A DNA stretch of 64,000 bases from Devosia sp. 66-14 (GTDB lineage: Bacteria; Pseudomonadota; Alphaproteobacteria; Rhizobiales; Devosiaceae): assembly GCA_001899085.1 (NCBI GenBank), contig MKVB01000006.1, positions 867,064 through 931,063 on the forward strand, read 5' to 3'. Below the pieces are notes generated by a model. It saw only the letters and a program-made list of their open reading frames with translations. It did not search any database and had not been told where the DNA came from. The position numbers and the translations under genes are program-made. This document shows, piece by piece, positions 1-64,000 of the stretch (the first letter of the stretch is position 1; each line of letters opens with the position of its first letter).

Positions 1-957
1 ACCAGCGAGGTCGAGCATCGGGACAAAGCGAGTTGCTTTGGTGAGGCGGAGTTTCTTGGCCAACGCGTCCAGTTCAAGTTTCGCGATCCGCAGATCGACG
101 CGCTTGCCAATCGCGAGTGCTTCTGTGTCCGCGGATTTTGGCAGTTTGTCGGGGATTTGCGGAAGCGCCGACGGCAGTTTGAAGTTGATGTCGCGACCCC
201 ATAGGCCAAGCAGCCTGACGAGAGCTTCTCGGTCGAGCTCCGACTTCAGCCGTGCTTCGGCCAGACGATTGGACGTTTCGAGATAGACGGCACTGGCCCG
301 CGCCTGATCTATTTTGGTCGCGGCACCCGTCTCACCAAGCTTTACAGTGAACTCGGATGTGAGCCTTGCGCTCTCGCGGGCTTGCTCCAGGAAGGCCTCG
401 GCCTGGCGAGACGCGACCGCAGTGTAGTACGCGCGGCGAGTGTTCGCGGCCAGGTTGAAGGTCGCCTGAACCGCCCGGAGCTGCGCCGCTTCGAAGTCCA
501 ACTTCGCCGCAGCCGTCCTTGAGCCCAGGGTGAAGACTGACAACAGGCTGCCGACCAGTCTGGTCTCGATCTCCAGTTCGTCGCCGGCCAGTATCTTGCC
601 GATCGAAACGACCGGATTTGGGAGACTGCTCGCCTCAACGTAGTCAGCCTCGGAAATGCCGAGCTGATTGTACTCTGCCTGCAGCCCCCGATTATTGAGG
701 AGCGCAAGTCGGACGGCTTGCTCGGCCGACAGCGTGCCGGTGAGAAGTGCGTCCACCTGATGGCGGGCCGTCGTCTCGTCTGCCTCGCTGACGACCTTTG
801 TCGATGCAAAGGTAAGCTCTGAGGTCACCTCCGAGCTTACCCTGCCCATTCCACTGTCCGGTGACAGCGCGGCAGAACAGCCCGCAAGCAGCAGTGCGAC
901 AAAAGGGAAAGCGGATCGGGCAGCCAAGCGCTGCGTCTTCTGCGTGAGGCTATTCAC
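1..957 (-). CDS. TolC-family outer-membrane factor lipoprotein (CusC-like), 3' end outside window
   Basis: Outer-membrane exit duct of a tripartite efflux pump; in this copper-rich setting a CusC-like role in Cu/Ag export is the likeliest, but that is inferred from context. Only the first 319 codons are present and the gene runs off the left edge. A GTG start at 957 gives a lipoprotein signal with lipobox L24-A25-G26-C27. TolC-repeat sequence follows (for example AVRLALLNNRGLQAEY and FNLAANTRRAYYTA, typical of the first coiled-coil/beta repeat). The GTG overlaps the TGA of the upstream small lipoprotein (GTGA), so the two are translationally coupled. Adaptor and RND pump genes, if present, would lie to the left of the window. 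Confidence 0.85.
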   Translation of the reverse strand, partial: MNSLTQKTQRLAARSAFPFVALLLAGCSAALSPDSGMGRVSSEVTSELTFASTKVVSEADETTARHQVDALLTGTLSAEQAVRLALLNNRGLQAEYNQLGISEADYVEASSLPNPVVSIGKILAGDELEIETRLVGSLLSVFTLGSRTAAAKLDFEAAQLRAVQATFNLAANTRRAYYTAVASRQAEAFLEQARESARLTSEFTVKLGETGAATKIDQARASAVYLETSNRLAEARLKSELDREALVRLLGLWGRDINFKLPSALPQIPDKLPKSADTEALAIGKRVDLRIAKLELDALAKKLRLTKATRFVPMLDLAG

Positions 958-1169
958 TTCGAGCCTCCGGCGCTGACGCTACTATTGGACTCCGCCCATG
1001 GGCGTGGTTCCACTGGTTGGTAGTTCTTCGTCTCAGCGGCGACCGAGTAGTAGGGACGAACGGATGTAGTAGCGTTGGGGTCGGCGGCCGACAGCACCGA
1101 GTGCTGGCTCAACTGAGGCGAGCAGGCCGACAACGTCACAGCCAAGGCTGCGAGCGCTATAGGTCTCAT
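954..1169 (-). CDS. small lipoprotein of unknown function, coupled to the outer-membrane factor
   Basis: 71-aa protein with an N-terminal signal and lipobox LSAC (Cys16); the mature part is short, polar and rich in Ser/Pro, with no recognisable domain. It ends in the GTGA overlap with the outer-membrane factor and lies 134 bp downstream of a small Cys-rich secreted ORF, so the three probably form one transcript. Small lipoproteins often accompany metal efflux systems; here the role is unknown. The ATG at 1169 is the only start that yields a complete lipoprotein signal. Confidence 0.7.
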   Translation of the reverse strand: MRPIALAALAVTLSACSPQLSQHSVLSAADPNATTSVRPYYSVAAETKNYQPVEPRPWAESNSSVSAGGSK

Positions 1170-1258
1170 TTTGAGAGTCTCTTGATGTAAACGCGGATTA
1201 GCGGAACGTGCTGCGTAAAGCGCGAGACCGGCCAGGCATCACAACAAGTAAGGAACGC

Positions 1259-1276
1259 GCCGGGATTAAGCCCGGC
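1259..1276 (-). other. hairpin between small Cys-rich ORF and lipoprotein gene
   Basis: Inverted repeat GCCGGG / CCCGGC with a 6-nt loop (ATTAAG), lying between the stop of the Cys-rich ORF (1304) and the lipoprotein start (1169). There is no U-tract, so it could be an attenuator or RNA-processing hairpin rather than a full terminator. Comparable hairpins follow several of the other small secreted ORFs in this window. Confidence 0.4.
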
Positions 1277-1303
1277 AACGGCCGCGATGACAGACGGGAG
1301 CGC

Positions 1304-1684
1304 TTACGAGAGCGCCCATCGCCGAGGCGGCCGTTCGAGCAAGACGACGGGATTGACCGCGTCCGCTAAAGAAGGTGAAGGTTCAGGTAGCCCAGCGACA
1401 CCGGCGAACCAGGGGAAGCCACTTACAAGCATGAGGGGCTGGCAGGCACTGCTGCAGCACGTCGGACCAGCATCGCATGTGTCCTTCGGAGACACGTCAC
1501 AGGGCTTTTGGCTCCGGGCGTGCTTCATGACGTCATCATCATAGTCGGCGCACACCGCCACCTCATGATGCTCAGTCGACACCATGCCATGTGCCATGCC
1601 CGAACTGACCATAGCAAAACTGCTCGCAACGAACGCGAGGACAGCAAACGCAGCGATCACTAGCTTGTGGACGGACCGACCCAT
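1304..1684 (-). CDS. small secreted Cys-rich protein, leader-ORF type (A)
   Basis: About 126 aa from the ATG at 1684; a GTG at 1720 would add 12 residues before the signal sequence. A hydrophobic N-terminus is followed by a cysteine cluster (VCADY, KPCD, DTCDAGPTCCSSAC) and a C-terminus containing ERPPRRW. It has no known enzyme domain. It heads the minus-strand run small ORF - lipoprotein - outer-membrane factor. Size, secretion signal, Cys/His content and the Pro-Pro tail recall the copper-responsive upstream ORFs CopL (Xanthomonas) and CruR/DUF2946 (Bordetella). That assignment is by general pattern, not by alignment. It could instead simply be a periplasmic metal-binding peptide. Confidence 0.65.
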   Translation of the reverse strand: MGRSVHKLVIAAFAVLAFVASSFAMVSSGMAHGMVSTEHHEVAVCADYDDDVMKHARSQKPCDVSPKDTCDAGPTCCSSACQPLMLVSGFPWFAGVAGLPEPSPSLADAVNPVVLLERPPRRWALS

Positions 1685-1885
1685 GGTGCCGGCCAATAGC
1701 AGAGGGCGAACGATTCGCACCAGTGCTAAGTGTTCCTACGTGGTGCCAAGCCGCAACAAGCTGACCACAAACGCCGTCGCAACTCCGGCCTAACAGCTGA
1801 ACCGATGTCGCACATATCGTGCGAACGGTGGCTCCTTGCACTCTCAGCCGGGGCCAATTTCGCGCATGGCAGTTATTTGTCGATC

Positions 1886-2257
1886 CTAGATTTGCTCGGC
1901 GGAACTCGTCGCATTGTTGTTGAACCACTGCTTCTCCCAGCCCCGCATCATGTTGATTTCTCGTGTTTGAGCGGAGATGATGTCGTTAGCGAGCTGCATG
2001 AGTTCCGGGCGACCTGTCTTCTGCAAAACGAGGCGCGCCATTGCTACCGCACTCTCATGATGGACGATCATTTCGTCGATGAACGCGCGCTCGAACTCTT
2101 CTCCGCTCTTTGACTCGAGCTGGGCAGATATGCCGCCCCCTTCCATGTTCATGTCATGTACGACGGGAGTAAGCTGCGAAGGGCTTCGTAGGGCAAGACC
2201 GGCAGCAAAACCAATAGATATTGCGACAATGCTTGCAACAACTAATTTCATATTCAT
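1886..2257 (-). CDS. DUF305 periplasmic protein (CopM-like)
   Basis: 123-aa protein with a signal-anchor (about residues 4-24) and a DUF305 core: FIDEMIVHHESAVAMA followed by DIISAQTREINMMRGWEKQW. In DUF305 proteins the HHxxA helix and nearby Met/His residues are thought to bind copper. It is shorter than the two other DUF305 proteins here because it lacks their extended Met-rich N-terminal part. It stands between the small Cys-rich ORF and the DsbA pair on the same strand, with gaps of about 200 and 75 bp. The likely role is periplasmic copper binding. Confidence 0.85.
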   Translation of the reverse strand: MNMKLVVASIVAISIGFAAGLALRSPSQLTPVVHDMNMEGGGISAQLESKSGEEFERAFIDEMIVHHESAVAMARLVLQKTGRPELMQLANDIISAQTREINMMRGWEKQWFNNNATSSAEQI

Positions 2258-2333
2258 CTTCTTGTTATTTTATTGGGTAATTACCTGAGCTGGCCAAGGG
2301 CCCATATTGGTTTGAGAGTGGCGCTGCGCCTAC

Positions 2334-2786
2334 TCATTCGAAATGTAGCGCGATCTGGTCGCCGTCGCGCATGATGTATCGCGCAGGGTTGGACTCTTGG
2401 CGACCGTTGACGATCACCTGGGCGGGCGATCCGAGCGAAGTGTGTGACCTGTTTAAGAGCGCCCCGAACCCCTCAACGTTGAGGTCCGCTGCGCGCACCG
2501 GTCCAGCTGCAAACTCCAGGTGAACGGTCCCAGACGCGTCATGCGTGTGGACCGCCGACATCGCTATGCGAGCATCGTACCCCGGAGCGCCGATGTAGGA
2601 CGGTCCGACGCCCAGGCTTTCTGGAACTGCTAGCTTTTTGCCTGCAGCGTAGATCTCAACGGTGGCGTGCCAATGCACTCCCGTCTTCGAGATGATCTCT
2701 GGGTCTTGATTTTGCGCGGCCTGAGACCACACTGCGCCAATCACGAGCAGCGAGACCGCAAAACCGACCAACAGGGACGTTCTCAT
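2334..2786 (-). CDS. secreted HWH/HTHD protein of unknown function paired with DsbA
   Basis: 150 aa with an N-terminal signal (about 1-23). The mature part contains two histidine motifs, VHWHATVEIY near residue 38 and VHTHDASG near residue 80, and reads as a small beta-rich domain. I do not recognise a named family. Its ATG overlaps the TGA of the upstream DsbA-like gene (ATGA), so the two are translationally coupled and presumably act together outside the cytoplasm. The paired His motifs could bind a metal such as copper; that is inference. Confidence 0.7.
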   Translation of the reverse strand: MRTSLLVGFAVSLLVIGAVWSQAAQNQDPEIISKTGVHWHATVEIYAAGKKLAVPESLGVGPSYIGAPGYDARIAMSAVHTHDASGTVHLEFAAGPVRAADLNVEGFGALLNRSHTSLGSPAQVIVNGRQESNPARYIMRDGDQIALHFE

Positions 2787-3508
2787 AGTCGCGAAGCAGA
2801 GAGCGCCTGCTCTATCGCGCCCTCGAATGCTGACAACGGTTGCGCCCCGGAAATGACTGCCTTGCCAATGATGGCAGCGGGAGTTCCGCTTATGCCAAGG
2901 GCGCCGCCCTCCGCCTTATCGGCGTCCATTTCTCGCCGATATTCCATGCCCTTTTCTTTCACCAGCGCGGTCACCCTGCGGGTGTCAGTTTCTCCGAGGA
3001 TTGCCGCGGTCAGTTCTCCGATCCTAGCCTCTGTTGCCCAACCGGTATTCTCCGCCCCTTGATTCTCGTAGATGGCTTGGTGCCATTGATAGAATTTCTG
3101 TGGCACGAGTTCCCACACTGCTCGCGAATACTCGGCAAGGGTCTGAGAATCCAATCCGAGAAACTGAAAATCCTTGAACAGGATCTTTAGTTTTCCTGTA
3201 TCGACGTATTTTTTGACGATCACGGGCATAGTCTCAATCTCGTGGCGTTGGCAGAACGGACACTGGTAGTCATACCAGTACGCCATGGTGACCGGCGCAT
3301 CGGCCCTTCCAATAAACGGATCCCCGCTAGCGTCTACTTTTTCGCTGTCTACCACCTGAGTGACTTTTGCAGCGCTGCCGGCCACAGGGCTTCTATCAAC
3401 AGGACCCGCTCGACCGCCCCACACGACTGCTGCGGCCACTATACTTCCTGCGATTATTATCGATGCCGGAATTTTTATTCCGCTGCTCATATTCGTCTTT
3501 TGTTCCAT
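2783..3508 (-). CDS. DsbA-family thiol oxidoreductase
   Basis: 241-aa periplasmic thioredoxin-fold protein. The N-terminal signal-anchor (about 10-30) is followed by the active site YDYQCPFCQRHE (CPFC), an alpha-helical insert, and the cis-Pro loop GISGTPAAIIG near the C-terminus. DsbA-type proteins introduce or repair disulfides in exported proteins, which copper damages. It is paralogous to the DsbA-like protein at 9,652-10,395 (shared AYW(Y/F)DYQCPFC and FQFLG/YQFLG segments). Its stop overlaps the start of the HWH-motif protein. An alternative start is Met7 at 3490. Confidence 0.88.
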   Translation of the reverse strand: MEQKTNMSSGIKIPASIIIAGSIVAAAVVWGGRAGPVDRSPVAGSAAKVTQVVDSEKVDASGDPFIGRADAPVTMAYWYDYQCPFCQRHEIETMPVIVKKYVDTGKLKILFKDFQFLGLDSQTLAEYSRAVWELVPQKFYQWHQAIYENQGAENTGWATEARIGELTAAILGETDTRRVTALVKEKGMEYRREMDADKAEGGALGISGTPAAIIGKAVISGAQPLSAFEGAIEQALSASRL

Positions 3509-3552
3509 TTCATTTTTTTCACATAGCTACTAATCTAACTCATACCGCTGTA

Positions 3553-3957
3553 CTACGGTAGCTTCGCTTGTAGTAGTCCGCGATGTATGAACCGGCGCAC
3601 CGACGAACATTCACCTTCAACAGTGCGAAGACGGTGACGCGCTCCCCGCAGTAGGCCTGGCAATATCAGCAGAGGTTCGCATCGTCCTGCCCTGACACGC
3701 GTGGCAATGGTTAAGATAAGCAACAACAACCCGAGCCCCGTGCGGTCAGGCGGGATCGCATCAAACATCGTTTGCCACATTCGGACATGTTCGAGCGGCG
3801 TCATGGCACACATGTAGCGGCCAAGTTCATGCGACGAGCACCCGGGCATGACGGCGGCGCCGTGTTCCATTATGACGTTCGAGTACGCGACGCTTACGGT
3901 GCCGCCGATAAGGGCCAACGCCGCGAGTATCGAGACAATTCGTCTCCTGATGTGCAT
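3553..3957 (-). CDS. small membrane/secreted protein of unknown function
   Basis: 134 aa from the ATG at 3957, which removes an implausible 13-residue leader. It has an N-terminal signal (MHIRRRIVSILAALALIGG), then MPGCSSHELG and YMCAMTPLEHVRMWQ, a single hydrophobic helix (GLGLLLLILTIA), and a basic tail ending in SSVRRFIHRGLLQAKLP. It is the last gene before the divergent HD-domain gene. The Cys and Met residues before the helix suggest a metal-handling role, but I cannot name the family. Confidence 0.6.
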   Translation of the reverse strand: MHIRRRIVSILAALALIGGTVSVAYSNVIMEHGAAVMPGCSSHELGRYMCAMTPLEHVRMWQTMFDAIPPDRTGLGLLLLILTIATRVRAGRCEPLLILPGLLRGARHRLRTVEGECSSVRRFIHRGLLQAKLP

Positions 3958-4069
3958 ATTGAAATTGTAGCATGGGCCAAGAGCGCTGGGGCTCACGACC
4001 GCGTTGTGTCGATCGCTGATCCGCCAACGAATTTCGAGACAGTCTGCCTGTTGCCGTCGGCTTTGAAGG

Positions 4070-4075
4070 TATATT
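4070..4075 (+). promoter_or_regulatory. possible -10 element upstream of the HD/PurZ-like pair
   Basis: TATATT lies 35 bp before the ATG at 4111, inside an imperfect dyad AAGG-TATATTA-GCCTT that could also be an operator. No convincing -35 lies at 16-18 bp. A GGGGG run just before the ATG serves as ribosome-binding site. Weak call. Confidence 0.3.
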
Positions 4076-4110
4076 AGCCTTGGTGCCTAACCAATGTCGT
4101 TGGGGGCGGC

Positions 4111-5877
4111 ATGAAGACCAATAAGATAAAAGACAACATTCACGGCTACATCTATTTTTCGAAGCTCGAGGGGCTTTATCTCTCCCATCCGCTCGTACTT
4201 CGCCTGCATCATGTCAGGCAAAATGGAGCGGCGTTTCTCACGTACCCAAGCATACGCGTGCACCGCTACGAGCATTCGATCGGCGCAATGCACCTTGCTG
4301 GCGAACTGTTGTTACGTGCCGTGCGATTCTCTGATGATCCGACAATCTACGACACGATCCGTCAATTGGTAGAGCACATCTGCGGCAAGACCATCGGACA
4401 CATTCGATCTGTGTTGGTGAGGCCTTCGTCCAATGTACTTAAAGACAGCCTCTATCATTTACATCACCTGGACGACATAAAAAACGACGATACCCTCGCG
4501 CTACTGCTGATGTTCCAATCCGTTAGAGTTGCGATGCTCGTCCATGACATTGGTCATCCACCATTCTCTCACACGACCGAGATGGCCCTGAAGCAAATGG
4601 GCGTGCGGTATGCGGATCACGAACGTGTCGGCCTCGATCTGCTTGCGCTCATCAACAATGACCTAGAGCGCTCGGCGGATTCCAAGGACGAGTACGCATT
4701 CTCCACATTCATTGCCGATTTGGTTCGCGCAATCGTTGACAAGGAGGATCCTGCGTATCCGCTAGTTCAAGGCATAGCCACGATCGTCTCGGGGGACGTG
4801 GACGCTGATCGGCTGGACTACGTCCAACGTGATGCGTTGTCAGGCGGACTGTCGACGAACTCCTACGATGTTGGACGTCTTTACGACGCCCTCAAGCTCT
4901 GCTCGCAGGAGGGTCCAACTGGTGAAAAACCACCAGCCGCCGTGATGCAGTATCACGCCGCTGCGATGAGCACGCTGGAAGCGTTTTTTAGCATGCGCTT
5001 TCACATGTATCGCTGGATGCTGTTTCACCATTCGGTGATCTTGCAGAACATGGCGTTGGTCCGCATCGCGCATCTTATCCATCAGTTCGGAAGCACTAGC
5101 CAAGGAGATTTGGCCCACGCCTGCAAGGACTTCGTCGACCTCGCGACCAACAAAGCCCGCCGGCGGGAGTACTGGCGGTTCACCGATGCCCACATGCTCG
5201 ATCTAATGACCCGCATCTATGTGGCGATCGAAACGCCCACTGCAACCGACACCGCAACGGTTCGAAGCCTTCGTCGCTACCTGGATACGTTCCTCAATCG
5301 CAGCAAACGGCACTTGGTACCGTTCTGGAAAAGTCCGGCTGACTACGCCCATTTTGCTGAACAGGTCTTTGCCTCGAGCATCGACAGTGCCTCTCGCAGT
5401 GCGGTGGTTCGATTCAACAAGGTGCTCCGTTCGAGGTATAATGTGATCGTGGAAACGGTCAGAAACGAGGTCGCCTCCGGGGCTTCAGGCACCGTGAAGG
5501 AGATGAACAACAGTGACTTTTACTCGTTTCGATTTGCGGCCGAAATCGAGAAGGAGATCAACAGCCGTCTCGCGGGCCACGCGGTCGAGGTTCGCGCCTA
5601 CTACATCGCAAAGTTCAAAGCCACACCTACGAATATGCTGTTGAAGGCGGGCAGTGAGTTTCGCCCCCTAGAAGTCCTTTCGCCGACCATTGCGTCTCTC
5701 GAGACCGCTTGGGACTCGCTCCCTCATTTGTGGTTGTTCCTTGAGCGAACGAGGGATTTTGATGGGGGTGTGAACAGCGTGGAAAGTGAACGGGACGGGA
5801 ACCAATCGACTCTCCAGGACGTGCTACCCGTTGTCGTTGAGGCACTCACCGCATTCGTTCAGGCTATAGACTCATGA
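4111..5877 (+). CDS. HD-domain (d)NTP phosphohydrolase-like protein
   Basis: 588-aa soluble protein of the SAMHD1/dGTPase-like (COG1078-like) HD superfamily. The metal-binding set is visible: RYEHSIGAMHLAG (His55), LVHDIGHPPFSH (His145-Asp146, plus His149) and SGDVDADRLDYVQRDALSGG (Asp near 229-233). Family members hydrolyse deoxynucleoside triphosphates or related phosphate esters; the substrate here is unknown. A C-terminal region of about 300 residues has no motif I recognise. Its TGA overlaps the ATG of the adenylosuccinate-synthetase paralogue (ATGA), so the two proteins are co-translated and probably act on the same nucleotide pool. The flanking copper genes look unrelated, which suggests an inserted cargo unit. 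Phage DatZ is also an HD enzyme but is much smaller. Confidence 0.85.
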   Translation: MKTNKIKDNIHGYIYFSKLEGLYLSHPLVLRLHHVRQNGAAFLTYPSIRVHRYEHSIGAMHLAGELLLRAVRFSDDPTIYDTIRQLVEHICGKTIGHIRSVLVRPSSNVLKDSLYHLHHLDDIKNDDTLALLLMFQSVRVAMLVHDIGHPPFSHTTEMALKQMGVRYADHERVGLDLLALINNDLERSADSKDEYAFSTFIADLVRAIVDKEDPAYPLVQGIATIVSGDVDADRLDYVQRDALSGGLSTNSYDVGRLYDALKLCSQEGPTGEKPPAAVMQYHAAAMSTLEAFFSMRFHMYRWMLFHHSVILQNMALVRIAHLIHQFGSTSQGDLAHACKDFVDLATNKARRREYWRFTDAHMLDLMTRIYVAIETPTATDTATVRSLRRYLDTFLNRSKRHLVPFWKSPADYAHFAEQVFASSIDSASRSAVVRFNKVLRSRYNVIVETVRNEVASGASGTVKEMNNSDFYSFRFAAEIEKEINSRLAGHAVEVRAYYIAKFKATPTNMLLKAGSEFRPLEVLSPTIASLETAWDSLPHLWLFLERTRDFDGGVNSVESERDGNQSTLQDVLPVVVEALTAFVQAIDS

Positions 5878-6941
5878 TCACGATCGTCGTTGGAGCACAG
5901 TATGGCGGGGAGGGAAAAGGCAAGGTATGCGCGTACCTGAGCTATGCGCAGCATTTCGACATTGCGTGCCGCTGCGGCGGGCCAAATTCGTCGCATTCAG
6001 TGCTCCATGGCGGACAACTCTTTAAGCTACGCATGATGCCGGCAGCGGCGGTGCACAACCGCAACATTGATGTCTTCTTCGGCGCGGGGACCCTGCTCCA
6101 TGTGCCGACGCTGCTCCAAGAAATGGCGCTCTTGCAGTTTCGCGGGCGTCTTCTCGTGGACCCGAAAGCGGGCGTTATCAATGAGGACATCGTGGCTGAG
6201 CAGCGACGCGACGATCGCTATGCGGCCATCGGATCCACCTTGACCGGCACGGGGCTCGCTTCAGCCTTGAGGGCGCAACGGAAGCTCCCTTTGGCTGCAG
6301 ACACTGATACGCTCCGCCCATTCCTAGGTGACGTGTCAGCGGAGCTTTGGCGGTCTCTCGCTCGGCGCAACATCCTCGTCGAAGGTCACCAGGGCTTCGG
6401 TTTGTCCAACTACCATGGCGACTATCCATATACGAGCAGCAGGGATTCGACTGCCTCGGCTATGCTGTCGGAACTCGGTATCGGACCGCCCGGTCGTAAC
6501 CTGCTGCGCGTCGTCTTGGCGGTGAAGGCCTTTCCGACGCGTAACCATGCGGGGTCATTGTCGGAAGAGCTCAACGCCCAAGATGCTGACGCCCTCGGCA
6601 TCGCTGAGTTTGGCGGTGGCGCTTGGGGCATTCCGGATCGCCGCCGTCGCGTCGGGCTGTTCGATATGGATCTGTTCAGTCGTGCAATTATGGCCAATGC
6701 ACCGTCTGAAATAGCTCTAACCGGCGCGGATTACATCGATCATACGCTTAGAGGCACTCACAGCGCTCGACGAAGCGAACCGCTCGAAGAGTTTATCGCA
6801 CGCCTCGAGCAGGTTAGCGGCGTCCGGGTACGATATGTCTCGACTGGGCCCGATACGACATCAATGTTTGAACGTCGGCGCTCACACCAGCCCTCGAAGC
6901 GCTCAACCCCAGGTGAGCCTGACCTTTTCTCGCGCAATTAG
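5874..6941 (+). CDS. PurA/PurZ-like adenylosuccinate synthetase paralogue
   Basis: 355 aa, much shorter than the roughly 430-aa bacterial PurA and close to the compact archaeal/PurZ type. Recognisable blocks are IVVGAQYGGEGKGK (residues 4-17), GGPNSSHS (His41 kept), AIGSTLTGTG (118-127), VEGHQGFGLSNYHGDYPYTS (169-188), KAFPTRNHAG, DRRRRVG (255-261), TGAD and STGPD. The normal QWGDEGKGK P-loop reads QYGGEGKGK, so the catalytic Asp is Gly12. The guanine-recognition segment, TKxD in E. coli, is TGAD. PurA ligates IMP and aspartate; PurZ uses dGMP. The substrate here cannot be read from sequence. It is coupled to the HD gene by ATGA. A housekeeping PurA role is unlikely given the active-site change and the location. 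Confidence 0.88.
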   Translation: MITIVVGAQYGGEGKGKVCAYLSYAQHFDIACRCGGPNSSHSVLHGGQLFKLRMMPAAAVHNRNIDVFFGAGTLLHVPTLLQEMALLQFRGRLLVDPKAGVINEDIVAEQRRDDRYAAIGSTLTGTGLASALRAQRKLPLAADTDTLRPFLGDVSAELWRSLARRNILVEGHQGFGLSNYHGDYPYTSSRDSTASAMLSELGIGPPGRNLLRVVLAVKAFPTRNHAGSLSEELNAQDADALGIAEFGGGAWGIPDRRRRVGLFDMDLFSRAIMANAPSEIALTGADYIDHTLRGTHSARRSEPLEEFIARLEQVSGVRVRYVSTGPDTTSMFERRRSHQPSKRSTPGEPDLFSRN

Positions 6942-6953
6942 GCAGCGTCGCTT

Positions 6954-6978
6954 AGCAGCCGTTCCATACGGGGCTGCT
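6954..6978 (+). terminator. weak hairpin after the PurZ-like gene
   Basis: Inverted repeat AGCAGCC / GGCTGCT separated by 11 nt, starting 13 bp after the stop codon. No T-tract follows, so termination activity is uncertain. Confidence 0.3.
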
Positions 6979-7271
6979 GGCTAGCAAACGGCTAGATGAG
7001 GTCTGCCCATCAACGACGCTGATAGGTGCCCGTGGAGGCCCGTGCGTGCTCGCGCCTCTCCAGCGACGGCAGGATCGGTGATGTCTCTTTCTTCGAAGGT
7101 AGATTTGCATCACTCGACCAAGCCTTGAGTTGGCCCAGTCGGGGCAGGCCGGCGTCGGATAAATGACAATGGAGTGCAGTGTATTAGGGGGTATCGGCCG
7201 GCCTCCCTTGTCACGCGCTCGTGATGCCTGGGAGCACCATGTCGCAGAGCGATTCAGCGCGACGAAGTCTA
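6979..7271. other. non-coding gap between PurZ-like gene and multicopper oxidase
   Basis: No convincing ORF on either strand. The one open frame (minus, overlapping the oxidase) has the Arg/Ser-rich composition of a frame shadow. I see no tRNA, repeat or remnant domain. The right end leads into the CueR-type promoter at 7272. Confidence 0.5.
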
Positions 7272-7302
7272 TTGACCTTTCCACCGTTGGAAGCGGCAAT
7301 TT
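7272..7302 (+). promoter_or_regulatory. CueR-type promoter of the multicopper oxidase gene
   Basis: TTGACC (-35, 7272-7277), then a 19-bp spacer carrying the dyad CTTTCC-accgt-TGGAAG, then CAATTT (-10, 7297-7302). The overlong 19-bp spacer with this dyad is the hallmark of MerR/CueR-activated promoters. Near-identical elements precede copZ, copA and the gene at 31,977. The oxidase ATG is 28 bp downstream of the -10. Confidence 0.8.
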
Positions 7303-7330
7303 CCGAGACTGTTTGCAGGAGTAGCCGTGC

Positions 7331-8755
7331 ATGTCCCACTTTAGCCGTCGTTCCGTCCTGGGTGCTTTTGCGGCGTTCGGCGCCGCGTCGATGTTGCCGA
7401 TTGGCTCAACGCAATCCGGTGACCAGTTGCGTCGATTGACTGTCGCGCGGAGGACGCTGGATGTACTCGGACGTGCTGCTTCGGTCTTCAGCATTGTCGA
7501 CGAACATGGTGCTCCTGGAGTGGTCTTGCCCTCAGGGGAGCGCTTTCGCCTCGACCTCGATAACCGCGCCGAAACCGCGACGAGCATCCATTGGCACGGC
7601 CAGACACCGCCGCCTGAACTCGATGGGATCGCAGAGACTGGCTACGTGGCACCGCTCGCTTCCGGTGAGGTGCGCCCCTTCGATTTCATTCCCCGTGCCG
7701 GCACGCACTGGATGCATTCGCATCATGAGCTGCAGGAACAAAGCCTCATGACGGCGCCGCTTATCGTACGATCGCCTGAGGACGAGCAGGCCGACATCCA
7801 AGAGGTCGTCGTTATCGTCAACGACTTTTCTTTCAGGGATCCAGCTGAAATTTATGCCGAGCTCACCGGCGGCGGCACCATGGACCACGGCTCGATGAAA
7901 GGGATGGATCCCTCGAGCATGTCGATGGACGCAATGTCGTCTATGGCTGGCATGGACCTCAACGATGTCGAGTACGACGCATTTCTGGCCAACGATCGGA
8001 CGCTAGCCGATCCACTCGTGGTGACAACCGAGCGCAACGGCCGAGTGCGGTTGCGATTGATAAACGGAGCAGCTTCAACCGCGTTCTGGATTGACCTCGG
8101 AGAAACCAAGGCAACAGCCGTTGCGGTGGATGGCAACCCGATTGCCCCGGTGACAGCAGCACGGTTCCCGCTCGCCCAAGCGCAGCGCCTTGACCTTATC
8201 GTCGACATTGCCCAAGGGGCTATGGTTCCCGTGTTTGCTCAACGGGAAGGCGACATGGCTCGGACCGGACTCATCCTTGCCGCGCCTGGTGCAAAGATCG
8301 AGAAGCTGTCGGCCGTGGCGGATGCTGCGGCAAGTCCCGTTGACCTGTCTTTCGAAGGTTCGCTCCGTGCGGTCTCGGGTCTGTCCGCAAAGGCGGCAGA
8401 CGTTAGGCACTCCGTCATGCTCACCGGCAACATGTCTCCGTACTCCTGGAGCCTCGATGACAAGGTATGGGCCAATCGCCGCAAGCTTGAAGTCGCGGCG
8501 GGACAGCGCGTTGAACTGGAATTCATGAACCACACCATGATGGCCCATCCGATGCACCTGCACGGTCATCATTTCCAGGTTGTCTCAATCAACGGCAAAA
8601 GTCTCGCCGGGGCGATGCGCGATACCGTGTTGGTGCCGTCGATGGGGACAGTGGTGGTGGCATTTGACGCCGACAACCCCGGGCGTTGGCTGTACCACTG
8701 CCACAATCTGTACCACATGATGGCCGGTATGATGTCGGAACTCGTCTACGTCTGA
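7331..8755 (+). CDS. multicopper oxidase (CueO/CopA type), Tat-exported
   Basis: 474-aa periplasmic cuprous oxidase. A twin-arginine signal (FSRRSVLGAF, residues 4-13) fits export of the folded copper enzyme. The four copper-ligand motifs are present: HWHG (87-90), HWMHSHH (126-132), HPMHLHGHHF, and HCHNLYHMMAGMM near the end with a Met axial ligand. A Met-rich insert at 184-208 (MDHGSMKGMD, SMSMDAMSSMAGMD) resembles the Cu(I)-binding segment of CueO. A CueR-type promoter lies just upstream, so it is probably copper-induced with copA and copZ. Its role is oxidation of Cu(I) to less toxic Cu(II). Confidence 0.93.
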   Translation: MSHFSRRSVLGAFAAFGAASMLPIGSTQSGDQLRRLTVARRTLDVLGRAASVFSIVDEHGAPGVVLPSGERFRLDLDNRAETATSIHWHGQTPPPELDGIAETGYVAPLASGEVRPFDFIPRAGTHWMHSHHELQEQSLMTAPLIVRSPEDEQADIQEVVVIVNDFSFRDPAEIYAELTGGGTMDHGSMKGMDPSSMSMDAMSSMAGMDLNDVEYDAFLANDRTLADPLVVTTERNGRVRLRLINGAASTAFWIDLGETKATAVAVDGNPIAPVTAARFPLAQAQRLDLIVDIAQGAMVPVFAQREGDMARTGLILAAPGAKIEKLSAVADAAASPVDLSFEGSLRAVSGLSAKAADVRHSVMLTGNMSPYSWSLDDKVWANRRKLEVAAGQRVELEFMNHTMMAHPMHLHGHHFQVVSINGKSLAGAMRDTVLVPSMGTVVVAFDADNPGRWLYHCHNLYHMMAGMMSELVYV

Positions 8756-8827
8756 GAGGGTCGGCGCAGCACCTAACCATCATGCTGGGTTCCGCGCAGC
8801 CACAGCTTGGCCAAGGCAGGAGAAGAC

Positions 8828-9205
8828 ATGTACAATGCGCTCAAAACCGAGGTGTCTGAGGTACTCGGCATTACCAAGGATGCTCTGCACATTCACATTG
8901 GTTTGGCGATATTCCTTGGCGTCGCATTCATATTCAGGCGGCCGCTGACCAGTTGGATTCCTTGGTTGGTCTTGTTGGTCTTCGAACTTGTGAACGAGCT
9001 CATGGACATTTTCCACGTGCACAACGGCGCGATTGGTTTCGAGGTTGGAGACAGCGCTAAGGATGTGCTGAACACGATGTTCTGGCCTACGGCGGTGCTA
9101 TTCGCGGCGCGGTGGTTGCGGCGACGGAAAGAGAAAGTGGTGGAAATGCAGCTGCAACAAGCCCGCGCATCAGCCTATTCGGACGCCGCCCCCGAACGCG
9201 CTTAG
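8828..9205 (+). CDS. small integral membrane protein of unknown function
   Basis: 125 aa from the ATG at 8828, chosen because AGGAG lies just upstream; an in-frame ATG at 8807 lacks one. It has hydrophobic segments IHIGLAIFLGVAFIF, SWIPWLVLLVFELVNEL and MFWPTAVLFAARWL, with His residues at the helix ends (HIHIG, DIFHVHNG) and a basic/Gln-rich tail. It follows the multicopper oxidase by 72 bp and is probably co-transcribed. I do not recognise the family. Confidence 0.65.
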   Translation: MYNALKTEVSEVLGITKDALHIHIGLAIFLGVAFIFRRPLTSWIPWLVLLVFELVNELMDIFHVHNGAIGFEVGDSAKDVLNTMFWPTAVLFAARWLRRRKEKVVEMQLQQARASAYSDAAPERA

Positions 9206-9252
9206 TGGCGGTGCCTGAAGTACGATGTACTCTTGGTTAAAAAAGGGAACCC

Positions 9253-9588
9253 ATGCGCTTCATGGACATCTGCCTTCGCTGGCTGCTCATTGCGCTGATT
9301 GCCCTGTCTTCTACAGTCGCGCAACCATCTGCCGGTCAAGACGCGGTTTCCCTCTGGACGACGACGGAGAGTCTCTCTAGCGGCTCACCCATTCCGTGCA
9401 CCTCGCACGAGTGTCCAACCGTCCCCTGCCGCACTGCTTGCAGCGGGCAGGCTCCCCTGCCCCAAGCGGTCGCATTGCCGGCTTCGGCATTCCTCATGAC
9501 CAATTGCCAGGTCGCCCGCGCCACCGCGGCAGTCGGCATCACATCCCCACCTGAGCTGCGCCCTCCCTGCGTCGGTCCATCTATCTGA
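9253..9588 (+). CDS. small secreted Cys-rich protein, leader-ORF type (B)
   Basis: 111 aa. Signal sequence (about 1-25), cysteine stretch PCTSHECPTVPCRTAC, and a C-terminus with LRPPCVG. It lies immediately before a dsbA-like gene; the 63-bp gap holds a GC-rich hairpin (9611-9628). A perfect palindrome AGTAC-GAT-GTACT sits at 9219-9231, upstream of its start, and may be an operator. It shares the architecture of the other eight small ORFs described here: probable copper-responsive leader ORF or periplasmic metal-binding peptide. Confidence 0.6.
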   Translation: MRFMDICLRWLLIALIALSSTVAQPSAGQDAVSLWTTTESLSSGSPIPCTSHECPTVPCRTACSGQAPLPQAVALPASAFLMTNCQVARATAAVGITSPPELRPPCVGPSI

Positions 9589-9610
9589 CTTAGACGACTG
9601 CAAGGTACTC

Positions 9611-9628
9611 GCGGCCCCGTTTGGCCGC
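9611..9628 (+). other. hairpin between small Cys-rich ORF B and dsbA-like gene
   Basis: GCGGCC / GGCCGC with a 6-nt loop in the 63-bp gap before the dsbA-like gene. Position and size match the hairpins after other small secreted ORFs, which suggests attenuation. No U-tract is seen. Confidence 0.4.
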
Positions 9629-9651
9629 TGCGCGAATATGGCGAGGACGAC

Positions 9652-10395
9652 ATGAAACGACGTATATTTGGGACCAGCCACACCCTGGCCGTGAGCGCCG
9701 CGGTGCTGCTCGCTGGTGGAATGGTAGCCTGGGCAACTGTTTGGGGATTCGACCGAATTGCGGACGAGGTGCGCATCGGGGCGCTCGCTTCGGCAGAGTC
9801 AAACGCGCCGCAAGTTGCTGCTCCAATCGCGGTATCGTTCGATGACGTCTCGTTGAAGGACGCACCGTTCATCGGCTCGGCTACCGCTCCAGTGGGTATG
9901 GCGTACTGGTTCGACTACCAGTGCCCGTTCTGCCGGCGAGTGGAACAGGAGGTCATGCCCCGCCTAATCGAGGAGTATGTGAAGCCCGGCAAACTTCGCA
10001 TCTATTTCAAGGACTATCAGTTCCTTGGACGGGACTCCTACGAAGCTGCGGTCGCGTCACGGGCAGTATGGGAGGTCGCTCCCGAATTGTTTGGAGCGTG
10101 GCATAGCGCCCTGTTTGCGCGTCAGGATCGCGAGAACGGAGGCTGGGGTAATCGGGACGACATTTTCGCACTGCTCGAGACCATTCCTGGCCTTGATGTG
10201 AGCAAGGTGAAGCAGTTGATCACTCAGAAAGTCGATGAGTATGTCGCCCGCATGGACCGTGACCTTCAGGAAGGCGGTCGCTTTGGCGTCCAGGGAACTC
10301 CCGGCACTGTAATCGGTACGCGACTTATTTCCGGAGCCGAGCCATTTGAGGAGTTCCAGGCTGCGATCGAAGCCGTTTTGAACAAGACCCCTTGA
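9652..10395 (+). CDS. DsbA-family thiol oxidoreductase (second copy)
   Basis: 247 aa. N-terminal membrane anchor (LAVSAAVLLAGGMVAWATVW), active site FDYQCPFCRRVEQE, cis-Pro loop GVQGTPGTVIG. It is clearly paralogous to the protein at 2,783-3,508 over its length. Expected role: disulfide formation or repair in exported proteins under copper stress. It is headed by small ORF B and followed at 114 bp by a transglutaminase-like protein. Confidence 0.9.
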   Translation: MKRRIFGTSHTLAVSAAVLLAGGMVAWATVWGFDRIADEVRIGALASAESNAPQVAAPIAVSFDDVSLKDAPFIGSATAPVGMAYWFDYQCPFCRRVEQEVMPRLIEEYVKPGKLRIYFKDYQFLGRDSYEAAVASRAVWEVAPELFGAWHSALFARQDRENGGWGNRDDIFALLETIPGLDVSKVKQLITQKVDEYVARMDRDLQEGGRFGVQGTPGTVIGTRLISGAEPFEEFQAAIEAVLNKTP

Positions 10396-10509
10396 GGGGA
10401 TGGTAAGCAGAACCTAAAGGTCCACGCCGCAATTTGGCGCAAAGTTTTCTGACAATTCTTTGGATCGCTAAAGCGGCGGCGGCGAATGTCGGCTCAACAG
10501 GGGGCCAAC

Positions 10510-11112
10510 ATGAAATCCGTCGCCGCGCTCGCGCTGCTTGCTTTGTTCTTTGCGACTCCGGTCATTGCCAGCACCGACGAGTTCACAGATCCGGCGTACG
10601 CTCAAGTGCAGGGGCCAACCAGCACCCCAATCGGCCACTACGAATTTTGCAGGTCACACGAAAGCGAATGCGGGGCGCTCAGCGGGCCGTCGGCGACGAC
10701 GCTTACCGAGGAGCTGTGGGCTCAACTGCAGCAAACAAACAACGCGGTCAACGCGAACATAGCCCCGGTGACTGACCAGGACCTCTACAGGGTCGCCGAA
10801 TACTGGGCCTATCCAAACGGCGCGGGCGACTGCGAAGATTATGTGCTCGAAAAGCGTCGAGAACTTCTGGCGACGGGTTGGCCGGCGACGACACTGCTGA
10901 TGACCGTCGTTCGCAAGAAGAATGGCGAAGGACATGCGGTTCTGCTTGTCCGCACGGACCGCGGTGATCTCGCCCTCGATAACCTCGACGGCGAGATTCA
11001 CCTTTGGAACGAGACGCCCTACTCCTACCTCAAACGTCAGTCGCAGACCGACGCTTCCAAATGGGTCGACCTTGATGACGATCGCATCATTCAGGTGGCG
11101 TCGATGCATTGA
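10510..11112 (+). CDS. BTLCP-type transglutaminase-like cysteine peptidase
   Basis: 200-aa secreted protein from the ATG at 10510 (GGGGG ribosome site just upstream). After the signal peptide the transglutaminase-like triad is visible: GDCEDYV (Cys), EGHAVLLV (His) and a downstream DNLDG (Asp). Members of this bacterial family (DUF920) are periplasmic and often partner LapD-type or envelope proteins; the substrate is unknown. It ends 26 bp inside the 3' end of the convergent PBP gene. Its neighbours suggest an envelope role. Confidence 0.85.
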   Translation: MKSVAALALLALFFATPVIASTDEFTDPAYAQVQGPTSTPIGHYEFCRSHESECGALSGPSATTLTEELWAQLQQTNNAVNANIAPVTDQDLYRVAEYWAYPNGAGDCEDYVLEKRRELLATGWPATTLLMTVVRKKNGEGHAVLLVRTDRGDLALDNLDGEIHLWNETPYSYLKRQSQTDASKWVDLDDDRIIQVASMH

Positions 11113-12817
11113 CGAGGCTGGCCTGCAGTTCGGGCGGCACCAGGTACGCATCGAGCGTATCGTCGAAATTGGGTGGAAGTCCGAGCATCGGCGCGGTGCG
11201 CTGAATGATCCGGCCGGCGACTTCGCCCGCGTTCCAACCTGCCGTGGTCCCCGATGTCGGGCCTTCAGCCTTCGGTTCATCCACGATCACAAGCAGCACA
11301 TACTGCGGATCGTCGATTGGGAAGGCGGCGGCAAACGTGTTGAGGTTCTTTTCCGAGGAGTAGCGGCCGTCGATCACCTTCTCAGCGGTGCCGGTCTTAC
11401 CACCGACCCGATAGCCGCTAGCGATCTTGTTCATCCGCGTACCCGAGCCGTCGAGTGCGTTTAGCCGCATGAGATATCGTATCCGAGTACTGGTGCCTTC
11501 AGAGACCACCCGCCGGTATGTTCGCTGCGCATCCGCAAGCGAACGTGGATAGAACGTCGGCACAATGTAGTTGCCCCCATTGACGAGAGCTACCATGGCC
11601 GCGGCCATGTGAAGGGGGGTGATGCTCAACCCGTGCCCAAAGGCCGCGGTCGCCGCGGTCACGTCTGAAAATACCTTGGGGACGTTGGTTCTGGCGCGCT
11701 CCGGCAGCTCCGTTACGAGCGGATCATCAAACCCAATTTTGGTGAGGAAGGCCCGGTACTCGTCCTTGCCGAGCGCCTGGACCATTTTGATCGTCCCGAC
11801 GTTCGATGAGTATTTGTAGATTTCGGGTACGGTGAGGATGCGATTTTGCCCGTGAAAGTCGTTGATCGTGAATCGACCGAACCGCACACCGCTGCTGGCA
11901 TCGAAGCTATCGAGCAGTGTCACTCTTCCGCTATCGAGCGCCGCCGCAAATGCGATGGATTTGAACGTCGAGCCCAGTTCGTATGCGCCTGCGGTGATCC
12001 GGTTGAGGCGTCCCTCAAGCAGCGCCGAAACCGGCTCGTTGGAATCGAAGTCGGGCAGCGAGGCCAGGGCCACGATCTCGCCGGTCTTTGCGTTGATCAT
12101 CACTCCCGCTGAGGCAATTGCCTGGTAGCGCAGAAGAGCGTCGGACAACTCTGACCACATGGCGTACTGTACCCGCAGGTCGATCGACAGTCTGACCGGT
12201 GAAAGCGTCTGCTCACGCGCGATGCCAATGTTCTGCAGCAACGCGATACCCGTTTCATCAACTGCCTTCTCCATTCCCGAGATGCCTTGGCTGTCAATGT
12301 TCGTCGTGCCGACCAAGTGCGAACTTTCCGAGCCGCCTGGGTAGAATCGTTTGCTCTCGGTCAAATAGTCGATTCCCGGCAAACCGAGCGCCATGATCTG
12401 CTCCCGGACGGCAGGGCTAACCTCTCGCTTGATCCAAACAAATCCCTTGTCGCCGGTCAGGCGATCGCGCAACTCGGTGGCGTTGAGTTCAGGGACGACG
12501 GAACGCAGCTTCGTCACTGCTTCCTCGAGGTCGACGATCCGCCGCGGTTCGCCGAAAATGGATGGCACACGAATGTCCACCGCCAGGTCGAGACCGTTGC
12601 GATCAAGTAGCGGAGGTCTCGAAGCCTCAATGGCATCGCGCTCGCGCCCTTCAATTGCCGTGGTTGGTCCGGTCTGCGTGTATTGGGTGAGCCGAAATCC
12701 GACGACCGCGAAGATCATCACCATAACCAAAACGACAACGCGGATGCGCGAACGCACCATCCGGTCCTGACTGCGGCGAATGCCGACAATCGTGATATCT
12801 AGGCCGGTCAAAGCCAT
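11087..12817 (-). CDS. PBP2/FtsI-type class B penicillin-binding protein (accessory copy)
   Basis: 576 aa. Single N-terminal membrane anchor (about 24-44), PBP-dimerisation region, then the transpeptidase domain with SxxK (Ser283-Lys286 in GSTFKS), SxN (Ser337-Asn339 in YSSNVG) and KTG (Lys474 in GGKTGTAEK). It crosslinks peptidoglycan by the D,D route. A housekeeping ftsI normally sits in the dcw cluster; this copy is isolated in a copper island. It follows the His-rich ORF C by 66 bp with a hairpin between. GAGG upstream of the ATG at 12817 supports the start. Confidence 0.92.
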   Translation of the reverse strand: MALTGLDITIVGIRRSQDRMVRSRIRVVVLVMVMIFAVVGFRLTQYTQTGPTTAIEGRERDAIEASRPPLLDRNGLDLAVDIRVPSIFGEPRRIVDLEEAVTKLRSVVPELNATELRDRLTGDKGFVWIKREVSPAVREQIMALGLPGIDYLTESKRFYPGGSESSHLVGTTNIDSQGISGMEKAVDETGIALLQNIGIAREQTLSPVRLSIDLRVQYAMWSELSDALLRYQAIASAGVMINAKTGEIVALASLPDFDSNEPVSALLEGRLNRITAGAYELGSTFKSIAFAAALDSGRVTLLDSFDASSGVRFGRFTINDFHGQNRILTVPEIYKYSSNVGTIKMVQALGKDEYRAFLTKIGFDDPLVTELPERARTNVPKVFSDVTAATAAFGHGLSITPLHMAAAMVALVNGGNYIVPTFYPRSLADAQRTYRRVVSEGTSTRIRYLMRLNALDGSGTRMNKIASGYRVGGKTGTAEKVIDGRYSSEKNLNTFAAAFPIDDPQYVLLVIVDEPKAEGPTSGTTAGWNAGEVAGRIIQRTAPMLGLPPNFDDTLDAYLVPPELQASLVNASTPPE

Positions 12818-12845
12818 AGGAAAACCTCATGTCATGAGTAGGCGA

Positions 12846-12865
12846 AACGGCCTTCACAGGCCGTT
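12846..12865 (-). other. hairpin between His-rich ORF C and the PBP gene
   Basis: AACGGCC / GGCCGTT with a 6-nt loop in the 66-bp gap. A second short dyad (TTCGAGCTCGAA) follows at about 12864-12875. A possible attenuator between the leader-type ORF and the PBP. Confidence 0.45.
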
Positions 12866-12883
12866 CGAGCTCGAAACGTGAGG

Positions 12884-13210
12884 TCAGGTACGCGGGGGTC
12901 GCTTGAGGCCGAATTCGATCGAGAAACGCCGGCTCAGCGTGCTCGCTTTCAGGGGGTGATGTTCACGCGGTGCCAAAGTGAACCGTAGCGACGACATCAT
13001 CCCAGGCGTGGCATGGGCATGCTCGGCGCTCGCATGGGTATGGCCATGGGCGGCGCTATGCGTCTGGCTCGCGGAGTGAGCGACGGCAACACTCATCGAA
13101 GCATCGCCCAGCCGATCCCAACCCAACGCCTGGCTGGGCGACAGGTGTGTGAAGCTCGTCAGGACGACGAGCACCAGGATGAGCAGACGGTGGATAACGA
13201 TTTTGAGCAT
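12884..13210 (-). CDS. small secreted His-rich protein, leader-ORF type (C)
   Basis: 108 aa. Signal (about 1-28), then a His-rich stretch (HSASQTHSAAHGHTHAS, EHAHATPGMM), APREHHP, and the tail GLKRPPRT. No Cys. It is divergent from Cys-rich ORF D and stands upstream of the PBP gene. The motif GTTAACCAAAC, 34 bp before its start, also occurs 38 bp before the His-rich ORF I at 34,614. Likely binds copper or zinc, or acts as a copper-responsive leader. Confidence 0.65.
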   Translation of the reverse strand: MLKIVIHRLLILVLVVLTSFTHLSPSQALGWDRLGDASMSVAVAHSASQTHSAAHGHTHASAEHAHATPGMMSSLRFTLAPREHHPLKASTLSRRFSIEFGLKRPPRT

Positions 13211-13250
13211 CTGTGGAAGCGCGTGCCTCCAAATTGTCGCCTTGGTTTGG

Positions 13251-13266
13251 TTAACGCTCTGTTACA
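13251..13266 (-). promoter_or_regulatory. candidate regulator site between divergent ORFs C and D
   Basis: TTAACGCTCTGTTACA on the plus strand. It matches TTAACATTCTGTAACA at 21190-21205 in 13 of 16 positions. On the minus strand both read as approximate 10-bp direct repeats (GTWAC-N5-GTTAA), typical of OmpR-family response regulators. The adjoining GTTAACCAAAC is shared with 34565-34575. The regulator is not identified. Confidence 0.4.
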
Positions 13267-13340
13267 TGTCGCAGGCTGGGGGCGAGACAATTCACCACGC
13301 TTGTCTACGCGAACATCGGTCGGCACAGTAGAAAGTACCT

Positions 13341-13670
13341 ATGAGCGCCTCGCTACGACTCGTCCTGATAGTGCTGTTGACGGCTATTCTCGGCTACGCG
13401 AGCGTGGCCGCGGCGGCGCATGGTGCCTCGAATGGCGTTCGGCAGGACACTTCCGTGGCTACCGAACAGGTCCGCCCCGACTGCGGTGATGCCTGCGTGC
13501 ATGGTGCCCCGATCTGTGTCGACATGTGCGCGGCCACATTCGCTGGTTTGCCGAGTGCAGCTACTGAAGACGGCTTTGGCCGCTTGAAGGCGCCCCACGA
13601 GCCTTGGCCTATCGTGCCTATGACGGGGCTCGTTTCCTCGCCGCTGCTTCTTCCTCCTATCGCATCGTGA
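13341..13670 (+). CDS. small secreted Cys-rich protein, leader-ORF type (D)
   Basis: 109 aa. Signal (about 1-25), cysteine cluster RPDCGDACVHGAPICVDMC, and a C-terminal PLLLPPIAS. It is similar in pattern to ORF H at 34,152 (SSCEACRLHTIPSCVELCVG and NPPIA tail), so D and H look paralogous. It stands upstream of the M23 endopeptidase gene with a short hairpin (13680-13695) between. Confidence 0.62.
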   Translation: MSASLRLVLIVLLTAILGYASVAAAAHGASNGVRQDTSVATEQVRPDCGDACVHGAPICVDMCAATFAGLPSAATEDGFGRLKAPHEPWPIVPMTGLVSSPLLLPPIAS

Positions 13671-13679
13671 CGTACTGAC

Positions 13680-13695
13680 ACCGGCCTGAGCCGGT
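13680..13695 (+). other. short hairpin after Cys-rich ORF D
   Basis: ACCGGC / GCCGGT with a 4-nt loop (CTGA), starting 10 bp after the stop of ORF D and about 100 bp before the M23 gene. Weak terminator or attenuator candidate. Confidence 0.4.
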
Positions 13696-13795
13696 GATCA
13701 GCATTCAGGACGGCATGATTGGGCTGCCCCGATCCGTGTCCGTTGCCCTGTGTTCTCGTACTCCAGAAGCAGTCTGGAGTGACCGTAGGACGACC

Positions 13796-15799
13796 ATGCG
13801 ATCATTTGGACTACCTGACGCGAAAGTCGCGGCTTTTGTGCGCCATAGCGGTACGACGCGAAAGATCAATGTCAACGCCCTCCACTTGAGTGGGTGGAGC
13901 GATGAACCAGCGCTGACACTCAAATCCACCGAGGGGGACCATCCCCACGGACGCGAGCTGAGCATAGGCTGGCTGGCTGGTACCGTGATGACCGGCCTTA
14001 CGTCGGTTCTGCTGATGGGAGCGGCACTCTACGTCTCGTTTGAGGGCCAGGACACCTTTTCAACCGCCTACGAGGCGTTGCAGCTGCTCACCACGCGGCC
14101 CAGCGATTTGCTTTTGGACATGGGTCTGAAAAGTGACCGCGTGCGCCCCGTAGCGCAAACAAAGTCGGATTATGAGCTCGTCGACGCTTCAGTTCGAGAG
14201 CTCACCGGGGACCGTTCAATCATCCGCAAGCAATCGTTCGTCCGTATCCGCGCAACCCTTGCTACAGCCGCAACCGCGTTGGCCGCCAACGTGCCGAATT
14301 ATGACCCGGTCGCACTCCTCGAAACGGAAATGCCCAGTCAAACAGCGCAACTCTCCGTCGCCACCAATCCGGAGCTGTACGGAACAAGTGTCGATGGCGA
14401 GGTATCGATTAAGGCGTCACCGCTGCCCAGCACTTTGGTCCCCGCGGCGAGTATTACCGATGCGCAAGCTGCGCGGTTTGTGACTGAAACCGTCGAAAAC
14501 CTATATGCGGAGGGCGGGGCCTCCGCCTCGGCGTACGCCCCCTCGCCGGGCGACGTTCGAGACCTTGGCATCGTCAACGCTGGCATAAGTGGAATCGCCG
14601 AGAACGTTACGGTGCTCGCAAAGACCTCGGCACGAGAAACCCGCCTAGGTCGATCGGAGCGAATCGTAACGATGCGAGAAGGGGGACCGCTCAAGGACGT
14701 ACTCCTTAAGAACGGCTTTGACCAACGCTCCTACCCCATGCTCGTCGCTTCGCTAAGCAACGTCATCCCTGCTGCAGTCATGCCTCCGAACTCGCGGCTC
14801 AGAATTCTCATGGGCCCCTCGAGGAGGGCCGACACACTCATTCCCTACCGCCTAAGCATTTATTTCTCTGATGACGCGACCGGTGCCATCCGCCACGCAG
14901 CCACGGCGGCGCTGACCGACCGAGGCAACTACGTCCTCGGCGCTGCGCCACCCGACATCACCTTCCCGAAGGAAGATACGGAGGAGGTGAACGTGAACAA
15001 TCTCCCCACCATCTATCGCGCCATCTGGGAAACCGCCCGCAAGCACGACGTAGACGATGCCATCACACAGCGCATCATCGCCATGTTCGCCTACGACGTC
15101 GAATTGTCGAAGCGCGTCGCTCCCGGAGACAGCATTGAAATACTGGAGACCGCGCCTGATGGTTCCGGTCGCGGCGACCTCCTTTACGCCGCACTGTCCC
15201 TGGGCGGCGTGTCGCGGGAATTGTACCGGTATCGCTCAAACGATGGCAGCGTTGATTTCTACGATCCTGACGGCGAGACCGGTAAGCGCTTCCTCACTCG
15301 GCGGCCAGTAAAGGGCGGCGGGCGCATCGCAAGTCGGTTCGGCTATCGCGTGCACCCAATATTCAAAACGCGGAAGCTGCACACCGGTGCCGACTTCGCC
15401 GCGCCGCTCGGAACTCCAATTTATGCCGCAGGCGACGGCGTGGTTGATCGGGCCCAATGGGTCTCGGGCTATGGAAAGTACGTCGAACTCAATCATGTAA
15501 ACAGCTTCAAAACTGCCTACGCGCATATGAGCCGAATAGCCGACGGGCTCAAACCCGGCATGATGGTCCGACAAGGTCAGGTTATCGGCTATGTCGGGTC
15601 GACCGGCAACTCAACCGGCAATCACCTGCACTATGAGATTCGCGTCAACGGTCGGCCCGTTGATCCGCTGAGCGTGAAGCTGCCTCGCGACAAAGCCTTG
15701 GCTGCGCAGGATCAAACCAGCTTTGCGCAAACTGTCGCGCAGATCCGTGAACTTATGCAGCGGTCGGCAACGCCAGGTTTGGTGGTCGCAGCACAATGA
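13796..15799 (+). CDS. M23-family peptidoglycan endopeptidase, membrane-anchored
   Basis: 667 aa from the ATG at 13796 (TAGGAC upstream; the longer frame lacks a ribosome site). One membrane segment near residue 65-85 (GWLAGTVMTGLTSVLLMGAA), a long extracytoplasmic region resembling the alphaproteobacterial DUF-type insert before M23, then the lasmotin/lysostaphin fold: SRFGYRVHPIF, HTGADFAAPLGTP (His/Asp zinc ligands), AYAHMSR and NHLHYEIRVNG. All zinc-ligand motifs are intact, so it is probably active in cutting peptide crosslinks. It is part of the unit ORF D - M23 - L,D-transpeptidase - YtkA-like - methyltransferase. Confidence 0.9.
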   Translation: MRSFGLPDAKVAAFVRHSGTTRKINVNALHLSGWSDEPALTLKSTEGDHPHGRELSIGWLAGTVMTGLTSVLLMGAALYVSFEGQDTFSTAYEALQLLTTRPSDLLLDMGLKSDRVRPVAQTKSDYELVDASVRELTGDRSIIRKQSFVRIRATLATAATALAANVPNYDPVALLETEMPSQTAQLSVATNPELYGTSVDGEVSIKASPLPSTLVPAASITDAQAARFVTETVENLYAEGGASASAYAPSPGDVRDLGIVNAGISGIAENVTVLAKTSARETRLGRSERIVTMREGGPLKDVLLKNGFDQRSYPMLVASLSNVIPAAVMPPNSRLRILMGPSRRADTLIPYRLSIYFSDDATGAIRHAATAALTDRGNYVLGAAPPDITFPKEDTEEVNVNNLPTIYRAIWETARKHDVDDAITQRIIAMFAYDVELSKRVAPGDSIEILETAPDGSGRGDLLYAALSLGGVSRELYRYRSNDGSVDFYDPDGETGKRFLTRRPVKGGGRIASRFGYRVHPIFKTRKLHTGADFAAPLGTPIYAAGDGVVDRAQWVSGYGKYVELNHVNSFKTAYAHMSRIADGLKPGMMVRQGQVIGYVGSTGNSTGNHLHYEIRVNGRPVDPLSVKLPRDKALAAQDQTSFAQTVAQIRELMQRSATPGLVVAAQ

Positions 15800-15902
15800 G
15801 CACCTGAATCCTCCTCTCACCGCGCGCAGGCAGCTGCTTTCCATCGGACGCGTGCCTGCTCACCTCAACCCAAGCATTTTCGTACAACCGTGGAGTATAC
15901 CA

Positions 15903-16592
15903 ATGAGCAACCCATTCCGCCGACTGCGCTCCTCATTGATTTCGGCAGCGCCATCGAGACGCATTTTTCTGTTGGGCGCCGCTGCGCTGGCTGCCGGAGG
16001 CAGCGCAACAGCTTCGGCCGGCCAAGACCGCGAGGCAATGAGGGCGTCATTGTCTGAGGCCAGGCGCTACTATGCGGCAACGCATGATGGTCCATTCGTT
16101 ATCGAGGCAGTCGACCTGAAGAAACTGCGGCCAGCCTTCTACCGACAGGTCGTCGACTATGAGACCAAGGAAGCCCCTGGGACTGTCGTTGTCGATACTC
16201 ACAGTCGCTTTCTCTACCTGACGGGTAAGGCCGGGACTGCCCTGCGATACGGCGTCGGTATCGGTCGCGAAGGCTTTTCTTGGTCTGGACGCGGCGAAAT
16301 ACTCATCAAGAAGATTTGGCCGACATGGACACCACCGGCGGAAATGATCCGCAGGCAGCCTGAGCTTGCCTCATATGGAAGCGGCATGTCGCCCGGCCCC
16401 GACAATCCTTTGGGGGCACGGGCCCTGTACATCTATCGAGGTGGCGTCGACACTCTGTACCGGCTCCACGGCAGCAGCGACGTGACATCGATCGGGCAAG
16501 CGGTATCGAGCGGCTGTGTTCGGCTGCTGCAACAAGACATCATCGACCTTTATGAGCGAGTGCCCGAACACACGCCAATTGTGGTCCTTTGA
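15903..16592 (+). CDS. L,D-transpeptidase (YkuD/ErfK family)
   Basis: 229 aa from the ATG at 15903. Signal with a twin-arginine-like motif (PSRRIFLLGAAALAAGG), then the YkuD domain: VVVDTHSRFLYLT, LHGSSDVTSIG and the catalytic SSGCVRL (Cys nucleophile). These enzymes make 3-3 crosslinks or attach proteins to peptidoglycan. Copper is known to inhibit L,D-transpeptidases, which makes the copper-island location notable. It lies 103 bp after the M23 gene and 21 bp before the YtkA-like gene. Confidence 0.92.
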   Translation: MSNPFRRLRSSLISAAPSRRIFLLGAAALAAGGSATASAGQDREAMRASLSEARRYYAATHDGPFVIEAVDLKKLRPAFYRQVVDYETKEAPGTVVVDTHSRFLYLTGKAGTALRYGVGIGREGFSWSGRGEILIKKIWPTWTPPAEMIRRQPELASYGSGMSPGPDNPLGARALYIYRGGVDTLYRLHGSSDVTSIGQAVSSGCVRLLQQDIIDLYERVPEHTPIVVL

Positions 16593-16613
16593 ACGTCAGC
16601 CTGAGGTTGCGTG

Positions 16614-17045
16614 ATGTTGCATCAAACCAGACGAACTCTCGCTCTAACCCCCAAGTTCCTTGGGCTTGCTGGCGCCGCAGTTACGCTCGCGCTGATCGCG
16701 GTTTTCATGTCCGTACCATTTTTGGTGCGGCGTGATCTCACTCCCGCCAGCGCCTACCAGATAGGAGCCTTCACTGCGTCTCCCGAAGTAAGAGTTTTTC
16801 CTAACGGCACCTACCTGCTGACGCTGGCGTTCACGGACGGAGCAGGCAAACAGATCGACGTGGAACCACTATCCGTCACCGTTCAAATGGCCGGGATGGA
16901 ACCCAATCCGCAAGAGCTGAGCCGGCTTGCGACAGGCCTCTACCGCGGAACAGGTCTCTTCTCGATGCCCGGCCGGTGGATCTTCACGGTGCGCACAGCA
17001 GTGGGGAGCGTCGAGATTCCCGCAGGAACATCCGGTTCGTTCTAG
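16614..17045 (+). CDS. YtkA/FixH-like membrane-anchored protein
   Basis: 143 aa from the ATG at 16614 (GAGG 7 nt upstream; a GTG at 16611 is also possible). One N-terminal membrane helix (FLGLAGAAVTLALIAVFMSV), then a small beta-sandwich ending in the YtkA-like signature VTVQMAGMEPNP...GLYRGTGLFSMPGRWIFTV. Proteins of this type accompany copper and cytochrome-oxidase genes and may handle copper at the membrane. The family assignment rests on this C-terminal pattern. Confidence 0.7.
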   Translation: MLHQTRRTLALTPKFLGLAGAAVTLALIAVFMSVPFLVRRDLTPASAYQIGAFTASPEVRVFPNGTYLLTLAFTDGAGKQIDVEPLSVTVQMAGMEPNPQELSRLATGLYRGTGLFSMPGRWIFTVRTAVGSVEIPAGTSGSF

Positions 17046-17053
17046 GAACGGAA

Positions 17054-17719
17054 ATGAAGTCGAAAACCAGCAAAAGGCAGGCCTCGGTCAATCTAACTGA
17101 CTACCCCCAAGCCTACTTGGTCCCCGTCCTGCTAAAGGTACTCGGTGACAGCCTAACGAATGGACACGGGGCCGGCCCCATCCTCGACCTCGGATGTGGG
17201 GACGGCGTTCTGGCCCAGTTCCTCGAGCTCCAAGGCTACACGGTCATCGGCATCGATGCCGACAAGTCAAAAGTCCGCGCCGCCAAAAAGAGGGACCCGG
17301 CCGGTCACTACGCCATTGGCTCCGTCTACGACAACCTTCACGGCCGATACGGCGCGTTTCCGGCCGTTATTAGCGTGGAGGTTGTCGAGCATCTGTTCGA
17401 CCCGCACCAATTTGCCGACACGGTCTGCTCGTTGCTCGAACCAGGAGGGGTAGCGGTGATTACGACCCCCTACCACGGATACCTGAAGAACCTGGCGCTA
17501 TCGGTTTTTGGACGTATGGATCGACACTTTACAGCGCTGTGGCCCGGCGGGCATATCAAGTTCTGGTCGGCCAAGACCATTACGCAGCTGCTTTCGGCCG
17601 CTGGCATGGAGGTGGAGCAAATCATACGGGTGGGAAGAATTCCGGTTTTTGCTCGATCCATGGTGATTGTGGCTCGCAAACCAGTGACGAACCATCGCGA
17701 AGAGGTTCGCTTGCATTGA
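17054..17719 (+). CDS. class I SAM-dependent methyltransferase (UbiG-like)
   Basis: 221 aa from the ATG at 17054 (AGGAACGGA upstream). Motif I ILDLGCGDGVL, GIDADKSKV for the adenosine pocket, SVEVVEHLFDP and LEPGGVAVITTPYHGYLKN follow the UbiG/COQ3 pattern. No membrane segment. The substrate is unknown. It is the last gene of the M23/L,D-transpeptidase unit, starting 9 bp after the YtkA-like stop. Confidence 0.85.
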   Translation: MKSKTSKRQASVNLTDYPQAYLVPVLLKVLGDSLTNGHGAGPILDLGCGDGVLAQFLELQGYTVIGIDADKSKVRAAKKRDPAGHYAIGSVYDNLHGRYGAFPAVISVEVVEHLFDPHQFADTVCSLLEPGGVAVITTPYHGYLKNLALSVFGRMDRHFTALWPGGHIKFWSAKTITQLLSAAGMEVEQIIRVGRIPVFARSMVIVARKPVTNHREEVRLH

Positions 17720-17779
17720 GATCATCTCCAAGCAGAGGTGGCCTCCGCCACCACCATCAGCCTACGCCGCGCGCGCCCT

Positions 17780-18307
17780 TCACCTGTTTGGGAAGATGGA
17801 CATCGCGCGGTTGCGGCGATCCCCTGGCCTGAGGAGGTGGTAAATCGCCAGTGCGATATGACCTGCACTTACACCTAGTAGGAGCCATACCGCCCATCGG
17901 TGCCATACGATCCACTGCGTCGTATGCGACCAGACAAGCTTCGGCAATTCAACGTAGTTGAACAGCAATGCCCGCCCAGCGAACGGCGACGGCCGGTAGG
18001 CCAACCAACCGCTGGCGCTTACCGTGAACGCCAACAGATAGAGCAAACCTTGGAGCAGTCGGGCGGCAATTCGACGCCCGTGAGGCCCACGATCGAACAA
18101 ACGGCAGACCAAGCGCGCCGAGAAGACGATCGCCAGCAACGCGCCGAGGGATACGTGAAAACCGAGCCCAGCGACGCCTCCAATGCCGCTGCCGATCGGC
18201 AGTAGCGCCACTGCAAACTGGACGCCCAACAACAGCACAGTAGTCCAGTGCAGCAGCCTTAGGGGCAAGCTCCATTGGTCAACGACGAAGGGGGTGTTTT
18301 CCTGCAT
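17780..18307 (-). CDS. cytochrome b561-type membrane protein
   Basis: 175 aa with four membrane helices. Conserved heme-ligand histidines are seen in RLLHWTTVLLLGVQF, GFHVSLGALLAIVF, WHRWAVWLLLG and GHIALAIYHLLRPGD. It transfers electrons in the inner membrane, likely to or from the periplasmic c-type cytochromes encoded just upstream. The start at 18307 is preferred because a 12-bp hairpin (18316-18343) would otherwise lie inside the longer frame. Confidence 0.85.
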   Translation of the reverse strand: MQENTPFVVDQWSLPLRLLHWTTVLLLGVQFAVALLPIGSGIGGVAGLGFHVSLGALLAIVFSARLVCRLFDRGPHGRRIAARLLQGLLYLLAFTVSASGWLAYRPSPFAGRALLFNYVELPKLVWSHTTQWIVWHRWAVWLLLGVSAGHIALAIYHLLRPGDRRNRAMSIFPNR

Positions 18308-18315
18308 GGCTGTAG

Positions 18316-18343
18316 GAATGAGGGCGCTCACGCGCCCTCATTC
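18316..18343 (-). terminator. hairpin between DUF305 and cytochrome b561 genes
   Basis: Perfect 12-bp stem GAATGAGGGCGC / GCGCCCTCATTC with loop TCAC, between two same-strand genes. Probable partial terminator that lowers expression of the cytochrome b gene relative to the DUF305 gene. Confidence 0.65.
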
Positions 18344-18348
18344 AACAC

Positions 18349-18816
18349 TTACTTCTGTTGTTCAAGCCAGGCCCGCATATCAGCGATTTCCTGTTCTTGC
18401 GCAGCAATGACTTTCTGCGCCATGGCCTTGGCCCATTCGTCGTCACCATACTTGAGTTCAGCGTTGGCCATGTCGATTGCCGCTTGATGATGCGGGATCA
18501 TGCCGCACACGAACGCGACATCGATATCGCTCACCATGGTTCCGGCCATCATGTCCTTGTTCATCTGGTCCATGCCGGCCATGAGGGCCATGTTGCCCTC
18601 GCTGACATTGACACTATGCCCCATCGGCATACTGGGCATCGCAGAGGCGGCCTGCTTTCCGGCATCGGTCAAGCAAATCTGCGGAAGTGAGGTATCGGCG
18701 GAGCCGCCCATTGCCGACATGTCATGACCGGCCATCGCGTCTTGGGCGACTGCGATGCTATTGCCCATCGTGAGGACGACGACGCCGGCGCTGAACGCTG
18801 TGAGAACCTTATTCAT
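18349..18816 (-). CDS. DUF305/CopM-like copper-binding protein
   Basis: 155 aa from the ATG at 18816. Signal peptide, then Met/His-rich segments (MAGHDMSAMGG, MPSMPMGHSVN, MAGMDQMNKDMMAGTM) and the DUF305 core MIPHHQAAIDMANAELKYG with a C-terminal helix. CopM-type proteins bind copper in the periplasm. It starts 3 bp after the end of the Cys-rich ORF E and is closely similar to the protein at 21,609-22,034. Confidence 0.9.
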   Translation of the reverse strand: MNKVLTAFSAGVVVLTMGNSIAVAQDAMAGHDMSAMGGSADTSLPQICLTDAGKQAASAMPSMPMGHSVNVSEGNMALMAGMDQMNKDMMAGTMVSDIDVAFVCGMIPHHQAAIDMANAELKYGDDEWAKAMAQKVIAAQEQEIADMRAWLEQQK

Positions 18817-18818
18817 TT

Positions 18819-19211
18819 TCAAACTGTGTCCTGTTGTGAGGGAAGAAGGTCGACCGCCTTGGCTTTGGGTGGGCGATCGATCCCCTCCGTCAATTGCTTC
18901 CTCCAACTTGGTTCGAAGCCAATGTGTTCGACCTGACCCGCATCGACAGACGGGAGCGCCGACGGGGGTTCGAACGTGCACAAGCAAGAACCGCCGCCGC
19001 AGCACTCCGACGAATAATGTGGCAGCTTCTCACAAACAGCACTGATGCAGTGTCCGGCAGACGGTATGGACGTTCCGCCGACAACTGTACCCGGTGCACT
19101 TATCGCTGCTGCTGACGTATGAACGCTTGAACCAATCGCGACGAACAGCAGAACGAGGACCGCTCGGAACCATACTGGCATTTGCGACGGGCGATGAGGC
19201 AAATCGGTCAT
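18819..19211 (-). CDS. small secreted Cys-rich protein, leader-ORF type (E)
   Basis: 130 aa. Signal-anchor (about 13-35), cysteines in GHCISAVCEKL and SECCGGGSCLCTF, and a tail containing IDRPPKAKAVD. Its ATG overlaps the stop of the cytochrome c gene (ATGA) and it ends 2 nt before the DUF305 start, so it is translationally locked between them. Unlike the other members it is internal to an operon. Function unknown; metal binding or translational control are possible. Confidence 0.65.
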   Translation of the reverse strand: MTDLPHRPSQMPVWFRAVLVLLFVAIGSSVHTSAAAISAPGTVVGGTSIPSAGHCISAVCEKLPHYSSECCGGGSCLCTFEPPSALPSVDAGQVEHIGFEPSWRKQLTEGIDRPPKAKAVDLLPSQQDTV

Positions 19212-20089
19212 TCATCCAAGTCCAACAGATAGGCTGCCATATCCTCAAGGTGTGATGTCAAAAGGAAGGCGGTGCTTTCTTGGACAACCTCTGTCATGGC
19301 GCCGCCGAACGCATCACCATTCGGCAAAATGCCGGTTCGCAACGCCGCGATAAGATTGTCCTTCGTCCAGCCGCGAGCCCGAAGAGCCCCGGGTGTCAGC
19401 GGCGGTGACTTAGCGCCGTCCAGCATCTGCGGATCGCCTGCCAATCCGCTTTCCTCCTTCAGCCCTCCCGCAAAATTACGAGGCATATGGCATGCCGCAC
19501 AATGGGCGGGCCCCATGACAAGGTATTTCCCAACGTTCCAACTGCTTCCCTTGTTGGGCTGGCTCACTGTCATGTCCGAGCGCTCGAACGCCGGTCGCCA
19601 GACGCGTAGACCGTCTCGCACTGAGAAGGGGAACCCAACCTCGTGTTGCCGCGACGGCTGGGCAGACGGAGGAATCGTCTGCATGGCAGCCCACAAATCC
19701 GCCATGTCACGGTCGGTGAGGCTTGCGTAGAACTCGTAGGGAAACGCGGGATAGTAGGGCTTGCCGGCCGGCGAGATGCCCTGCCTGACCGCTCGAACAA
19801 ACTGCTCGAAATTCCAGCTCCCGATGCCATGCTGCGGGTTGGCGGTGATGTTGGGCGCATAGAAGGTACCGAACTTCGACGGAAGTGGATCTCCACCGGC
19901 CCACGGATCGCCCGTCTGGCTACTATGGCAAGCTACGCATCCACTGACGCGGGCTAAATAGGCGCCGCGCTTCGCATCCCCCTGGTAGGCGGCGACCACT
20001 TGGGGCGCAGGAAGAGGAAAATTGAGGGTCACCAGCGCCGCAAGCATCAGCAGTACGACAAGGCCGCCCGCAGTAAGAATGAGGCGCAT
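19208..20089 (-). CDS. diheme cytochrome c, membrane-anchored
   Basis: 293 aa. N-terminal membrane anchor (about 6-24) and two c-type heme motifs, CVACH (51-55) and CAACH (197-201). Axial Met candidates follow (for example DPQMLDGAKSPPL). It resembles the diheme cytochrome c subunits of periplasmic dehydrogenases. It is in the unit ORF F - c556 - cytochrome c - ORF E - DUF305. It probably shuttles electrons, perhaps linked to copper redox chemistry; that link is contextual. Confidence 0.9.
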   Translation of the reverse strand: MRLILTAGGLVVLLMLAALVTLNFPLPAPQVVAAYQGDAKRGAYLARVSGCVACHSSQTGDPWAGGDPLPSKFGTFYAPNITANPQHGIGSWNFEQFVRAVRQGISPAGKPYYPAFPYEFYASLTDRDMADLWAAMQTIPPSAQPSRQHEVGFPFSVRDGLRVWRPAFERSDMTVSQPNKGSSWNVGKYLVMGPAHCAACHMPRNFAGGLKEESGLAGDPQMLDGAKSPPLTPGALRARGWTKDNLIAALRTGILPNGDAFGGAMTEVVQESTAFLLTSHLEDMAAYLLDLDE

Positions 20090-20092
20090 GCA

Positions 20093-20692
20093 TCACCGCC
20101 TGAACGATGCATGACACGAAGAACAAGTCGCCGTGATATCCGCGAAGATGGTCGTGGGTTTGCGGATAAACGTGTTCTCGATCGACCCGGTCACCATCTT
20201 ATCAATCGTCTCTGGATCGTCGGCGATCCCGAGCAACGCCGCGACGTCAAGCTTGCCCCACTCCCCCTCCAGAGTCGCTGGCAGCGCTTGCTCTGCCGCC
20301 GTAACGCGAGCCTCGGGTGCGGTTGCGGCGAGCCGCAGTTCGGCCGCCAGTTGGGACAGCCGATCAGCATAGTCCGAAAACTCTTGCCAACGCTGCCAGA
20401 TTTCCGGTCGGGCCACTGAAGGTCCTTCGATGCTGTCTGCTGGAAAGAGCTTCGTCATTGCGGGCCCACCATGCATTTCAATCATCGAGGCAGCCTCACT
20501 TACGGCGACGGGGTCAGCGCTACCGCCACCTCCTCGCACCGGTGTGAGCAGCTTGACCTGCTCACTGAGCATCATCATGCCCATCATTCGTTCGCCCACG
20601 ATGCCGGTGGCGCCACCATGCGCCAATACCGAAGCAGTCATTGCCGCGAGCCCGGCGATCGCCAGGAGGGCACGGGTATTTAGTCGAAACAT
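20093..20692 (-). CDS. cytochrome c' / c556-type protein
   Basis: 199 aa from the ATG at 20692. Signal peptide ending near VLAHG, a four-helix cytochrome c' type body, and the single heme motif CSSCHASFRR at the extreme C-terminus, as usual for this family. It stops 3 bp before the diheme cytochrome c start, so the two are tightly coupled. Role: periplasmic electron carrier or ligand-binding heme protein. Confidence 0.9.
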   Translation of the reverse strand: MFRLNTRALLAIAGLAAMTASVLAHGGATGIVGERMMGMMMLSEQVKLLTPVRGGGGSADPVAVSEAASMIEMHGGPAMTKLFPADSIEGPSVARPEIWQRWQEFSDYADRLSQLAAELRLAATAPEARVTAAEQALPATLEGEWGKLDVAALLGIADDPETIDKMVTGSIENTFIRKPTTIFADITATCSSCHASFRR

Positions 20693-20738
20693 GAAGAGTT
20701 CCAGATGTCTGATTGACACGGAGCGCCTGGCGCTGTGA

Positions 20739-20752
20739 CTGATCGCGATCAG
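20739..20752 (-). other. perfect palindrome at the end of small ORF F
   Basis: CTGATCGCGATCAG, a 14-bp perfect palindrome spanning the stop of ORF F and the gap before the c556 gene. Operator or hairpin; function unknown. Confidence 0.35.
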
Positions 20753-21075
20753 ACCATCGGTCGAGGGGGGTCGGGCTCTGGGGCTTGCGCCACACCCGCT
20801 AGGGTCACGAATGCGAGCGACTGCACGGGTCCCGTGCAGCTCAAGGGCACCGCGTCCGCTGAAGCCTGCAACCCCAGCATAGCCGAGCCGCAGTGGATTG
20901 CGGAGTCGCCTTCTGCTGCGGCTCGGTGTTCCACAAACGTGCTTTGCGCAGTTTCAGCTACAACGACAACCATCTCGTGGTGATCAGCCCGCAGCCCAAC
21001 GGAAGACGAGTGATCGCCGATGGCGCCTAGCGCCACAAGCATCACCACCGCTATCCAATTCAAAAGACGGGACAA
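20749..21075 (-). CDS. small secreted protein, leader-ORF type (F)
   Basis: 108 aa. Signal (about 1-20), a few His/Cys residues (RADHHEM, VEHRAAA, IHCGSAM, LSCTGP) and the tail EPDPPRPMV. It heads the cytochrome unit, with the candidate regulator site at 21190-21205 upstream. Same size class and Pro-Pro ending as the other small ORFs, with fewer Cys. Confidence 0.55.
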   Translation of the reverse strand: MSRLLNWIAVVMLVALGAIGDHSSSVGLRADHHEMVVVVAETAQSTFVEHRAAAEGDSAIHCGSAMLGLQASADAVPLSCTGPVQSLAFVTLAGVAQAPEPDPPRPMV

Positions 21076-21189
21076 GCTTCACCGCGACCAACGACGTGAG
21101 CCAAAGAGGCGACTCAGCGAACAAAAACCGCACGAAAACCGTGGCTGATTCGAGGCGGTCGAGACGCTGAGAGTATGGTGATCCGAAAC

Positions 21190-21205
21190 TTAACATTCTG
21201 TAACA
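21190..21205 (-). promoter_or_regulatory. candidate regulator site upstream of the cytochrome unit
   Basis: TTAACATTCTGTAACA (plus strand), 13/16 identical to 13251-13266. On the minus strand it reads GTTACAGAATGTTAA, an imperfect 10-bp-spaced direct repeat upstream of ORF F. Confidence 0.4.
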
Positions 21206-21239
21206 AGCGGCGCGGGCGACGTTCGCCGCCCGCGCCGCT
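21206..21239 (-). terminator. strong hairpin after the Csp-like gene
   Basis: 13-bp stem AGCGGCGCGGGCG / CGCCCGCGCCGCT with an 8-nt loop, 2 bp beyond the Csp-like stop codon. Likely terminator of the multicopper oxidase - ORF G - DUF305 - Csp unit. Confidence 0.7.
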
Positions 21240-21241
21240 AT

Positions 21242-21574
21242 TTATGCAGCCATTTGCCGGCAAGATTCCGCACAGCTACGGCAAGCGCTTACGCACTCTT
21301 CCATACCTTGGAGCCGTTCGCAGTCGGCCGCGCACTCTTCGCAGATTTCGGCGCATTGGCGACACATCTGTTTGTGGCGGGGCGACCCGATGAGCATGAG
21401 GGTTGCCGTCGTCCGACAGATTTCGGCGCATGCCATCATCAAACTGAAATGAGCCTGCTCGACGTGTTCGCCACCCACTTCGAGGCAATGGCCCATCGCG
21501 GTCGAAAGACATACCTGATGGCAGTTCGTGCAGGCGTTGATGCAGCCCTGCATCTCTGAACTCAAGTGGTGCAT
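21242..21574 (-). CDS. four-helix-bundle copper-storage protein (Csp/DUF326-like)
   Basis: 110 aa from the ATG at 21574. Sixteen cysteines in helical CxxxC/CxxC spacing (CINACTNCHQVC, CAEIC, MCRQCAEICEECAADC, CVSACRSCAESC). No signal peptide, so it is probably the cytosolic Csp3-like type that stores many Cu(I) ions inside a four-helix bundle. Last gene of the unit that begins with the fused multicopper oxidase or with ORF G. Confidence 0.9.
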   Translation of the reverse strand: MHHLSSEMQGCINACTNCHQVCLSTAMGHCLEVGGEHVEQAHFSLMMACAEICRTTATLMLIGSPRHKQMCRQCAEICEECAADCERLQGMEECVSACRSCAESCRQMAA

Positions 21575-21608
21575 GTTTGCACTCCTTACAAATGAGATGT
21601 GAAGCGGC

Positions 21609-22034
21609 CTACCTCGACTGCTTCTCAAGCCACGCCAAAATCTCCACGATCTCTTTCTGCTGTGCGTCGATGATCATTTGAGCCCGCTGCTTGCTCTCTT
21701 CATCATCCCCATGAGCCAGCTCTGCCTTCGCCATGTTGATGGCACCCTGATGATGCGGCAGCATGGCGCAGTTGAAGGCTACGTCGAGATCGCTGGCCAT
21801 CATTGCTGTCATCATCGACGTCTCCATCTCGCCCATGCCATTCATGAGCGCCGCGTGCGCCTCATCCATGGCGTGGGCCTCTGGCATCGGCGGCATCGCG
21901 TTGGCGGCGGACTTACCCATCTCGGAGACACAGATTTCCGGAAGCGCAAAACCGCTTGCAGGTAGCGTATCCTGAGCAACGGTGGTTGTAGTGAGGGCGA
22001 CAACGGCGATAAGCGAAATGACGATCGGTTTCAT
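21609..22034 (-). CDS. DUF305/CopM-like copper-binding protein (second long copy)
   Basis: 141 aa from the ATG at 22034 (AGGA 8 nt upstream; ATG at 22043 is an alternative). Signal peptide, Met-rich stretch (NAMPPMPEAHAMDEAH, MNGMGEMETSMMTAMM) and DUF305 core MLPHHQGAINMAKAELAHG. Paralogue of 18,349-18,816. It lies between ORF G and the Csp-like gene. Periplasmic copper binding is the likely role. Confidence 0.9.
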   Translation of the reverse strand: MKPIVISLIAVVALTTTTVAQDTLPASGFALPEICVSEMGKSAANAMPPMPEAHAMDEAHAALMNGMGEMETSMMTAMMASDLDVAFNCAMLPHHQGAINMAKAELAHGDDEESKQRAQMIIDAQQKEIVEILAWLEKQSR

Positions 22035-22072
22035 GATGTTCATCCTGTTTGATGTTCCTATTTCAAATGGCA

Positions 22073-22387
22073 TCAGGAAGACTTCGGCGGGCGGTCGAGC
22101 CGGTTCGGCAGCGCCGGTGGGTCCAGTGCCACGTCAATGCTTGCGAATGTCGCGGGCGGCAACAGCCCAAACCCGCCTGGACCGGATGGCTGCAAGACTA
22201 AAAGGCAATGTGCGGTGGCACACCGGTTGTCGTCGCTCCCGGCGCTCTGAGAACTGGATGCCTGCGCGTGGGCGACGCTTGCTCCTTGGTGCCTATCAGA
22301 TGCGAAGAAAGGCCGGGGCAAAGCCAACCCGAGGAACAGGCCAAGTAGCAGCAGTACGATGATCGGACGACATGGGGGTGTTTGCAT
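22073..22387 (-). CDS. small secreted protein, leader-ORF type (G)
   Basis: 104 aa. Signal (about 8-28), NRCATAHCLLVLQPSGP in the middle and the tail NRLDRPPKSS. Stands upstream of the DUF305 and Csp genes and 53 bp downstream of the fused multicopper oxidase. Shares the RPPK ending with ORF E. Role unknown. Confidence 0.6.
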   Translation of the reverse strand: MQTPPCRPIIVLLLLGLFLGLALPRPFFASDRHQGASVAHAQASSSQSAGSDDNRCATAHCLLVLQPSGPGGFGLLPPATFASIDVALDPPALPNRLDRPPKSS

Positions 22388-22440
22388 GGCACTGCCACGC
22401 TAACCAATTACCCCGCAGTCGGTTCCAACGGATCGTCGGA

Positions 22441-24921
22441 CTAGCTCACGTCGATCACCATCATGAGGCCGCCGCCTCCGTTGGTTTCCGTGTTGTTGTT
22501 GGTGGTGTGATGCCCAATGTGGCAGTGGATCAGCCACTTTCCAGGATTGCGGGCCTGCCAGATCACGTCATAGCGCTGGCCCGGGCCGATATTGACGGTA
22601 TCGGCTTCGAAGCGCGCCGCCGGTGGCAGCGTAATGCCGTCTCTGGCGACCACCGTAAAGGGACCGCCGTGAATATGCATCGGGTGGATGAAGCCGTTGT
22701 TGGAGCCGACGAAGCGAACCTTCAGCGTTTCTCCCACCTTCATCTTGATCGTGTCCGTCGCAGGATAGGCACGACCGTTGATTGTAAAAAAGTTTGGTTG
22801 TCCCCCATCCATTGGCATGGCGGGGTAAGTTAGCCCCTCCCGCATCAGCCACTCCTGCAACTGCACCACATAGTCGTGGTCGGCCTCGAGCGTCGGATCG
22901 GGTTGGGCCGGGTCGATGATCAAGGCACCATAGAGTCCGAGCGCTTGCTGGCGGTCGACGTGATCGTGCGAGTGGTAGAAATACGTTCCGGATTGAACAG
23001 CAGTGAACTCGTAGATGTAGCTCTCCCCTGGCTGGATGGGCGCCTGAGTTATCTCGGCCGGACCGTCCATGTTGTTGGGAAGCACGAGCCCATGCCAGTG
23101 AACCGACGTGCTTTCGGGAAGCCTGTTCGTCACCTTGATCCGGACGCGATCCCCTTCCTGAATCTGAAGCCGCGGGCCCGGAAGCTGACCATTGAAGGTG
23201 TAGGCATCAACGGTGATGCCGGGGAGTATGGTCCAGCGGACCACGGTGGTCTCGAGGCTAAAAGACTTCACCCCGTTGTCCAACTGCGGCTCAAGCACTT
23301 GGTCACCGCGAGTCTCAAGACCGAAGCTGGCCGTAACGTACTTGGGATGAATCGCGGCCATGTCCCGCATGGCTGCCGCCGGCGTGTCACGATCCATAAT
23401 CATGCCAGGGGGCATTATTGCGCCACCCACATCCCGTGCGCTGAGTGACATATTCACCCAATTAGCCGGTGCGATCATGCCCACAAGCAGGGCGACCACT
23501 GAAACGCCACCCACGGCTGCGAGCTGCGGGACCGTTGCGTCGGATTGCATAGCGTGGGATCCATGCCCGTGACCGACGCCCTCACTACTTTTCCTGCGAC
23601 GTGGGCGAGGGCGGTGCGCACCGACTTGATCGCTCACGCCGTGCTGATGCGCCTCCATGCCCACGCCATGCCCGAACACCATTTCGCCCCCATGCCACCC
23701 TGTGTAGAAAAGCAGCGCAACGATCAGGGCCGAGACCGAGAGCCCCCAAGGGAGAACGGCCGTCTCCGGCCCCATCATGAGGCGCAAAGTCAAGCTTGCA
23801 CCGGCGAGAGCGAGCACCGCTAAGTTGCCAACCAAGTGGCGTCGCGCGTGGAACAGACCGCGAATTCGAGCGCTTCCAAGATAGTCGGCAATCCCGGCGG
23901 CGCTAGCGAGAACGCCTCCCGCAAGACCAGCACCAACCAACCAGGTACTGGCGGCTGCCCAGTCCTCTAGGCGGGTCAGCCAAAAAGCGATGTCGGTCGC
24001 CAACGCCGAAAGAAATAGACCGATCGGCAAGGTGACAAGCATCGGATGGAGCGGGTGTCGCCCGATCTTGGCGACGACCGGGATACCCGATGATCCATGC
24101 TGATGATCGTGATCCGCCGATGCGTCCTTGCCCCGGTCTGACTCTTCGGCATGCGCGCCATGACCGGTATGGGCGGACGAGAGGGCGTCGTGCTGAGGTG
24201 GAGGCATTTCTTCATGCAATGACCCGCTCAACGCTGCCGACGATGATGCGGTCTCGCTTCGATCGGTCATGAGGCCGTGCTTAAGACCGCGGGCCACCAT
24301 CCAGACGTTGGACGCGTAGGTAAGGGCAAAGCCGGCCATCACGCCCACCGACATGACGCCCCAGAAAAGCAACTCCGTCGGTTCCATGGCGCGCATGTCC
24401 CGGCCCATCATCAAGAAGACCATAACGGGAGCCATACCGGCCATCATAAAGTTCATTGAAATGAACTCAGGGAGGAACGATTTCCGCACGTTTTCCCAAT
24501 AGGTGCCTCCCATCATGTTTTTCATGAACAGAGACTGGAAAATGAACAGACCCAACGCAAAGCCGGCAATGTATTCAATGATAAGGTCGAGCCACATGGG
24601 CAGACCAAGTAACGCAACGACTACCGCCGCAACGATGATGCCGGTCGCGTCACCAGCGACGCAGTGAATGGTGGACCCTATCCCCTGTTTCCACAGCGGC
24701 TTGATGAATTCCTCGTGCGTACCTGGATGGGGCTCCTTGTCTGCAAGGACATAGAGCAGGAGACCGAAGGGGCCCAAATATAGCGTGACGAGGATAAAGC
24801 CCCATTTCATCACGACAGGCTCTGGATTGTTCTGGTATTGATCCCACGCAACATAGAGGGTCGAGGCTAGCGCGAGAACGAACCAGCCCAGTAGAAAATA
24901 GTCGATAGGTTGGATAAGCAT
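22441..24921 (-). CDS. membrane-fused multicopper oxidase (DUF4396 - DUF2231 - cupredoxin oxidase)
   Basis: 826 aa from the ATG at 24921 (a GTG at 24954 would add 11 residues). The N-terminal part has four membrane helices in a DUF4396-like arrangement (MKWGFILVTLYLGPFGLLLY, a segment with SLFMKNMMGGTYWENVRKSF). A His-rich linker follows (HTGHGAHAEE, DHDHQHGSSG), then a DUF2231-like four-helix region (GRHPLHPMLVTLPIGLFLSA), a second His-rich linker, and a multicopper oxidase with HWHG, FYHSHDH, HPMHIHGGPF and HCHIGHHTTNNN. All four copper-ligand motifs are intact. The fusion ties the oxidase to the membrane, perhaps to a quinone or heme partner. Domain calls for the membrane parts rest on pattern only. 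Confidence 0.85.
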   Translation of the reverse strand: MLIQPIDYFLLGWFVLALASTLYVAWDQYQNNPEPVVMKWGFILVTLYLGPFGLLLYVLADKEPHPGTHEEFIKPLWKQGIGSTIHCVAGDATGIIVAAVVVALLGLPMWLDLIIEYIAGFALGLFIFQSLFMKNMMGGTYWENVRKSFLPEFISMNFMMAGMAPVMVFLMMGRDMRAMEPTELLFWGVMSVGVMAGFALTYASNVWMVARGLKHGLMTDRSETASSSAALSGSLHEEMPPPQHDALSSAHTGHGAHAEESDRGKDASADHDHQHGSSGIPVVAKIGRHPLHPMLVTLPIGLFLSALATDIAFWLTRLEDWAAASTWLVGAGLAGGVLASAAGIADYLGSARIRGLFHARRHLVGNLAVLALAGASLTLRLMMGPETAVLPWGLSVSALIVALLFYTGWHGGEMVFGHGVGMEAHQHGVSDQVGAHRPRPRRRKSSEGVGHGHGSHAMQSDATVPQLAAVGGVSVVALLVGMIAPANWVNMSLSARDVGGAIMPPGMIMDRDTPAAAMRDMAAIHPKYVTASFGLETRGDQVLEPQLDNGVKSFSLETTVVRWTILPGITVDAYTFNGQLPGPRLQIQEGDRVRIKVTNRLPESTSVHWHGLVLPNNMDGPAEITQAPIQPGESYIYEFTAVQSGTYFYHSHDHVDRQQALGLYGALIIDPAQPDPTLEADHDYVVQLQEWLMREGLTYPAMPMDGGQPNFFTINGRAYPATDTIKMKVGETLKVRFVGSNNGFIHPMHIHGGPFTVVARDGITLPPAARFEADTVNIGPGQRYDVIWQARNPGKWLIHCHIGHHTTNNNTETNGGGGLMMVIDVS

Positions 24922-24992
24922 AATGTTGATGTCCTTGGTCCAGCGGCCTTCCACGGGGTGGATTCTGCAAATTGCTGGTCAGGACTACGCGA

Positions 24993-25412
24993 TCACCGAC
25001 GCAGGAGCGGAAACCCCGCGGCTGTCCAGCCGTTCATGCCATTGGCTAGGTGCGAGACTTTGCTGTAGCCAAGACGCACAAGTGTCATTGCTGCAATCTC
25101 GCTCATGCGACCACTACGACAGTATAGCACAATCGCCTTGCCCTTGTCGGACGGGAACTCTCTCAGACGGGTCGCTATCTGGTCGTAGGGCACGAACAAG
25201 TCGGTACCGGCAATCTCCCCTTCGTACGGAATGTGCACGTTGACGAGCACGAAGTCCTTATCGTTCAAACCTTCCGATAACTCAGCAGCCGATATCGTCT
25301 GGAATTGGGCGGGCTCAGCCTGTTCTGCCGCTCTGGTAGTATTATAGGCGACCCCCATGAACACGACGCTGATGCCGACCAATGTCTGGAGCCACTTCGC
25401 AAAACGGAGCAT
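24993..25412 (-). CDS. secreted rhodanese-domain protein
   Basis: 139 aa from the ATG at 25412. N-terminal signal-anchor, then one rhodanese domain with DKDFVLVNVHIPYEGEI and the active-site loop YCRSGRMSE (catalytic Cys). Rhodaneses move sulfane sulfur or act in redox stress. It lies between copZ and the fused oxidase on the same strand; the copZ terminator separates it from copZ. Confidence 0.88.
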   Translation of the reverse strand: MLRFAKWLQTLVGISVVFMGVAYNTTRAAEQAEPAQFQTISAAELSEGLNDKDFVLVNVHIPYEGEIAGTDLFVPYDQIATRLREFPSDKGKAIVLYCRSGRMSEIAAMTLVRLGYSKVSHLANGMNGWTAAGFPLLRR

Positions 25413-25452
25413 GGAACGCCTCGGCTGAGTTGTTGGCACCATTCACAACGAA

Positions 25453-25483
25453 CAAGCCCGGCAGCAAGTTGCTGCCGGGCTTG
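25453..25483 (-). terminator. terminator after copZ
   Basis: 13-bp stem CAAGCCCGGCAGC / GCTGCCGGGCTTG with a 5-nt loop, 5 bp after the copZ stop. Confidence 0.75.
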
Positions 25484-25488
25484 TCGCT

Positions 25489-25689
25489 TCAGGTCCGCAG
25501 CTCGCCAGTGTAACCGGCCTCCTGAATGGCTTTAGCAAAAGTGGTCGCGGGCTTCGCGCTATCGATGCGCACGGCCAAGGAGCCCAGGTCGACAGTGACC
25601 TTCGCGCCCTGGTCAACGCTCTTAACCGCCCTCTCTACCGTCGCCACGCAATGGCTGCAGGTCATATCGCTCACTTTGAAATCGTACAT
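25489..25689 (-). CDS. copZ: CopZ-type copper chaperone
   Basis: 66 aa from the ATG at 25689, the first start downstream of the CueR promoter with a GAAAGGATC ribosome site. A single HMA domain with VSDMTCSHC (CxxC Cu(I) site) near the N-terminus. It delivers Cu(I) in the cytoplasm, probably to CopA. A CueR-type promoter lies upstream (25719-25749). The C-terminal end is a normal ferredoxin-like HMA ending (AGYTGELRT). Confidence 0.93.
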   Translation of the reverse strand: MYDFKVSDMTCSHCVATVERAVKSVDQGAKVTVDLGSLAVRIDSAKPATTFAKAIQEAGYTGELRT

Positions 25690-25718
25690 TGCACCGATCC
25701 TTTCTCTTCGATGCACGT

Positions 25719-25749
25719 AACGTGGGCTTTCCAACGGTGGGAAGGTCAA
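25719..25749 (-). promoter_or_regulatory. CueR-type promoter of copZ
   Basis: Minus strand: TTGACC (-35), 19-bp spacer with the dyad CCTTCC-caccgt-TGGAAAG, then CACGTT (weak -10). Same architecture as the promoters of copA, the multicopper oxidase and the gene at 31,977. Confidence 0.8.
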
Positions 25750-25772
25750 GCCCGGTGTTGGGGCATTTCAAG

Positions 25773-26342
25773 TCAGGGCTGACGGACAACCGCGGACATC
25801 GTCAGCTGGACCAGCCGACCGACGGCCGCCTTTGACGGCAAGTCTGCGGCGCCAGCCAATGCGCTGAGACAGAAGGCCGCGAGTTCGGCCGGGACGACAT
25901 CATCTCTAATCTCTGCGGCCTCGGCGCCATCCGCGATGATCGCTGCCAGAAAAGCGCTGAGATGGTTCTTGGCATGTGCCATATGGCCCCCGCCGTGCAG
26001 TATGGCCGCTAGCCTGCTGCCGTGGTGCTGGTGGACGATCTGCGCGTAGGCCTCGAGCATTCTCTCCAATCGAACAACTGGTGCTCCCTGTTCCTGGGCC
26101 AGGCTCGAGAAAAGTTCGAGGTGGCGCCCGATCTGGCGCTCGTGCCATCCTCGCAGCACGGCTTCCACATCAGGGAAATATTTGTAGAGCGTGGCGCGGC
26201 CGATGCCGGTTTCGTGCGCGATCTGCGACATCGTGACGGACATCAGTCCATGCTTGGCAACCAACTCAGCTGTCGTGTCGAGCGTCGCATCGCGAACGGC
26301 TCGTCTATGGGCGTCGATGGTCTCGTTCCAGAGCTTGGGCAT
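25773..26342 (-). CDS. TetR-family regulator
   Basis: 189 aa from the ATG at 26342. N-terminal HTH with AELVAKHGLMSVTMSQIAHE and GIGRATLYKYFPDVEAVLRGW, and a helical C-terminal ligand domain. Divergent from the two-gene membrane unit at 26,441-27,177. A perfect palindrome GACAG-N7-CTGTC at 26391-26407 in the shared gap is the likely operator. The ligand is unknown. Confidence 0.9.
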   Translation of the reverse strand: MPKLWNETIDAHRRAVRDATLDTTAELVAKHGLMSVTMSQIAHETGIGRATLYKYFPDVEAVLRGWHERQIGRHLELFSSLAQEQGAPVVRLERMLEAYAQIVHQHHGSRLAAILHGGGHMAHAKNHLSAFLAAIIADGAEAAEIRDDVVPAELAAFCLSALAGAADLPSKAAVGRLVQLTMSAVVRQP

Positions 26343-26390
26343 AACCGGGGTATACGAGACACTTCGGCCGTTGTCGAGACCAACTGCATT

Positions 26391-26407
26391 GACAGATACA
26401 ACCTGTC
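26391..26407. promoter_or_regulatory. candidate TetR operator
   Basis: GACAG-atacaac-CTGTC between the divergent TetR gene and the membrane-protein unit. Additional GAGAC half-sites lie at 26356-26360 and 26376-26380. Confidence 0.5.
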
Positions 26408-26440
26408 TCGATAAATCCTCCGCTAGCCTTGGAGGACGAG

Positions 26441-26629
26441 ATGGTACATGGCAATAGGAAAGCCGCTGGACAGCCGCACGCGACCCCACGCTGGGTCAAG
26501 GTACTCGGAATTTCCGCCATCGCAGTTGTCGCGCTCGCGGGACTAGTGATGGTGACGGGCATTGGCGGCTCGCACGGACCGTGGAGGCACATGAGTGCTG
26601 CGCCAGTGCAAGAGAGCACCCAACAATGA
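26441..26629 (+). CDS. small single-pass membrane protein
   Basis: 62 aa from the ATG at 26441, with GGAGG directly upstream. One membrane helix (VLGISAIAVVALAGLVMVTGI) and a short His-containing tail (GGSHGPWRHM). Its TGA overlaps the ATG of the next gene (ATGA). No family recognised; probably a partner of the multi-pass protein downstream. Confidence 0.65.
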   Translation: MVHGNRKAAGQPHATPRWVKVLGISAIAVVALAGLVMVTGIGGSHGPWRHMSAAPVQESTQQ

Positions 26630-27177
26630 GAGCCGGGCCGGCGATCAGGCGCCTTCTGCTACTGACGCACATCTCTACATCAGTCGGACTCGTGGGGGCG
26701 GTAACCGGCTTCCTCGTTCTCGCCATGGCCGGTCTCAGTGGCTCGACAGTTGGCCAGACAGTGTACCCTGCGATGGACTTGATCACGCAGTACGTCATCG
26801 TCCCGTTGGCACTCGTCACGCTGGCGTTGGGTGTGCTGCAATCGCTCATCACCCCCTGGGGGCTGATTAGGCACTATTGGGTGCTGATCAAGCTCGTCCT
26901 CACCATTTTTGTGGTCGTCGTGCTCTGGCTGCAGCTTGGCAACATACGGCTTCTCGCTGGCCTGCCCCCGGGGGCGTTTCTTGGTTCTGAGTGGGTCACT
27001 ACCAAGTTCTCGATGGTTCTGCATTCCGGTGGAGGCCTGGTTGTCCTGTTGGGCGCGACTGTCCTGTCCGTTTACAAACCGGCTGGTTTGACCCGCTATG
27101 GCTGGAACAGACGCTATGGCCATGCGGTAGCATCCGATCTTTCCGGGCCGGACCGGGAGGGCCCGGAAAGCGCGTAA
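26626..27177 (+). CDS. four-TM membrane protein (DUF2269-like)
   Basis: 183 aa from the ATG at 26626. Four membrane helices; the first carries LLLTHISTSVGLVGAVTGF and the second and third VPLALVTLALGVLQSL and LIKLVLTIFVVVVLWLQ. Histidines near helix ends (LTHIS, VLHSGG) could be heme or metal ligands. It is coupled to the 62-aa protein and probably repressed by the divergent TetR. The DUF2269 label is tentative. Confidence 0.75.
   Translation: MRAGPAIRRLLLLTHISTSVGLVGAVTGFLVLAMAGLSGSTVGQTVYPAMDLITQYVIVPLALVTLALGVLQSLITPWGLIRHYWVLIKLVLTIFVVVVLWLQLGNIRLLAGLPPGAFLGSEWVTTKFSMVLHSGGGLVVLLGATVLSVYKPAGLTRYGWNRRYGHAVASDLSGPDREGPESA
27139..27170 (+). terminator. hairpin at the end of the DUF2269-like gene
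   Basis: CTTTCCGGGCC / GGCCCGGAAAG stem (11 bp, 10-nt loop) inside the last codons of the gene; may act bidirectionally with the convergent membrane gene at 27,200. Confidence 0.5.
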
Positions 27178-27199
27178 CGTTCGCGTGTGGCTGGAGATC

Positions 27200-27664
27200 T
27201 CATTCTAGCACCTCGCGCCGCGGCGGTATCTCCCGATAGATGAAGAGGCCGGTGGTGATCGTCGTCAACAGAGCGAGGATTGCACTCAGGATGCCAGTGC
27301 CCTCATAAAACGCCGTGCTGGCCCCCTGTGACCAGAGCTGCATCGCGGTCGCGACAACCTCCGCCTCGCCACCAGGCAGAAAGGTGATGTTGTCCAGACC
27401 GACCGCCTTGGCGACGTGGTCGAGGAACCCATCGAGGAATCCGAACCAGAACACGACCAGTGCCGCGAATACCCCGTACGCCAAGAGCAAGGCCAAGCGG
27501 CGCGTCTTGCCGTAGAAGGCCCAGAGCACGATTGCGAGCGCCAGCCCGATCAGCACTGGTGCGACGAGGCCCGGCCCCAGCCGGAAGATATGGTGAATCC
27601 CCGTCGCTACGAGTGTGGCAACAAGGGTGGTGATCGAAAGGAAGGCGAGCCGAGACGTTGACAT
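27200..27664 (-). CDS. four-TM membrane protein of unknown function
   Basis: 154 aa with four hydrophobic segments (LSITTLVATLVATGIHHIF, LVAPVLIGLALAIVLWAFY, LALLLAYGVFAALVVFWFG, ILSAILALLTTITTGLFIY). No family recognised. It is divergent from a TetR gene that carries a frameshift; the shared gap holds the palindrome GAACA-GCA-TGTTC. If that regulator represses it, the frameshift may leave this gene constitutively on. Confidence 0.7.
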   Translation of the reverse strand: MSTSRLAFLSITTLVATLVATGIHHIFRLGPGLVAPVLIGLALAIVLWAFYGKTRRLALLLAYGVFAALVVFWFGFLDGFLDHVAKAVGLDNITFLPGGEAEVVATAMQLWSQGASTAFYEGTGILSAILALLTTITTGLFIYREIPPRREVLE

Positions 27665-27701
27665 AGCGGTTCAGAGTTTTTCTAGACACATATACTGTAG
27701 T

Positions 27702-27714
27702 GAACAGCATGTTC
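27702..27714. promoter_or_regulatory. candidate operator GAACA-GCA-TGTTC
   Basis: Perfect 13-bp palindrome between the divergent membrane gene and the frameshifted TetR gene, close to TATATG (minus strand) that could be the -10 of the membrane gene. Confidence 0.45.
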
Positions 27715-27780
27715 GGGATCAGCGATCGGCTATGCCCTGACATTCGGTTCGGAACGGTCAGCTGAAAGGTGTTCGGAATA

Positions 27781-28303
27781 ATGGATCGCCGTGTGCGGAA
27801 GACTCGCGAGGCGCTGTACTCGGCGTTCATTTCTCTGGTCGTCGAACGCGGCTACGACGCCACCTCGGTGCAGGACATCATTGATGCCGCAGACGTCGGT
27901 CGTACGACCTTCTACGCCCACTTCAGGTCCAAGGAAGAGTTGCTGAGAGTTGGGTTCGAAAGGCTTCGCGATGAACTGAGTGCCTTGTCGAAAGGCGCCG
28001 GCACCGATGACGCGTGGGGGTTTCGTGGAGCCTTTACTGCTGCATGCCAAAACCCATACGGGACTCTATCGGGTGCTCCTCCACGGCAGCGGCGGAGCGA
28101 TTGCGGAGCGGGAGTTCCAGTTGGTCGTCGAGGAGATGCTGTCTGGCCGATTAGGAGCGCGCACTGGTCTGACGGTGACGCTGCTTAGCGGGGCCCTCAT
28201 CGGCTGCGTGCGCGGCTGGGTCGATGGACGATTAGTTGCGCCAGCTGGCGACGTTGCCGCCGCGCTCCGCCGCATGGCCAAAGCGATCCAGACAACAACA
28301 TGA
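27781..28303 (+). pseudogene. TetR-family regulator with a frameshift at a G run
   Basis: The N-terminal half reads as a TetR HTH (TREALYSAFISLVVERGYDA, VGRTTFYAHFRSKEELL) in one frame. The C-terminal half (FVEPLLLHAKTHTGLYRVLL ... GCVRGWVDGRLVAP) continues in the +1 frame. Removing one G from GGGGG at 28016-28020 restores a single 173-aa reading frame with a natural junction (DDAWGF-VEPLLLH). This is either a real loss-of-function or phase-variable mutation, or a sequencing error. The likely target is the divergent membrane gene at 27,200. Confidence 0.8.
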
Positions 28304-28316
28304 CGCCAAAGGGCGC

Positions 28317-28347
28317 TTGACCTTCCAACGATGGGAAGGACTATCTA
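28317..28347 (+). promoter_or_regulatory. CueR-type promoter of copA
   Basis: TTGACC (28317-28322), 19-bp spacer with CCTTCC-aacgat-GGGAAGG, TATCTA (28342-28347). It is the best of the four CueR-type promoters in the window; the copA ATG is 31 bp downstream of the -10. Confidence 0.88.
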
Positions 28348-28378
28348 GCTGAGCAGTTGAACCGAGGACTGCTCGACA

Positions 28379-30946
28379 ATGTCATCTGCAATTGCCAGGC
28401 GAGAGCCAACCGCGGGGTCGGGTGCGCCCCCGCCCGCCGCTGACTTCCAGATCGAGGGAATGACCTGCGCATCGTGTGTTGCGCGCGTCGAGAAGGCGAT
28501 CCGGGCGGTGCCCGGTGTGGCTTCGGCCAACGTGAATCTGGCTACCGAAAAGGCCACCGTGCAGTTCTCCGAGCGGCTCGATCCGCATGCGGTTGTGGCA
28601 GCAATCGAAGGGGCCGGGTACGCCACCCGGGTGGAAGCGATCGACCTCCAGATCGAAGGGATGACCTGCGCGTCGTGCGTCGTACGGATCGAGAAGGCTC
28701 TGGCCGCGGTGCCGGGTGTCAGCTCCGCCGTGGTGAATCTTGCGACCGAACGAGCGGCGGTGACCTTTCCGTCCGGCGGCGTTACCCGTGCCCACCTCGA
28801 AGCGGCGGTCCGCAGGATCGGCTACGAGATCGTCAAGTCGACTGAAACTCCGACCAAGGACGAGGCCGAGGATCGGCGGGCGGCTGAGCTGCGCAACCTG
28901 CGCAACAGTGCCGCTCTCGCTGCCGTACTGACGATCCCGCTATTCGTCATGGAAATGGGCTCGCACTACGTGCCCGCGATCCATACGTGGATCATGACCA
29001 ATATCGGCATGACGAATAATCTCTATCTGCAGTTCGGCCTTGCCACCGCGGTGCTGCTTGGGCCGGGCTTGCGCTTTTTCAGGAAGGGCATCCCAAGCCT
29101 CCTGCGTGGCGCGCCCGACATGAACTCCCTCGTGGTTCTTGGCACCAGCGCGGCCTGGGGCTATTCGGTCGTTTCGACCTTCTTGCCCGCGGCGCTGCCT
29201 CCCGGCACCGCCTATGTCTACTATGAAGCTGCCGCGGTGATCGTGACGCTGATCCTGCTGGGCCGGTATCTCGAAGCCCGCGCCAAGGGGCGCACCAGCC
29301 AGGCGATCAAGCGCCTGGTTAACCTTCAACCCAAGACGGCGCGTGTCGTGCGAGGCAAGACCACCATCGAAGTTCCGCTTGAGGAGATCGTTGTCGGCGA
29401 GTTGCTTGACGTCCGTCCAGGTGATCGCATCCCGGTGGACGGGATAGTGCTTGATGGAGAATCGTATGTCGACGAGTCGATGATCACCGGCGAGCCGGTT
29501 CCGGCACGCAAGCTGGCGGGCACCGAGGTGGTGGGGGGCACCATCAACCGCACCGGGGCGTTCACGTTCTCGGCGACCAAGGTCGGCGCCGATACCGTTC
29601 TGGCCCAGATCATCCGGATGGTGGAGACAGCTCAGGGTTCGAAGCTGCCGATCCAGGCGCTTGTCGATAAGGTGACGAGTTGGTTCGTACCCGCCGTCAT
29701 CGCGGCTGCGGTCCTGACATTTGCCGCTTGGCTGGCCTTCGGCCCATCTCCGGCGCTGACGTTCGCACTTGTGAACGCCGTGGCGGTGCTGATCATCGCC
29801 TGCCCATGCGCCATGGGCCTCGCGACGCCAACCTCGATCATGGTCGGGACCGGCCGCGCCGCCGAGTTGGGCATCTTGTTCCGCAAGGGAGAGGCACTGC
29901 AGACCCTGCGATCGGCCCGGATCGTGGCTCTCGACAAGACCGGCACCCTGACGAAGGGGAAGCCGGAGCTGACGGACCTGGTTGTTCGTGGCGGCCATAG
30001 CCGCACCGAGGTTCTGACCTTGGTCGCCAGCGTAGAAGCGAAATCCGAGCATCCCATCGCCGAAGCGATTGTCAACGCCGCGACCAAGGAAGGCCTGCGG
30101 CTTGCCGGCGTGACCGGCTTTGCAGCCGAGCCAGGCTTCGGGGTTGTGGGGACCGTCTCCGGCCACCAGATGCTGGTCGGCGCCGATCGTGCGATGGCCA
30201 AGGCCGGGATCGATGTTTCGGAGTTTTCGGCGATCGAGAGCCGGCTGGGAGACGAGGGCAAGTCCCCCCTCTATGCCGCGCTCGATGGCCAACTGGTAGC
30301 GATCATCGCTGTCTCGGACCCAATCAAGGACAGTTCCGCTGAAGCCATCCGGTCGTTGCATGAGCTCGGACTGAAGGTTGCAATGATTACCGGCGACAAC
30401 ACCCGGACCGCCCAGGCTGTCGCGAGGCATCTTGGCATCGATACGGTGGTGGCCGAGGTGCTACCTGATGGCAAGGTCGCGGCGATCAAGTCACTGCGCG
30501 GGCACGACCGCAAGATCGCCTTCGTCGGCGACGGCATCAACGACGCGCCGGCCCTTGCCGCAGCCGATGTCGGGCTCGCGGTGGGAACGGGTACCGACAT
30601 CGCCATAGAAAGCGCCGACGTCGTTCTCATGTCTGGCGATCTGCGCGCTGTAGTCACCGCCATCGCCCTTTCAAAGGCAACGATCGGCAACATCAAGCAG
30701 AACCTGTTCTGGGCCTTTGCCTACAATGTCACACTCATCCCTGTGGCGGCCGGCATGTTGTTCCCGATCAACGGCACCTTGCTGTCCCCGGTTCTGGCCG
30801 CCAGCGCGATGGCCTTGTCCAGCGTGTTCGTACTGGCTAACGCGTTGCGGCTGCGCCGCTTCGCGCCGCCACTGGCCAATCAAAAGCATGCGCGCTCAGA
30901 GCGCGTGTCCATCCACAAACTTGAAATCATGGAACCTGCATCATGA
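28379..30946 (+). CDS. copA: Cu(+)-exporting P1B-type ATPase CopA
   Basis: 855 aa. Two N-terminal HMA domains (GMTCASC, Cys30/33 and Cys97/100), eight membrane helices, the Cu-binding CPC motif in IIACPCAMG (about residue 475), the phosphorylation site DKTGTLTKG (Asp about 519), and [16 protein letters not shown] in the P-domain. It exports Cu(I) from the cytoplasm. It overlaps cueR by ATGA and is driven by a CueR-type promoter, so it is copper-induced. Confidence 0.97.
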
Positions 30947-31410
30947 ATATCGGCGAAGCTTCCAAGGCCAGCGGCGTCTCGAGCAAGATGATCCGCTACT
31001 ACGAATCCATCGGATTGATTAGCGAACCACTGCGCACCGAGTCTGGTTATCGTATCTATTCGGATAAGGACGTCCACGCGTTACGCTTCGTCAGCCGGGC
31101 CCGCGATTTGGGATTTTCAGTAGATCAGATGGGCGATCTGCTGGCACTGTGGCGTGATCGATCGAGAGCCAGCGCCGACGTCAAAGCCATCGCCTTGCGC
31201 CATATCGAGGCTTTGGAACAAAAGGCACAGGCGCTACAGGCCATGAGCCATACGCTTAAGCACTTGGCCGATAACTGCAGCGGAGATGGGCGACCGGACT
31301 GCCCGATCATAGAAGAATTTGCAGAAGGGGCAGCTATGTCTCAGAACAACGGTCGACGTCCTCGGTTCGGAGTGACCGGGACCGACGCGGTAGCGGCCGG
31401 CCAAGCCTGA
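30943..31410 (+). CDS. cueR: MerR-family copper regulator CueR
   Basis: 155 aa. N-terminal winged HTH ([20 protein letters not shown]), dimerisation helix, and the Cu(I)-binding loop with Cys112 and Cys120 ([12 protein letters not shown]). It senses cytosolic Cu(I) and activates promoters with 19-bp spacers, like the four listed here. It is co-transcribed with copA (ATGA overlap), giving feedback. It has a C-terminal extension of about 25 residues beyond usual CueR length. Confidence 0.95.
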
Positions 31411-31416
31411 AGCACA

Positions 31417-31860
31417 ATGCGAACAACCTTCCTCGCGCTGATCATCGCATTGACGATCGCCGATCTTGGCGCAAAAGCCCTTGCACGCTTCGCACTGCGC
31501 GAGAGCGACCTCGAACTCACCCCGTTTTTTGCTCTGCGGCTGCGCTTCAACGAAGGGTCAACATTTGGCTTCCTCCCAATGGAGACAGCGGGCTGGCCTG
31601 TCACCTTTTTTGTCATCATCGTCGTTTGCCTTGGCTGGTGGTACGCAAGGCGCGGCGGATGGAGGACTGTCTGGCCGACCGCGCTCGTGAGCGCGGGTGG
31701 GATTGGCAATCTGGCGGACCGCATACTCCGCGGCAACGTGACTGACTATGTCGCGATTGCCTTCGGTCGATGGCAGCTCCCGATCTTCAACCTTGCTGAT
31801 GTGTTTTTGGTGAGCGGAGTGCTTCTGCTGGTATTGCTGCCCTCCAAACCTCCCATTTAG
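31417..31860 (+). CDS. lspA: accessory lipoprotein signal peptidase (LspA)
   Basis: 147 aa, four membrane helices, with the catalytic Asp pair in GNLADRILRGNVTDYV and FNLADVFLVSG. It cleaves lipoprotein signal peptides. It starts 6 bp after cueR, so it is probably copper-induced with copA. Extra LspA copies are known beside metal-export operons. It may mature the lipoproteins of this island (954, 1..957, 35080). Confidence 0.92.
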   Translation: MRTTFLALIIALTIADLGAKALARFALRESDLELTPFFALRLRFNEGSTFGFLPMETAGWPVTFFVIIVVCLGWWYARRGGWRTVWPTALVSAGGIGNLADRILRGNVTDYVAIAFGRWQLPIFNLADVFLVSGVLLLVLLPSKPPI

Positions 31861-31926
31861 CGCTGCTCGAATTTCGCATCGCAACCCCATTGGAATATGC
31901 CACTGGCCGAGAATGTCTGTCGCCCC

Positions 31927-31957
31927 TTGACCTTACAACGGTGGGAAGCCCTCCCAT
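31927..31957 (+). promoter_or_regulatory. CueR-type promoter upstream of an unknown gene
   Basis: TTGACC (31927-31932), 19-bp spacer CCTTAC-aacggt-GGGAAG (left half-site has one mismatch), then TCCCAT (weak -10). A GGGGGG ribosome site and the ATG at 31977 follow. Confidence 0.65.
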
Positions 31958-31976
31958 ACAGTTTGGGGGGATCTCT

Positions 31977-32630
31977 ATGGAACTGGATGGTTTTGGCGCC
32001 TTGCCGTGGGAGTTGCGCTCTTCCCAGCGCGTAAACCAGCTGCTCGCCATTGCTAGGACGGCGCCTAGGGATCGAGCACGGCTGTGTCGACGTTTCGACG
32101 CCTATCTTCGTTCGCACCCCACTATGGCGACCTGGTTAGCTCGTCGTCCACGCCTACGCGACACCCCCCACTTTGCTCGGTACTTGTCGGAGCAAAAGAG
32201 ACCCAGATACGATCGGGCCATCGACGCGCTCGGCGCGGGTACTGCATCAGTGGCCCAACTCGAACTCGTCAGAGCGCTTGGCATGGAAATCGCAGGGTCG
32301 TCCTTGGTGGTTCGCTCCGGCCTGGTTCTACTGTCCGGGAGGCTTAGAGAGCGTCATCATCTGCTCGATTCTAGGTACGAGCAGTTTCTCTGGACGACCA
32401 TTCATCCCGTATTGGCCATCGAACGCGCCGAGTTGGCGCACCAAGTCGCGGGACCACAGCCGCCCACCGTGGATGTGCTTCATGTGGAGCGCGATTTGCC
32501 TGGCCTGCTCGGGAGAAGAGGATCACACGTGGGCTATGATATCCTGCTGCCTCGAAGGCTTCGGACTCAGGTCTTTGCGACACATGAGAACTCGAGACTT
32601 ACCATAAGGGAAGTCTCGCTCAGCTTCTAA
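31977..32630 (+). CDS. unknown protein under a CueR-type promoter, weakly ART-like C-terminus
   Basis: 217 aa from the ATG at 31977, chosen because GGGGGG lies 7 nt upstream and the CueR-type promoter precedes it; the frame is open further upstream but crosses that promoter. No signal peptide or membrane helix. N-terminal half: charged helical region. C-terminal half: LVVRSGLVLLSGRL, FLWTTIHPVLAIERAE, HVGYDILLPRR and a final beta strand. The order resembles ADP-ribosyltransferase folds (FLSTS ... EYEVLLPRG), but the usual Ser and Glu catalytic residues are not conserved. Probably cytosolic and copper-induced. The fold guess is tentative. Confidence 0.6.
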   Translation: MELDGFGALPWELRSSQRVNQLLAIARTAPRDRARLCRRFDAYLRSHPTMATWLARRPRLRDTPHFARYLSEQKRPRYDRAIDALGAGTASVAQLELVRALGMEIAGSSLVVRSGLVLLSGRLRERHHLLDSRYEQFLWTTIHPVLAIERAELAHQVAGPQPPTVDVLHVERDLPGLLGRRGSHVGYDILLPRRLRTQVFATHENSRLTIREVSLSF

Positions 32631-32753
32631 GGGATGCCCAAACGTGATGCGGCGACTTCCATCTCCGGCCCATTGAGACGTCTGCGTCTAGATCGACGCA
32701 TGCATTTCACCTGTCGCTGATGTCGCGGACGGGGGTCGCCGACACAGCCAGCT

Positions 32754-34013
32754 TCACGCAGCCTCCGGGAAACTCACCTTTCCGGCTGCATCAAACTCAT
32801 ACACGTCGTCGCGGAAGCTGACTGTCCCTTGGCTGTTAGCCCACGCAGTAATGTATGTGGTGTGGATGGGGACCTGCACTTTCAGTTTGATATCCTCGCG
32901 CAAGCCGCCTTCAAAAGCCGTCTGCACGCCAGCCAGGTCCCAGCCCCCGTTGTCACGCAGGAGCCAGGCAACGAGCGTGTCGATATTTTCCGCTCGCACA
33001 CAGCCGGAGGAGAGGAATCGCGCGTTCTCACCGAACAAGCCTTTCAGTGGCGTATCGTGCATATAGACGTCGTACTTATTGTAAAAGTCTACCTTGCACC
33101 GGCCCAAGGAATTCTCGGCACCTGGGTCTTGCCTGAAGGTGTAGTTTACCGCGTCTTCAGTCGACCAGTCGATGGCAGTCGGAGACAGCTCGTTCCCCTT
33201 GCCGTCGAAAATGCGGATGCGGAATTTGGCGAGATATTCCGGATCCTCGTTCATATACCTAATGAGATCCTTGCGGATGATGCTTTTCGGAACAGTCCAG
33301 AACGGGTTGAATTTTACTTGATGTATTTTAGAGTTGAGAATAGGCGTGGAGCGATCGACTTTGCCTACCACAGCGGTGTGGCGCTGGACCACTTGCGATG
33401 CCTCGACAGCCTCAATGGTCGCGGCAGGAATGTTCACGACCACATAGCGGTCTGACAGAGATGAGGCCCAGAAGTCGACGCGCTGCGCATTGAGACGGAG
33501 CTGATTCAAACGGTAGTCCGCCGGAACCGACATCGCGTAGAACGTGGCTTCGTCAACATGTCCGTTGATATTGAGACCATGCCGAGCTTGGAAGAGCCGT
33601 ACGCCGGCGTCCAGCGCTGCATCGAATTCATCATTTGCACGCTTTTCGAGCGGCATGTCGCCGTTGATCATCAACCGGCGCTTGAGTAAGGCCGCGGCTC
33701 TCCCCGATTTGCCAAGCTGGAGACCAAACGCCTCACGTGGCGGCGGATCCCAGTTTCCGTTCGCCGCAACAAAGGCCTCGTAGTTTTCAATCGCCAATTG
33801 CAGATTGACGCTCGTCTGCGCCGACAAGATCGGCTCGACCGTATCGACCAGGCTCTTTGCGGTCGCGGTATTGCCGTCGATGTCAGCCTTTCGCATCTTG
33901 GGCTTACTGCCAAAGAGATCCCAACCGGCATCACTCTCTTGTGCCCGACTTACGGTTACCCCGACAAGGCTAAGTGCTGCGGAGGCGAGTAGTTTTCGAC
34001 GACTGATATGCAT
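32754..34013 (-). CDS. L,D-transpeptidase (YcbB-like, with peptidoglycan-binding region)
   Basis: 419 aa from the ATG at 34013, which opens a twin-arginine-like signal (HISRRKLLASAALSLVG). A peptidoglycan-binding type region follows (GVRLFQARHGLNINGHVDEA), then a YkuD domain with FNPFWTVPKSIIRKDL, MHDTPLKGLFGE and the catalytic FLSSGCVRAENID. Full-length compared with family members, so probably active. It stands downstream of small ORF H. It makes 3-3 peptidoglycan crosslinks. Confidence 0.92.
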   Translation of the reverse strand: MHISRRKLLASAALSLVGVTVSRAQESDAGWDLFGSKPKMRKADIDGNTATAKSLVDTVEPILSAQTSVNLQLAIENYEAFVAANGNWDPPPREAFGLQLGKSGRAAALLKRRLMINGDMPLEKRANDEFDAALDAGVRLFQARHGLNINGHVDEATFYAMSVPADYRLNQLRLNAQRVDFWASSLSDRYVVVNIPAATIEAVEASQVVQRHTAVVGKVDRSTPILNSKIHQVKFNPFWTVPKSIIRKDLIRYMNEDPEYLAKFRIRIFDGKGNELSPTAIDWSTEDAVNYTFRQDPGAENSLGRCKVDFYNKYDVYMHDTPLKGLFGENARFLSSGCVRAENIDTLVAWLLRDNGGWDLAGVQTAFEGGLREDIKLKVQVPIHTTYITAWANSQGTVSFRDDVYEFDAAGKVSFPEAA

Positions 34014-34151
34014 CGGTAGGTTCTCCACGTCGATGCCAACACAAAGTACCTGCGCGTTAACCTCAGGAGGCAGCGAGTAGTGCCTGAGCCCTATGGTGCG
34101 CTGGTGGATGGTTTCGTGCCGCAAGCCGAGAGACCGACTCGTCGGCGCTAG

Positions 34152-34496
34152 CTATGCGATGGGAGGGTTTAGCCTGGGCTTTGGCGCGCGCCCCTCGAGC
34201 AGCAACTCGTCAGCGGGTCGGAGCACAATGCAAAGAGCGGTGGGAATGCCGGTCAAGGCGCCGGCGCAGTTGACCTCCAGCGATCCGACGCAGAGTTCGA
34301 CGCAACTAGGAATCGTATGGAGGCGGCATGCCTCACAGGATGATGGTGCGCCCGCAAGAAACGACGCCTCGGCGGTCTGCTGATACGGAGCCGATTGGGA
34401 TAGGACGTCGCGACCTGAGGCTGCAAACGCGCTCAGGACAACAATCAGGACGGCGAAAGCAATGCGGGCGAACAGCGTCATAATCAACGCAATCAT
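34152..34496 (-). CDS. small secreted Cys-rich protein, leader-ORF type (H)
   Basis: 114 aa from the ATG at 34496. Signal (about 1-25), cysteine cluster SSCEACRLHTIPSCVELCVG and NCAGALTGIP, tail RAPKPRLNPPIA. Paralogous in pattern to ORF D (both end PPIA). Divergent from His-rich ORF I, mirroring the C/D pair at 13 kb. It stands upstream of the YcbB-like L,D-transpeptidase; the gap holds the stem CTCAGG / CCTGAG at about 34062-34088. Confidence 0.62.
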   Translation of the reverse strand: MIALIMTLFARIAFAVLIVVLSAFAASGRDVLSQSAPYQQTAEASFLAGAPSSCEACRLHTIPSCVELCVGSLEVNCAGALTGIPTALCIVLRPADELLLEGRAPKPRLNPPIA

Positions 34497-34613
34497 AGCC
34501 TGAGTCGGTAGCCTTTGGTGCGCGGTGAATTGTCCCAGCGCGCCGGCCGACAAAGACACCCCCTGTTAACCAAACAAACGCAGGATTGCAGTTGGCTCCA
34601 CGCGGATACCGTC

Positions 34614-34925
34614 ATGCGGCATGCCCTGTTCTCATTGCTGTTTGCTCTACTCGCCACCCTGGCGAGCGTCGGGCACGGCGCATTTGAGACGAACCCGGGG
34701 TCTGGTCTGCAGGCGATTTCCGTGCCGACCCAGCATGCCGCACTACACGGCGGTCAGCTCCACACCCACATCCACGCTTCGGCCGATCATAGCCAAACAC
34801 ATGCGCCGGCGCCGACGTCACCGTGCCCCGCATTAGAGGTGGCGTCATGTTCTTGGCGGGCGGCTTCCAACCCGGCCCTTAAGTCAGCTGCTTACGCGGC
34901 TCCTGAGCGACCACCAAGAGCGTAG
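34614..34925 (+). CDS. small secreted His-rich protein, leader-ORF type (I)
   Basis: 103 aa from the ATG at 34614. Signal (about 1-22), His-rich stretch (QHAALHGGQLHTHIHASADH), PCPALEVASCSW, tail AAPERPPRA. Paralogous in pattern to ORF C (GLKRPPRT). The motif GTTAACCAAAC (34565-34575) stands 38 bp upstream, as for ORF C. It heads the YafK-like L,D-transpeptidase and motA genes. Confidence 0.62.
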   Translation: MRHALFSLLFALLATLASVGHGAFETNPGSGLQAISVPTQHAALHGGQLHTHIHASADHSQTHAPAPTSPCPALEVASCSWRAASNPALKSAAYAAPERPPRA

Positions 34926-34943
34926 CAGAGCGAGAGCATAGCA

Positions 34944-34957
34944 GGGCCCTTGGGCCC
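34944..34957 (+). other. hairpin after His-rich ORF I
   Basis: GGGCCC-TT-GGGCCC in the 154-bp gap before the YafK-like gene. Position equivalent to the hairpins after the other small ORFs. Confidence 0.4.
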
Positions 34958-35079
34958 ACGAGCTATGTCTCCTACGTCGTGTCGACGGCAACTCACCTGC
35001 CGCCGCGACAAAACATCATGCTCGTTCAACGTCGCGTTGCGCTCTATGGGCCGCGGCCACTCACCCATACGGTGACCCC

Positions 35080-35862
35080 ATGCTCGACCACCCAATCCGC
35101 CGCAGGGCCTTCCTGGCTCTGCCCGCTGTCACCCTGTTGGTGTCGGCGTGCTCCACGTTTAGCGGCATCCCACGGGACAAGCTGCCGCTCACCAGTTCGG
35201 CACTCAAGCACCTGAGCGAGATCGGCGCATCGACCGCTAGCCCGATGCTGGTTCGCATCTTCAAGGAAAGCTCCGAGCTCGAGGTGTGGAGACAATCGAC
35301 CTCCGGAAACTACCAGCTCTTCCGCACATACCGCATTTGCAAGTGGTCAGGCACGCTCGGTCCAAAGTTCGCGGAGGGCGACGGGCAGGCGCCGGAAGGA
35401 TTCTATACGGTCACGCCTGGAATGATGAATCCCAACTCGAAGCTGTACCTGTCGTTCAACACCGGCTTTCCCAACAAATACGATCGCGCCTTCGGTCGAA
35501 CCGGCTCGAACCTGATGGTCCACGGCGACTGCCGTTCAGTTGGCTGCTACGCCATGACCGACGAACAAATACGAGAAATCTATGGGTTGGCCCGCGACGC
35601 TTTCGCCGCGGGAAATCCTAGCTTCGCACTCGAGATGTACCCGTTCCGAATGACCAAGGAGAACCTGCAGAAGCATGCGGACAGCCCGTTTCTCGGCTTC
35701 TGGCAAAATCTAAAGGAAGGATACGACCTATTCGAAATGCAGCGCCGGCCGGCCTCATGGGACGTGTGCGAGGGCCGCTACGTGTTCAATGTCGTCGTTC
35801 CAAGCGGTCAAACGCTTGAGCCGCTAGCCGCCTGTCCCGCTCCGGCAACCACACAGCTTTAG
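35080..35862 (+). CDS. YafK-like L,D-transpeptidase-family lipoprotein
   Basis: 260 aa. Lipobox LLVSAC (Cys24), then a YkuD-type domain with LMVHGDCRSVGCYAMTDEQI carrying the catalytic His/Cys pair. E. coli YafK/DpaA belongs to this subfamily and cuts the peptidoglycan-lipoprotein link, so hydrolysis rather than crosslinking is possible. Third YkuD-family gene in the island. Confidence 0.88.
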   Translation: MLDHPIRRRAFLALPAVTLLVSACSTFSGIPRDKLPLTSSALKHLSEIGASTASPMLVRIFKESSELEVWRQSTSGNYQLFRTYRICKWSGTLGPKFAEGDGQAPEGFYTVTPGMMNPNSKLYLSFNTGFPNKYDRAFGRTGSNLMVHGDCRSVGCYAMTDEQIREIYGLARDAFAAGNPSFALEMYPFRMTKENLQKHADSPFLGFWQNLKEGYDLFEMQRRPASWDVCEGRYVFNVVVPSGQTLEPLAACPAPATTQL

Positions 35863-35915
35863 AAACCCCACGGCCGCCACGTTGGGGGGCCAATTGACAA
35901 CGCTGGGATCCAGTC

Positions 35916-36779
35916 ATGCGCATGATAGTTGGAATTGTCGTCATTTTGGTGTGCGTATTCGGCGGCTTCATTGCCATGGGCGGGAAGCTCGATGTGCTGA
36001 TCCAGCCATTCGAGGCCGTCATCATTTTGGGTGCGGCAGCCGGGGCATTTGTCATCGGTAACACAGGTGCCATTCTCAAACAGACGCTCACGGTGTTTGC
36101 CACGCTCGTCCGCGGACCTCGTTACAACAAGGCGGCGTATGTCGAACTGCTCGGCCTGCAGTTTTCGCTGTTCAAGCTCATCCAATCTAAAGGGATTCTC
36201 GCCGTCGAGGAACACATCGAGGCCCCTGCAGCGTCCCCCCTCTTTCGGCAGTTCCCCACCTTTGCAAGCAATCACCACGCCGTCGAGTTCATGTGCGACT
36301 ACCTGCGTATGGTCACTCTAGGAAGTCGTGTCGCCCACGAAATGGAAGCGTTGATGGATGAAGAGATCGAGACCCACCACCAGGAAAGCGAGCGGTTGAT
36401 CAACGCGATCCAGTCGCTGGCCGACGGTACGCCAGCTCTCGGTATTGTTGCCGCCGTATTGGGGGTCATCAAGACGATGGGTTCAATCAGCGAACCGCCG
36501 GCCGTCTTGGGGCATATGATCGGCGGCGCACTCGTGGGCACATTTCTGGGCGTGTTCGTCGCCTACGGCTTTTTCGGACCGATGGCTCAGTCGCTGCGAA
36601 ACATCTTTCAGGCGGAGTCGAAATACTTCCTCTCGATGAAAGTAGGCCTTCTGGCGCACATTTCCGGCTACTCGCCCGCCATCGCGATCGAATTTGCCCG
36701 CAAGGCGTTGATGTCGGAAGTACGGCCGAGCTTTGCCGAAGTCGATGCTGCTACGGCCAATATGACAGTTACCGGGTAA
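35916..36779 (+). CDS. motA: MotA-type flagellar stator subunit without motB
   Basis: 287 aa, normal MotA length, four membrane helices. The N-terminus (MRMIVGIVVILVCVFGGFIA), the cytoplasmic loop with charged residues, and GTPALGIVAAVLGVIKTMG all fit MotA. No motB follows, and no flagellar gene is nearby. Either an orphan paralogue working with a distant MotB, or a motor protein co-opted for envelope work. It starts 53 bp after the YafK-like gene. Confidence 0.93.
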   Translation: MRMIVGIVVILVCVFGGFIAMGGKLDVLIQPFEAVIILGAAAGAFVIGNTGAILKQTLTVFATLVRGPRYNKAAYVELLGLQFSLFKLIQSKGILAVEEHIEAPAASPLFRQFPTFASNHHAVEFMCDYLRMVTLGSRVAHEMEALMDEEIETHHQESERLINAIQSLADGTPALGIVAAVLGVIKTMGSISEPPAVLGHMIGGALVGTFLGVFVAYGFFGPMAQSLRNIFQAESKYFLSMKVGLLAHISGYSPAIAIEFARKALMSEVRPSFAEVDAATANMTVTG

Positions 36780-36889
36780 GTCTGGTCCTGCTCTGTTGCG
36801 GCGGCGACTAGGATGCTGTCTGCTCGCGGTAACCCACGGAACGAGGAACCGTACGCCGTTGTGAAGCCGTGCGGTTCCGAAAAGAGGAA

Positions 36890-38167
36890 ATGAACGTGTC
36901 CGATCCGCTGCCGTACCTTCTCGAGCGCTGGCGCAACGATCCGAACGGCACCTATCGCTCCTGGTTTCTGTGGGAGGAGCGGCTCAAGAACTTCAGATCG
37001 ATCCGCCGCGGTATCCAGCAGGTGGTTGCCGAAATTGAGAGCGGTCGTTTTGGCAGCGCGTATCGCGGCTCCTCACTCGAAACGGTTGTGCATTCGATCG
37101 CGGAGCAGCGCCAAATCTTCAAGGGGGCGGACCACGCGTTCCTTTGGAAACCGAAGCTGCGCATCCCAGACATCTATGAAAATGCAGACAATCAGCGCGC
37201 ATTTGGCCGACTGCTCGATACCTGCGTCTGCTGTACCACCGAGCAGCAGGTCCTAGGGGCGATCCGGGAAATCGACGCCAAGGCGATAAAGGGGCTCGGA
37301 CCTGCCTGCGCCAACCTTCTGTACTTCCTCCATCCTACGGTGACGCCGCCGTTCAACACCGCAATTGTCAATGGCTACAATGCTCTTGTGGGCGCCAAGG
37401 TGCGGCTCGGGCGCTGGGACGAGTACCTGGCAATGCGAGAAGGAGTGTTGGCGCTCAACGCAAAATACCGCGGCCAGTTGTCCAACGACCTCGGTGCTCT
37501 GGCGGGGCTGCTGTTCGATATCGGCAGCGGCCGCTATCCAGCCCCTCCGCTGGCCGGAAAAGACGATCAAGCCTTGCGGGCTTGGGAAGCGGATCTGATG
37601 CGCGTGCGGGAAGAGGTAGAAAGAGCGAATAAGGCGGTCTCCACAGCGCGAGAGCAAGACCATACTCACACGGAGGTTCAAGGCTGGCTGCGTGACCTGG
37701 GACACGCGGTCGGTTATGCCGTTTGGGTGGCGGCCAATGACCGCAGCCGACCACTCGGCGGTGGCAAGCTTGGCGACGGTTGCCTCGAGACCCTGCCGCT
37801 ACCCGCTGCTGCACCCGCAGCCGAAGCGATACGGCTCATCGATGTTCTCTGGCTCCATCGGGACACCGGGCGCATCGTTGCAGCCTTCGAGGTGGAGCAC
37901 ACAACGTCGATCTATTCCGGCATCGTGCGTATGCTAGATTTGGCGCTTGGAAGTGACGCGCATGCCCTCGAAGGTCTATTCTTGGTTGCACCGGACGGTC
38001 GAGAGCACGAGGTCAGTGCCCAATTGAGGCGGCCCGCTTTCAGCCGGGTCGCCGACCTCGAGGTCCGGTACCTACCCTACGGCGAGCTGAGAACGAACCG
38101 CGAGTCGATCGCTCGGTTTGGGCAGGGCATGAAGCCCATCCACGCGATCTCGAAACTCCTAATGTGA
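36890..38167 (+). CDS. HhH plus PD-(D/E)XK-like nuclease, restriction/defence candidate
   Basis: 425 aa from the ATG at 36890 (AAGAGGA upstream). Middle region: IKGLGPACANLLYFLHP (helix-hairpin-helix-like) and PFNTAIVNGYNAL. A short coiled coil follows near residue 225-250. The C-terminal region has IDVLWLHRDTGRIVAAFEVE and HTTSIYSGIVRMLDL, a pattern seen in type II restriction-like PD-(D/E)XK proteins (D ... E-x-E). No methyltransferase is adjacent. It stands alone at the island's right edge. Nuclease function is inferred from motif pattern only. Confidence 0.6.
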   Translation: MNVSDPLPYLLERWRNDPNGTYRSWFLWEERLKNFRSIRRGIQQVVAEIESGRFGSAYRGSSLETVVHSIAEQRQIFKGADHAFLWKPKLRIPDIYENADNQRAFGRLLDTCVCCTTEQQVLGAIREIDAKAIKGLGPACANLLYFLHPTVTPPFNTAIVNGYNALVGAKVRLGRWDEYLAMREGVLALNAKYRGQLSNDLGALAGLLFDIGSGRYPAPPLAGKDDQALRAWEADLMRVREEVERANKAVSTAREQDHTHTEVQGWLRDLGHAVGYAVWVAANDRSRPLGGGKLGDGCLETLPLPAAAPAAEAIRLIDVLWLHRDTGRIVAAFEVEHTTSIYSGIVRMLDLALGSDAHALEGLFLVAPDGREHEVSAQLRRPAFSRVADLEVRYLPYGELRTNRESIARFGQGMKPIHAISKLLM

Positions 38168-38404
38168 GAAGTCGGCAATTAACCGGGAAGTCCGTCAGTC
38201 GCCCCGCCGGAACACTCGCGCGTATGCCACCTGCTTTGCCTCCAAAGGCGCAGGGTCGCATCCACATTTACGCGATTACCTGACGCGACCTATCGGCCAC
38301 AGCGGAACCGAACTGCCGGTACGTTCAAGTTCATGGGGTATGTTTGGGGGCATCGACCGAAAAGTTTGCCGAAATGCGGAATTTCTTTAAGTGGTTACCG
38401 ACCT

Positions 38405-38428
38405 TGTTCGATTCCGGTCCCGGCACCA
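38405..38428 (+). other. tRNA 3'-end-like fragment, possible att site
   Basis: Sequence resembling a tRNA T-loop (TTCGATTCC) followed by an acceptor-like stretch and CCA (TCCCGGCACCA). No matching 5' acceptor or D/anticodon arms lie upstream and the T-loop/CCA spacing is one base off, so it is not a complete tRNA gene. Such fragments are often left where islands integrate into tRNA genes. Confidence 0.35.
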
Positions 38429-38456
38429 CTTCCCCAAAAACACTCCGTGCTCTTCG

Positions 38457-38471
38457 CCTCGCTTTGCGAGG
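38457..38471 (-). terminator. hairpin after the YqaA-like gene
   Basis: CCTCGC-TTT-GCGAGG, 5 bp beyond the stop of the minus-strand gene. Short stem; a run of T follows on the minus strand about 20 nt later. Confidence 0.4.
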
Positions 38472-38476
38472 TGGCG

Positions 38477-39133
38477 TCAGGTCGCCTCCACCGTTTCGGC
38501 AACCTCGGCGGCGAGGTCGACGCCGCCCTTGGGGAACAGCAGCGGCGCCAGGGCGAAGCCGACGATGGTGAGGATGACCATGGCCCAGCCGGCGAGCGCC
38601 TTGTTCTTTTCGATGAAGGCGTTGGCGGCGGGCCCGAAGAAATAGAACAGCCCGCAGGGGACGAAGTAGCGGATGCCGCGCCCGAGCAGCCCGAACAGCA
38701 CGAAGGTCCAGAGATCCAGGCCGGCGACGCCGCTGGTGATGGTGATGACCTTGTAGGGAATCGGCGACAGCGCGCCGATCAGGATCATCAGCGGACCATT
38801 GTCGTTGAAGCTCTGGGTCAGCGAGGCGAAGCCTTCGCCGGCGCCGTAGAAATCGATGATGGCGCGACCGACGGTGTCGAACAGGAAGTAGCCGATGGCG
38901 TAGCCGGCGAGCCCACCGGTGACCGACGAGACGGTGCAGATCGCGGCCAGGCGCCAGGCCCGCAGCCGGTCGGCAATGATCATCGGCGCCAGCATGATCT
39001 CGGGGAAGATCGGCAGGATCATCGCTTCGAGGAAGCAGAGCAGAGCCAGAATCGGCTCGGCCAGCCGGTGCCGCGTGGCGGCCTTCAATCGATCGTAGAG
39101 CTTGGGGCTGGCAATGGCTGCGGCTTCGGTCAT
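38477..39133 (-). CDS. DedA/YqaA-family membrane protein (VTT domain)
   Basis: 218 aa from the ATG at 39133. Hydrophobic helices with FLEAMILPIFPEIMLAPMII, TGGLAGYAIGYFLFDTVG and the family loop GALSPIPYKVITITSGVAGL (equivalent to the DedA G-x-x-R/K-F-x-P region). DedA-like proteins move or sort lipids or support membrane homeostasis. First gene of the core region; promoter side faces the mrp operon. Confidence 0.88.
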   Translation of the reverse strand: MTEAAAIASPKLYDRLKAATRHRLAEPILALLCFLEAMILPIFPEIMLAPMIIADRLRAWRLAAICTVSSVTGGLAGYAIGYFLFDTVGRAIIDFYGAGEGFASLTQSFNDNGPLMILIGALSPIPYKVITITSGVAGLDLWTFVLFGLLGRGIRYFVPCGLFYFFGPAANAFIEKNKALAGWAMVILTIVGFALAPLLFPKGGVDLAAEVAETVEAT

Positions 39134-39418
39134 CGTCCCTCCTGATTCGATTCTCCGGGACCATAACCGCAGTCCGGCTGACAGAATCAACACTTCTGCG
39201 TCAGCCCCGCGACGGGCGCCAGGCCGCCGTCCGCGCCGGCCTCTCCATGATCCTCCCCTCGCGCAGCGGGGGATCGCCGCACCCACCGGCGCATCACACG
39301 CGGACAAGTGGCCGCACCGCCAAATGGGGCACTTTCCAAGCGCGCCATCGCCACCTATACCCGATGGACACGCTGAGATGAGGACGGGACGCTGCCGGGG
39401 ATTTCGCCTGACGTCGCA

Positions 39419-42298
39419 TTGGGAACATTGTGCGCCTTGCCATTTCTGGCATGCGTCCTCGCTTATGCGTTGCAGGGTCGATTAACCGGAGGAGCGGCGT
39501 TCGTCGCCGGCGGGGTCGCCGGGCTGCTTTTCCTCGTCACCGTGCTGCTGTTCCCCCAGGTTTCCCAGGGCGGCGCGCTGATCTACCGCATCGAGTGGAT
39601 CCCGCAGCTGGGGCTCAACCTCACATTGCGCATGGATGGCCTCGCCTGGCTGTTCTGCGTGCTGATCACGCTGATCGGCCTGCTGGTGGTGCTCTATGCC
39701 CGCTATTACATGTCGCCCAAGGATCCGGTGGCGCGTTTCTATGCGCTGCTGCTGGCGTTCATGGGGGCAATGCTGGGGCTCGTGCTCTCGGGCAACATCA
39801 TCCAGCTGGCGGTGTTCTGGGAACTGACCAGCCTCGTGTCGTTCCTGCTGATCGGCTACTGGTACCACCGCGGCGATGCGCGCGACGGCGCCCGCATGGC
39901 GCTGATCGTCACCGGCATGGGTGGCCTGGCGCTGTTCGTCGCCATGCTGCTGATCGGCCATATCGTGGGCAGCTACGAGCTCGACGTCGTGCTGGCCTCG
40001 GGCAGGACGCTGGTGGAAAGCCCGCTCTATCCGGTGACGCTGATCCTGTTCCTGCTCGCCGCCTTCACCAAGAGCGCGCAGTTTCCGTTCCAGTTCTGGC
40101 TGCCCAACGCGATGACCGCACCGACGCCGGTGTCGGCGTATCTGCATTCGGCGACGATGGTGAAGGCCGGGGTGTTCCTGCTCACCCGGTTCTGGCCGGT
40201 GATGTCGGATTCGGAGCTGTGGTTCGCCATCGTCACCTACACGGGGCTCGCGACGCTGATCTTCGGGGCGGCCGCGGCTTTGTTCCAGCGCGACCTCAAG
40301 GGCCTCCTCGCCTATTCGACCATCAGCCATCTGGGCCTCATCACCACGCTCCTCGGCATGGGCACGCCGCTGGCGGCGGTGGCGGCGATCTTCCACATCG
40401 CCAACCACGCGGTGTTCAAGGCGTCGCTGTTCATGGCGGTGGGCATCATCGACCACGAGACCGGCACGCGCGACGTGCGCAAGCTCAGCGGGCTGTGGCG
40501 GTTCATGCCATTCACCGCCACCTTCGCCATCATCGCCAGCGGCGCGATGGCCGGGGTGCCGCTGCTCAACGGCTTTCTCTCCAAGGAGATGTTCTTCACC
40601 GAGACGGCCGAGTTCCATCCGGATGTGTTCGTCAACTATTCGCTGCCGATCGGCGCGACGATCGCCGGCATGCTCAGCGTCGCCTATTCGATCAAGTTCG
40701 TGCACGGCGTGTTCTTCGGCCCGCCGCCGACCGAGCTCGACCGGGTGCCGCACGAGCCGCCGGCGCTAATGCGCCGGCCGATGGAACTGCTGGTGGTGGT
40801 CTGCCTCGCGGTGGGCATCATCCCCGGCATCACCATCGGGCCGTTCCTCGCGGCCGCGGTCACCTCGGTGCTGGGCGCCGAGACGCCGTATTACAGCCTC
40901 TCGGTCTGGCACGGCTTCAACCTGCCGCTGCTGATGAGCCTGCTCGCCATGGTCGGCGGCGCGGTGATCTACGTGCCCTATTACCGGCGCTTCCGCGATG
41001 TCGACGGGCTGCCATTCCTCAACCGCTTCCGGGGCCAGCGCATCTTCGAGCGCCTGCTGCTCAACGCCACCAACAAGTGGGCGCGCAGCTTCATGCAGCT
41101 GTTCGGCACGCAGAGGCTGCAGCCGCAGATCTTCATCGTGGTGCTGCTGGCGCTTGCCGCCGGCGTCGCCGCCGGCTGGGCCCGCATGGGCAACCTGCCG
41201 CTGCCCGAGAGCTTCGATCCGGTGCTGGGCCTCGTCTGGCTGATGGGCGGCATCAGCGCCATCGCCGCGGCGCAGCAGGCCAAGTTCCACCGCCTCGCGG
41301 CGATGATCCTGATGGGCGGCGCCGGCCTTGCCACCTGCATCACCTTTGCCTGGCTGTCGGCCCCCGACCTGGCGCTGACCCAGCTGCTCGCCGAGATCGC
41401 CACCACGGTGCTGATCCTGCTCGGCCTGCGCTGGCTGCCCAAGCGCCTGCCGGTGCCGGACGACCTGACGCTGAGGATGCGGCTCAGGCGCGGCCGCGAC
41501 GTCGGTCTCGCCGTGCTGGTGGGGCTGGGCGCGGCGCTCGCCAGCTATGCCATCATGACCCGCAGCGCCCCGCTCGGCATCTCGGAGTTCTTCCTCGCCA
41601 ATGCCTACAAGCAGGGCGGCGGCACCAACGTGGTCAACGTCATGCTGGTGGATTTCCGCGGCTTCGACACCATGGGCGAAATCACCGTGCTGGGCGTCGT
41701 GGCGCTGACGGTGTTCGGCCTGTTGCGCCGCTTCCGGCCGGCGGTCGACAATGCCGAGCGGCCCGAACAGCAGCGGCTGCTCGATGGCAGCGCCGAGGGG
41801 CAGCGCGTCGCCGACGATTTCCTGCGCATCCCGGCGCTGATCATGACCTGGCTGTTCCCGGTGGTGATTGCGATCGCCATCTACATGCTGCTGCGCGGCC
41901 ACGACCTGCCGGGCGGCGGCTTCATCGCCGGCATCATCATGTCGCTGGCCTTCATCCTGCAATACATGGCCAACGGCACGCGCTGGGTGGAAGAGCGGCT
42001 GCGGGTGCTGCCGGTGCTGTGGATCGGCTGGGGCCTGCTGCTCGCCATGCTGACCGGGCTCGGCGCGATGGCGCTCGGCGCGCCGTTCCTCACCTCGGCC
42101 TTTGCCTATGCCGAGATCCCGCTGATCGGCAAGATTCCGATGGCGACGGCGCTGCTGTTCGACCTGGGCGTGTTCGCGCTGGTGGTGGGCGCCACGGTGC
42201 TGATGCTGATCGCCCTGGCGCACCAATCGATCCGCCGGCCCAAACCCGCCGGATCGGCCAAGCCGAGGGAACGCGAGGGGCTGGCAAAATGGAACTGA
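39419..42298 (+). CDS. mrpA: Na+/H+ antiporter subunit A fused to subunit B (MrpA-MrpB)
   Basis: About 959 aa with a TTG start at 39419 (start uncertain). The N-terminal part is NuoL-like (FWELTSLVSFLLIGYWYHRG, PNAMTAPTPVSAYLHSATMV, KASLFMAVGIIDHETGTRD). A C-terminal MnhB-type domain follows (TWLFPVVIAIAIYMLLRGHD, LPGGGFIAGIIMSLAFILQY). The fusion is common in alphaproteobacteria. It carries proton transfer in the Mrp complex, which exports Na+ (or K+) in exchange for H+. Overlaps mrpC by 10 bp. Confidence 0.95.
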   Translation: MGTLCALPFLACVLAYALQGRLTGGAAFVAGGVAGLLFLVTVLLFPQVSQGGALIYRIEWIPQLGLNLTLRMDGLAWLFCVLITLIGLLVVLYARYYMSPKDPVARFYALLLAFMGAMLGLVLSGNIIQLAVFWELTSLVSFLLIGYWYHRGDARDGARMALIVTGMGGLALFVAMLLIGHIVGSYELDVVLASGRTLVESPLYPVTLILFLLAAFTKSAQFPFQFWLPNAMTAPTPVSAYLHSATMVKAGVFLLTRFWPVMSDSELWFAIVTYTGLATLIFGAAAALFQRDLKGLLAYSTISHLGLITTLLGMGTPLAAVAAIFHIANHAVFKASLFMAVGIIDHETGTRDVRKLSGLWRFMPFTATFAIIASGAMAGVPLLNGFLSKEMFFTETAEFHPDVFVNYSLPIGATIAGMLSVAYSIKFVHGVFFGPPPTELDRVPHEPPALMRRPMELLVVVCLAVGIIPGITIGPFLAAAVTSVLGAETPYYSLSVWHGFNLPLLMSLLAMVGGAVIYVPYYRRFRDVDGLPFLNRFRGQRIFERLLLNATNKWARSFMQLFGTQRLQPQIFIVVLLALAAGVAAGWARMGNLPLPESFDPVLGLVWLMGGISAIAAAQQAKFHRLAAMILMGGAGLATCITFAWLSAPDLALTQLLAEIATTVLILLGLRWLPKRLPVPDDLTLRMRLRRGRDVGLAVLVGLGAALASYAIMTRSAPLGISEFFLANAYKQGGGTNVVNVMLVDFRGFDTMGEITVLGVVALTVFGLLRRFRPAVDNAERPEQQRLLDGSAEGQRVADDFLRIPALIMTWLFPVVIAIAIYMLLRGHDLPGGGFIAGIIMSLAFILQYMANGTRWVEERLRVLPVLWIGWGLLLAMLTGLGAMALGAPFLTSAFAYAEIPLIGKIPMATALLFDLGVFALVVGATVLMLIALAHQSIRRPKPAGSAKPREREGLAKWN

Positions 42299-42624
42299 TC
42301 CTCGCTGCCGCCATCGGCGTGCTCGCCGCCTCGGGCGTCTACCTGATCCTCCGCCCCCGCACCTTCCAGGTGATCATCGGGCTGTCGCTGATCTCGTATG
42401 CAGTGAACCTGTTCATTCTCGCCATGGGCCGGCTGCGCATGGATGCGGCGCCGATCCTCGACGGGGCGAACGCCAACCCGGCAGACTATGTCGACCCGGT
42501 GCCGCAGGCGCTGGTGCTGACCGCCATCGTCATCGGCTTTGCGATGACCGCGCTGTTCCTCGTGGTGCTGCTCGCCGCCCGCGGGCTGACCGGCAACGAC
42601 CATGTCGACGGGAAGCTCGACTGA
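42289..42624 (+). CDS. mrpC: Mrp antiporter subunit C
   Basis: 111 aa, NuoK-like, three membrane helices: MELILAAAIGVLAASGVYLI, VIIGLSLISYAVNLFILAMG and QALVLTAIVIGFAMTALFLV. Order and overlaps (10 bp with mrpA, 1 bp with mrpD) are those of an mrp operon. Confidence 0.95.
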   Translation: MELILAAAIGVLAASGVYLILRPRTFQVIIGLSLISYAVNLFILAMGRLRMDAAPILDGANANPADYVDPVPQALVLTAIVIGFAMTALFLVVLLAARGLTGNDHVDGKLD

Positions 42625-44213
42625 TGGCCGAGCTCAACCACATCGCCATCCTGCCCATTCTGGTGCCGATGGCGGCGGTCATCGCCAACCTGCTGCTGGG
42701 CAACCTCCGCTCGATCAGCCGAGTAAGGCTCAACATCGCCTTCAGCGTCGCCCTGCTGCTGGTTTCGATCCTGCTGCTGGTGGTGCTGGCGCGATCGGAT
42801 GGGAACCTGGCGGCAGTCTACCCGCTCGGCAACTGGCCGGTGCCGTTCGGCATCGTGCTGGTCGCCGACCGGCTGGCGGCGGTGATGGTGCTGGTCACCT
42901 CGATCCTGTCGCTGGCCGCCCTGCTCTACGCCTCGGCGCGCTGGCACAGCCGCGGCACCAATTTCTTCCCGCTGTTCCACGCCCTGACCATGGGGCTCAA
43001 CGGCGCCTTCCTCACCGGCGACCTGTTCAACCTGTTCGTCTTCTTCGAATTGCTGCTGGCCGCATCCTACGGGCTGACGCTGCATGGCGGCGGCCGCAAC
43101 CAGGTGAAGGCGGCGCTGCACTACATCGCCATCAACCTCGTGGCGTCGTTCCTGTTCCTGATCGGCGTGGCGCTGATCTACGCCACCACCGGCACGCTCA
43201 ACATGGCCGATATCGCGCGCGCCGTGCCGCTGATCGCCCCTGACGATCGCGGGTTGTTCGATGCCGGCGCCGCCGTGCTCGGCGTCGCCTTCCTGATCAA
43301 GGCCGGGTCGTGGCCGCTGCATTTCTGGCTGCCGCGCACCTATTCCGCGGCGGCGCCGCCGGTCGCCGCGCTGTTTGCGGTGATGACCAAGGTGGGCTTC
43401 TACGCCATCCTGCGGCTCTGGACGCTGGTGTTCGCCAACTCGTCGGGCCCCGAACTGGCGTTCGGTCAGAACGTGCTGCTGGTGCTCGGCCTTGCGACCA
43501 TCACCTTCGGCAGCATCGGCGCCCTGTCGAGCAAGGCGCTGGACCGTCTGGCGAGCTACCTGATCCTGGTCTCGGCGGGCACGCTCCTCCTCGCGGTCGG
43601 CTACAACGCACCGGGCGTGACCAGCGGCGCCCTCTATTATGTCGTCGTCGCCACCCTCGCAGCGGGGGCGCTGTTCCTGCTCAAGGACGTGATCGACCAG
43701 ATCCTGCCGGCTGAAGCGCAGGTGCTGGCGGTGTCGCTCGAGATCTACGGCGACGAGGAAGAAGGGCCCGATGACAGCGACGAGGTGAGCCGCACGGTCC
43801 CCGGCGCGGCGACCCTGGTCAGCTGGTGCTTCGCCATTGCCGCGCTGATCATGGCCGGCCTGCCGCCGCTCTCGGGGTTTGTGTCGAAATTCGCGATGAT
43901 CTCCGCGGCGCTCGGCGCCGGGCCGACGGCCGCCACCTGGTGGTTCATCGCGGCGCTGATCATTTCGGGGTTCCTGGTGCTGGTGGCCATGGTGCGCAAC
44001 GGCATCAACATCTTCTGGACCTCGCTGCCGCAGAGCGAGTCGACCCGGGTGCGCACCGCCGAGATCGCGCCGATCGTCGTGCTGTTGGCGCTGTGCGTAG
44101 TGCTGGCGGTGGCCGCAGGGCCGGCGATGGCGTTCTTTGCCGAGACGGCGACGTTCATCCACTCGCCGCATGGTTACATGGATGTGGTGCTGCCCAAGGG
44201 GACCGGCTCATGA
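42624..44213 (+). CDS. mrpD: Mrp antiporter subunit D
   Basis: 529 aa, NuoN-like. Conserved FFELLLAASYGLTLHGGGR, AGSWPLHFWLPRTYSAAAPP and AGLPPLSGFVSKFAMISAAL. Fourteen hydrophobic segments. Second proton-translocating subunit of the Mrp complex. Confidence 0.95.
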   Translation: MAELNHIAILPILVPMAAVIANLLLGNLRSISRVRLNIAFSVALLLVSILLLVVLARSDGNLAAVYPLGNWPVPFGIVLVADRLAAVMVLVTSILSLAALLYASARWHSRGTNFFPLFHALTMGLNGAFLTGDLFNLFVFFELLLAASYGLTLHGGGRNQVKAALHYIAINLVASFLFLIGVALIYATTGTLNMADIARAVPLIAPDDRGLFDAGAAVLGVAFLIKAGSWPLHFWLPRTYSAAAPPVAALFAVMTKVGFYAILRLWTLVFANSSGPELAFGQNVLLVLGLATITFGSIGALSSKALDRLASYLILVSAGTLLLAVGYNAPGVTSGALYYVVVATLAAGALFLLKDVIDQILPAEAQVLAVSLEIYGDEEEGPDDSDEVSRTVPGAATLVSWCFAIAALIMAGLPPLSGFVSKFAMISAALGAGPTAATWWFIAALIISGFLVLVAMVRNGINIFWTSLPQSESTRVRTAEIAPIVVLLALCVVLAVAAGPAMAFFAETATFIHSPHGYMDVVLPKGTGS

Positions 44214-44695
44214 AGCGGCTCTTCCCCTACCCGGTGCTGGCGGCGCTGCTGCTGCTGCTGTGGCTGGTGCTGCAGCAGTCGATGGGCCTTGGCCAGATCC
44301 TGCTCGGCGGCGCTGTCGCCATAGCGGTGTCGCTCGCCGCCAGCGCCATCCTGCCTGGGCGCGTGCGGTTCCGGCGTATCACCAGCCTGGTGCAACTGAT
44401 CGCGGTGGCCGGCATCGACATCATCCGCTCCAACATCTCGGTGCTGCTGATCCTCATCAACCCCAGGGCGACCCCGTCGGCAGGCTTCATCAAGATGGAA
44501 CTGCAGCTGACCAACCAGTTCGGGCTGGCGGTGCTGGCGTGCCTGTTGACGGCAACGCCGGGCAGCGCCTGGCTCGAGTATGACGGTGAACGCAACACCG
44601 TGCTGATCCACGTGCTCGACCTGATCGACAAGGACGAGTGGATCGCCACCATCAGGCATCGCTACGAGCGGCTGTTGCTGGAGATTTTCGAATGA
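44210..44695 (+). CDS. mrpE: Mrp antiporter subunit E
   Basis: 161 aa from the ATG at 44210 (ATGA overlap with mrpD). Two N-terminal helices (LLLLLWLVLQQSMGLGQILL), then the conserved ANITSxx-like region seen here as DIIRSNISVLLILINPRATP. MrpE is needed for assembly of the complex. Confidence 0.93.
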   Translation: MKRLFPYPVLAALLLLLWLVLQQSMGLGQILLGGAVAIAVSLAASAILPGRVRFRRITSLVQLIAVAGIDIIRSNISVLLILINPRATPSAGFIKMELQLTNQFGLAVLACLLTATPGSAWLEYDGERNTVLIHVLDLIDKDEWIATIRHRYERLLLEIFE

Positions 44696-44973
44696 GCCAG
44701 GCCATCCTCGACTGGAGCCTGTTGGCGGCGCAGCTGATGCTGGGCGTCGGCATGCTGGCAACGCTCTACCGCATGGTGCGCGGCCCGCGGGCGCAGGACC
44801 GGATCCTGGCGCTCGATGCGCTGTACGTCGTGGGGCTGCTGTTGTTGGTGACGCTGGGCATCCGCACCGGCTCGCAGATCTATTTCGAGCTCGCCATGCT
44901 GATCGGCCTGCTCGGCTTTGTCGGCACTGTGGCGCTGGCCAAGTTCCTGATGCGCGGCGAGGTGATCGAATGA
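44692..44973 (+). CDS. mrpF: Mrp antiporter subunit F
   Basis: 93 aa from the ATG at 44692 (ATGA overlap). Three short helices with MVRGPRAQDRILALDALYVV, the conserved PTxxDRixaLD-type segment of MrpF. Confidence 0.93.
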   Translation: MSQAILDWSLLAAQLMLGVGMLATLYRMVRGPRAQDRILALDALYVVGLLLLVTLGIRTGSQIYFELAMLIGLLGFVGTVALAKFLMRGEVIE

Positions 44974-45320
44974 TCGACGAGCTGCCGCTCTGGCTTTCCA
45001 TCCTCGTCTCGGTCTGCGTTGTCCTCGGCGCCGGGCTCACCATGGCCGGGTGCCTGGGGCTGGTGCGCTTCCCCGATTTCTATCGCCGCATCCATGCCCC
45101 CACCATGGGCACCAGCATGGGCGGCGGGCTGATCCTCGTGGCTTCGGCGATCTTCTTCACCGTCACCCAGCAGCGCCTGGTGATCCACGAGATGGTGATC
45201 TTCCTGTTCGTCACCGTCACGACGCCGGTGACGCTGATGCTGCTGGCCCGGGCCACGCTGTTCCGCGACCGCATCGAGGAAGCCAGGGACACGCCGCCCT
45301 CCGACGCGCCCAAGGACTAG
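44970..45320 (+). CDS. mrpG: Mrp antiporter subunit G
   Basis: 116 aa (ATGA overlap with mrpF). Three helices; GCLGLVRFPDFYRRIHAPTM is the MrpG signature. Last gene of the operon. Confidence 0.94.
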   Translation: MIDELPLWLSILVSVCVVLGAGLTMAGCLGLVRFPDFYRRIHAPTMGTSMGGGLILVASAIFFTVTQQRLVIHEMVIFLFVTVTTPVTLMLLARATLFRDRIEEARDTPPSDAPKD

Positions 45321-45326
45321 CCGCCT

Positions 45327-45342
45327 GCAAGCCTGTTGCAAG
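45327..45342. promoter_or_regulatory. GCAAG-N6-GCAAG repeat upstream of HxlR gene
   Basis: Direct repeat GCAAG-cctgtt-GCAAG, with a third GCAAG at 45352-45356, 30-60 bp upstream of the HxlR start. Its reverse complement CTTGC-N6-CTTGC also occurs twice in the RND/two-component intergenic region. It may be bound by that response regulator or by HxlR itself. Confidence 0.45.
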
Positions 45343-45386
45343 CTTGCCGGTGCAAGGTGCCGCGGTGTGAATCGAGGTGCCGCAAG

Positions 45387-45752
45387 ATGACCCAGCCCGA
45401 CGTGACCATCGTCCGCGAAGTGTTCGACCTGACCGGCGCGCGCTGGACCGTGCCGGTGCTGGTGGCGCTGGAAGCCGGCCGGATGCGCTTCGGCGAGATC
45501 GCCCGCGACGTCGGCGGGGTGGCGCAGAAACAGCTGTCGGCGACACTGCGGGAGCTGGAGCGCGACGGCTTCGTCGAGCGCACCGCCTTTGCGACAATCC
45601 CCCCGCGGGTCGAGTATGAACTCACCCCGCTGGGCGAGGAATTGGTGGACGGCGTGAAGGGGCTGGGCGCCATCGCCTTCCGCAACCGCGACCGGATCGC
45701 CTCGGCGCGGCGCGAGTTTGCCGAACGGGCGGAGAGTTCGGCCACGGTGTAG
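45387..45752 (+). CDS. HxlR-family winged-helix regulator
   Basis: 121 aa from the ATG at 45387. HxlR pattern: LTGARWTVPVLVALEAGRMR, FGEIARDVGGVAQKQLSATL, RELERDGFVERTAF and VEYELTPLGEEL. No Cys sensor. Regulates an unknown target, perhaps itself or a neighbour. Confidence 0.9.
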   Translation: MTQPDVTIVREVFDLTGARWTVPVLVALEAGRMRFGEIARDVGGVAQKQLSATLRELERDGFVERTAFATIPPRVEYELTPLGEELVDGVKGLGAIAFRNRDRIASARREFAERAESSATV

Positions 45753-45800
45753 ACCTGCCGAGGTCGGGTGATCATCCACCTTCCAGATGCTGACTGACAG

Positions 45801-46003
45801 AGACGGCCCCCTACCGGCCTCCCCCATAAAGGGGGGAGGATGGGTCGACGCGCTGTCTTCGATCGGGCGAAACACCCCAGCGGGGCACCTCCCCCTTCAT
45901 GGGGGACTTCGAGCCGTCCCGAAGGGCAAATCGCTCCAGTGGAGCGATTTGAGGGGAGAAGGCCATGAGAGCTACGCTCGAATGGCTAAGGAGGGGGCCG
46001 TCT
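45801..46003. repeat. 203-bp palindromic element with 12-bp terminal inverted repeats
   Basis: Ends AGACGGCCCCCT and AGGGGGCCGTCT are perfect inverted repeats. Inside are a CCTCCCCCataaaGGGGGGAGG hairpin, a CTCCCCCttcatGGGGGA hairpin, and a 25-bp palindrome with arms CAAATCGCTCCA / TGGAGCGATTTG. No ORF. It looks like a non-autonomous MITE or a RIME-type intergenic repeat; whether it recurs in the genome cannot be seen here. Confidence 0.65.
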
Positions 46004-46020
46004 GCTGGTGGCGAGCTCCC

Positions 46021-47427
46021 CTACTTCCCTACCGGCAGCGCCCCAATGCCACCGCCGATCGCGACGTTCAGCGCCACATAGTTGCTGGCATATTGCCGCG
46101 TCGACGAGGCCAGCTGGGCCTTGGCATCGAACAGGCTGCGTTCGGCGTTGAGCACGTCGAGAATCTGCCCCTGGCCTTCCTGGTAGCTCTTCCGCGCCAG
46201 CTCGAGCTGACGCTCGGCGCTGCCCGCAACCTTGCCGGCGGCGTCGATGCTGCGGCCGTCGCGACGTACCGCGGCGAGCGCATTCTCGGTCTCTTCGATG
46301 GCGCCGCGCACCGCGCTCTGCCAGCTCAGATAGGCCTGGTTCACCTTGGAGAGCGCCGCCTGGTGGTTGGCCTTGGCCCGGCCACCATCGAGGAACGGCA
46401 GGCTGAGCGTCGGCCCGAAGCCCCAGGTTGTGGTGTTGCCGCCGGCCAGCGCCGCCAGCTGGATGTTACCGCTGAGCGTGATCGAGGGGTACATCTGTGC
46501 TTCGGCGATGCCGGCATTGGCAGTCGCCGCCAGCAGGGCGCGCTCGGCCGCCTGGATGTCCGGGCGCTGCCGGATCAGGTCGGCAGGGATGCCGGCATTG
46601 ACCCTGGCCCGCGGCCAGGGCTGCGGCGCGCCCTTGATCAGGTCTTTCTCGATCGCCGCTGTCGATTGCGCGGTGAGCGTCGCCAGCCGGTTGAGGCTGC
46701 GCACGAAGCCGAGTTCGAGGCTGGGCAGTTGCAGCGAGGCCGCGTCGAGCGCGCTTTGCGCCTGCAGCACATCGAGCTGCGAGCCGGCGCCGTTGGACAG
46801 CAGCGACTGGGTCAGCTCCAGCGTCTGCTTGCGGGTGGCGAGGCTCGAGCGAGTGAGCGCCAGGGACTCCTGATAATAGCGCAGGTCGATATAGGCGTTG
46901 GTGAGTTCCGACAGGAAGGTCAGCCGCGCCGTGTCGGCCGAAAGGTAGGCGGAGTCGAGATTGGCCTCGGCGGCGCGCCGCGAGTTGCCGTACTGGCCGA
47001 ACAGGTCGAGCATCCACGAGGCCGTGGCGCCATAGGTGACCGAAGAACTCGAGGCGCCGGAGCCGCCGCTTTCGCGGCCGGCGACGCTGCCCGAGGCGGA
47101 CGGCAACACGGTGGCGCCGACGGCGATCATCCCGGCATTGGCCTCGTTGATCCGCTCCACCGCCTGGGCGATCGAGAGGTTCTGGCCGAGCCCGCGATCG
47201 ATCAGCCGGCTCAGGCGCTGGTCGCGAAACGCCGTCCACCACGCGGTTTTCCCGTTGTCGACGGAGGCCCTGGCGCCGGGCGAAGCGCTGAAGGCGGCGG
47301 GCACCGGCATATCCGGCTTCTGGTAGGCAAGCGAGGAGCAACCGGCGAGAAGCGCGGCGATGCTGGCGGCAACGAGCAGTCGAGGCAGGCGCGCGGCGGG
47401 CGCCTGCAAAGCCGATGCGGTGGTCAT
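46021..47427 (-). CDS. RND efflux outer-membrane lipoprotein (NodT/OprM type)
   Basis: 468 aa. Lipobox LLAGC (Cys30), WWTAFRDQRLSRLIDRGLGQ typical of NodT-family factors, and the two TolC repeats. Third gene of the adaptor - pump - outer-membrane factor operon. Its 3' end abuts the palindromic element. Confidence 0.94.
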   Translation of the reverse strand: MTTASALQAPAARLPRLLVAASIAALLAGCSSLAYQKPDMPVPAAFSASPGARASVDNGKTAWWTAFRDQRLSRLIDRGLGQNLSIAQAVERINEANAGMIAVGATVLPSASGSVAGRESGGSGASSSSVTYGATASWMLDLFGQYGNSRRAAEANLDSAYLSADTARLTFLSELTNAYIDLRYYQESLALTRSSLATRKQTLELTQSLLSNGAGSQLDVLQAQSALDAASLQLPSLELGFVRSLNRLATLTAQSTAAIEKDLIKGAPQPWPRARVNAGIPADLIRQRPDIQAAERALLAATANAGIAEAQMYPSITLSGNIQLAALAGGNTTTWGFGPTLSLPFLDGGRAKANHQAALSKVNQAYLSWQSAVRGAIEETENALAAVRRDGRSIDAAGKVAGSAERQLELARKSYQEGQGQILDVLNAERSLFDAKAQLASSTRQYASNYVALNVAIGGGIGALPVGK

Positions 47428-47450
47428 GATCAGTCCTTGGGGTTATCGGA

Positions 47451-50400
47451 TCAGTGCGGGGCGGTCTCGGCTGCCCCAGGCGTCGGGTGATGCTGCGCCG
47501 GCTCGCGCCGACGCAGCACACGCTTGACCAGTCCGCTCAACGAGTCGGTGTAGGTCAGCATCACGGGAACGACGACGAGCGTCAGCAGGGTGGAGCTGAT
47601 CAGCCCGCCGATCACCGCATGGGCCATCGGCGCGTTCTGGCTCGATCCCTCGTGGAGGCTCAGTGCCAAAGGCAGCATGCCGAACACCATGGCCAGCGTT
47701 GTCATGATGATCGGACGGAAGCGGGTCACCCCGGCCTCGACCAAAGCATCGAACAGGTTCCAGCCCTCGCGCACATGCTGGTTGGCATTGTCGACGAGGA
47801 GGATGGCGTTCTTCACCACGAGGCCCATCAGCATGATGAAGCCGATCATCGACATCATGTTGAGCGTCGAGCCGCCGATCAGCAGGCCGACAAGCACACC
47901 GATCAGCGACAGCGGCAGCGCCATCATGATGGCGACGGGCTGCACGAAGCTGCCGAACTGGCTGGCGAGCACCAGATAGATGAACACCACGGCGAGCAGC
48001 AGCGCCGAGCCGGCGGACGAGCCGATATCGCCCAGCTGCTCGGCATCGCCGCCCATCGACATGCGGTAGCCGGCGGGCATTTCGATCGCGTCGATCGCTG
48101 CCTGGACCCTGGGCATCAGCTCGCCGATATTGGAGCCGCTGATATTGGCGTCGACGGTCACCTGCCGCGACAGATCCTGCCGGTTGATCTCGGCCGGGCC
48201 GGTCGAGGTTTCGATATCGGCAATGTCGCCGAGCCGGATCACCGCGCTGTCATTGCGGCTGATCGGCAGGTTGGAGAGCAGCTCAACGCTGTTGCGTTCG
48301 CCTTCCGGCAGCCGCACCACCAGCTTGTAGGTCTGCTCGGTCGGCGAGGTCCATTCGCTGACCTCCTCGCCACTCAGCATCGGCTGCAGCACGGCGCCGA
48401 CCTGCTGCAGCGAGATGCCGGCCTCGCTGGCGAGCTCGCGGTTGACCCGGATGCCGACGATCGGCTGTGCCGCCTGGAGCGAGGTCTCGACATCGGTGAG
48501 ACCGGGGATCGCGGCGAGCTTTGCCGCCAGCTGGTCGGTCAGGTCGCCGAGCACGGCAAAACTGTCGCCATAGGCGGTGACCTGGATGGGCTTGCTCAGG
48601 CTGCCGAAGCCACTCGAGACGCCGACAATGGTTTTGACCCCGGGGATCTGCGCCAGGAGATCGCGCACCGGCCCGGTCATTTCATGCGGCATCAGCTGGC
48701 GTTCACCCGGCGGCACCATGGTGACGACGACGGTGCCGGCATTGTTGCTGGCGACGCCCTGCCCGCCGGCGACGGTGGCATAGGTGCGTTTCACTTCGGG
48801 CAGCGTGCGGAGCAGCGCTTCCACCTGCCGGACCTTCTGGCCGGTATAGTCGAGCGAGGAGCCCTGCGGCGTCTCTACTTCGACCTGGAACTCGCTGTTG
48901 TCGGTGGCCGGCGTCACCTCGAAGCCGACCAGCGGCACCAGGGCGAAGCTCGCAAAGAACAGCACCACGGCAGTGGCGAGCGTCGTCATCCGATGCCGGA
49001 GGCACCAGCGCAGCAGCGCCCGATAGCCGCCGGCGCACCACTCAAAGAAGTGGTCGAACTTCGCCACCGCCCGGCCGAGCGGGCCACGCCTGGCGCCCGG
49101 CTCGGAATCCGGGTCGTGCCAGACCGACGACATCATCGGGTCGAGCGTGAAGGCGACGAACAGCGAGATCAGCACCGCCACCGAAACGGTGACGCCGAAC
49201 TGCAGGAAGAACCGCCCCATGATGCCATCCATGAAGGCGACGGGGAGGAACACCGCAACGATCGACAGCGTCGTCGCCAGCACCGCGAGACCGATCTCGT
49301 TGGTGCCGTCGAGTGCCGCCTGCACGTGGTTCTTGCCCATGTGCAAGTGCCGCATGATGTTCTCGCGCACCACGATGGCGTCGTCGATCAGGATACCGAC
49401 CGACAGCGACAGTGCCATCAGCGTCATCATGTTGAGGGTGAAGCCCAAGGCGAACAGCACCGTCATCGTGCCGATGATGGAGATCGGCAGCGTCAGCGCG
49501 GTGATGACGGTCGAGCGCCACGAATTGAGGAACAGGAACACGATCAGCACGGCGAGCCCTGCGCCCTCGACGATCATGTTCTGCACGGTGTGGAACGATT
49601 GCTCGACCGGCACGGCATTGTCGGCCACCACGTCGATGGTGACGCTCGGCGGCAGCTCGCGCTCCTGCAAGCGTTCGAGCTCCTTGTGCACGGCCTTCGC
49701 GACGCCCACGGTATTGGCGCCCTGCACCTTGATGATGTTGATGGCCAGCGCCCGCTCGCCATTGATGAAGGCGAGGCTCTTCTCGTCGCCCTGCCCCTGG
49801 GTGATGGTCGCGACGTCGCCCAGCCGCACCGCCTGGCCGCCGGTGCGGGCGACGATGATATTGCGGAAATCTTCCACATCCTCGAGCCGGCCTTCGACCT
49901 GGATGGCGCGCGACACGGCGCCTTCGGTGATGGTGCCGGCCGGCAGGTCGAGATTGTTCTGGCGGATCGCCGAGATCACCTCGGACATGCTGACGCCGAA
50001 GCCATCGAGCCGATCGGGGTCGACCAGCACGTCGAGCTGCGCCGGCACGCCGCCGACGAGATCGGCACTGCCGACGCCGGGAATGTTGCGCAGCCGATCG
50101 ACCACCACGTCATCGGCGAGCTGCGTCAGCTCGCGCGACGACAGCGTGTCGGAGCGGATGGCCAGCGACATGATCGGCATGGCGTTGGGATCGAAGCGCA
50201 GCACGCGCGGCTTGTCGGCATTATCAGGCAGGTTCGCTTCGATGCCGGCGATCTTGTCGCGCACCTCCTGCACCGCGTCGACCGAGCTCACCTCCATGTC
50301 GAACATCATGATGATCATGGCGGCGTTCTGCTGCGCGATCGAGCGCAGCGTATCGATGCCGCTGATCGAGTTCACCGCGTCCTCGATCGGCTTGATGATG

Positions 50401-50585
50401 TCGTTCTCGACCGATTGCGCCGAGGCGCCGGGGTAGCTCACCACCACGGCGACGACCGGCAGGTCGATATTGGGCATCTGCTCGATGGAGAGGCGCGAGT
50501 AGGAATAGAGGCCGAACACCAGCAACGCCACCATGACCATGGTGGCGAAAACCGGATGGCGAACGCTGATCTTGGTGAGGAACAT
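47451..50585 (-). CDS. RND-family inner-membrane pump (AcrB/MexF type)
   Basis: 1044 aa, twelve membrane helices with two large periplasmic loops. VGILIDDAIVVREN contains the Asp-Asp proton-relay pair in helix 4, and GFIMLMGLVVKNAILLVDNA is the matching helix 10/11 region. Exports drugs or other toxic organics by proton motive force; substrates unknown. The adaptor gene upstream ends 3 bp before its start. Confidence 0.96.
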   Translation of the reverse strand: MFLTKISVRHPVFATMVMVALLVFGLYSYSRLSIEQMPNIDLPVVAVVVSYPGASAQSVENDIIKPIEDAVNSISGIDTLRSIAQQNAAMIIMMFDMEVSSVDAVQEVRDKIAGIEANLPDNADKPRVLRFDPNAMPIMSLAIRSDTLSSRELTQLADDVVVDRLRNIPGVGSADLVGGVPAQLDVLVDPDRLDGFGVSMSEVISAIRQNNLDLPAGTITEGAVSRAIQVEGRLEDVEDFRNIIVARTGGQAVRLGDVATITQGQGDEKSLAFINGERALAINIIKVQGANTVGVAKAVHKELERLQERELPPSVTIDVVADNAVPVEQSFHTVQNMIVEGAGLAVLIVFLFLNSWRSTVITALTLPISIIGTMTVLFALGFTLNMMTLMALSLSVGILIDDAIVVRENIMRHLHMGKNHVQAALDGTNEIGLAVLATTLSIVAVFLPVAFMDGIMGRFFLQFGVTVSVAVLISLFVAFTLDPMMSSVWHDPDSEPGARRGPLGRAVAKFDHFFEWCAGGYRALLRWCLRHRMTTLATAVVLFFASFALVPLVGFEVTPATDNSEFQVEVETPQGSSLDYTGQKVRQVEALLRTLPEVKRTYATVAGGQGVASNNAGTVVVTMVPPGERQLMPHEMTGPVRDLLAQIPGVKTIVGVSSGFGSLSKPIQVTAYGDSFAVLGDLTDQLAAKLAAIPGLTDVETSLQAAQPIVGIRVNRELASEAGISLQQVGAVLQPMLSGEEVSEWTSPTEQTYKLVVRLPEGERNSVELLSNLPISRNDSAVIRLGDIADIETSTGPAEINRQDLSRQVTVDANISGSNIGELMPRVQAAIDAIEMPAGYRMSMGGDAEQLGDIGSSAGSALLLAVVFIYLVLASQFGSFVQPVAIMMALPLSLIGVLVGLLIGGSTLNMMSMIGFIMLMGLVVKNAILLVDNANQHVREGWNLFDALVEAGVTRFRPIIMTTLAMVFGMLPLALSLHEGSSQNAPMAHAVIGGLISSTLLTLVVVPVMLTYTDSLSGLVKRVLRRREPAQHHPTPGAAETAPH

Positions 50586-50588
50586 CGA

Positions 50589-51812
50589 TCAGTTCTCCAC
50601 CACGGTGACGCGCATGCCGGGCTGGAGGTCGTCGAGCTGGCCCGCGACATAGCTCTCGCCGGTCGCGAGGCCCGAGGCGAGCTCGGTCATCCGGCTCGAG
50701 GTCCACTGGCGCACGATCTCGACCGGCTGGCGCACCAGCGCGCCATCGGCGATCCGCAGCACATAGCGCCCCTCCGCATCCTCACGCAGGGCGGCGTCGG
50801 GCACGGCAAACGCCCCCTTCGCCTCCTCGATGACGATGCGGCCGGTGGCGAACATGCCGCCGCGCAGCTGCCCATCCGGGTTGGGCACCGAGATCAGCAC
50901 CGGCACGGTGCGGGTGCCCTTGGCCGCGACCGGGCTGACGCCCTCGACCGTGGCAGAGAAATTCCGGCCCGGCAGCCCTTCGACGTTGAGCGTCACGCCC
51001 TGCCCCGGCTTGAGTTTCGGGCTGGCACTGACCGGCACATAGGCGGTCATCTCCATCATCGAGAGATCGACGAGATCGAACAAGGCGGCCCCGGCGCTGA
51101 CCAGCTGGCCGGGCTCGATCGAGCGCGCCGCAACGATGCCGTCGAACGGCGCGGTAATGGTGGCATTGCGGATCACCAGCTCGGCGGCGGCAACCTGCGC
51201 CTCGAGCGCCGCGAGATTGGCCTTCAGCGCCTCGATCGACGCCTTCTCGGATTCGACCGTGGCGCTCGGGGTGAGGCCGCTATCGGCGAGCCTGAGGGTG
51301 CGCTCGAGCTGGTTTTCGGCCTGCGCCAGCTGGGCGCGCGTCGCGGCCGCGGTGCTGCGCTGCTGGCTCAGCTGGATCTGGGAGGTTTCGACATCGACCG
51401 TCGCCAGCACGTCGCCAGCCTTGACGCTGTCGCCGATCCGCACGTCGACGCTTTTGAGCGTGCCGTTGACCTGCGAGGCAATGGCGATCGAGCGCCGCGG
51501 CATCAGCGAGCCGGTGGCCTTGAGCGTTTCGGCCAGCGTGGCCGGTGCAGCTGTCGCCACATCGATCGAGAGCAGGCGCTTGATCACCTCCGGCGTCGGC
51601 GCGGCGGTTTCCGTCGGCGTCGAGGCTTGAGGCGCGAGGAACTGCGGCAAGACGAACACCGCGAGGCCAACCAGCACGACGGCGGCTCCCGCCCACATCC
51701 AGGGGAAGCGTGAAGGCTTTATGCCGGCCGCCAGCAGCGCCCGCTTCTTCAGTTCGCGCCGGCTCAACGCCCATTCGGGCTTCGGCGTGGGCTGGATTGC
51801 GGGCTCGTCCAT
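50589..51812 (-). CDS. RND periplasmic adaptor (membrane fusion protein)
   Basis: 407 aa from the ATG at 51812 (GAGGA upstream). One N-terminal helix (WMWAGAAVVLVGLAVFVLPQ), a lipoyl half (GDSVKAGDVLATVDVETSQI), a long coiled-coil hairpin (AQLAQAENQLERTLRLADSG) and the second lipoyl half (ITAPFDGIVAARSIEPGQLV). Links the pump to the outer-membrane factor. Divergent from the two-component genes. Confidence 0.95.
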   Translation of the reverse strand: MDEPAIQPTPKPEWALSRRELKKRALLAAGIKPSRFPWMWAGAAVVLVGLAVFVLPQFLAPQASTPTETAAPTPEVIKRLLSIDVATAAPATLAETLKATGSLMPRRSIAIASQVNGTLKSVDVRIGDSVKAGDVLATVDVETSQIQLSQQRSTAAATRAQLAQAENQLERTLRLADSGLTPSATVESEKASIEALKANLAALEAQVAAAELVIRNATITAPFDGIVAARSIEPGQLVSAGAALFDLVDLSMMEMTAYVPVSASPKLKPGQGVTLNVEGLPGRNFSATVEGVSPVAAKGTRTVPVLISVPNPDGQLRGGMFATGRIVIEEAKGAFAVPDAALREDAEGRYVLRIADGALVRQPVEIVRQWTSSRMTELASGLATGESYVAGQLDDLQPGMRVTVVEN

Positions 51813-51900
51813 GGCGCAGTCCTCGGATAGATGGATCAAAAGGCGATCTCGTTGTCCCGGGGGGAGGTCCCCCAAGGCGAGGGGATGGCTTTTCTGCTGC

Positions 51901-51921
51901 CAAGCTTGCATGAACCTTGCG
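51901..51921. promoter_or_regulatory. CTTGC-N6-CTTGC site, adaptor side
   Basis: CAAGCTTGC-atgaa-CCTTGCG. It recurs in inverted orientation at 51973-51993. Direct-repeat form CTTGC-N6-CTTGC (11-bp period) fits OmpR-family response regulators; lies between the RND operon and the two-component genes. Confidence 0.6.
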
Positions 51922-51972
51922 TTGGTCATCCGGCGTCGCGCATGGACGCGTTGCGTGGAGCGCAGCAGGCAG

Positions 51973-51993
51973 CGCAAGGTTTCGGCAAGCTTG
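51973..51993. promoter_or_regulatory. CTTGC-N6-CTTGC site, regulator side
   Basis: CGCAAGG-tttcg-GCAAGCTTG, the exact reverse complement pattern of 51901-51921 (only the 5-nt spacer differs), 31 bp before the response-regulator start. Likely one site per divergent promoter. Confidence 0.6.
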
Positions 51994-52023
51994 ATCGGCG
52001 ACGGACACGAGGTGGAGGTGCCG

Positions 52024-52695
52024 ATGCGGCTATTGCTGGTGGAAGACGAACCCGACATGGCGGCACTGGTGCGCGCGGCATTGGCCAAGCATGACTTCGT
52101 CACCGATTGCGTGCCCTCGATCGAGTTCGCCATCGAGGCGATCGAGACCGTGGCGCACGACCTGATCATTCTCGACCGGCAGTTGGGCGATGGCGACGGC
52201 GCGTCGCTGATCGCCCATATCCGCAAGCGCCGGCCGCACACGCCGATCGTGGTGCTCTCCGCCATGGGCGGCACCAACGACCGGATCGAGGGGCTGAACC
52301 TGGGCGCCGACGATTACCTCGCCAAGCCCTTTGTGGTGGACGAACTGGTGGCGCGCCTGCGCGCCGTGCTGCGCCGGCCCAGCCAGGTGGAGACGGCGCC
52401 GCTGAGCATGGGGAACCTGTCGCTCGACCTCAACCATGGCGAGGTGTTCGTCGATGGCGGCAAGGTCGACCTGCCGCGGCGCGAGTATCTGGTGCTGGAG
52501 AGCCTGATGCGCCGTGCCGGCCGCACCGTGCGGCGCGCCGTGCTGGAGGAAGACGTGTACGGCTCGGACGACGAAATCCAGTCCAACTCACTCGAGGCCC
52601 ATATCTCGCGGCTGAGGCGCAAGCTGGCCGATGCCGGCAGCAGCGTCGAAATTCACCCGGTGCGCGGCGTGGGATATCTGCTCAGGCAATCATGA
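52024..52695 (+). CDS. OmpR-family response regulator
   Basis: 223 aa from the ATG at 52024 (GGAGG upstream). Receiver domain with acidic pocket VEDEP (7-9), phospho-acceptor Asp51 (LIILDRQLGDG) and LAKPF Lys; C-terminal winged helix (SNSLEAHISRLRRKLADAGS). Probably controls the divergent RND operon. Overlaps the kinase gene by 4 bp. Confidence 0.95.
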   Translation: MRLLLVEDEPDMAALVRAALAKHDFVTDCVPSIEFAIEAIETVAHDLIILDRQLGDGDGASLIAHIRKRRPHTPIVVLSAMGGTNDRIEGLNLGADDYLAKPFVVDELVARLRAVLRRPSQVETAPLSMGNLSLDLNHGEVFVDGGKVDLPRREYLVLESLMRRAGRTVRRAVLEEDVYGSDDEIQSNSLEAHISRLRRKLADAGSSVEIHPVRGVGYLLRQS

Positions 52696-54074
52696 TCCGC
52701 AAACCCAAGATCGTCCGCCTCGAGCGGCGCCTGACCCGCCGCATGATCCAGGTGCAGGCGGTGGCGCTGCTGCTGTTCTTCGTGCTGGTGGTGTTCCCGC
52801 TCGGCATCTACCCGGCGCTCCGCTTCATCGAAGCCCCGCCGCTCGATCCCGGTAATGCCGAGATCTTCGCCGAGGCGATCCGTCCCGCCGCGACCGGCGG
52901 CGCCGAGGTCGAGATGACGCCTAAACTCAAGCAGCTGATCGCCGACAAGCCGGGGGTGTGGTTCCTCGCCTCGACCGAGGCCGGCGTCTCGGTGTCGCTC
53001 GGCAAGATTCCGGTGTTCTACGACGAGCTGAACACGGCGCTGTGGGAATTCGCCTCGGTCGACGTGCGGCCGCGCGCCGGATCCCCGGTGGATGCGCTGC
53101 AGCTCGAACGGCACAGGAGCCAGATCGGCGACGTCATGGTGGCCTCGGGCGGCGGGCGCACCATCGGTGTGGTGTCGTTCGTCGCCGGGTTCTGGGCGCT
53201 GTTCAGCCTGGCGCTCCTCGCCATCACCACCATCGCGGCCGCCATCATCATCCCCAGGGTGATCCGGCGCGAGCTGCGCGGCCTGAAGCAGGCGGCCGAA
53301 CAGGCCGAACTGATCGACATCGATGCCCGCGGCACGCAACTGCCGATCGAGAACGTGCCGCAGGAGGTGCGCGCCCTGGTCGATGCGGTCAATGCGGGGC
53401 TCACGCGCCTCGACAAGGCCTATGCACAGCGCGAGCGCTTTCTTGCCGATTCCGCCCATGAGTTGCGCACACCGATCGCGATCCTGCAGACCCGGCTGGA
53501 GACGGCCGCGCCGTTCCCCGAGAAGCCCCGCCTGCTGATGGATGTAGCGCGGCTCTCCGGCCTCGCCGACCAGTTGCTCGACCTGCAGCGCATTGACTTG
53601 GGCGAGACCGCGATGCGGTCGCTCGACCTGGCCGAGATCGCCAGCACCGTCGTCGGCGACTTGGCGCCACTTGCCATCAATGCCGGCTACGAGCTGGCGC
53701 TGCGCGCCCCGGAACAGCCGGTGATGGTCAGCGGCGACGAGGGCAGCCTGACTCGCGCCGTCGCCAATGTGGTGCAGAACGCGATCGTCCACGGCAATAA
53801 CCGCGGCCATATCACCGTCGAGGTCAGCGTGGCGGGTGTCCTGTCGGTGAGCGATGAAGGACCGGGCGTGGCGCCGGCCGACCGCGAGCGGATCTTCGAG
53901 CCGTTCTATCGGGTGAAGCCGCTGGCCACCGGCGCCGGCCTCGGGCTCAACCTCGCCGCCTCGATCATCCAGCGGCACCAGGGCCGTATCGCGGTCACCG
54001 AGGCGCCCGGCGGCGGCGCCCGCTTCACCATCGCGCTGCCGCTCGCAGCCGGCACAGAGGCGTCACAGCCCTGA
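52692..54074 (+). CDS. sensor histidine kinase
   Basis: 460 aa from the ATG at 52692. Two membrane helices flank a periplasmic sensor of about 115 residues. The cytoplasmic part has the H-box SAHELRTPIAIL, N-box NVVQNAIVHGNN, G1 DEGPGVAP and G2 GLGLNLA. Partner of the response regulator; the signal is unknown. Confidence 0.95.
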   Translation: MIRKPKIVRLERRLTRRMIQVQAVALLLFFVLVVFPLGIYPALRFIEAPPLDPGNAEIFAEAIRPAATGGAEVEMTPKLKQLIADKPGVWFLASTEAGVSVSLGKIPVFYDELNTALWEFASVDVRPRAGSPVDALQLERHRSQIGDVMVASGGGRTIGVVSFVAGFWALFSLALLAITTIAAAIIIPRVIRRELRGLKQAAEQAELIDIDARGTQLPIENVPQEVRALVDAVNAGLTRLDKAYAQRERFLADSAHELRTPIAILQTRLETAAPFPEKPRLLMDVARLSGLADQLLDLQRIDLGETAMRSLDLAEIASTVVGDLAPLAINAGYELALRAPEQPVMVSGDEGSLTRAVANVVQNAIVHGNNRGHITVEVSVAGVLSVSDEGPGVAPADRERIFEPFYRVKPLATGAGLGLNLAASIIQRHQGRIAVTEAPGGGARFTIALPLAAGTEASQP

Positions 54075-54080
54075 AACAAA

Positions 54081-54104
54081 ACGGGGCGCCGTGGAGCGCC
54101 CCGT
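54081..54104. terminator. bidirectional hairpin terminator
   Basis: 9-bp stem ACGGGGCGC / GCGCCCCGT with a 6-nt loop in the 52-bp gap between the convergent kinase and ABC permease genes. Confidence 0.75.
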
Positions 54105-54126
54105 CGAAATCGGCCGGAAGAGCGCC

Positions 54127-56040
54127 CTACTTCAGCAGGCCGGTCTGCACCGAGCCCTGCAGCTGGCGCTGGAAGATGATGTAGGTGACGAGCACCGGCA
54201 GCACGGTGATCACTACGGCGGCGAACAGCGCGCCGAAGTTCACCGCATAGCCCGCCTGCGAGGCGAACGATGCCATGCCCTGGCTCAGCACGTAATTGGC
54301 GGTGTTGGTGTTGAGGGCGATCGGCAGGAGGAACTGGTTCCACAGCCCGAGGAAGTTGAAGATCGCCACCGACGCCATGCCGGGCTTCGCCATCGGCAGC
54401 ATGATGGTGAAAAAGATGCGCCACGGCCCGGCGCCATCCATCTCGGCTGCTTCGGCCACCTCCTGCGGCAGGGTGCGGAAGAAGGCGTAGAGGAAGAACA
54501 CCGTGAACGGCAGCGCGAACGCCACATAGGTGATGATCAGGCCGGGGAAGGTGTTCAACAGGCCAAAGCCGCGCAGCGTCTGAAACAGCGGCACCACGGC
54601 GAGGAAGATCGGAAAGGTCAGCCCGCCCAGCATCAGGTAGTAGATGATCTTGCTGCCCTTGAACTCGTAGCGCGCCAGATAGTAGGCGCACATCGAGCCC
54701 AGCAGCATGACGATGACCAGCGAGAAGCCGACCACGATCACCGTGTTGAAGAAATAGGTGCCGATCGACGCCGTGGTCCAGGCCGACACGTAGTTGTCGA
54801 AGTTGAAACTGGTCGGCAGCGTGAAGGGCGAGGCGAAGATCTGCTGGGTGGTCTTGAACGAGCTCATCAGCACCCAGAGCAGCGGCGCGCAGATGATGAT
54901 GGTCCAGGCGATCAGCGCGACGTGCGAAATCCTTGCCACCGTCTGGTCGGTCCAGATGGTCTTGCGGGCCACCGGATGCTCGAGCTGGGCGGTGGGCTTG
55001 AGCGGCGCCGCCGCTTTGGGCGCGGGCGCGGCGCGGACCAGAGGCGCCGGCGAAGTGGTGGTGACGGCACCGGATTTGGGCGGGCGCCCGGTCCACCAGA
55101 AGATGAAGAATACCAGCGCGGCGAACACCAGCGTGATGATCGCAAGAGTGGCGCCCATCGAGGTGGCGTAGCCGAACTTGCCCTTCTTGAAGGCGGTGTT
55201 CAGCAGGTGCTGCGAGATCACCACGGTGGAATTGGCCGGGCCGCCGCTCGGGTTGAGCGCCTGCATGTAGACGAAGGCGTCGAGCGCCAGGATGCCGAGA
55301 TAGACATAGGCGGTGCGGATGTTGTCGCGGATCATCGGCACGGTGATGGAGATCGCCGTGCGGAAGCGGCCGGCGCCATCGACGCGCGCTGCTTCATAGA
55401 CCTCTGACGGAATGCCTTTGATCGCCGCGATGAACAGCACCATGTAGAAGCCGACCATCGACCAGGCGATGACGAAGATCGAGGCGCCCATGGCGGTGCG
55501 CTCGTCGCCGAGCCAGGCGAAGGACTTGAAGAAATCGAACCCCATCGCCGTGAGGATGCCGTTCAACAGGCCACTCGAGGGGTCGTACATCTGCGCCCAC
55601 AGGATGCCGATGACGATGGCGGGCACGGTGTAGGGGAAGAACGAGATCACCCGGTAGATGCCGGCGTGCTTGAGGCCCCGGATCTCGCCCTGGGTTGCGC
55701 CGCCGATCGTCACCAGGGTCGCCAGCGTCAGCGACAGGATGATGACGAGCGGAGGCAGGACCACGACCAGCACGATGCTGTTATAGACAGCCTTGGTGAA
55801 GACCGGGTCCTGCAGAAGCGCGGCATAGTTGGCCAGGCCCACGAAGTTCATTTTCTTCGAGAAGCCTGTCCAGTCAGTCATCGAGTAGTAGAAGGCTTGC
55901 ACGAATGGCGAGATCACGAAGATCACGTAGATCGCCAGAGGGAGGCCCAGGAACACCAGCGCAAAGCTGGAGCTGCTGAGACTCGGCAATTTCCACCGGC
56001 GGGTCGTCGCGGCAGGTGCCCTCGCCATCGTGCTGTCCAT
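54127..56040 (-). CDS. fused sugar ABC permease (MalF-type plus MalG-type halves)
   Basis: 637-aa single polypeptide with two complete permease domains, each with its own EAA loop: EVYEAARVDGAGRFRTAISI (213-232) and EVAEAAEMDGAGPWRIFFTI (about residue 520). A Pro/Ala-rich linker at about 319-365 joins them. Usually these are two genes. Moves the sugar bound by the upstream solute-binding protein; by context N-acetylglucosamine or chitobiose. No ATPase gene is in the operon, so a shared ATPase elsewhere is implied. Confidence 0.93.
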   Translation of the reverse strand: MDSTMARAPAATTRRWKLPSLSSSSFALVFLGLPLAIYVIFVISPFVQAFYYSMTDWTGFSKKMNFVGLANYAALLQDPVFTKAVYNSIVLVVVLPPLVIILSLTLATLVTIGGATQGEIRGLKHAGIYRVISFFPYTVPAIVIGILWAQMYDPSSGLLNGILTAMGFDFFKSFAWLGDERTAMGASIFVIAWSMVGFYMVLFIAAIKGIPSEVYEAARVDGAGRFRTAISITVPMIRDNIRTAYVYLGILALDAFVYMQALNPSGGPANSTVVISQHLLNTAFKKGKFGYATSMGATLAIITLVFAALVFFIFWWTGRPPKSGAVTTTSPAPLVRAAPAPKAAAPLKPTAQLEHPVARKTIWTDQTVARISHVALIAWTIIICAPLLWVLMSSFKTTQQIFASPFTLPTSFNFDNYVSAWTTASIGTYFFNTVIVVGFSLVIVMLLGSMCAYYLARYEFKGSKIIYYLMLGGLTFPIFLAVVPLFQTLRGFGLLNTFPGLIITYVAFALPFTVFFLYAFFRTLPQEVAEAAEMDGAGPWRIFFTIMLPMAKPGMASVAIFNFLGLWNQFLLPIALNTNTANYVLSQGMASFASQAGYAVNFGALFAAVVITVLPVLVTYIIFQRQLQGSVQTGLLK

Positions 56041-57413
56041 TACTTCACTTCGACTTTCGTGACGGAGGCGTCGTTGTAAACGGCGCTGGTGATCGCCTCG
56101 AGAGCGGCGGTGAAGGCGGCGACGTCAAGCTTGCCATCGAGGAAGCTGTTCCAGACGACGAGTTCGTCCTGGTTCGTGCCGTAGAGGTCGAACGAGTTCC
56201 AGGTGAAGACGTCGCTGCCGGCTTCCGCGAGGAGCTTGGACTGCGAGACCAGAGCGGTCGAACCGAAACCGTCGGCCGGCACGGTGTCCTTGACGATGGT
56301 CGGGGCGAGCTTCGTCTTGGCGAAGTTCGTCGCGGCTTCCTTCGAGAGCATCGTGCGGAGCAGTTCCTTGCCACCGGCAAGGTTCAGCGCGCCCGCCGGG
56401 ATGATGAACGGTTCGCCCGCCGTGGCGTGCAGAGCCGTCTTCGGCAGCTTGTCGTTGGCGTCGATCGACAGTTCCGCCATGCCGGTCATCTTGAAGTCTG
56501 CCTTGGTGGCCGGCTTCATTTCGTTCTCGATCCACGAGCCCGACGGGTAGAGCAGGAACGACTGGTCATTCGACCACTGCGCCTGAGCAGCGGTGAACTG
56601 GGTACCAGCGCCACCCGGCTTCATCATGCCGCCCGAGATGATCTCGTGCAGCGCGGTGAAGACGGCCTGGAACGCCGGATGCGACCAGAAGCCCGGAGTG
56701 AAGTTGTCGACGGCCAGACGCACTTCGTCGCCGCCCGCCTTGATCGCCGAAGCGACTGCGGTGGTGCGGTAGTAGGTCGCCGCTTCCTTGCCCCAACCGA
56801 ACAGGTAGAGACCCTTTTCCTTGGCCTTCTTGCCCAGCTCGATGGCCTCGGCCCAGGTGGTCGGCGGGGTCCAGCCATTGGCTTCGAACAGCGAAGCCGA
56901 ATACCAGATGCCGTAGACGGTCATCACGTAGTTCAGCGCGACGAACTTGTCACCGAAGGTGCCCGGCTTCTCGACGCCACCCACCAGGGTGTCGCGGATC
57001 TTGGTGCCTTCGAGGCTCGGGGCGTCGAGCACCGAGTTCATGTCTTCGAGCTGGTCGATGATGGCCGCAAAGCCGATGGCCTGCGCACCCGAATTGTCGA
57101 TCAGGTCCGGCGGGTTGCCGCCGAGGAAACGCGGCTGCAGTTCCTGCGCGATCTGGGTCGACGGCGACACCTTGACGGTGACGCTCGGGTGGTTCTTCTG
57201 CACGAGGTTGGCAGCGAACTCGACATAGTCGATGCCGTAGCCGCCGTTGAAGATCACGGCGTCAACGGTCGAGCCGTCGGCGAGGCCAAACGGATTGGCC
57301 GCGTCCTGCGCGAAAGCGCTGGTCGAGCCGAGCAGGCCGCCGAACGGCGCTGCCGCCGCCAGAGCCGTCGTGCCGAGCAAGAAGCTGCGGCGGTCGATGG
57401 TCTTTTTGAACAT
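56040..57413 (-). CDS. sugar ABC solute-binding protein, GlcNAc/chitobiose type
   Basis: 457 aa. Twin-arginine signal (DRRSFLLGTTALAAAAPFGG), then a cluster-B (MalE-like) binding protein with WYSASLFEANGWTPPTTWAE and LFGWGKEAATYYRT, in the style of NgcE. The GlcNAc assignment comes from the neighbouring kinase and SIS protein. Stop and permease start overlap by one base. Confidence 0.9.
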   Translation of the reverse strand: MFKKTIDRRSFLLGTTALAAAAPFGGLLGSTSAFAQDAANPFGLADGSTVDAVIFNGGYGIDYVEFAANLVQKNHPSVTVKVSPSTQIAQELQPRFLGGNPPDLIDNSGAQAIGFAAIIDQLEDMNSVLDAPSLEGTKIRDTLVGGVEKPGTFGDKFVALNYVMTVYGIWYSASLFEANGWTPPTTWAEAIELGKKAKEKGLYLFGWGKEAATYYRTTAVASAIKAGGDEVRLAVDNFTPGFWSHPAFQAVFTALHEIISGGMMKPGGAGTQFTAAQAQWSNDQSFLLYPSGSWIENEMKPATKADFKMTGMAELSIDANDKLPKTALHATAGEPFIIPAGALNLAGGKELLRTMLSKEAATNFAKTKLAPTIVKDTVPADGFGSTALVSQSKLLAEAGSDVFTWNSFDLYGTNQDELVVWNSFLDGKLDVAAFTAALEAITSAVYNDASVTKVEVK

Positions 57414-57477
57414 TTAGTTCCTTCCCTTCTCCAAGTATTTAGTCGTTAGGCCCCACGCCAAACGCTGCCGTAATCCC

Positions 57478-58227
57478 TCAGGATTCCCCACGGATGCGCT
57501 TGCCGTAAAGATCTTCGAGAGCGCGGTTGTGTTCGTCGCCCCCGGGAATATTTGCTGAAATATAGAGCGGCGGCGTCTTGCCGCGCTTGAGCAGCGCTTC
57601 CGCCACGCCGATGGTGATGCGCTGAGCAATGAATGCTGCGGTGAGCGAGGAGACTGCGCCGACACCCATGCCGCCCTCCAGTTGAAGCGTACTGTCGCCG
57701 AAGGGCGCCAGGTTGTCGATGGCGATATCTGCCACCTCCATCAGGCGCTTACCGCTCGGATGCTTGGGCGTAACTTTGCTGGTGTGATCGAAGCTGGTTA
57801 CCGCCACCACCTTGTGGCCGCGCGCCTTGGCGGCCAGCGCCAGCCCGACGATCGAGCCGTTGACGCCCGAGTTCGAGGCGATGATGAACACGTCGTTCTT
57901 GTCGAGCTCATAGAGCGACAGCAGGTTCTCGGCGACGTTCGGATCGCGCTCCAGCGCGGCACCGCCGAGGATCGACAGATCCTTGCCGCCGCGCAGCACC
58001 AGGGCGCGCAGCGGGATGCGGTTGGCGGCGATCAGCCCGCCGGCGCGGCCGGCGATTTCCATGGCGAAGGCTTCCGAGTGGCCGGTGCCGAAGGCCTGCA
58101 CCACACCGCCGGCTGCAACCGCATCGGCCACCAGCGCAATGGTGTCGTCGATCGCCTGGTTCGGGCCGGCCAGCTTGGCAAGGCGGGTCGCGACTTCGGT
58201 ATGAAACTGCGTAGTCAGGTCGGTCAT
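57478..58227 (-). CDS. SIS-domain sugar-phosphate protein
   Basis: 249 aa with one SIS domain: VVQAFGTGHSEAFAMEIAGR, FIIASNSGVNGSIVGLALAA and the C-terminal LEGGMGVGAVSSLTAAFI. Similar to the UPF0309/DasS2-like family; binds or isomerises a phosphorylated amino sugar. Between the solute-binding protein and the RpiR regulator. Confidence 0.88.
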   Translation of the reverse strand: MTDLTTQFHTEVATRLAKLAGPNQAIDDTIALVADAVAAGGVVQAFGTGHSEAFAMEIAGRAGGLIAANRIPLRALVLRGGKDLSILGGAALERDPNVAENLLSLYELDKNDVFIIASNSGVNGSIVGLALAAKARGHKVVAVTSFDHTSKVTPKHPSGKRLMEVADIAIDNLAPFGDSTLQLEGGMGVGAVSSLTAAFIAQRITIGVAEALLKRGKTPPLYISANIPGGDEHNRALEDLYGKRIRGES

Positions 58228-58244
58228 AATGTACTCGGGTTCCG

Positions 58245-59180
58245 TTAGGTCTGGGCCGTCGCGCGGCGCGCGGCAGTGTTGGGCAAGGCGGCGCCCCGCA
58301 TCGGGCGGCGGCGCGGCGCCACCGCGGCGCCGGAGGCGGCGAGGAAGCGCGTCGTGCGGTCGAAGTTCGACTGCGCGATCAACAGGTAGAGCAGGTCCAC
58401 CACGAACAGCTGGCAGTGCCGCGCCGAGAGATCGGCGGGCTGCAGGTAGCCATCTGGCGAGGCGGCGATCAGCACGTCATGGGCAAGCCGCGCCAGCGGG
58501 GAATCCGGGTTGCCGGTGATTGCCACGGTATGGGCCCCCGACGCCTTGGCGACGGTCAACATCTGGATGGTTTCGTCGGTCCGGCCGGTATTGGAAATGC
58601 CGATGGCGACGCAGCGATCATCGAGGATGGCGGCGCTGGTCAGCCCGTTATGCACCTCGGCCCAGGTATGGACATTGACGCCGATGCGGTAGAGCCGCGC
58701 CTCGGTCTCGAGCGCCGTCAGCGCGCTGCCGCCGACGCCGTAGACATCGAGCTGGCGGGCCTTGACGATCGCCTGGGCCACCCGGATGGCGGTGGGCATG
58801 TCGAGCAGCCCCGCGGTGGTCTGGAGGCTCAGCACATGGGTGTTGAGCAGGGCGTTGCGGATTTCGTCGGGCGAGTCATCGGGTCCGAAGGACCGGCCGA
58901 TTTCGCCGATCCACGCCGCCTTGGCGCCGCCGCGGCCGACATCCTCGGCGATCCCGACCCGGAGCTGCGAATAGCCGCCATAGCCGATCATCCGGCAGAA
59001 GCGCGTGACGCTGGCGGCGGAGGTCCCTGCCCGCTCGGCGAGATCGGTGATCGAGAGGTTCAGCGGCGCCTTGGGGTCGTCAATCAGCACTGCCGCGATT
59101 TTCGCCATCGTAGCCGGCATCTGGGACTGGTAAGTCCTGATCCGGTCCAGAACGCTGAACGTCTTTGCGATGGCGGTCAT
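58245..59180 (-). CDS. MurR/RpiR-family regulator
   Basis: 311 aa. N-terminal HTH (TDLAERAGTSAASVTRFCRM) and a C-terminal SIS sensor domain (DVYGVGGSALTALETEARLY, CVAIGISNTGRTDETIQMLT). Represses or activates amino-sugar genes in response to a sugar phosphate. Divergent from the GlcNAc kinase gene. Confidence 0.93.
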   Translation of the reverse strand: MTAIAKTFSVLDRIRTYQSQMPATMAKIAAVLIDDPKAPLNLSITDLAERAGTSAASVTRFCRMIGYGGYSQLRVGIAEDVGRGGAKAAWIGEIGRSFGPDDSPDEIRNALLNTHVLSLQTTAGLLDMPTAIRVAQAIVKARQLDVYGVGGSALTALETEARLYRIGVNVHTWAEVHNGLTSAAILDDRCVAIGISNTGRTDETIQMLTVAKASGAHTVAITGNPDSPLARLAHDVLIAASPDGYLQPADLSARHCQLFVVDLLYLLIAQSNFDRTTRFLAASGAAVAPRRRPMRGAALPNTAARRATAQT

Positions 59181-59234
59181 CTATGTTAGGAGCCCATACC
59201 CTGAAAATCACTCTCAAGAAGGCCGCTGTGCGGA

Positions 59235-59263
59235 TGAAAACAATTCTTATCCAGCAATTTTCA
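59235..59263. promoter_or_regulatory. candidate RpiR operator
   Basis: TGAAAA ... TTTTCA imperfect dyad (TGAAAACAATT / AATTTTCA) in the gap between the RpiR gene and the kinase; a further TGAAAAT is at 59202-59208. AT-rich against the local composition. Confidence 0.45.
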
Positions 59264-59288
59264 CGAAGGCAAGCGGGTCGATAACGCG

Positions 59289-60287
59289 ATGAACAAGGCG
59301 TTGCTCGCCATCGATGTGGGCGGGTCCACATCGCGCGCCACCCTGGTCGACAAGACCGGCCGCTGCCTCGGCCAGGGCCGTAATCGCGGCGGCAATCCTG
59401 CCTCCAACAGCCCGGAGCAGGCCGCTTCCGCCATCATTTCGGCGGTCGAAGCCGCCGTTGCCGAGGCCGGCTCCCCGCTCGATATCGAGCTGGCGCTGAT
59501 CGCCCTCGCAGGCCCGCGCGCCCATGTGGCGCAGGATCGGCTGGAAGCGGCGTTTCGTGAAAATGGCCTGAGCGGCCCCCTGGTGTTCGCCGGCGACCTC
59601 GAGGCCCTGCTCGCTTCGGTGACCGCGGCGCGCGACGGCTATTGCATCGTGGCGGGCACCGGTGCGGGCGCGGTACGGATCCGCGACGGCAGCATCGAGG
59701 CCGTGGTCGACGCGGCCGGGTGGCTGCTGGGCGACCTCGGTTCGGGCTACTGGCTCGGCCACCACGCGGCGATCGCGGTAACCGCCGACCTCGAGGGCCG
59801 GGGCGACAAGACCGCCCTGACGGCGGCGCTGCTCGGCGCCTTCGGCATCGCCTATTCCGACGAGAAGGCCTTTACCGGCCGTCAGCTTTGCCTGCAGCAG
59901 TTCGTCGATGCGATCTACAAGCTCCGCCCGATCGAGCTGGCCCGCTTCGCGCCGCTGGTCATCGCCAACCGTACCGACAAGGTCGCGGCAGCGCTGCTGG
60001 CGCAGTCGGAGGCGTATTTGCTCGCCGATTTCAAGATGATCTTCGATCCCGGGATGCCCGGCCCGGTGGCGCTCGGCGGCGGCATCGCCCCGCATCTGCT
60101 CACCCTGCCGGCTGCGCTATCCGAAGTCATCCGCGCCGCCGGCCACACCCCCGATGTCCGCATCGCCGGCGACGGCTCGGTCGGCGCCGTGGTGCTGGCG
60201 ATGCGCGCCATCGGCCTCGCCGTGGATGACAGCACGGTGGCGGCGGTGACCGCGTCGATGGCGGAGCGCACGGCGGTTTCGGCCTAG
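59289..60287 (+). CDS. N-acetylglucosamine kinase (BadF/BadG family)
   Basis: 332 aa, actin/ASKHA fold: LLAIDVGGSTSRATLVDKTG (phosphate-1), IVAGTGAGAVRIRDG, GWLLGDLGSGYWLGHHAAIA and VALGGGIAPHLL. Phosphorylates GlcNAc taken up by the adjacent transporter; specificity inferred from family and context. Confidence 0.92.
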   Translation: MNKALLAIDVGGSTSRATLVDKTGRCLGQGRNRGGNPASNSPEQAASAIISAVEAAVAEAGSPLDIELALIALAGPRAHVAQDRLEAAFRENGLSGPLVFAGDLEALLASVTAARDGYCIVAGTGAGAVRIRDGSIEAVVDAAGWLLGDLGSGYWLGHHAAIAVTADLEGRGDKTALTAALLGAFGIAYSDEKAFTGRQLCLQQFVDAIYKLRPIELARFAPLVIANRTDKVAAALLAQSEAYLLADFKMIFDPGMPGPVALGGGIAPHLLTLPAALSEVIRAAGHTPDVRIAGDGSVGAVVLAMRAIGLAVDDSTVAAVTASMAERTAVSA

Positions 60288-60463
60288 AACGAGCCAGTGA
60301 AGGGCCGGGGGGCGTCCTCGGCCACTGGCACAGAACGCCCGATCCGCCACCATCGGCACCAGCACGTTCGGTCGCTTGGTGACCCGGCTCGCCGGCATCG
60401 CCGGTGGCCTCTCTGTGCCCTGAGCATAGCCTAAAGTGGGACGTAGGAGCGGGCCGGTCAGCA
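60288..60463. other. non-coding stretch after the kinase gene
   Basis: Start of a 341-bp gap with no ORF; the right part (60464-60628) holds a promoter, a palindrome and a strong ribosome site. Confidence 0.6.
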
Positions 60464-60492
60464 TTGACACGTTTGGCCGACGAGTCGAATAT
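60464..60492 (+). promoter_or_regulatory. sigma70-type promoter of the peptide ABC operon
   Basis: TTGACA (60464-60469), 17-bp spacer, GAATAT (60487-60492). Start point would be near 60500, overlapping the palindrome below. Confidence 0.65.
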
Positions 60493-60500
60493 TCTCAGCA

Positions 60501-60519
60501 TTGGAACGGTTTGTTCCAA
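60501..60519. promoter_or_regulatory. palindromic operator TTGGAAC-N5-GTTCCAA
   Basis: Perfect 7-bp arms around 5 bp, located at the predicted transcription start; a second weaker dyad (GGGACACCAGTTCCC) follows at about 60524-60538. A repressor site is likely. Confidence 0.6.
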
Positions 60520-60628
60520 ATATGGGACACCAGTTCCCTGCATGACGTAAGTATTTCGCCTCCTGAGGGGGAGGCATTGAGTTCGGCCTGAAGCAACGCG
60601 CTGGGCCGACCTGGAGGAGAAGCTAGCA

Positions 60629-62260
60629 ATGAACATACTCGACAGCCGCCCTGGCCGCGGCTTGTTCAAACTCGCCCTGACGTCACTATTTCTGGTTGCG
60701 GCAGGACTGTCGCCGGCAGCCGCCCAGAGCGCCGCGGAAGGCGGCACGATGGTCTTCGCCCACGAGCAGGAACCGGGCAGCCTCAACATCCTGCACCCGA
60801 GCGCCGGCGGCGGCGCCGCCTCGGCGACTGGCGGCCTGTTCAACGTCGGGACCTACCGCTTCCCGCCGGGCAGCGATCCGGTGCCGTTCATCATTTCGAA
60901 GGAAGCCGAGATCACCAACGACCCGTTCACGGTGACCTACACGATCCGCGACGACGCGGTGTGGAACGACGGCACGCCGATCACGGCGGCGGACTATGCC
61001 TTTACCTACGAGACCATCGTCAACCCGGATTGGACCATCGCCAACCGCCGGCCCTACGATCTGATCACCGGCTACGAGATCATCAGCGACAAGGTGATCC
61101 GCTTCGATTTCAGCCAGCCCTATGCCTATTACCAGCAGATGTTCCCGCTGCTGCTGCCCAAGCACGATCTCGAGGGCAAGGACTGGGACACCGCCTGGCG
61201 CGACGGGCCGGGCGTCACCAATGGCGCCTTCAAGTTCGAGGCGTGGCAGAAGGGCCAGCAGATCTCGTTCGTCAAGAATGAGCACTACTGGGCCGATGGT
61301 CCCAAGCTCGACCGCATCGTCATCCGCTTCGTGCCGGAAACCAACACGTTGCTCGAACTGCTGCGCTCGGGCGAGATCGATGCCTCCGACCCGCAGCCGC
61401 AACCGCAGATCATCAGTGCGGTGGCCGGGCTCGACGGCATGAAGGTCAATGCCCGCTCCGGCCTCGTCACCGAGTTCATGCGCTTCAACCTGAAGACGCC
61501 GGGCCTCGACAAGGCGTTCGTCCGCCAGGCCATCGGCATGGGTATCGACCGCGTGGCGCTGGTCGAAAACCTGATGGGGCCGATCGACCCCGAGGCCAAG
61601 CCGACCCAGAGCCTGTTCTTCGAGCCGACCAGCCCCTACTACAAGCCCAACTTTTCGAGCCTCGATTACGACCCGGCCGGGGCTATCGCGCTGCTCGAAC
61701 AGAATGGTTGCGTGCGCGGCGCCGATACGGTGTTCGAGTGCGACGGGGTGCGGCTGGAATTCGGCTATCTCAGCACCTCGGGCAACGAGCGGCGCGAGCT
61801 CACCTTCGAGATCGTGCAGTCGTTCCTCGCCGAGGTCGGCATCAAGGTGAACGCCGACTTCGCCCCGGCGGCGATCCAGTTCGGCACCCGCCTGCCGGAA
61901 GGCGACTTCCAGATCATCAGCCATGGCGGCCCCTACAACGACGCCAAGGAAATCCTCACGGTCTATGGCTGCGACTCGCCGACCAACACCACCGGCTATT
62001 GCAACCCCGAGGCCGATAAGCTCGCCAACCAGGCCCTGCAGACGCCGGATGCCGCGGCCCGGGCCGAGCTGATGAACCAGTACGAAGCGATCATCGCCAA
62101 GGACGTGGCGCTGATCCCGTATTTCGGCCTGCCGCGCATGGTGGTCTACAACTCCAAGCGCGTCGAAGGCTTCAATGTCAGCCCGGCGCAGGATGGCAGC
62201 GTGTCGATCGGCGGCTGGTACTGGAACTGGAACTCGCACGAGTTCCACCGGGTGCAGTAG
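60629..62260 (+). CDS. peptide-type ABC solute-binding protein (family 5)
   Basis: 543 aa. Signal peptide (about 1-33), then SBP_bac_5 features: YTIRDDAVWNDGTPITAADY, NGAFKFEAWQKGQQISFVKN and IGMGIDRVALVENLMG. Binds oligopeptides or other compounds for import. GGAGGAG ribosome site 9 bp before the ATG. Confidence 0.94.
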   Translation: MNILDSRPGRGLFKLALTSLFLVAAGLSPAAAQSAAEGGTMVFAHEQEPGSLNILHPSAGGGAASATGGLFNVGTYRFPPGSDPVPFIISKEAEITNDPFTVTYTIRDDAVWNDGTPITAADYAFTYETIVNPDWTIANRRPYDLITGYEIISDKVIRFDFSQPYAYYQQMFPLLLPKHDLEGKDWDTAWRDGPGVTNGAFKFEAWQKGQQISFVKNEHYWADGPKLDRIVIRFVPETNTLLELLRSGEIDASDPQPQPQIISAVAGLDGMKVNARSGLVTEFMRFNLKTPGLDKAFVRQAIGMGIDRVALVENLMGPIDPEAKPTQSLFFEPTSPYYKPNFSSLDYDPAGAIALLEQNGCVRGADTVFECDGVRLEFGYLSTSGNERRELTFEIVQSFLAEVGIKVNADFAPAAIQFGTRLPEGDFQIISHGGPYNDAKEILTVYGCDSPTNTTGYCNPEADKLANQALQTPDAAARAELMNQYEAIIAKDVALIPYFGLPRMVVYNSKRVEGFNVSPAQDGSVSIGGWYWNWNSHEFHRVQ

Positions 62261-62335
62261 CGCCCCCACCGCAACCTCGCGTCCCGGCGGCACAGGCTCG
62301 CCGGGACGTGTCGACTCCCGACGCGAGCTTGATCC

Positions 62336-63304
62336 ATGCGGTTTGTGTTCCAGCGTCTCGCGTTCAGCCTCGTGGTGCTGTTCGTCGCGACCATCATCAT
62401 CTTCTTCGGCATCTCGGCGATCGGCGATCCGCTGGGCGAAATCCGCTCGCAGCCCGGCATCAGCCAGGAGGCGCTGCAGCGGCTGATCGACAAGAAGCAC
62501 CTCGATGACCCGCTGATCATCCAGTACGGCTACTGGTTGCGCGACCTGCTGTTCAACCAGTTCGGCACCGACCTGCTGTTCGACCGACCAATCTGGCCGG
62601 AACTGAGCCGGGCGCTGGGCACGACGCTGCAGGTGGTGCTGGCGGCCGAAGTCCTCGCCATCCTCGTCGCCGTCGTCATCGGCACGCTCGCCGCACGCTA
62701 CCAGTATTCGCTGTTCGATTACGGCACCACGCTCGCGAGCTTCATCGGCTACGCCATCCCGGTGTTCTGGCTGGCGCTGATCCTGCAGATCCTCACGGTC
62801 AATTTCTACGAAGCCACCGGCATCCGTATCTTCTATATTTCCGGGCTCAGTTCCGACGATGCGGGGACCGGCTTTGCCTGGCTGGTCGATCGGATCCAGC
62901 ATCTGGTACTGCCGGTGCTGGTGCTGTCGATCGCCTCGATCGCCTCGCACAGCCGCTATGTCCGTGCCTCGATGCTCGAGGTGATCAACTCGGACTATGT
63001 GCGCACTGCGCGCGCCAAGGGCGTCAACGAGCGCACCATCCTGCTGCGGCATAGCCTGAGGAACGCCACGCTGCCGCTGGTCACCGTGATCGGGGTCAGC
63101 ATCGGCCACCTGTTCAACGGCACCATCCTGATCGAGACGATCTTCTCGATGCCGGGGATGGGCCTCTACTTCTTCAACGCGCTCAACACCCGCGACACCT
63201 ACTCACTGATGGCCTGGCTGGTGGTCACCTCGGCGGTGATGCTGCTGATGAACCTGATCACCGACCTGCTCTATGGCGTACTCGACCCGAGGATCAACAA
63301 ATGA
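62336..63304 (+). CDS. peptide ABC permease (DppB-like)
   Basis: 322 aa, six membrane helices, EAA region SDYVRTARAKGVNERTILLR followed by HSLRNATLPLVTVIG. Forms the channel with the DppC-like protein; ATGA overlap with it. Confidence 0.95.
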   Translation: MRFVFQRLAFSLVVLFVATIIIFFGISAIGDPLGEIRSQPGISQEALQRLIDKKHLDDPLIIQYGYWLRDLLFNQFGTDLLFDRPIWPELSRALGTTLQVVLAAEVLAILVAVVIGTLAARYQYSLFDYGTTLASFIGYAIPVFWLALILQILTVNFYEATGIRIFYISGLSSDDAGTGFAWLVDRIQHLVLPVLVLSIASIASHSRYVRASMLEVINSDYVRTARAKGVNERTILLRHSLRNATLPLVTVIGVSIGHLFNGTILIETIFSMPGMGLYFFNALNTRDTYSLMAWLVVTSAVMLLMNLITDLLYGVLDPRINK

Positions 63305-64000
63305 CCGATCACGGCGTAGCGGCTGCGGCCGGCGATCGCGAAGGCCTCGACGTCAAGGTGCGCTCGCAGTTCCGGCTGGCGCTGGGGCGGTTCCTGCGCC
63401 ACCGGGTGGCGATGGCGAGCCTCGTCATCCTGGCAGTCATCATCGTCGTCGCGTTCTCAGCCGAAGTGATCACGCCCTACAGTTTCGACGGGATGAACCT
63501 GCGCGCGGCGCGCCTGCCGCCGACGCTCGAGGGTGGACACCTGTTCGGCACCGACAAGCTGGGGCGCGACTACTTCACCCGCGTGCTGTACGGCGCCCGC
63601 ACCTCGATTTTCGTCGCCCTGGTGGTGGCGCTGCTGTCGACGCTGATCGGCACGCTGATCGGCGCCACCGCCGGCTATTTCGGTGGCTGGATCGACGATG
63701 TGTTCATGCGCTTCACCGACCTGGTGCTGATCCTGCCCGGGCTGGCGCTGCTGATGATCCTCATCGCCTTCATCGGCGAGGGCTCGCCGCTGCAGATCGC
63801 CATCATCCTGTCGTCGCTGATGTGGACGCTGATCGCCCGGGTGGTGCGGGCGCAGATCCTGTCGATGCGCACCCGTGAGTTCGTCGAAGCGGCGACGCTG
63901 TCGGGGGCTTCGGCCTGGCGGGTGATCTGGCGGCACATGCTGCCCAACATGCTGGGACCGATCATCGTCAACGCCACGCTGACGGTGTCGTCGGCCATCC
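63301..64000 (+). CDS. peptide ABC permease (DppC-like), 3' end outside window
   Basis: First 233 codons present. N-terminal cytoplasmic tail, HLFGTDKLGRDYFTRVLYGA typical of DppC/OppC, and EAA region REFVEAATLSGASAWRVIWR. Continues past the right edge; ATPase genes are expected downstream. Confidence 0.94.
   Translation, partial: MTDHGVAAAAGDREGLDVKVRSQFRLALGRFLRHRVAMASLVILAVIIVVAFSAEVITPYSFDGMNLRAARLPPTLEGGHLFGTDKLGRDYFTRVLYGARTSIFVALVVALLSTLIGTLIGATAGYFGGWIDDVFMRFTDLVLILPGLALLMILIAFIGEGSPLQIAIILSSLMWTLIARVVRAQILSMRTREFVEAATLSGASAWRVIWRHMLPNMLGPIIVNATLTVSSAI

Follow-up and report, generated by a model that had tools for sequence, protein, structure and literature searches.

A recurrent, mobile gene pair of a SAMHD1-like HD protein and a divergent adenylosuccinate-synthetase paralogue as a candidate nucleotide-targeting defence module

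What might an HD-domain protein that resembles SAMHD1 and a paralogue of adenylosuccinate synthetase (AdSS) do together, as neighbouring genes on a bacterial mobile element? We consider this question for a gene pair of Devosia sp. 66-14 that lies in the window, by which we mean the whole stretch of 64,000 nucleotides that was analysed (Table 1). The product of the first gene matches the Pfam HD domain (2.6e-5), and that of the second matches Adenylsucc_synt (3.3e-45). Because the host has its own ordinary PurA elsewhere in the genome, with Asp13 kept and the P-loop QWGDEGKGK intact, the second protein is a paralogue, as the initial annotation had held. The ATGA overlap between the two genes that had also been described is present at position 5874 and belongs to the window copy alone, the two other copies that we found being gapped by 14 and 7 nt (as judged from the start codons chosen by the ORF picker). 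Nothing above chance came up when the pair region was scanned for promoters, terminators and Rfam families.

Table 1. Positions of the gene pair, of residues with a predicted role and of the surrounding element, numbered from the first nucleotide of the window.
Feature	Position	Strand	Remark
Right part of ~82-kb integrative element	1..38423	.	Left end beyond window, at tRNA-Phe G000:C6:823189-823264
HD-domain dNTP triphosphohydrolase-like protein	4111..5877	+	588 aa, first gene of pair
HD metal ligand His55, HRYEHS motif	4273..4275	+	Invariant in 17/17 aligned HD proteins; role by homology
HD metal ligands His145-Asp146	4543..4548	+	Invariant in 17/17; role by homology
Catalytic-type His170-Glu171 pair	4618..4623	+	Invariant in 17/17; role by homology
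HD metal ligand Asp233, DADRLDY motif	4807..4809	+	Invariant in 17/17; role by homology
Divergent AdSS paralogue	5874..6941	+	355 aa, second gene of pair
Gly12 in P-loop QYGGEGKGK, at the place of PurA catalytic Asp13	5907..5909	+	Gly in 3/3 copies
Asn224-His225 at the Val-Gly place (S-2L PurZ V241, near ribose 2' position)	6543..6548	+	TRNH in 3/3 copies
Trp-Gly-Ile-Pro-Asp instead of aspartate-binding loop tip TTVT	6624..6638	+	W[GD][IL]P[DN] in 3/3 copies
Right attachment-site repeat, 18-bp exact copy of tRNA-Phe 3' end	38406..38423	+	Single occurrence in window

The pair is not unique to this genome. We searched the genome_contigs collection, with its 84,980 species, for a degenerate P-loop pattern that ruled out a catalytic Asp. 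This search yielded at least 118 loci, and two of the 118 loci listed contain the same pair, one from an Afifellaceae MAG (L193; genome G390, contig G390:C4) and one from a Xanthobacteraceae MAG (L084; genome G389, contig G389:C1, with the HD gene cut by the edge of the locus). At least three genomes, that of the window included, thus carry a copy. In all three the genes are adjacent and their order and strand are kept, and pairwise identity among the copies is 42–50% for the HD protein and 58–60% for the AdSS protein, as against only 23–47% for the element backbone genes that the same loci share. Since the pair was found again in two other genomes, it is more than a chance association. Further copies were rare in samples of genomes: those of 101, 289 and 398 genomes had no strong relative of the HD protein besides its own gene, G390 held the only one in a sample of 397, and with the AdSS protein as query against 385 genomes at 1e-40 only G390 and G871 passed (these samples overlap in part). 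The G871 locus was set aside as a further pair, since by reading it consists of a kinase–PurZ fusion with Ser in the P-loop and a DUF7002-type gene. A literature search, with most subscription journals outside its scope, returned no title on a pair of HD and AdSS genes or on bacterial PurZ-like operons.

The initial annotation had placed the pair in a copper island with no related genes. This description holds inside the window, but the island proves to be part of an integrative element of ~82 kb at a tRNA-Phe gene, with nucleotide and defence genes that lie outside the window. That the pair is cargo of this element follows from the tRNA-Phe gene, the integrase genes, the attachment-site repeat and a shift in base composition. 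In particular, the 18-bp repeat is followed, after a one-base gap, by nine more matching bases; GC content in 3-kb bins is 0.56–0.64 inside the element (mostly 0.57–0.60), 0.647 before it and 0.63–0.68 after it; an integrase-like ORF, named by sequence reading, adjoins the tRNA-Phe gene; and a Phage_integrase gene lies 21 kb inside the element (L205:15872-16954; Pfam 6.3e-32). Gene order at the insertion site of the window genome, as read from ORFs, is maf–tRNA-Phe.

Apart from the pair, the genes that the three neighbourhoods have in common by blastp belong to the backbone of integrative elements: TraG/TrwB-like ATPases, tyrosine recombinases and Replic_Relax in all three, and a CHC2-primase-type protein and an HTH protein in two of the three. 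Replic_Relax of the window genome was detected by hmmscan of L205, whereas a whole-genome family search, in which the control was silent, gave no match. The conjugation ATPase of G390, searched against the three whole genomes (E ≤ 1e-5), gave eight matches including the query, and all eight lie within 41 kb of a pair. The G390 pair, like that of the window, is near a tRNA-Phe gene; in G389 a tRNA-Gly gene starts 313 bp past the AdSS gene, and a tyrosine recombinase (L207:10319-11221) is found that may belong to an IS91-like transposon rather than serve as the integrase of the element, since what reads as an IS91-type transposase adjoins it. Element ends were located in the window genome only. 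The pair is a real, recurrent and mobile two-gene module.

The HD protein is, by sequence, SAMHD1/EF1143-like, with an intact predicted dNTPase site. HD dNTPases convert a dNTP into a nucleoside and triphosphate. The protein matches the fold of SAMHD1/EF1143-type enzymes over its whole length, at an identity of ~18%, and shares with them the H..HD..D metal site and the HE pair; the intact metal residues noted at the outset are invariant in the aligned HD proteins, as is H154 (17/17). PADLOC 2.0.0 gave a dGTPase match to the protein (4.8e-7) over 33 residues only. Unlike those enzymes, the HD protein has an AdSS partner, and in the three pair copies the stretch from His55 to the HD motif spans 90–99 residues, compared with 35–53 in 13 of 14 other HD proteins. 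The allosteric residues that read guanine in SAMHD1, which we take to be Q142 and R145, are also altered: the motif is LRLHH in all three copies, while Q and R are present in 13 of the 14 other HD rows. Because these guanine-sensing residues are changed, regulation of the HD protein may differ from that of SAMHD1.

The altered motif would favour one alternative, in which the HD protein would be a dNTPase effector that is restrained or triggered by a nucleotide made by the AdSS-like enzyme, the nucleotide serving as a signal and never as a DNA precursor. A precedent by analogy is Clover, a proven defence design that consists of the CloA dGTPase and the CloB nucleotidyltransferase, and in which CloB restrains CloA, according to the accessible part of its description (PMC12265719). 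Both Clover and the pair have two genes that combine an HD dNTPase, a predicted one in the pair, with a nucleotide-making enzyme; the partner is a Pol-beta nucleotidyltransferase in Clover and an Adenylsucc_synt protein in the pair. However, the change at the allosteric site may be mere loss, and we consider the signalling alternative unlikely.

The AdSS-like protein has the AdSS fold, with archaeal PurA nearest, and scores 194.4 bits against the NCBIfam purA equivalog cut-off of 395.55 bits, which it therefore misses. It retains Lys15, His41, Gln173, Arg136, Arg258 and Arg259, and lacks Lys331 of the PurA GTP site, where it has Gly284. At the place of Asp13, 133 other PurZ-like domains have Ser (126) or Gly (7); since nearly all of them came from the pattern that cannot match Asp there, what is informative is the split between Ser and Gly alone. 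The V241 place of S-2L PurZ is Val in 132 of these domains and Ile in one, where the pair copies have Asn-His, a one-to-one match to Val-Gly that is an ungapped reading against PurA and at which MAFFT placed a gap. The W[GD][IL]P motif of the pair copies is absent from all 133, and 132 of them have Thr or Ser at the position of S-2L T276. In PurZ, the TTVT loop has an aspartate-binding role, as the accessible part of one source reports (PMC8342488). Archaeal short PurA (Pyrococcus horikoshii; PDB 5k7x) differs from the window protein in that it keeps, by alignment, both Asp13 and a GTVTGR aspartate loop.

These residues bring the window protein close to PurZ and also set it apart. Like PurZ/PurZ0 of phiVC8, S-2L and Archimedes, it has the AdSS fold with the catalytic Asp13 replaced, retains His41, Gln173 and the phosphate-binding residues and has lost Lys331; unlike them, it has W[GD][IL]P in place of TTVT and Asn-His in place of Val241-Gly. 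The replacement is Gly here and Ser in phage PurZ (in the accessible part of PMC12884076, Ser in 147 of 147 phage sequences, and Ser or Gly in 4 archaeal ones). In a quick tree of 71 rows, rooted on three PurA sequences and with two long branches flagged, a set of 65 rows (SH-aLRT 98) takes in every phage PurZ along with the other PurZ-like rows, but not the clade of the window protein. The earlier label of PurZ-like is thus apt for the Gly at the Asp13 place, a mark of PurZ, but does not extend to grouping with the PurZ clade.

AdSS enzymes phosphorylate the 6-oxo group of their substrate and then add an amine, and in PurZ the loss of Asp13 accompanies use of (d)GMP. PurZ, a 2-amino-(d)adenylosuccinate synthetase, makes dSMP from dGMP, Asp and ATP. 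We infer from the residues above that the window protein is a ligase that aminates guanine nucleotides at position 6, with a changed amine donor. As every copy of the pair has another sequence in place of the aspartate-binding loop, the succinylated nucleotide that had been proposed as its product is open to doubt. A loss of activity is another possible consequence of the change from Asp13 to Gly, though the rest of the AdSS site is kept. A more ordinary account, in which an extra AdSS for purine salvage and a housekeeping dNTPase were captured together by chance on one element, would accord with a fold nearest to archaeal PurA and with the commonness of the HD fold; we regard it as improbable, as the protein has none of Asp13, Lys331 and the aspartate-loop threonines that PurA has, the host already has a PurA, and the pair has stayed intact in three genomes.

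The Z-cassette of phages, too, has an HD enzyme (DatZ) close to a PurZ-like one (PurZ), and in phage phiVC8 the dATP triphosphohydrolase (p25) and PurZ (p27) are close together. This arrangement, and the fact that the pair is cargo of mobile elements, would fit a model in which PurZ-like synthesis and DatZ-like removal of dATP supply the element's DNA with 2-aminoadenine (Z) or some other altered base, by which the element would evade host restriction. Against this model, the ORFs of the three pair neighbourhoods contain no phmmer match to phiVC8 DNA polymerase I, the aspartate loop is lost, and the tree places the clade of the window protein apart from its PurZ set; we judge the model quite unlikely. 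Moreover, DatZ genes measure 513 and 528 bp and the window HD protein has 588 residues, which, with no phiVC8-type polymerase nearby, bears out the earlier remark that this is not a whole phage Z-cassette and that its HD protein is much larger than DatZ. DatZ and MazZ queries had no match in the three neighbourhoods, a weak negative because the same queries matched nothing in viral loci either.

PurZ proteins are encoded by phages, whereas the window protein is encoded on a bacterial mobile element. No viral copy came up in IMG/VR when it was scanned with one protein at a time (the AdSS and HD proteins of the window and the HD protein of G390), a kind of scan that reaches close relatives only. 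P-loop pattern scans of viral DNA returned 13 and 45 stretches, which were rejected as pair-type AdSS: the AdSS proteins encoded there have Ser or, in one, Gly, and keep the aspartate loop. By tblastn, 27 phage and plasmid records matched the HD protein at 21–28% identity, and an AdSS gene was absent beside the match in the four of these 27 records that were examined. Near the HD match in a Sinorhizobium locus (L017) are a DncV-like nucleotidyltransferase and a ThiF gene.

Defence genes accompany the pair within 15–45 kb in all three genomes, among 19 hand-picked neighbouring proteins and with nearness taken without a background density for comparison. The element of the window genome encodes, outside the window, BilA (3e-45), BilB (8e-43) and BilD (5e-130), as well as a thymidylate synthase beside an aGPT-Pplase3/ADDT (aGPT-pyrophosphorylase) protein. 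In G390, a protein 14.5 kb from the pair matches PADLOC PDC-M68A (1e-24) and endonuclease-effector models across its first 126 residues, and in G389 a type IIG restriction-methylation gene lies 25 kb from the pair. For the pair itself PADLOC 2.0.0 gave no full defence-model match, and none of any kind for the AdSS protein. Because the element of the window genome also carries metal-resistance genes, its cargo need not be defensive.

The neighbourhoods bear as well on a small pathway for a nucleoside antibiotic or another specialised metabolite, an account for which a Rhizobium plasmid (L012) offers a parallel in an AdSS paralogue accompanied by folE, purB, queE and queC. The L012 protein, however, keeps Asp, and no purB, phosphoribosyltransferase or export gene was seen in the ORFs adjoining the three pairs (from ORF lists and partial Pfam scans), so we give this account very little credence. 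We tentatively favour the view that the two enzymes form a nucleotide module which travels as cargo on mobile elements and most likely acts as an anti-phage (or anti-mobile-element) system; by analogy with Clover, which shows that an HD dGTPase and a nucleotide-making partner can make up such a system, defence would be the likeliest single role. The proposal of a nucleotide-modifying or nucleotide-depleting module remains the best reading, predicted from folds and catalytic residues.

How the two enzymes of such a defence module might be coupled, and on what substrates, we infer as follows. Like SAMHD1 and EF1143, the HD protein would strip the triphosphate off at least one kind of dNTP. The AdSS-like ligase would use an NTP to activate a guanine-type nucleotide, (d)GMP, at O6 and then place an amine there, an amine that is probably not L-aspartate because the aspartate loop is replaced. 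The product would then control the HD enzyme or serve as a faulty nucleotide. The pair is possibly a variant of nucleotide-targeting systems not known before, with new chemistry. In its most specific form, the proposal is that the AdSS-like enzyme catalyses a new reaction, the joining of a non-aspartate amine to the 6-oxo position of a guanine nucleotide, and that an undescribed nucleotide and a SAMHD1-like dNTPase together form a mobile immune system; we rate this form as somewhat unlikely. Targeting of the nucleotide pool is a growing theme in bacterial immunity (dGTPases, dCTP deaminases and Clover), and the coupling of an HD dNTPase with an enzyme that aminates purines at position 6 would bring new chemistry to it. 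The replaced aspartate loop raises one cheap biochemical question, namely which amine the enzyme uses.

Under the new-reaction proposal, the window protein would sit on the outermost branch of the bacterial PurZ-like operons, a large set that has not been studied. An HD dNTPase with such an aminating partner would also tie the 2-aminoadenine enzymes of phages to cellular relatives that are independent of phages, making the origin of PurZ testable. According to the accessible part of PMC12884076, bacteria contribute nothing to the PurZ group, which is made up of 147 phage sequences and 4 from archaea. As judged from the P-loop pattern, PurZ-like genes occur widely in bacterial genomes: 104 of the 118 loci listed encode an AdSS-like protein of the main cluster, in which the Asp13 place is taken by Ser at 96 loci and by Gly at 8. 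A DCD-like cluster is present at no fewer than 43 genome loci and at no viral locus, and the phiVC8 polymerase has a match in 6 of 45 viral loci and in none of the genome loci listed (each at most 8 kb); these distributions speak against plain remnants of Z-phages. Within 1.5 kb, among the loci listed, DCD-like genes are found at 42, DUF7002 at 30, IrrE/macro at 17, deoxynucleoside kinases at 11 and YfbR-like HD genes at 8, where the counts rest on automatic clusters whose names come from a scan of one or a few members each. The HDmotif count misses L084 and includes L107, a false motif in a DCD-like protein, and cluster 0 mixes AdSS with kinase-like partners by way of fusions. A fused N-terminal stretch of more than 120 residues is present at 42 of the loci listed, and the one that was scanned is P-loop-kinase-like.

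PurZ-like AdSS genes are widespread across bacterial genomes, as indicated by the loci that carry a degenerate P-loop pattern excluding Asp at the place of PurA Asp13 (L076–L193; at least 118 in total), with AdSS present in 104 of the 118 listed. Adjoining many of these genes are partners of the DCD-like, DUF7002, IrrE/macro, RNase_H_2-kinase, deoxynucleoside-kinase or YfbR-like HD type. A literature search did not find a paper on bacterial PurZ-like AdSS genes with such neighbours.

Coordinates of the loci and genes discussed
Feature	Location
PurZ-like AdSS, example	L120:3732-6697
PurZ-like AdSS, example	L124:299-4133
PurZ-like AdSS, example	L109:3633-7305
PurZ-like/DCD-like pair, adjoined by ThiF (E1-like), JAB, DUF7665 (Sinorhizobium plasmid)	L014:8606-11453
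folE, AdSS, purB, queE, IMP dehydrogenase, nitrile hydratase, queC (Rhizobium leguminosarum plasmid)	L012:5369-12932
Thymidylate synthase-like, aGPT-Pplase3/ADDT	L205:2220-4389 (G000:C6:830283-832452)
432-aa protein	window 36869-38167
247-aa protein	window 16976-17719
Metal-resistance cargo	window 7331-30946

On the Sinorhizobium plasmid, the ThiF, JAB and DUF7665 genes that adjoin the PurZ-like/DCD-like pair resemble a Bil operon, and at a separate locus (L013) a UvrD helicase gene lies a few kb away from a PurZ-like gene. The R. leguminosarum cluster looks like a 7-deazapurine nucleoside pathway.

The integrative element that bears the HD/PurZ-like pair also holds a thymidylate synthase-like gene and, adjoining it, a gene for alpha-glutamyl/putrescinyl thymine pyrophosphorylase (aGPT-Pplase3/ADDT), with Bil genes alongside. 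PADLOC matched the 247-aa protein to its mad2 model (1.6e-11) and, weakly, the 432-aa protein, encoded immediately inside the right att site, to a type II restriction enzyme (3.9e-9). The element's metal-resistance cargo encodes two multicopper oxidases together with a heavy-metal P-type ATPase and a DsbA-like protein.
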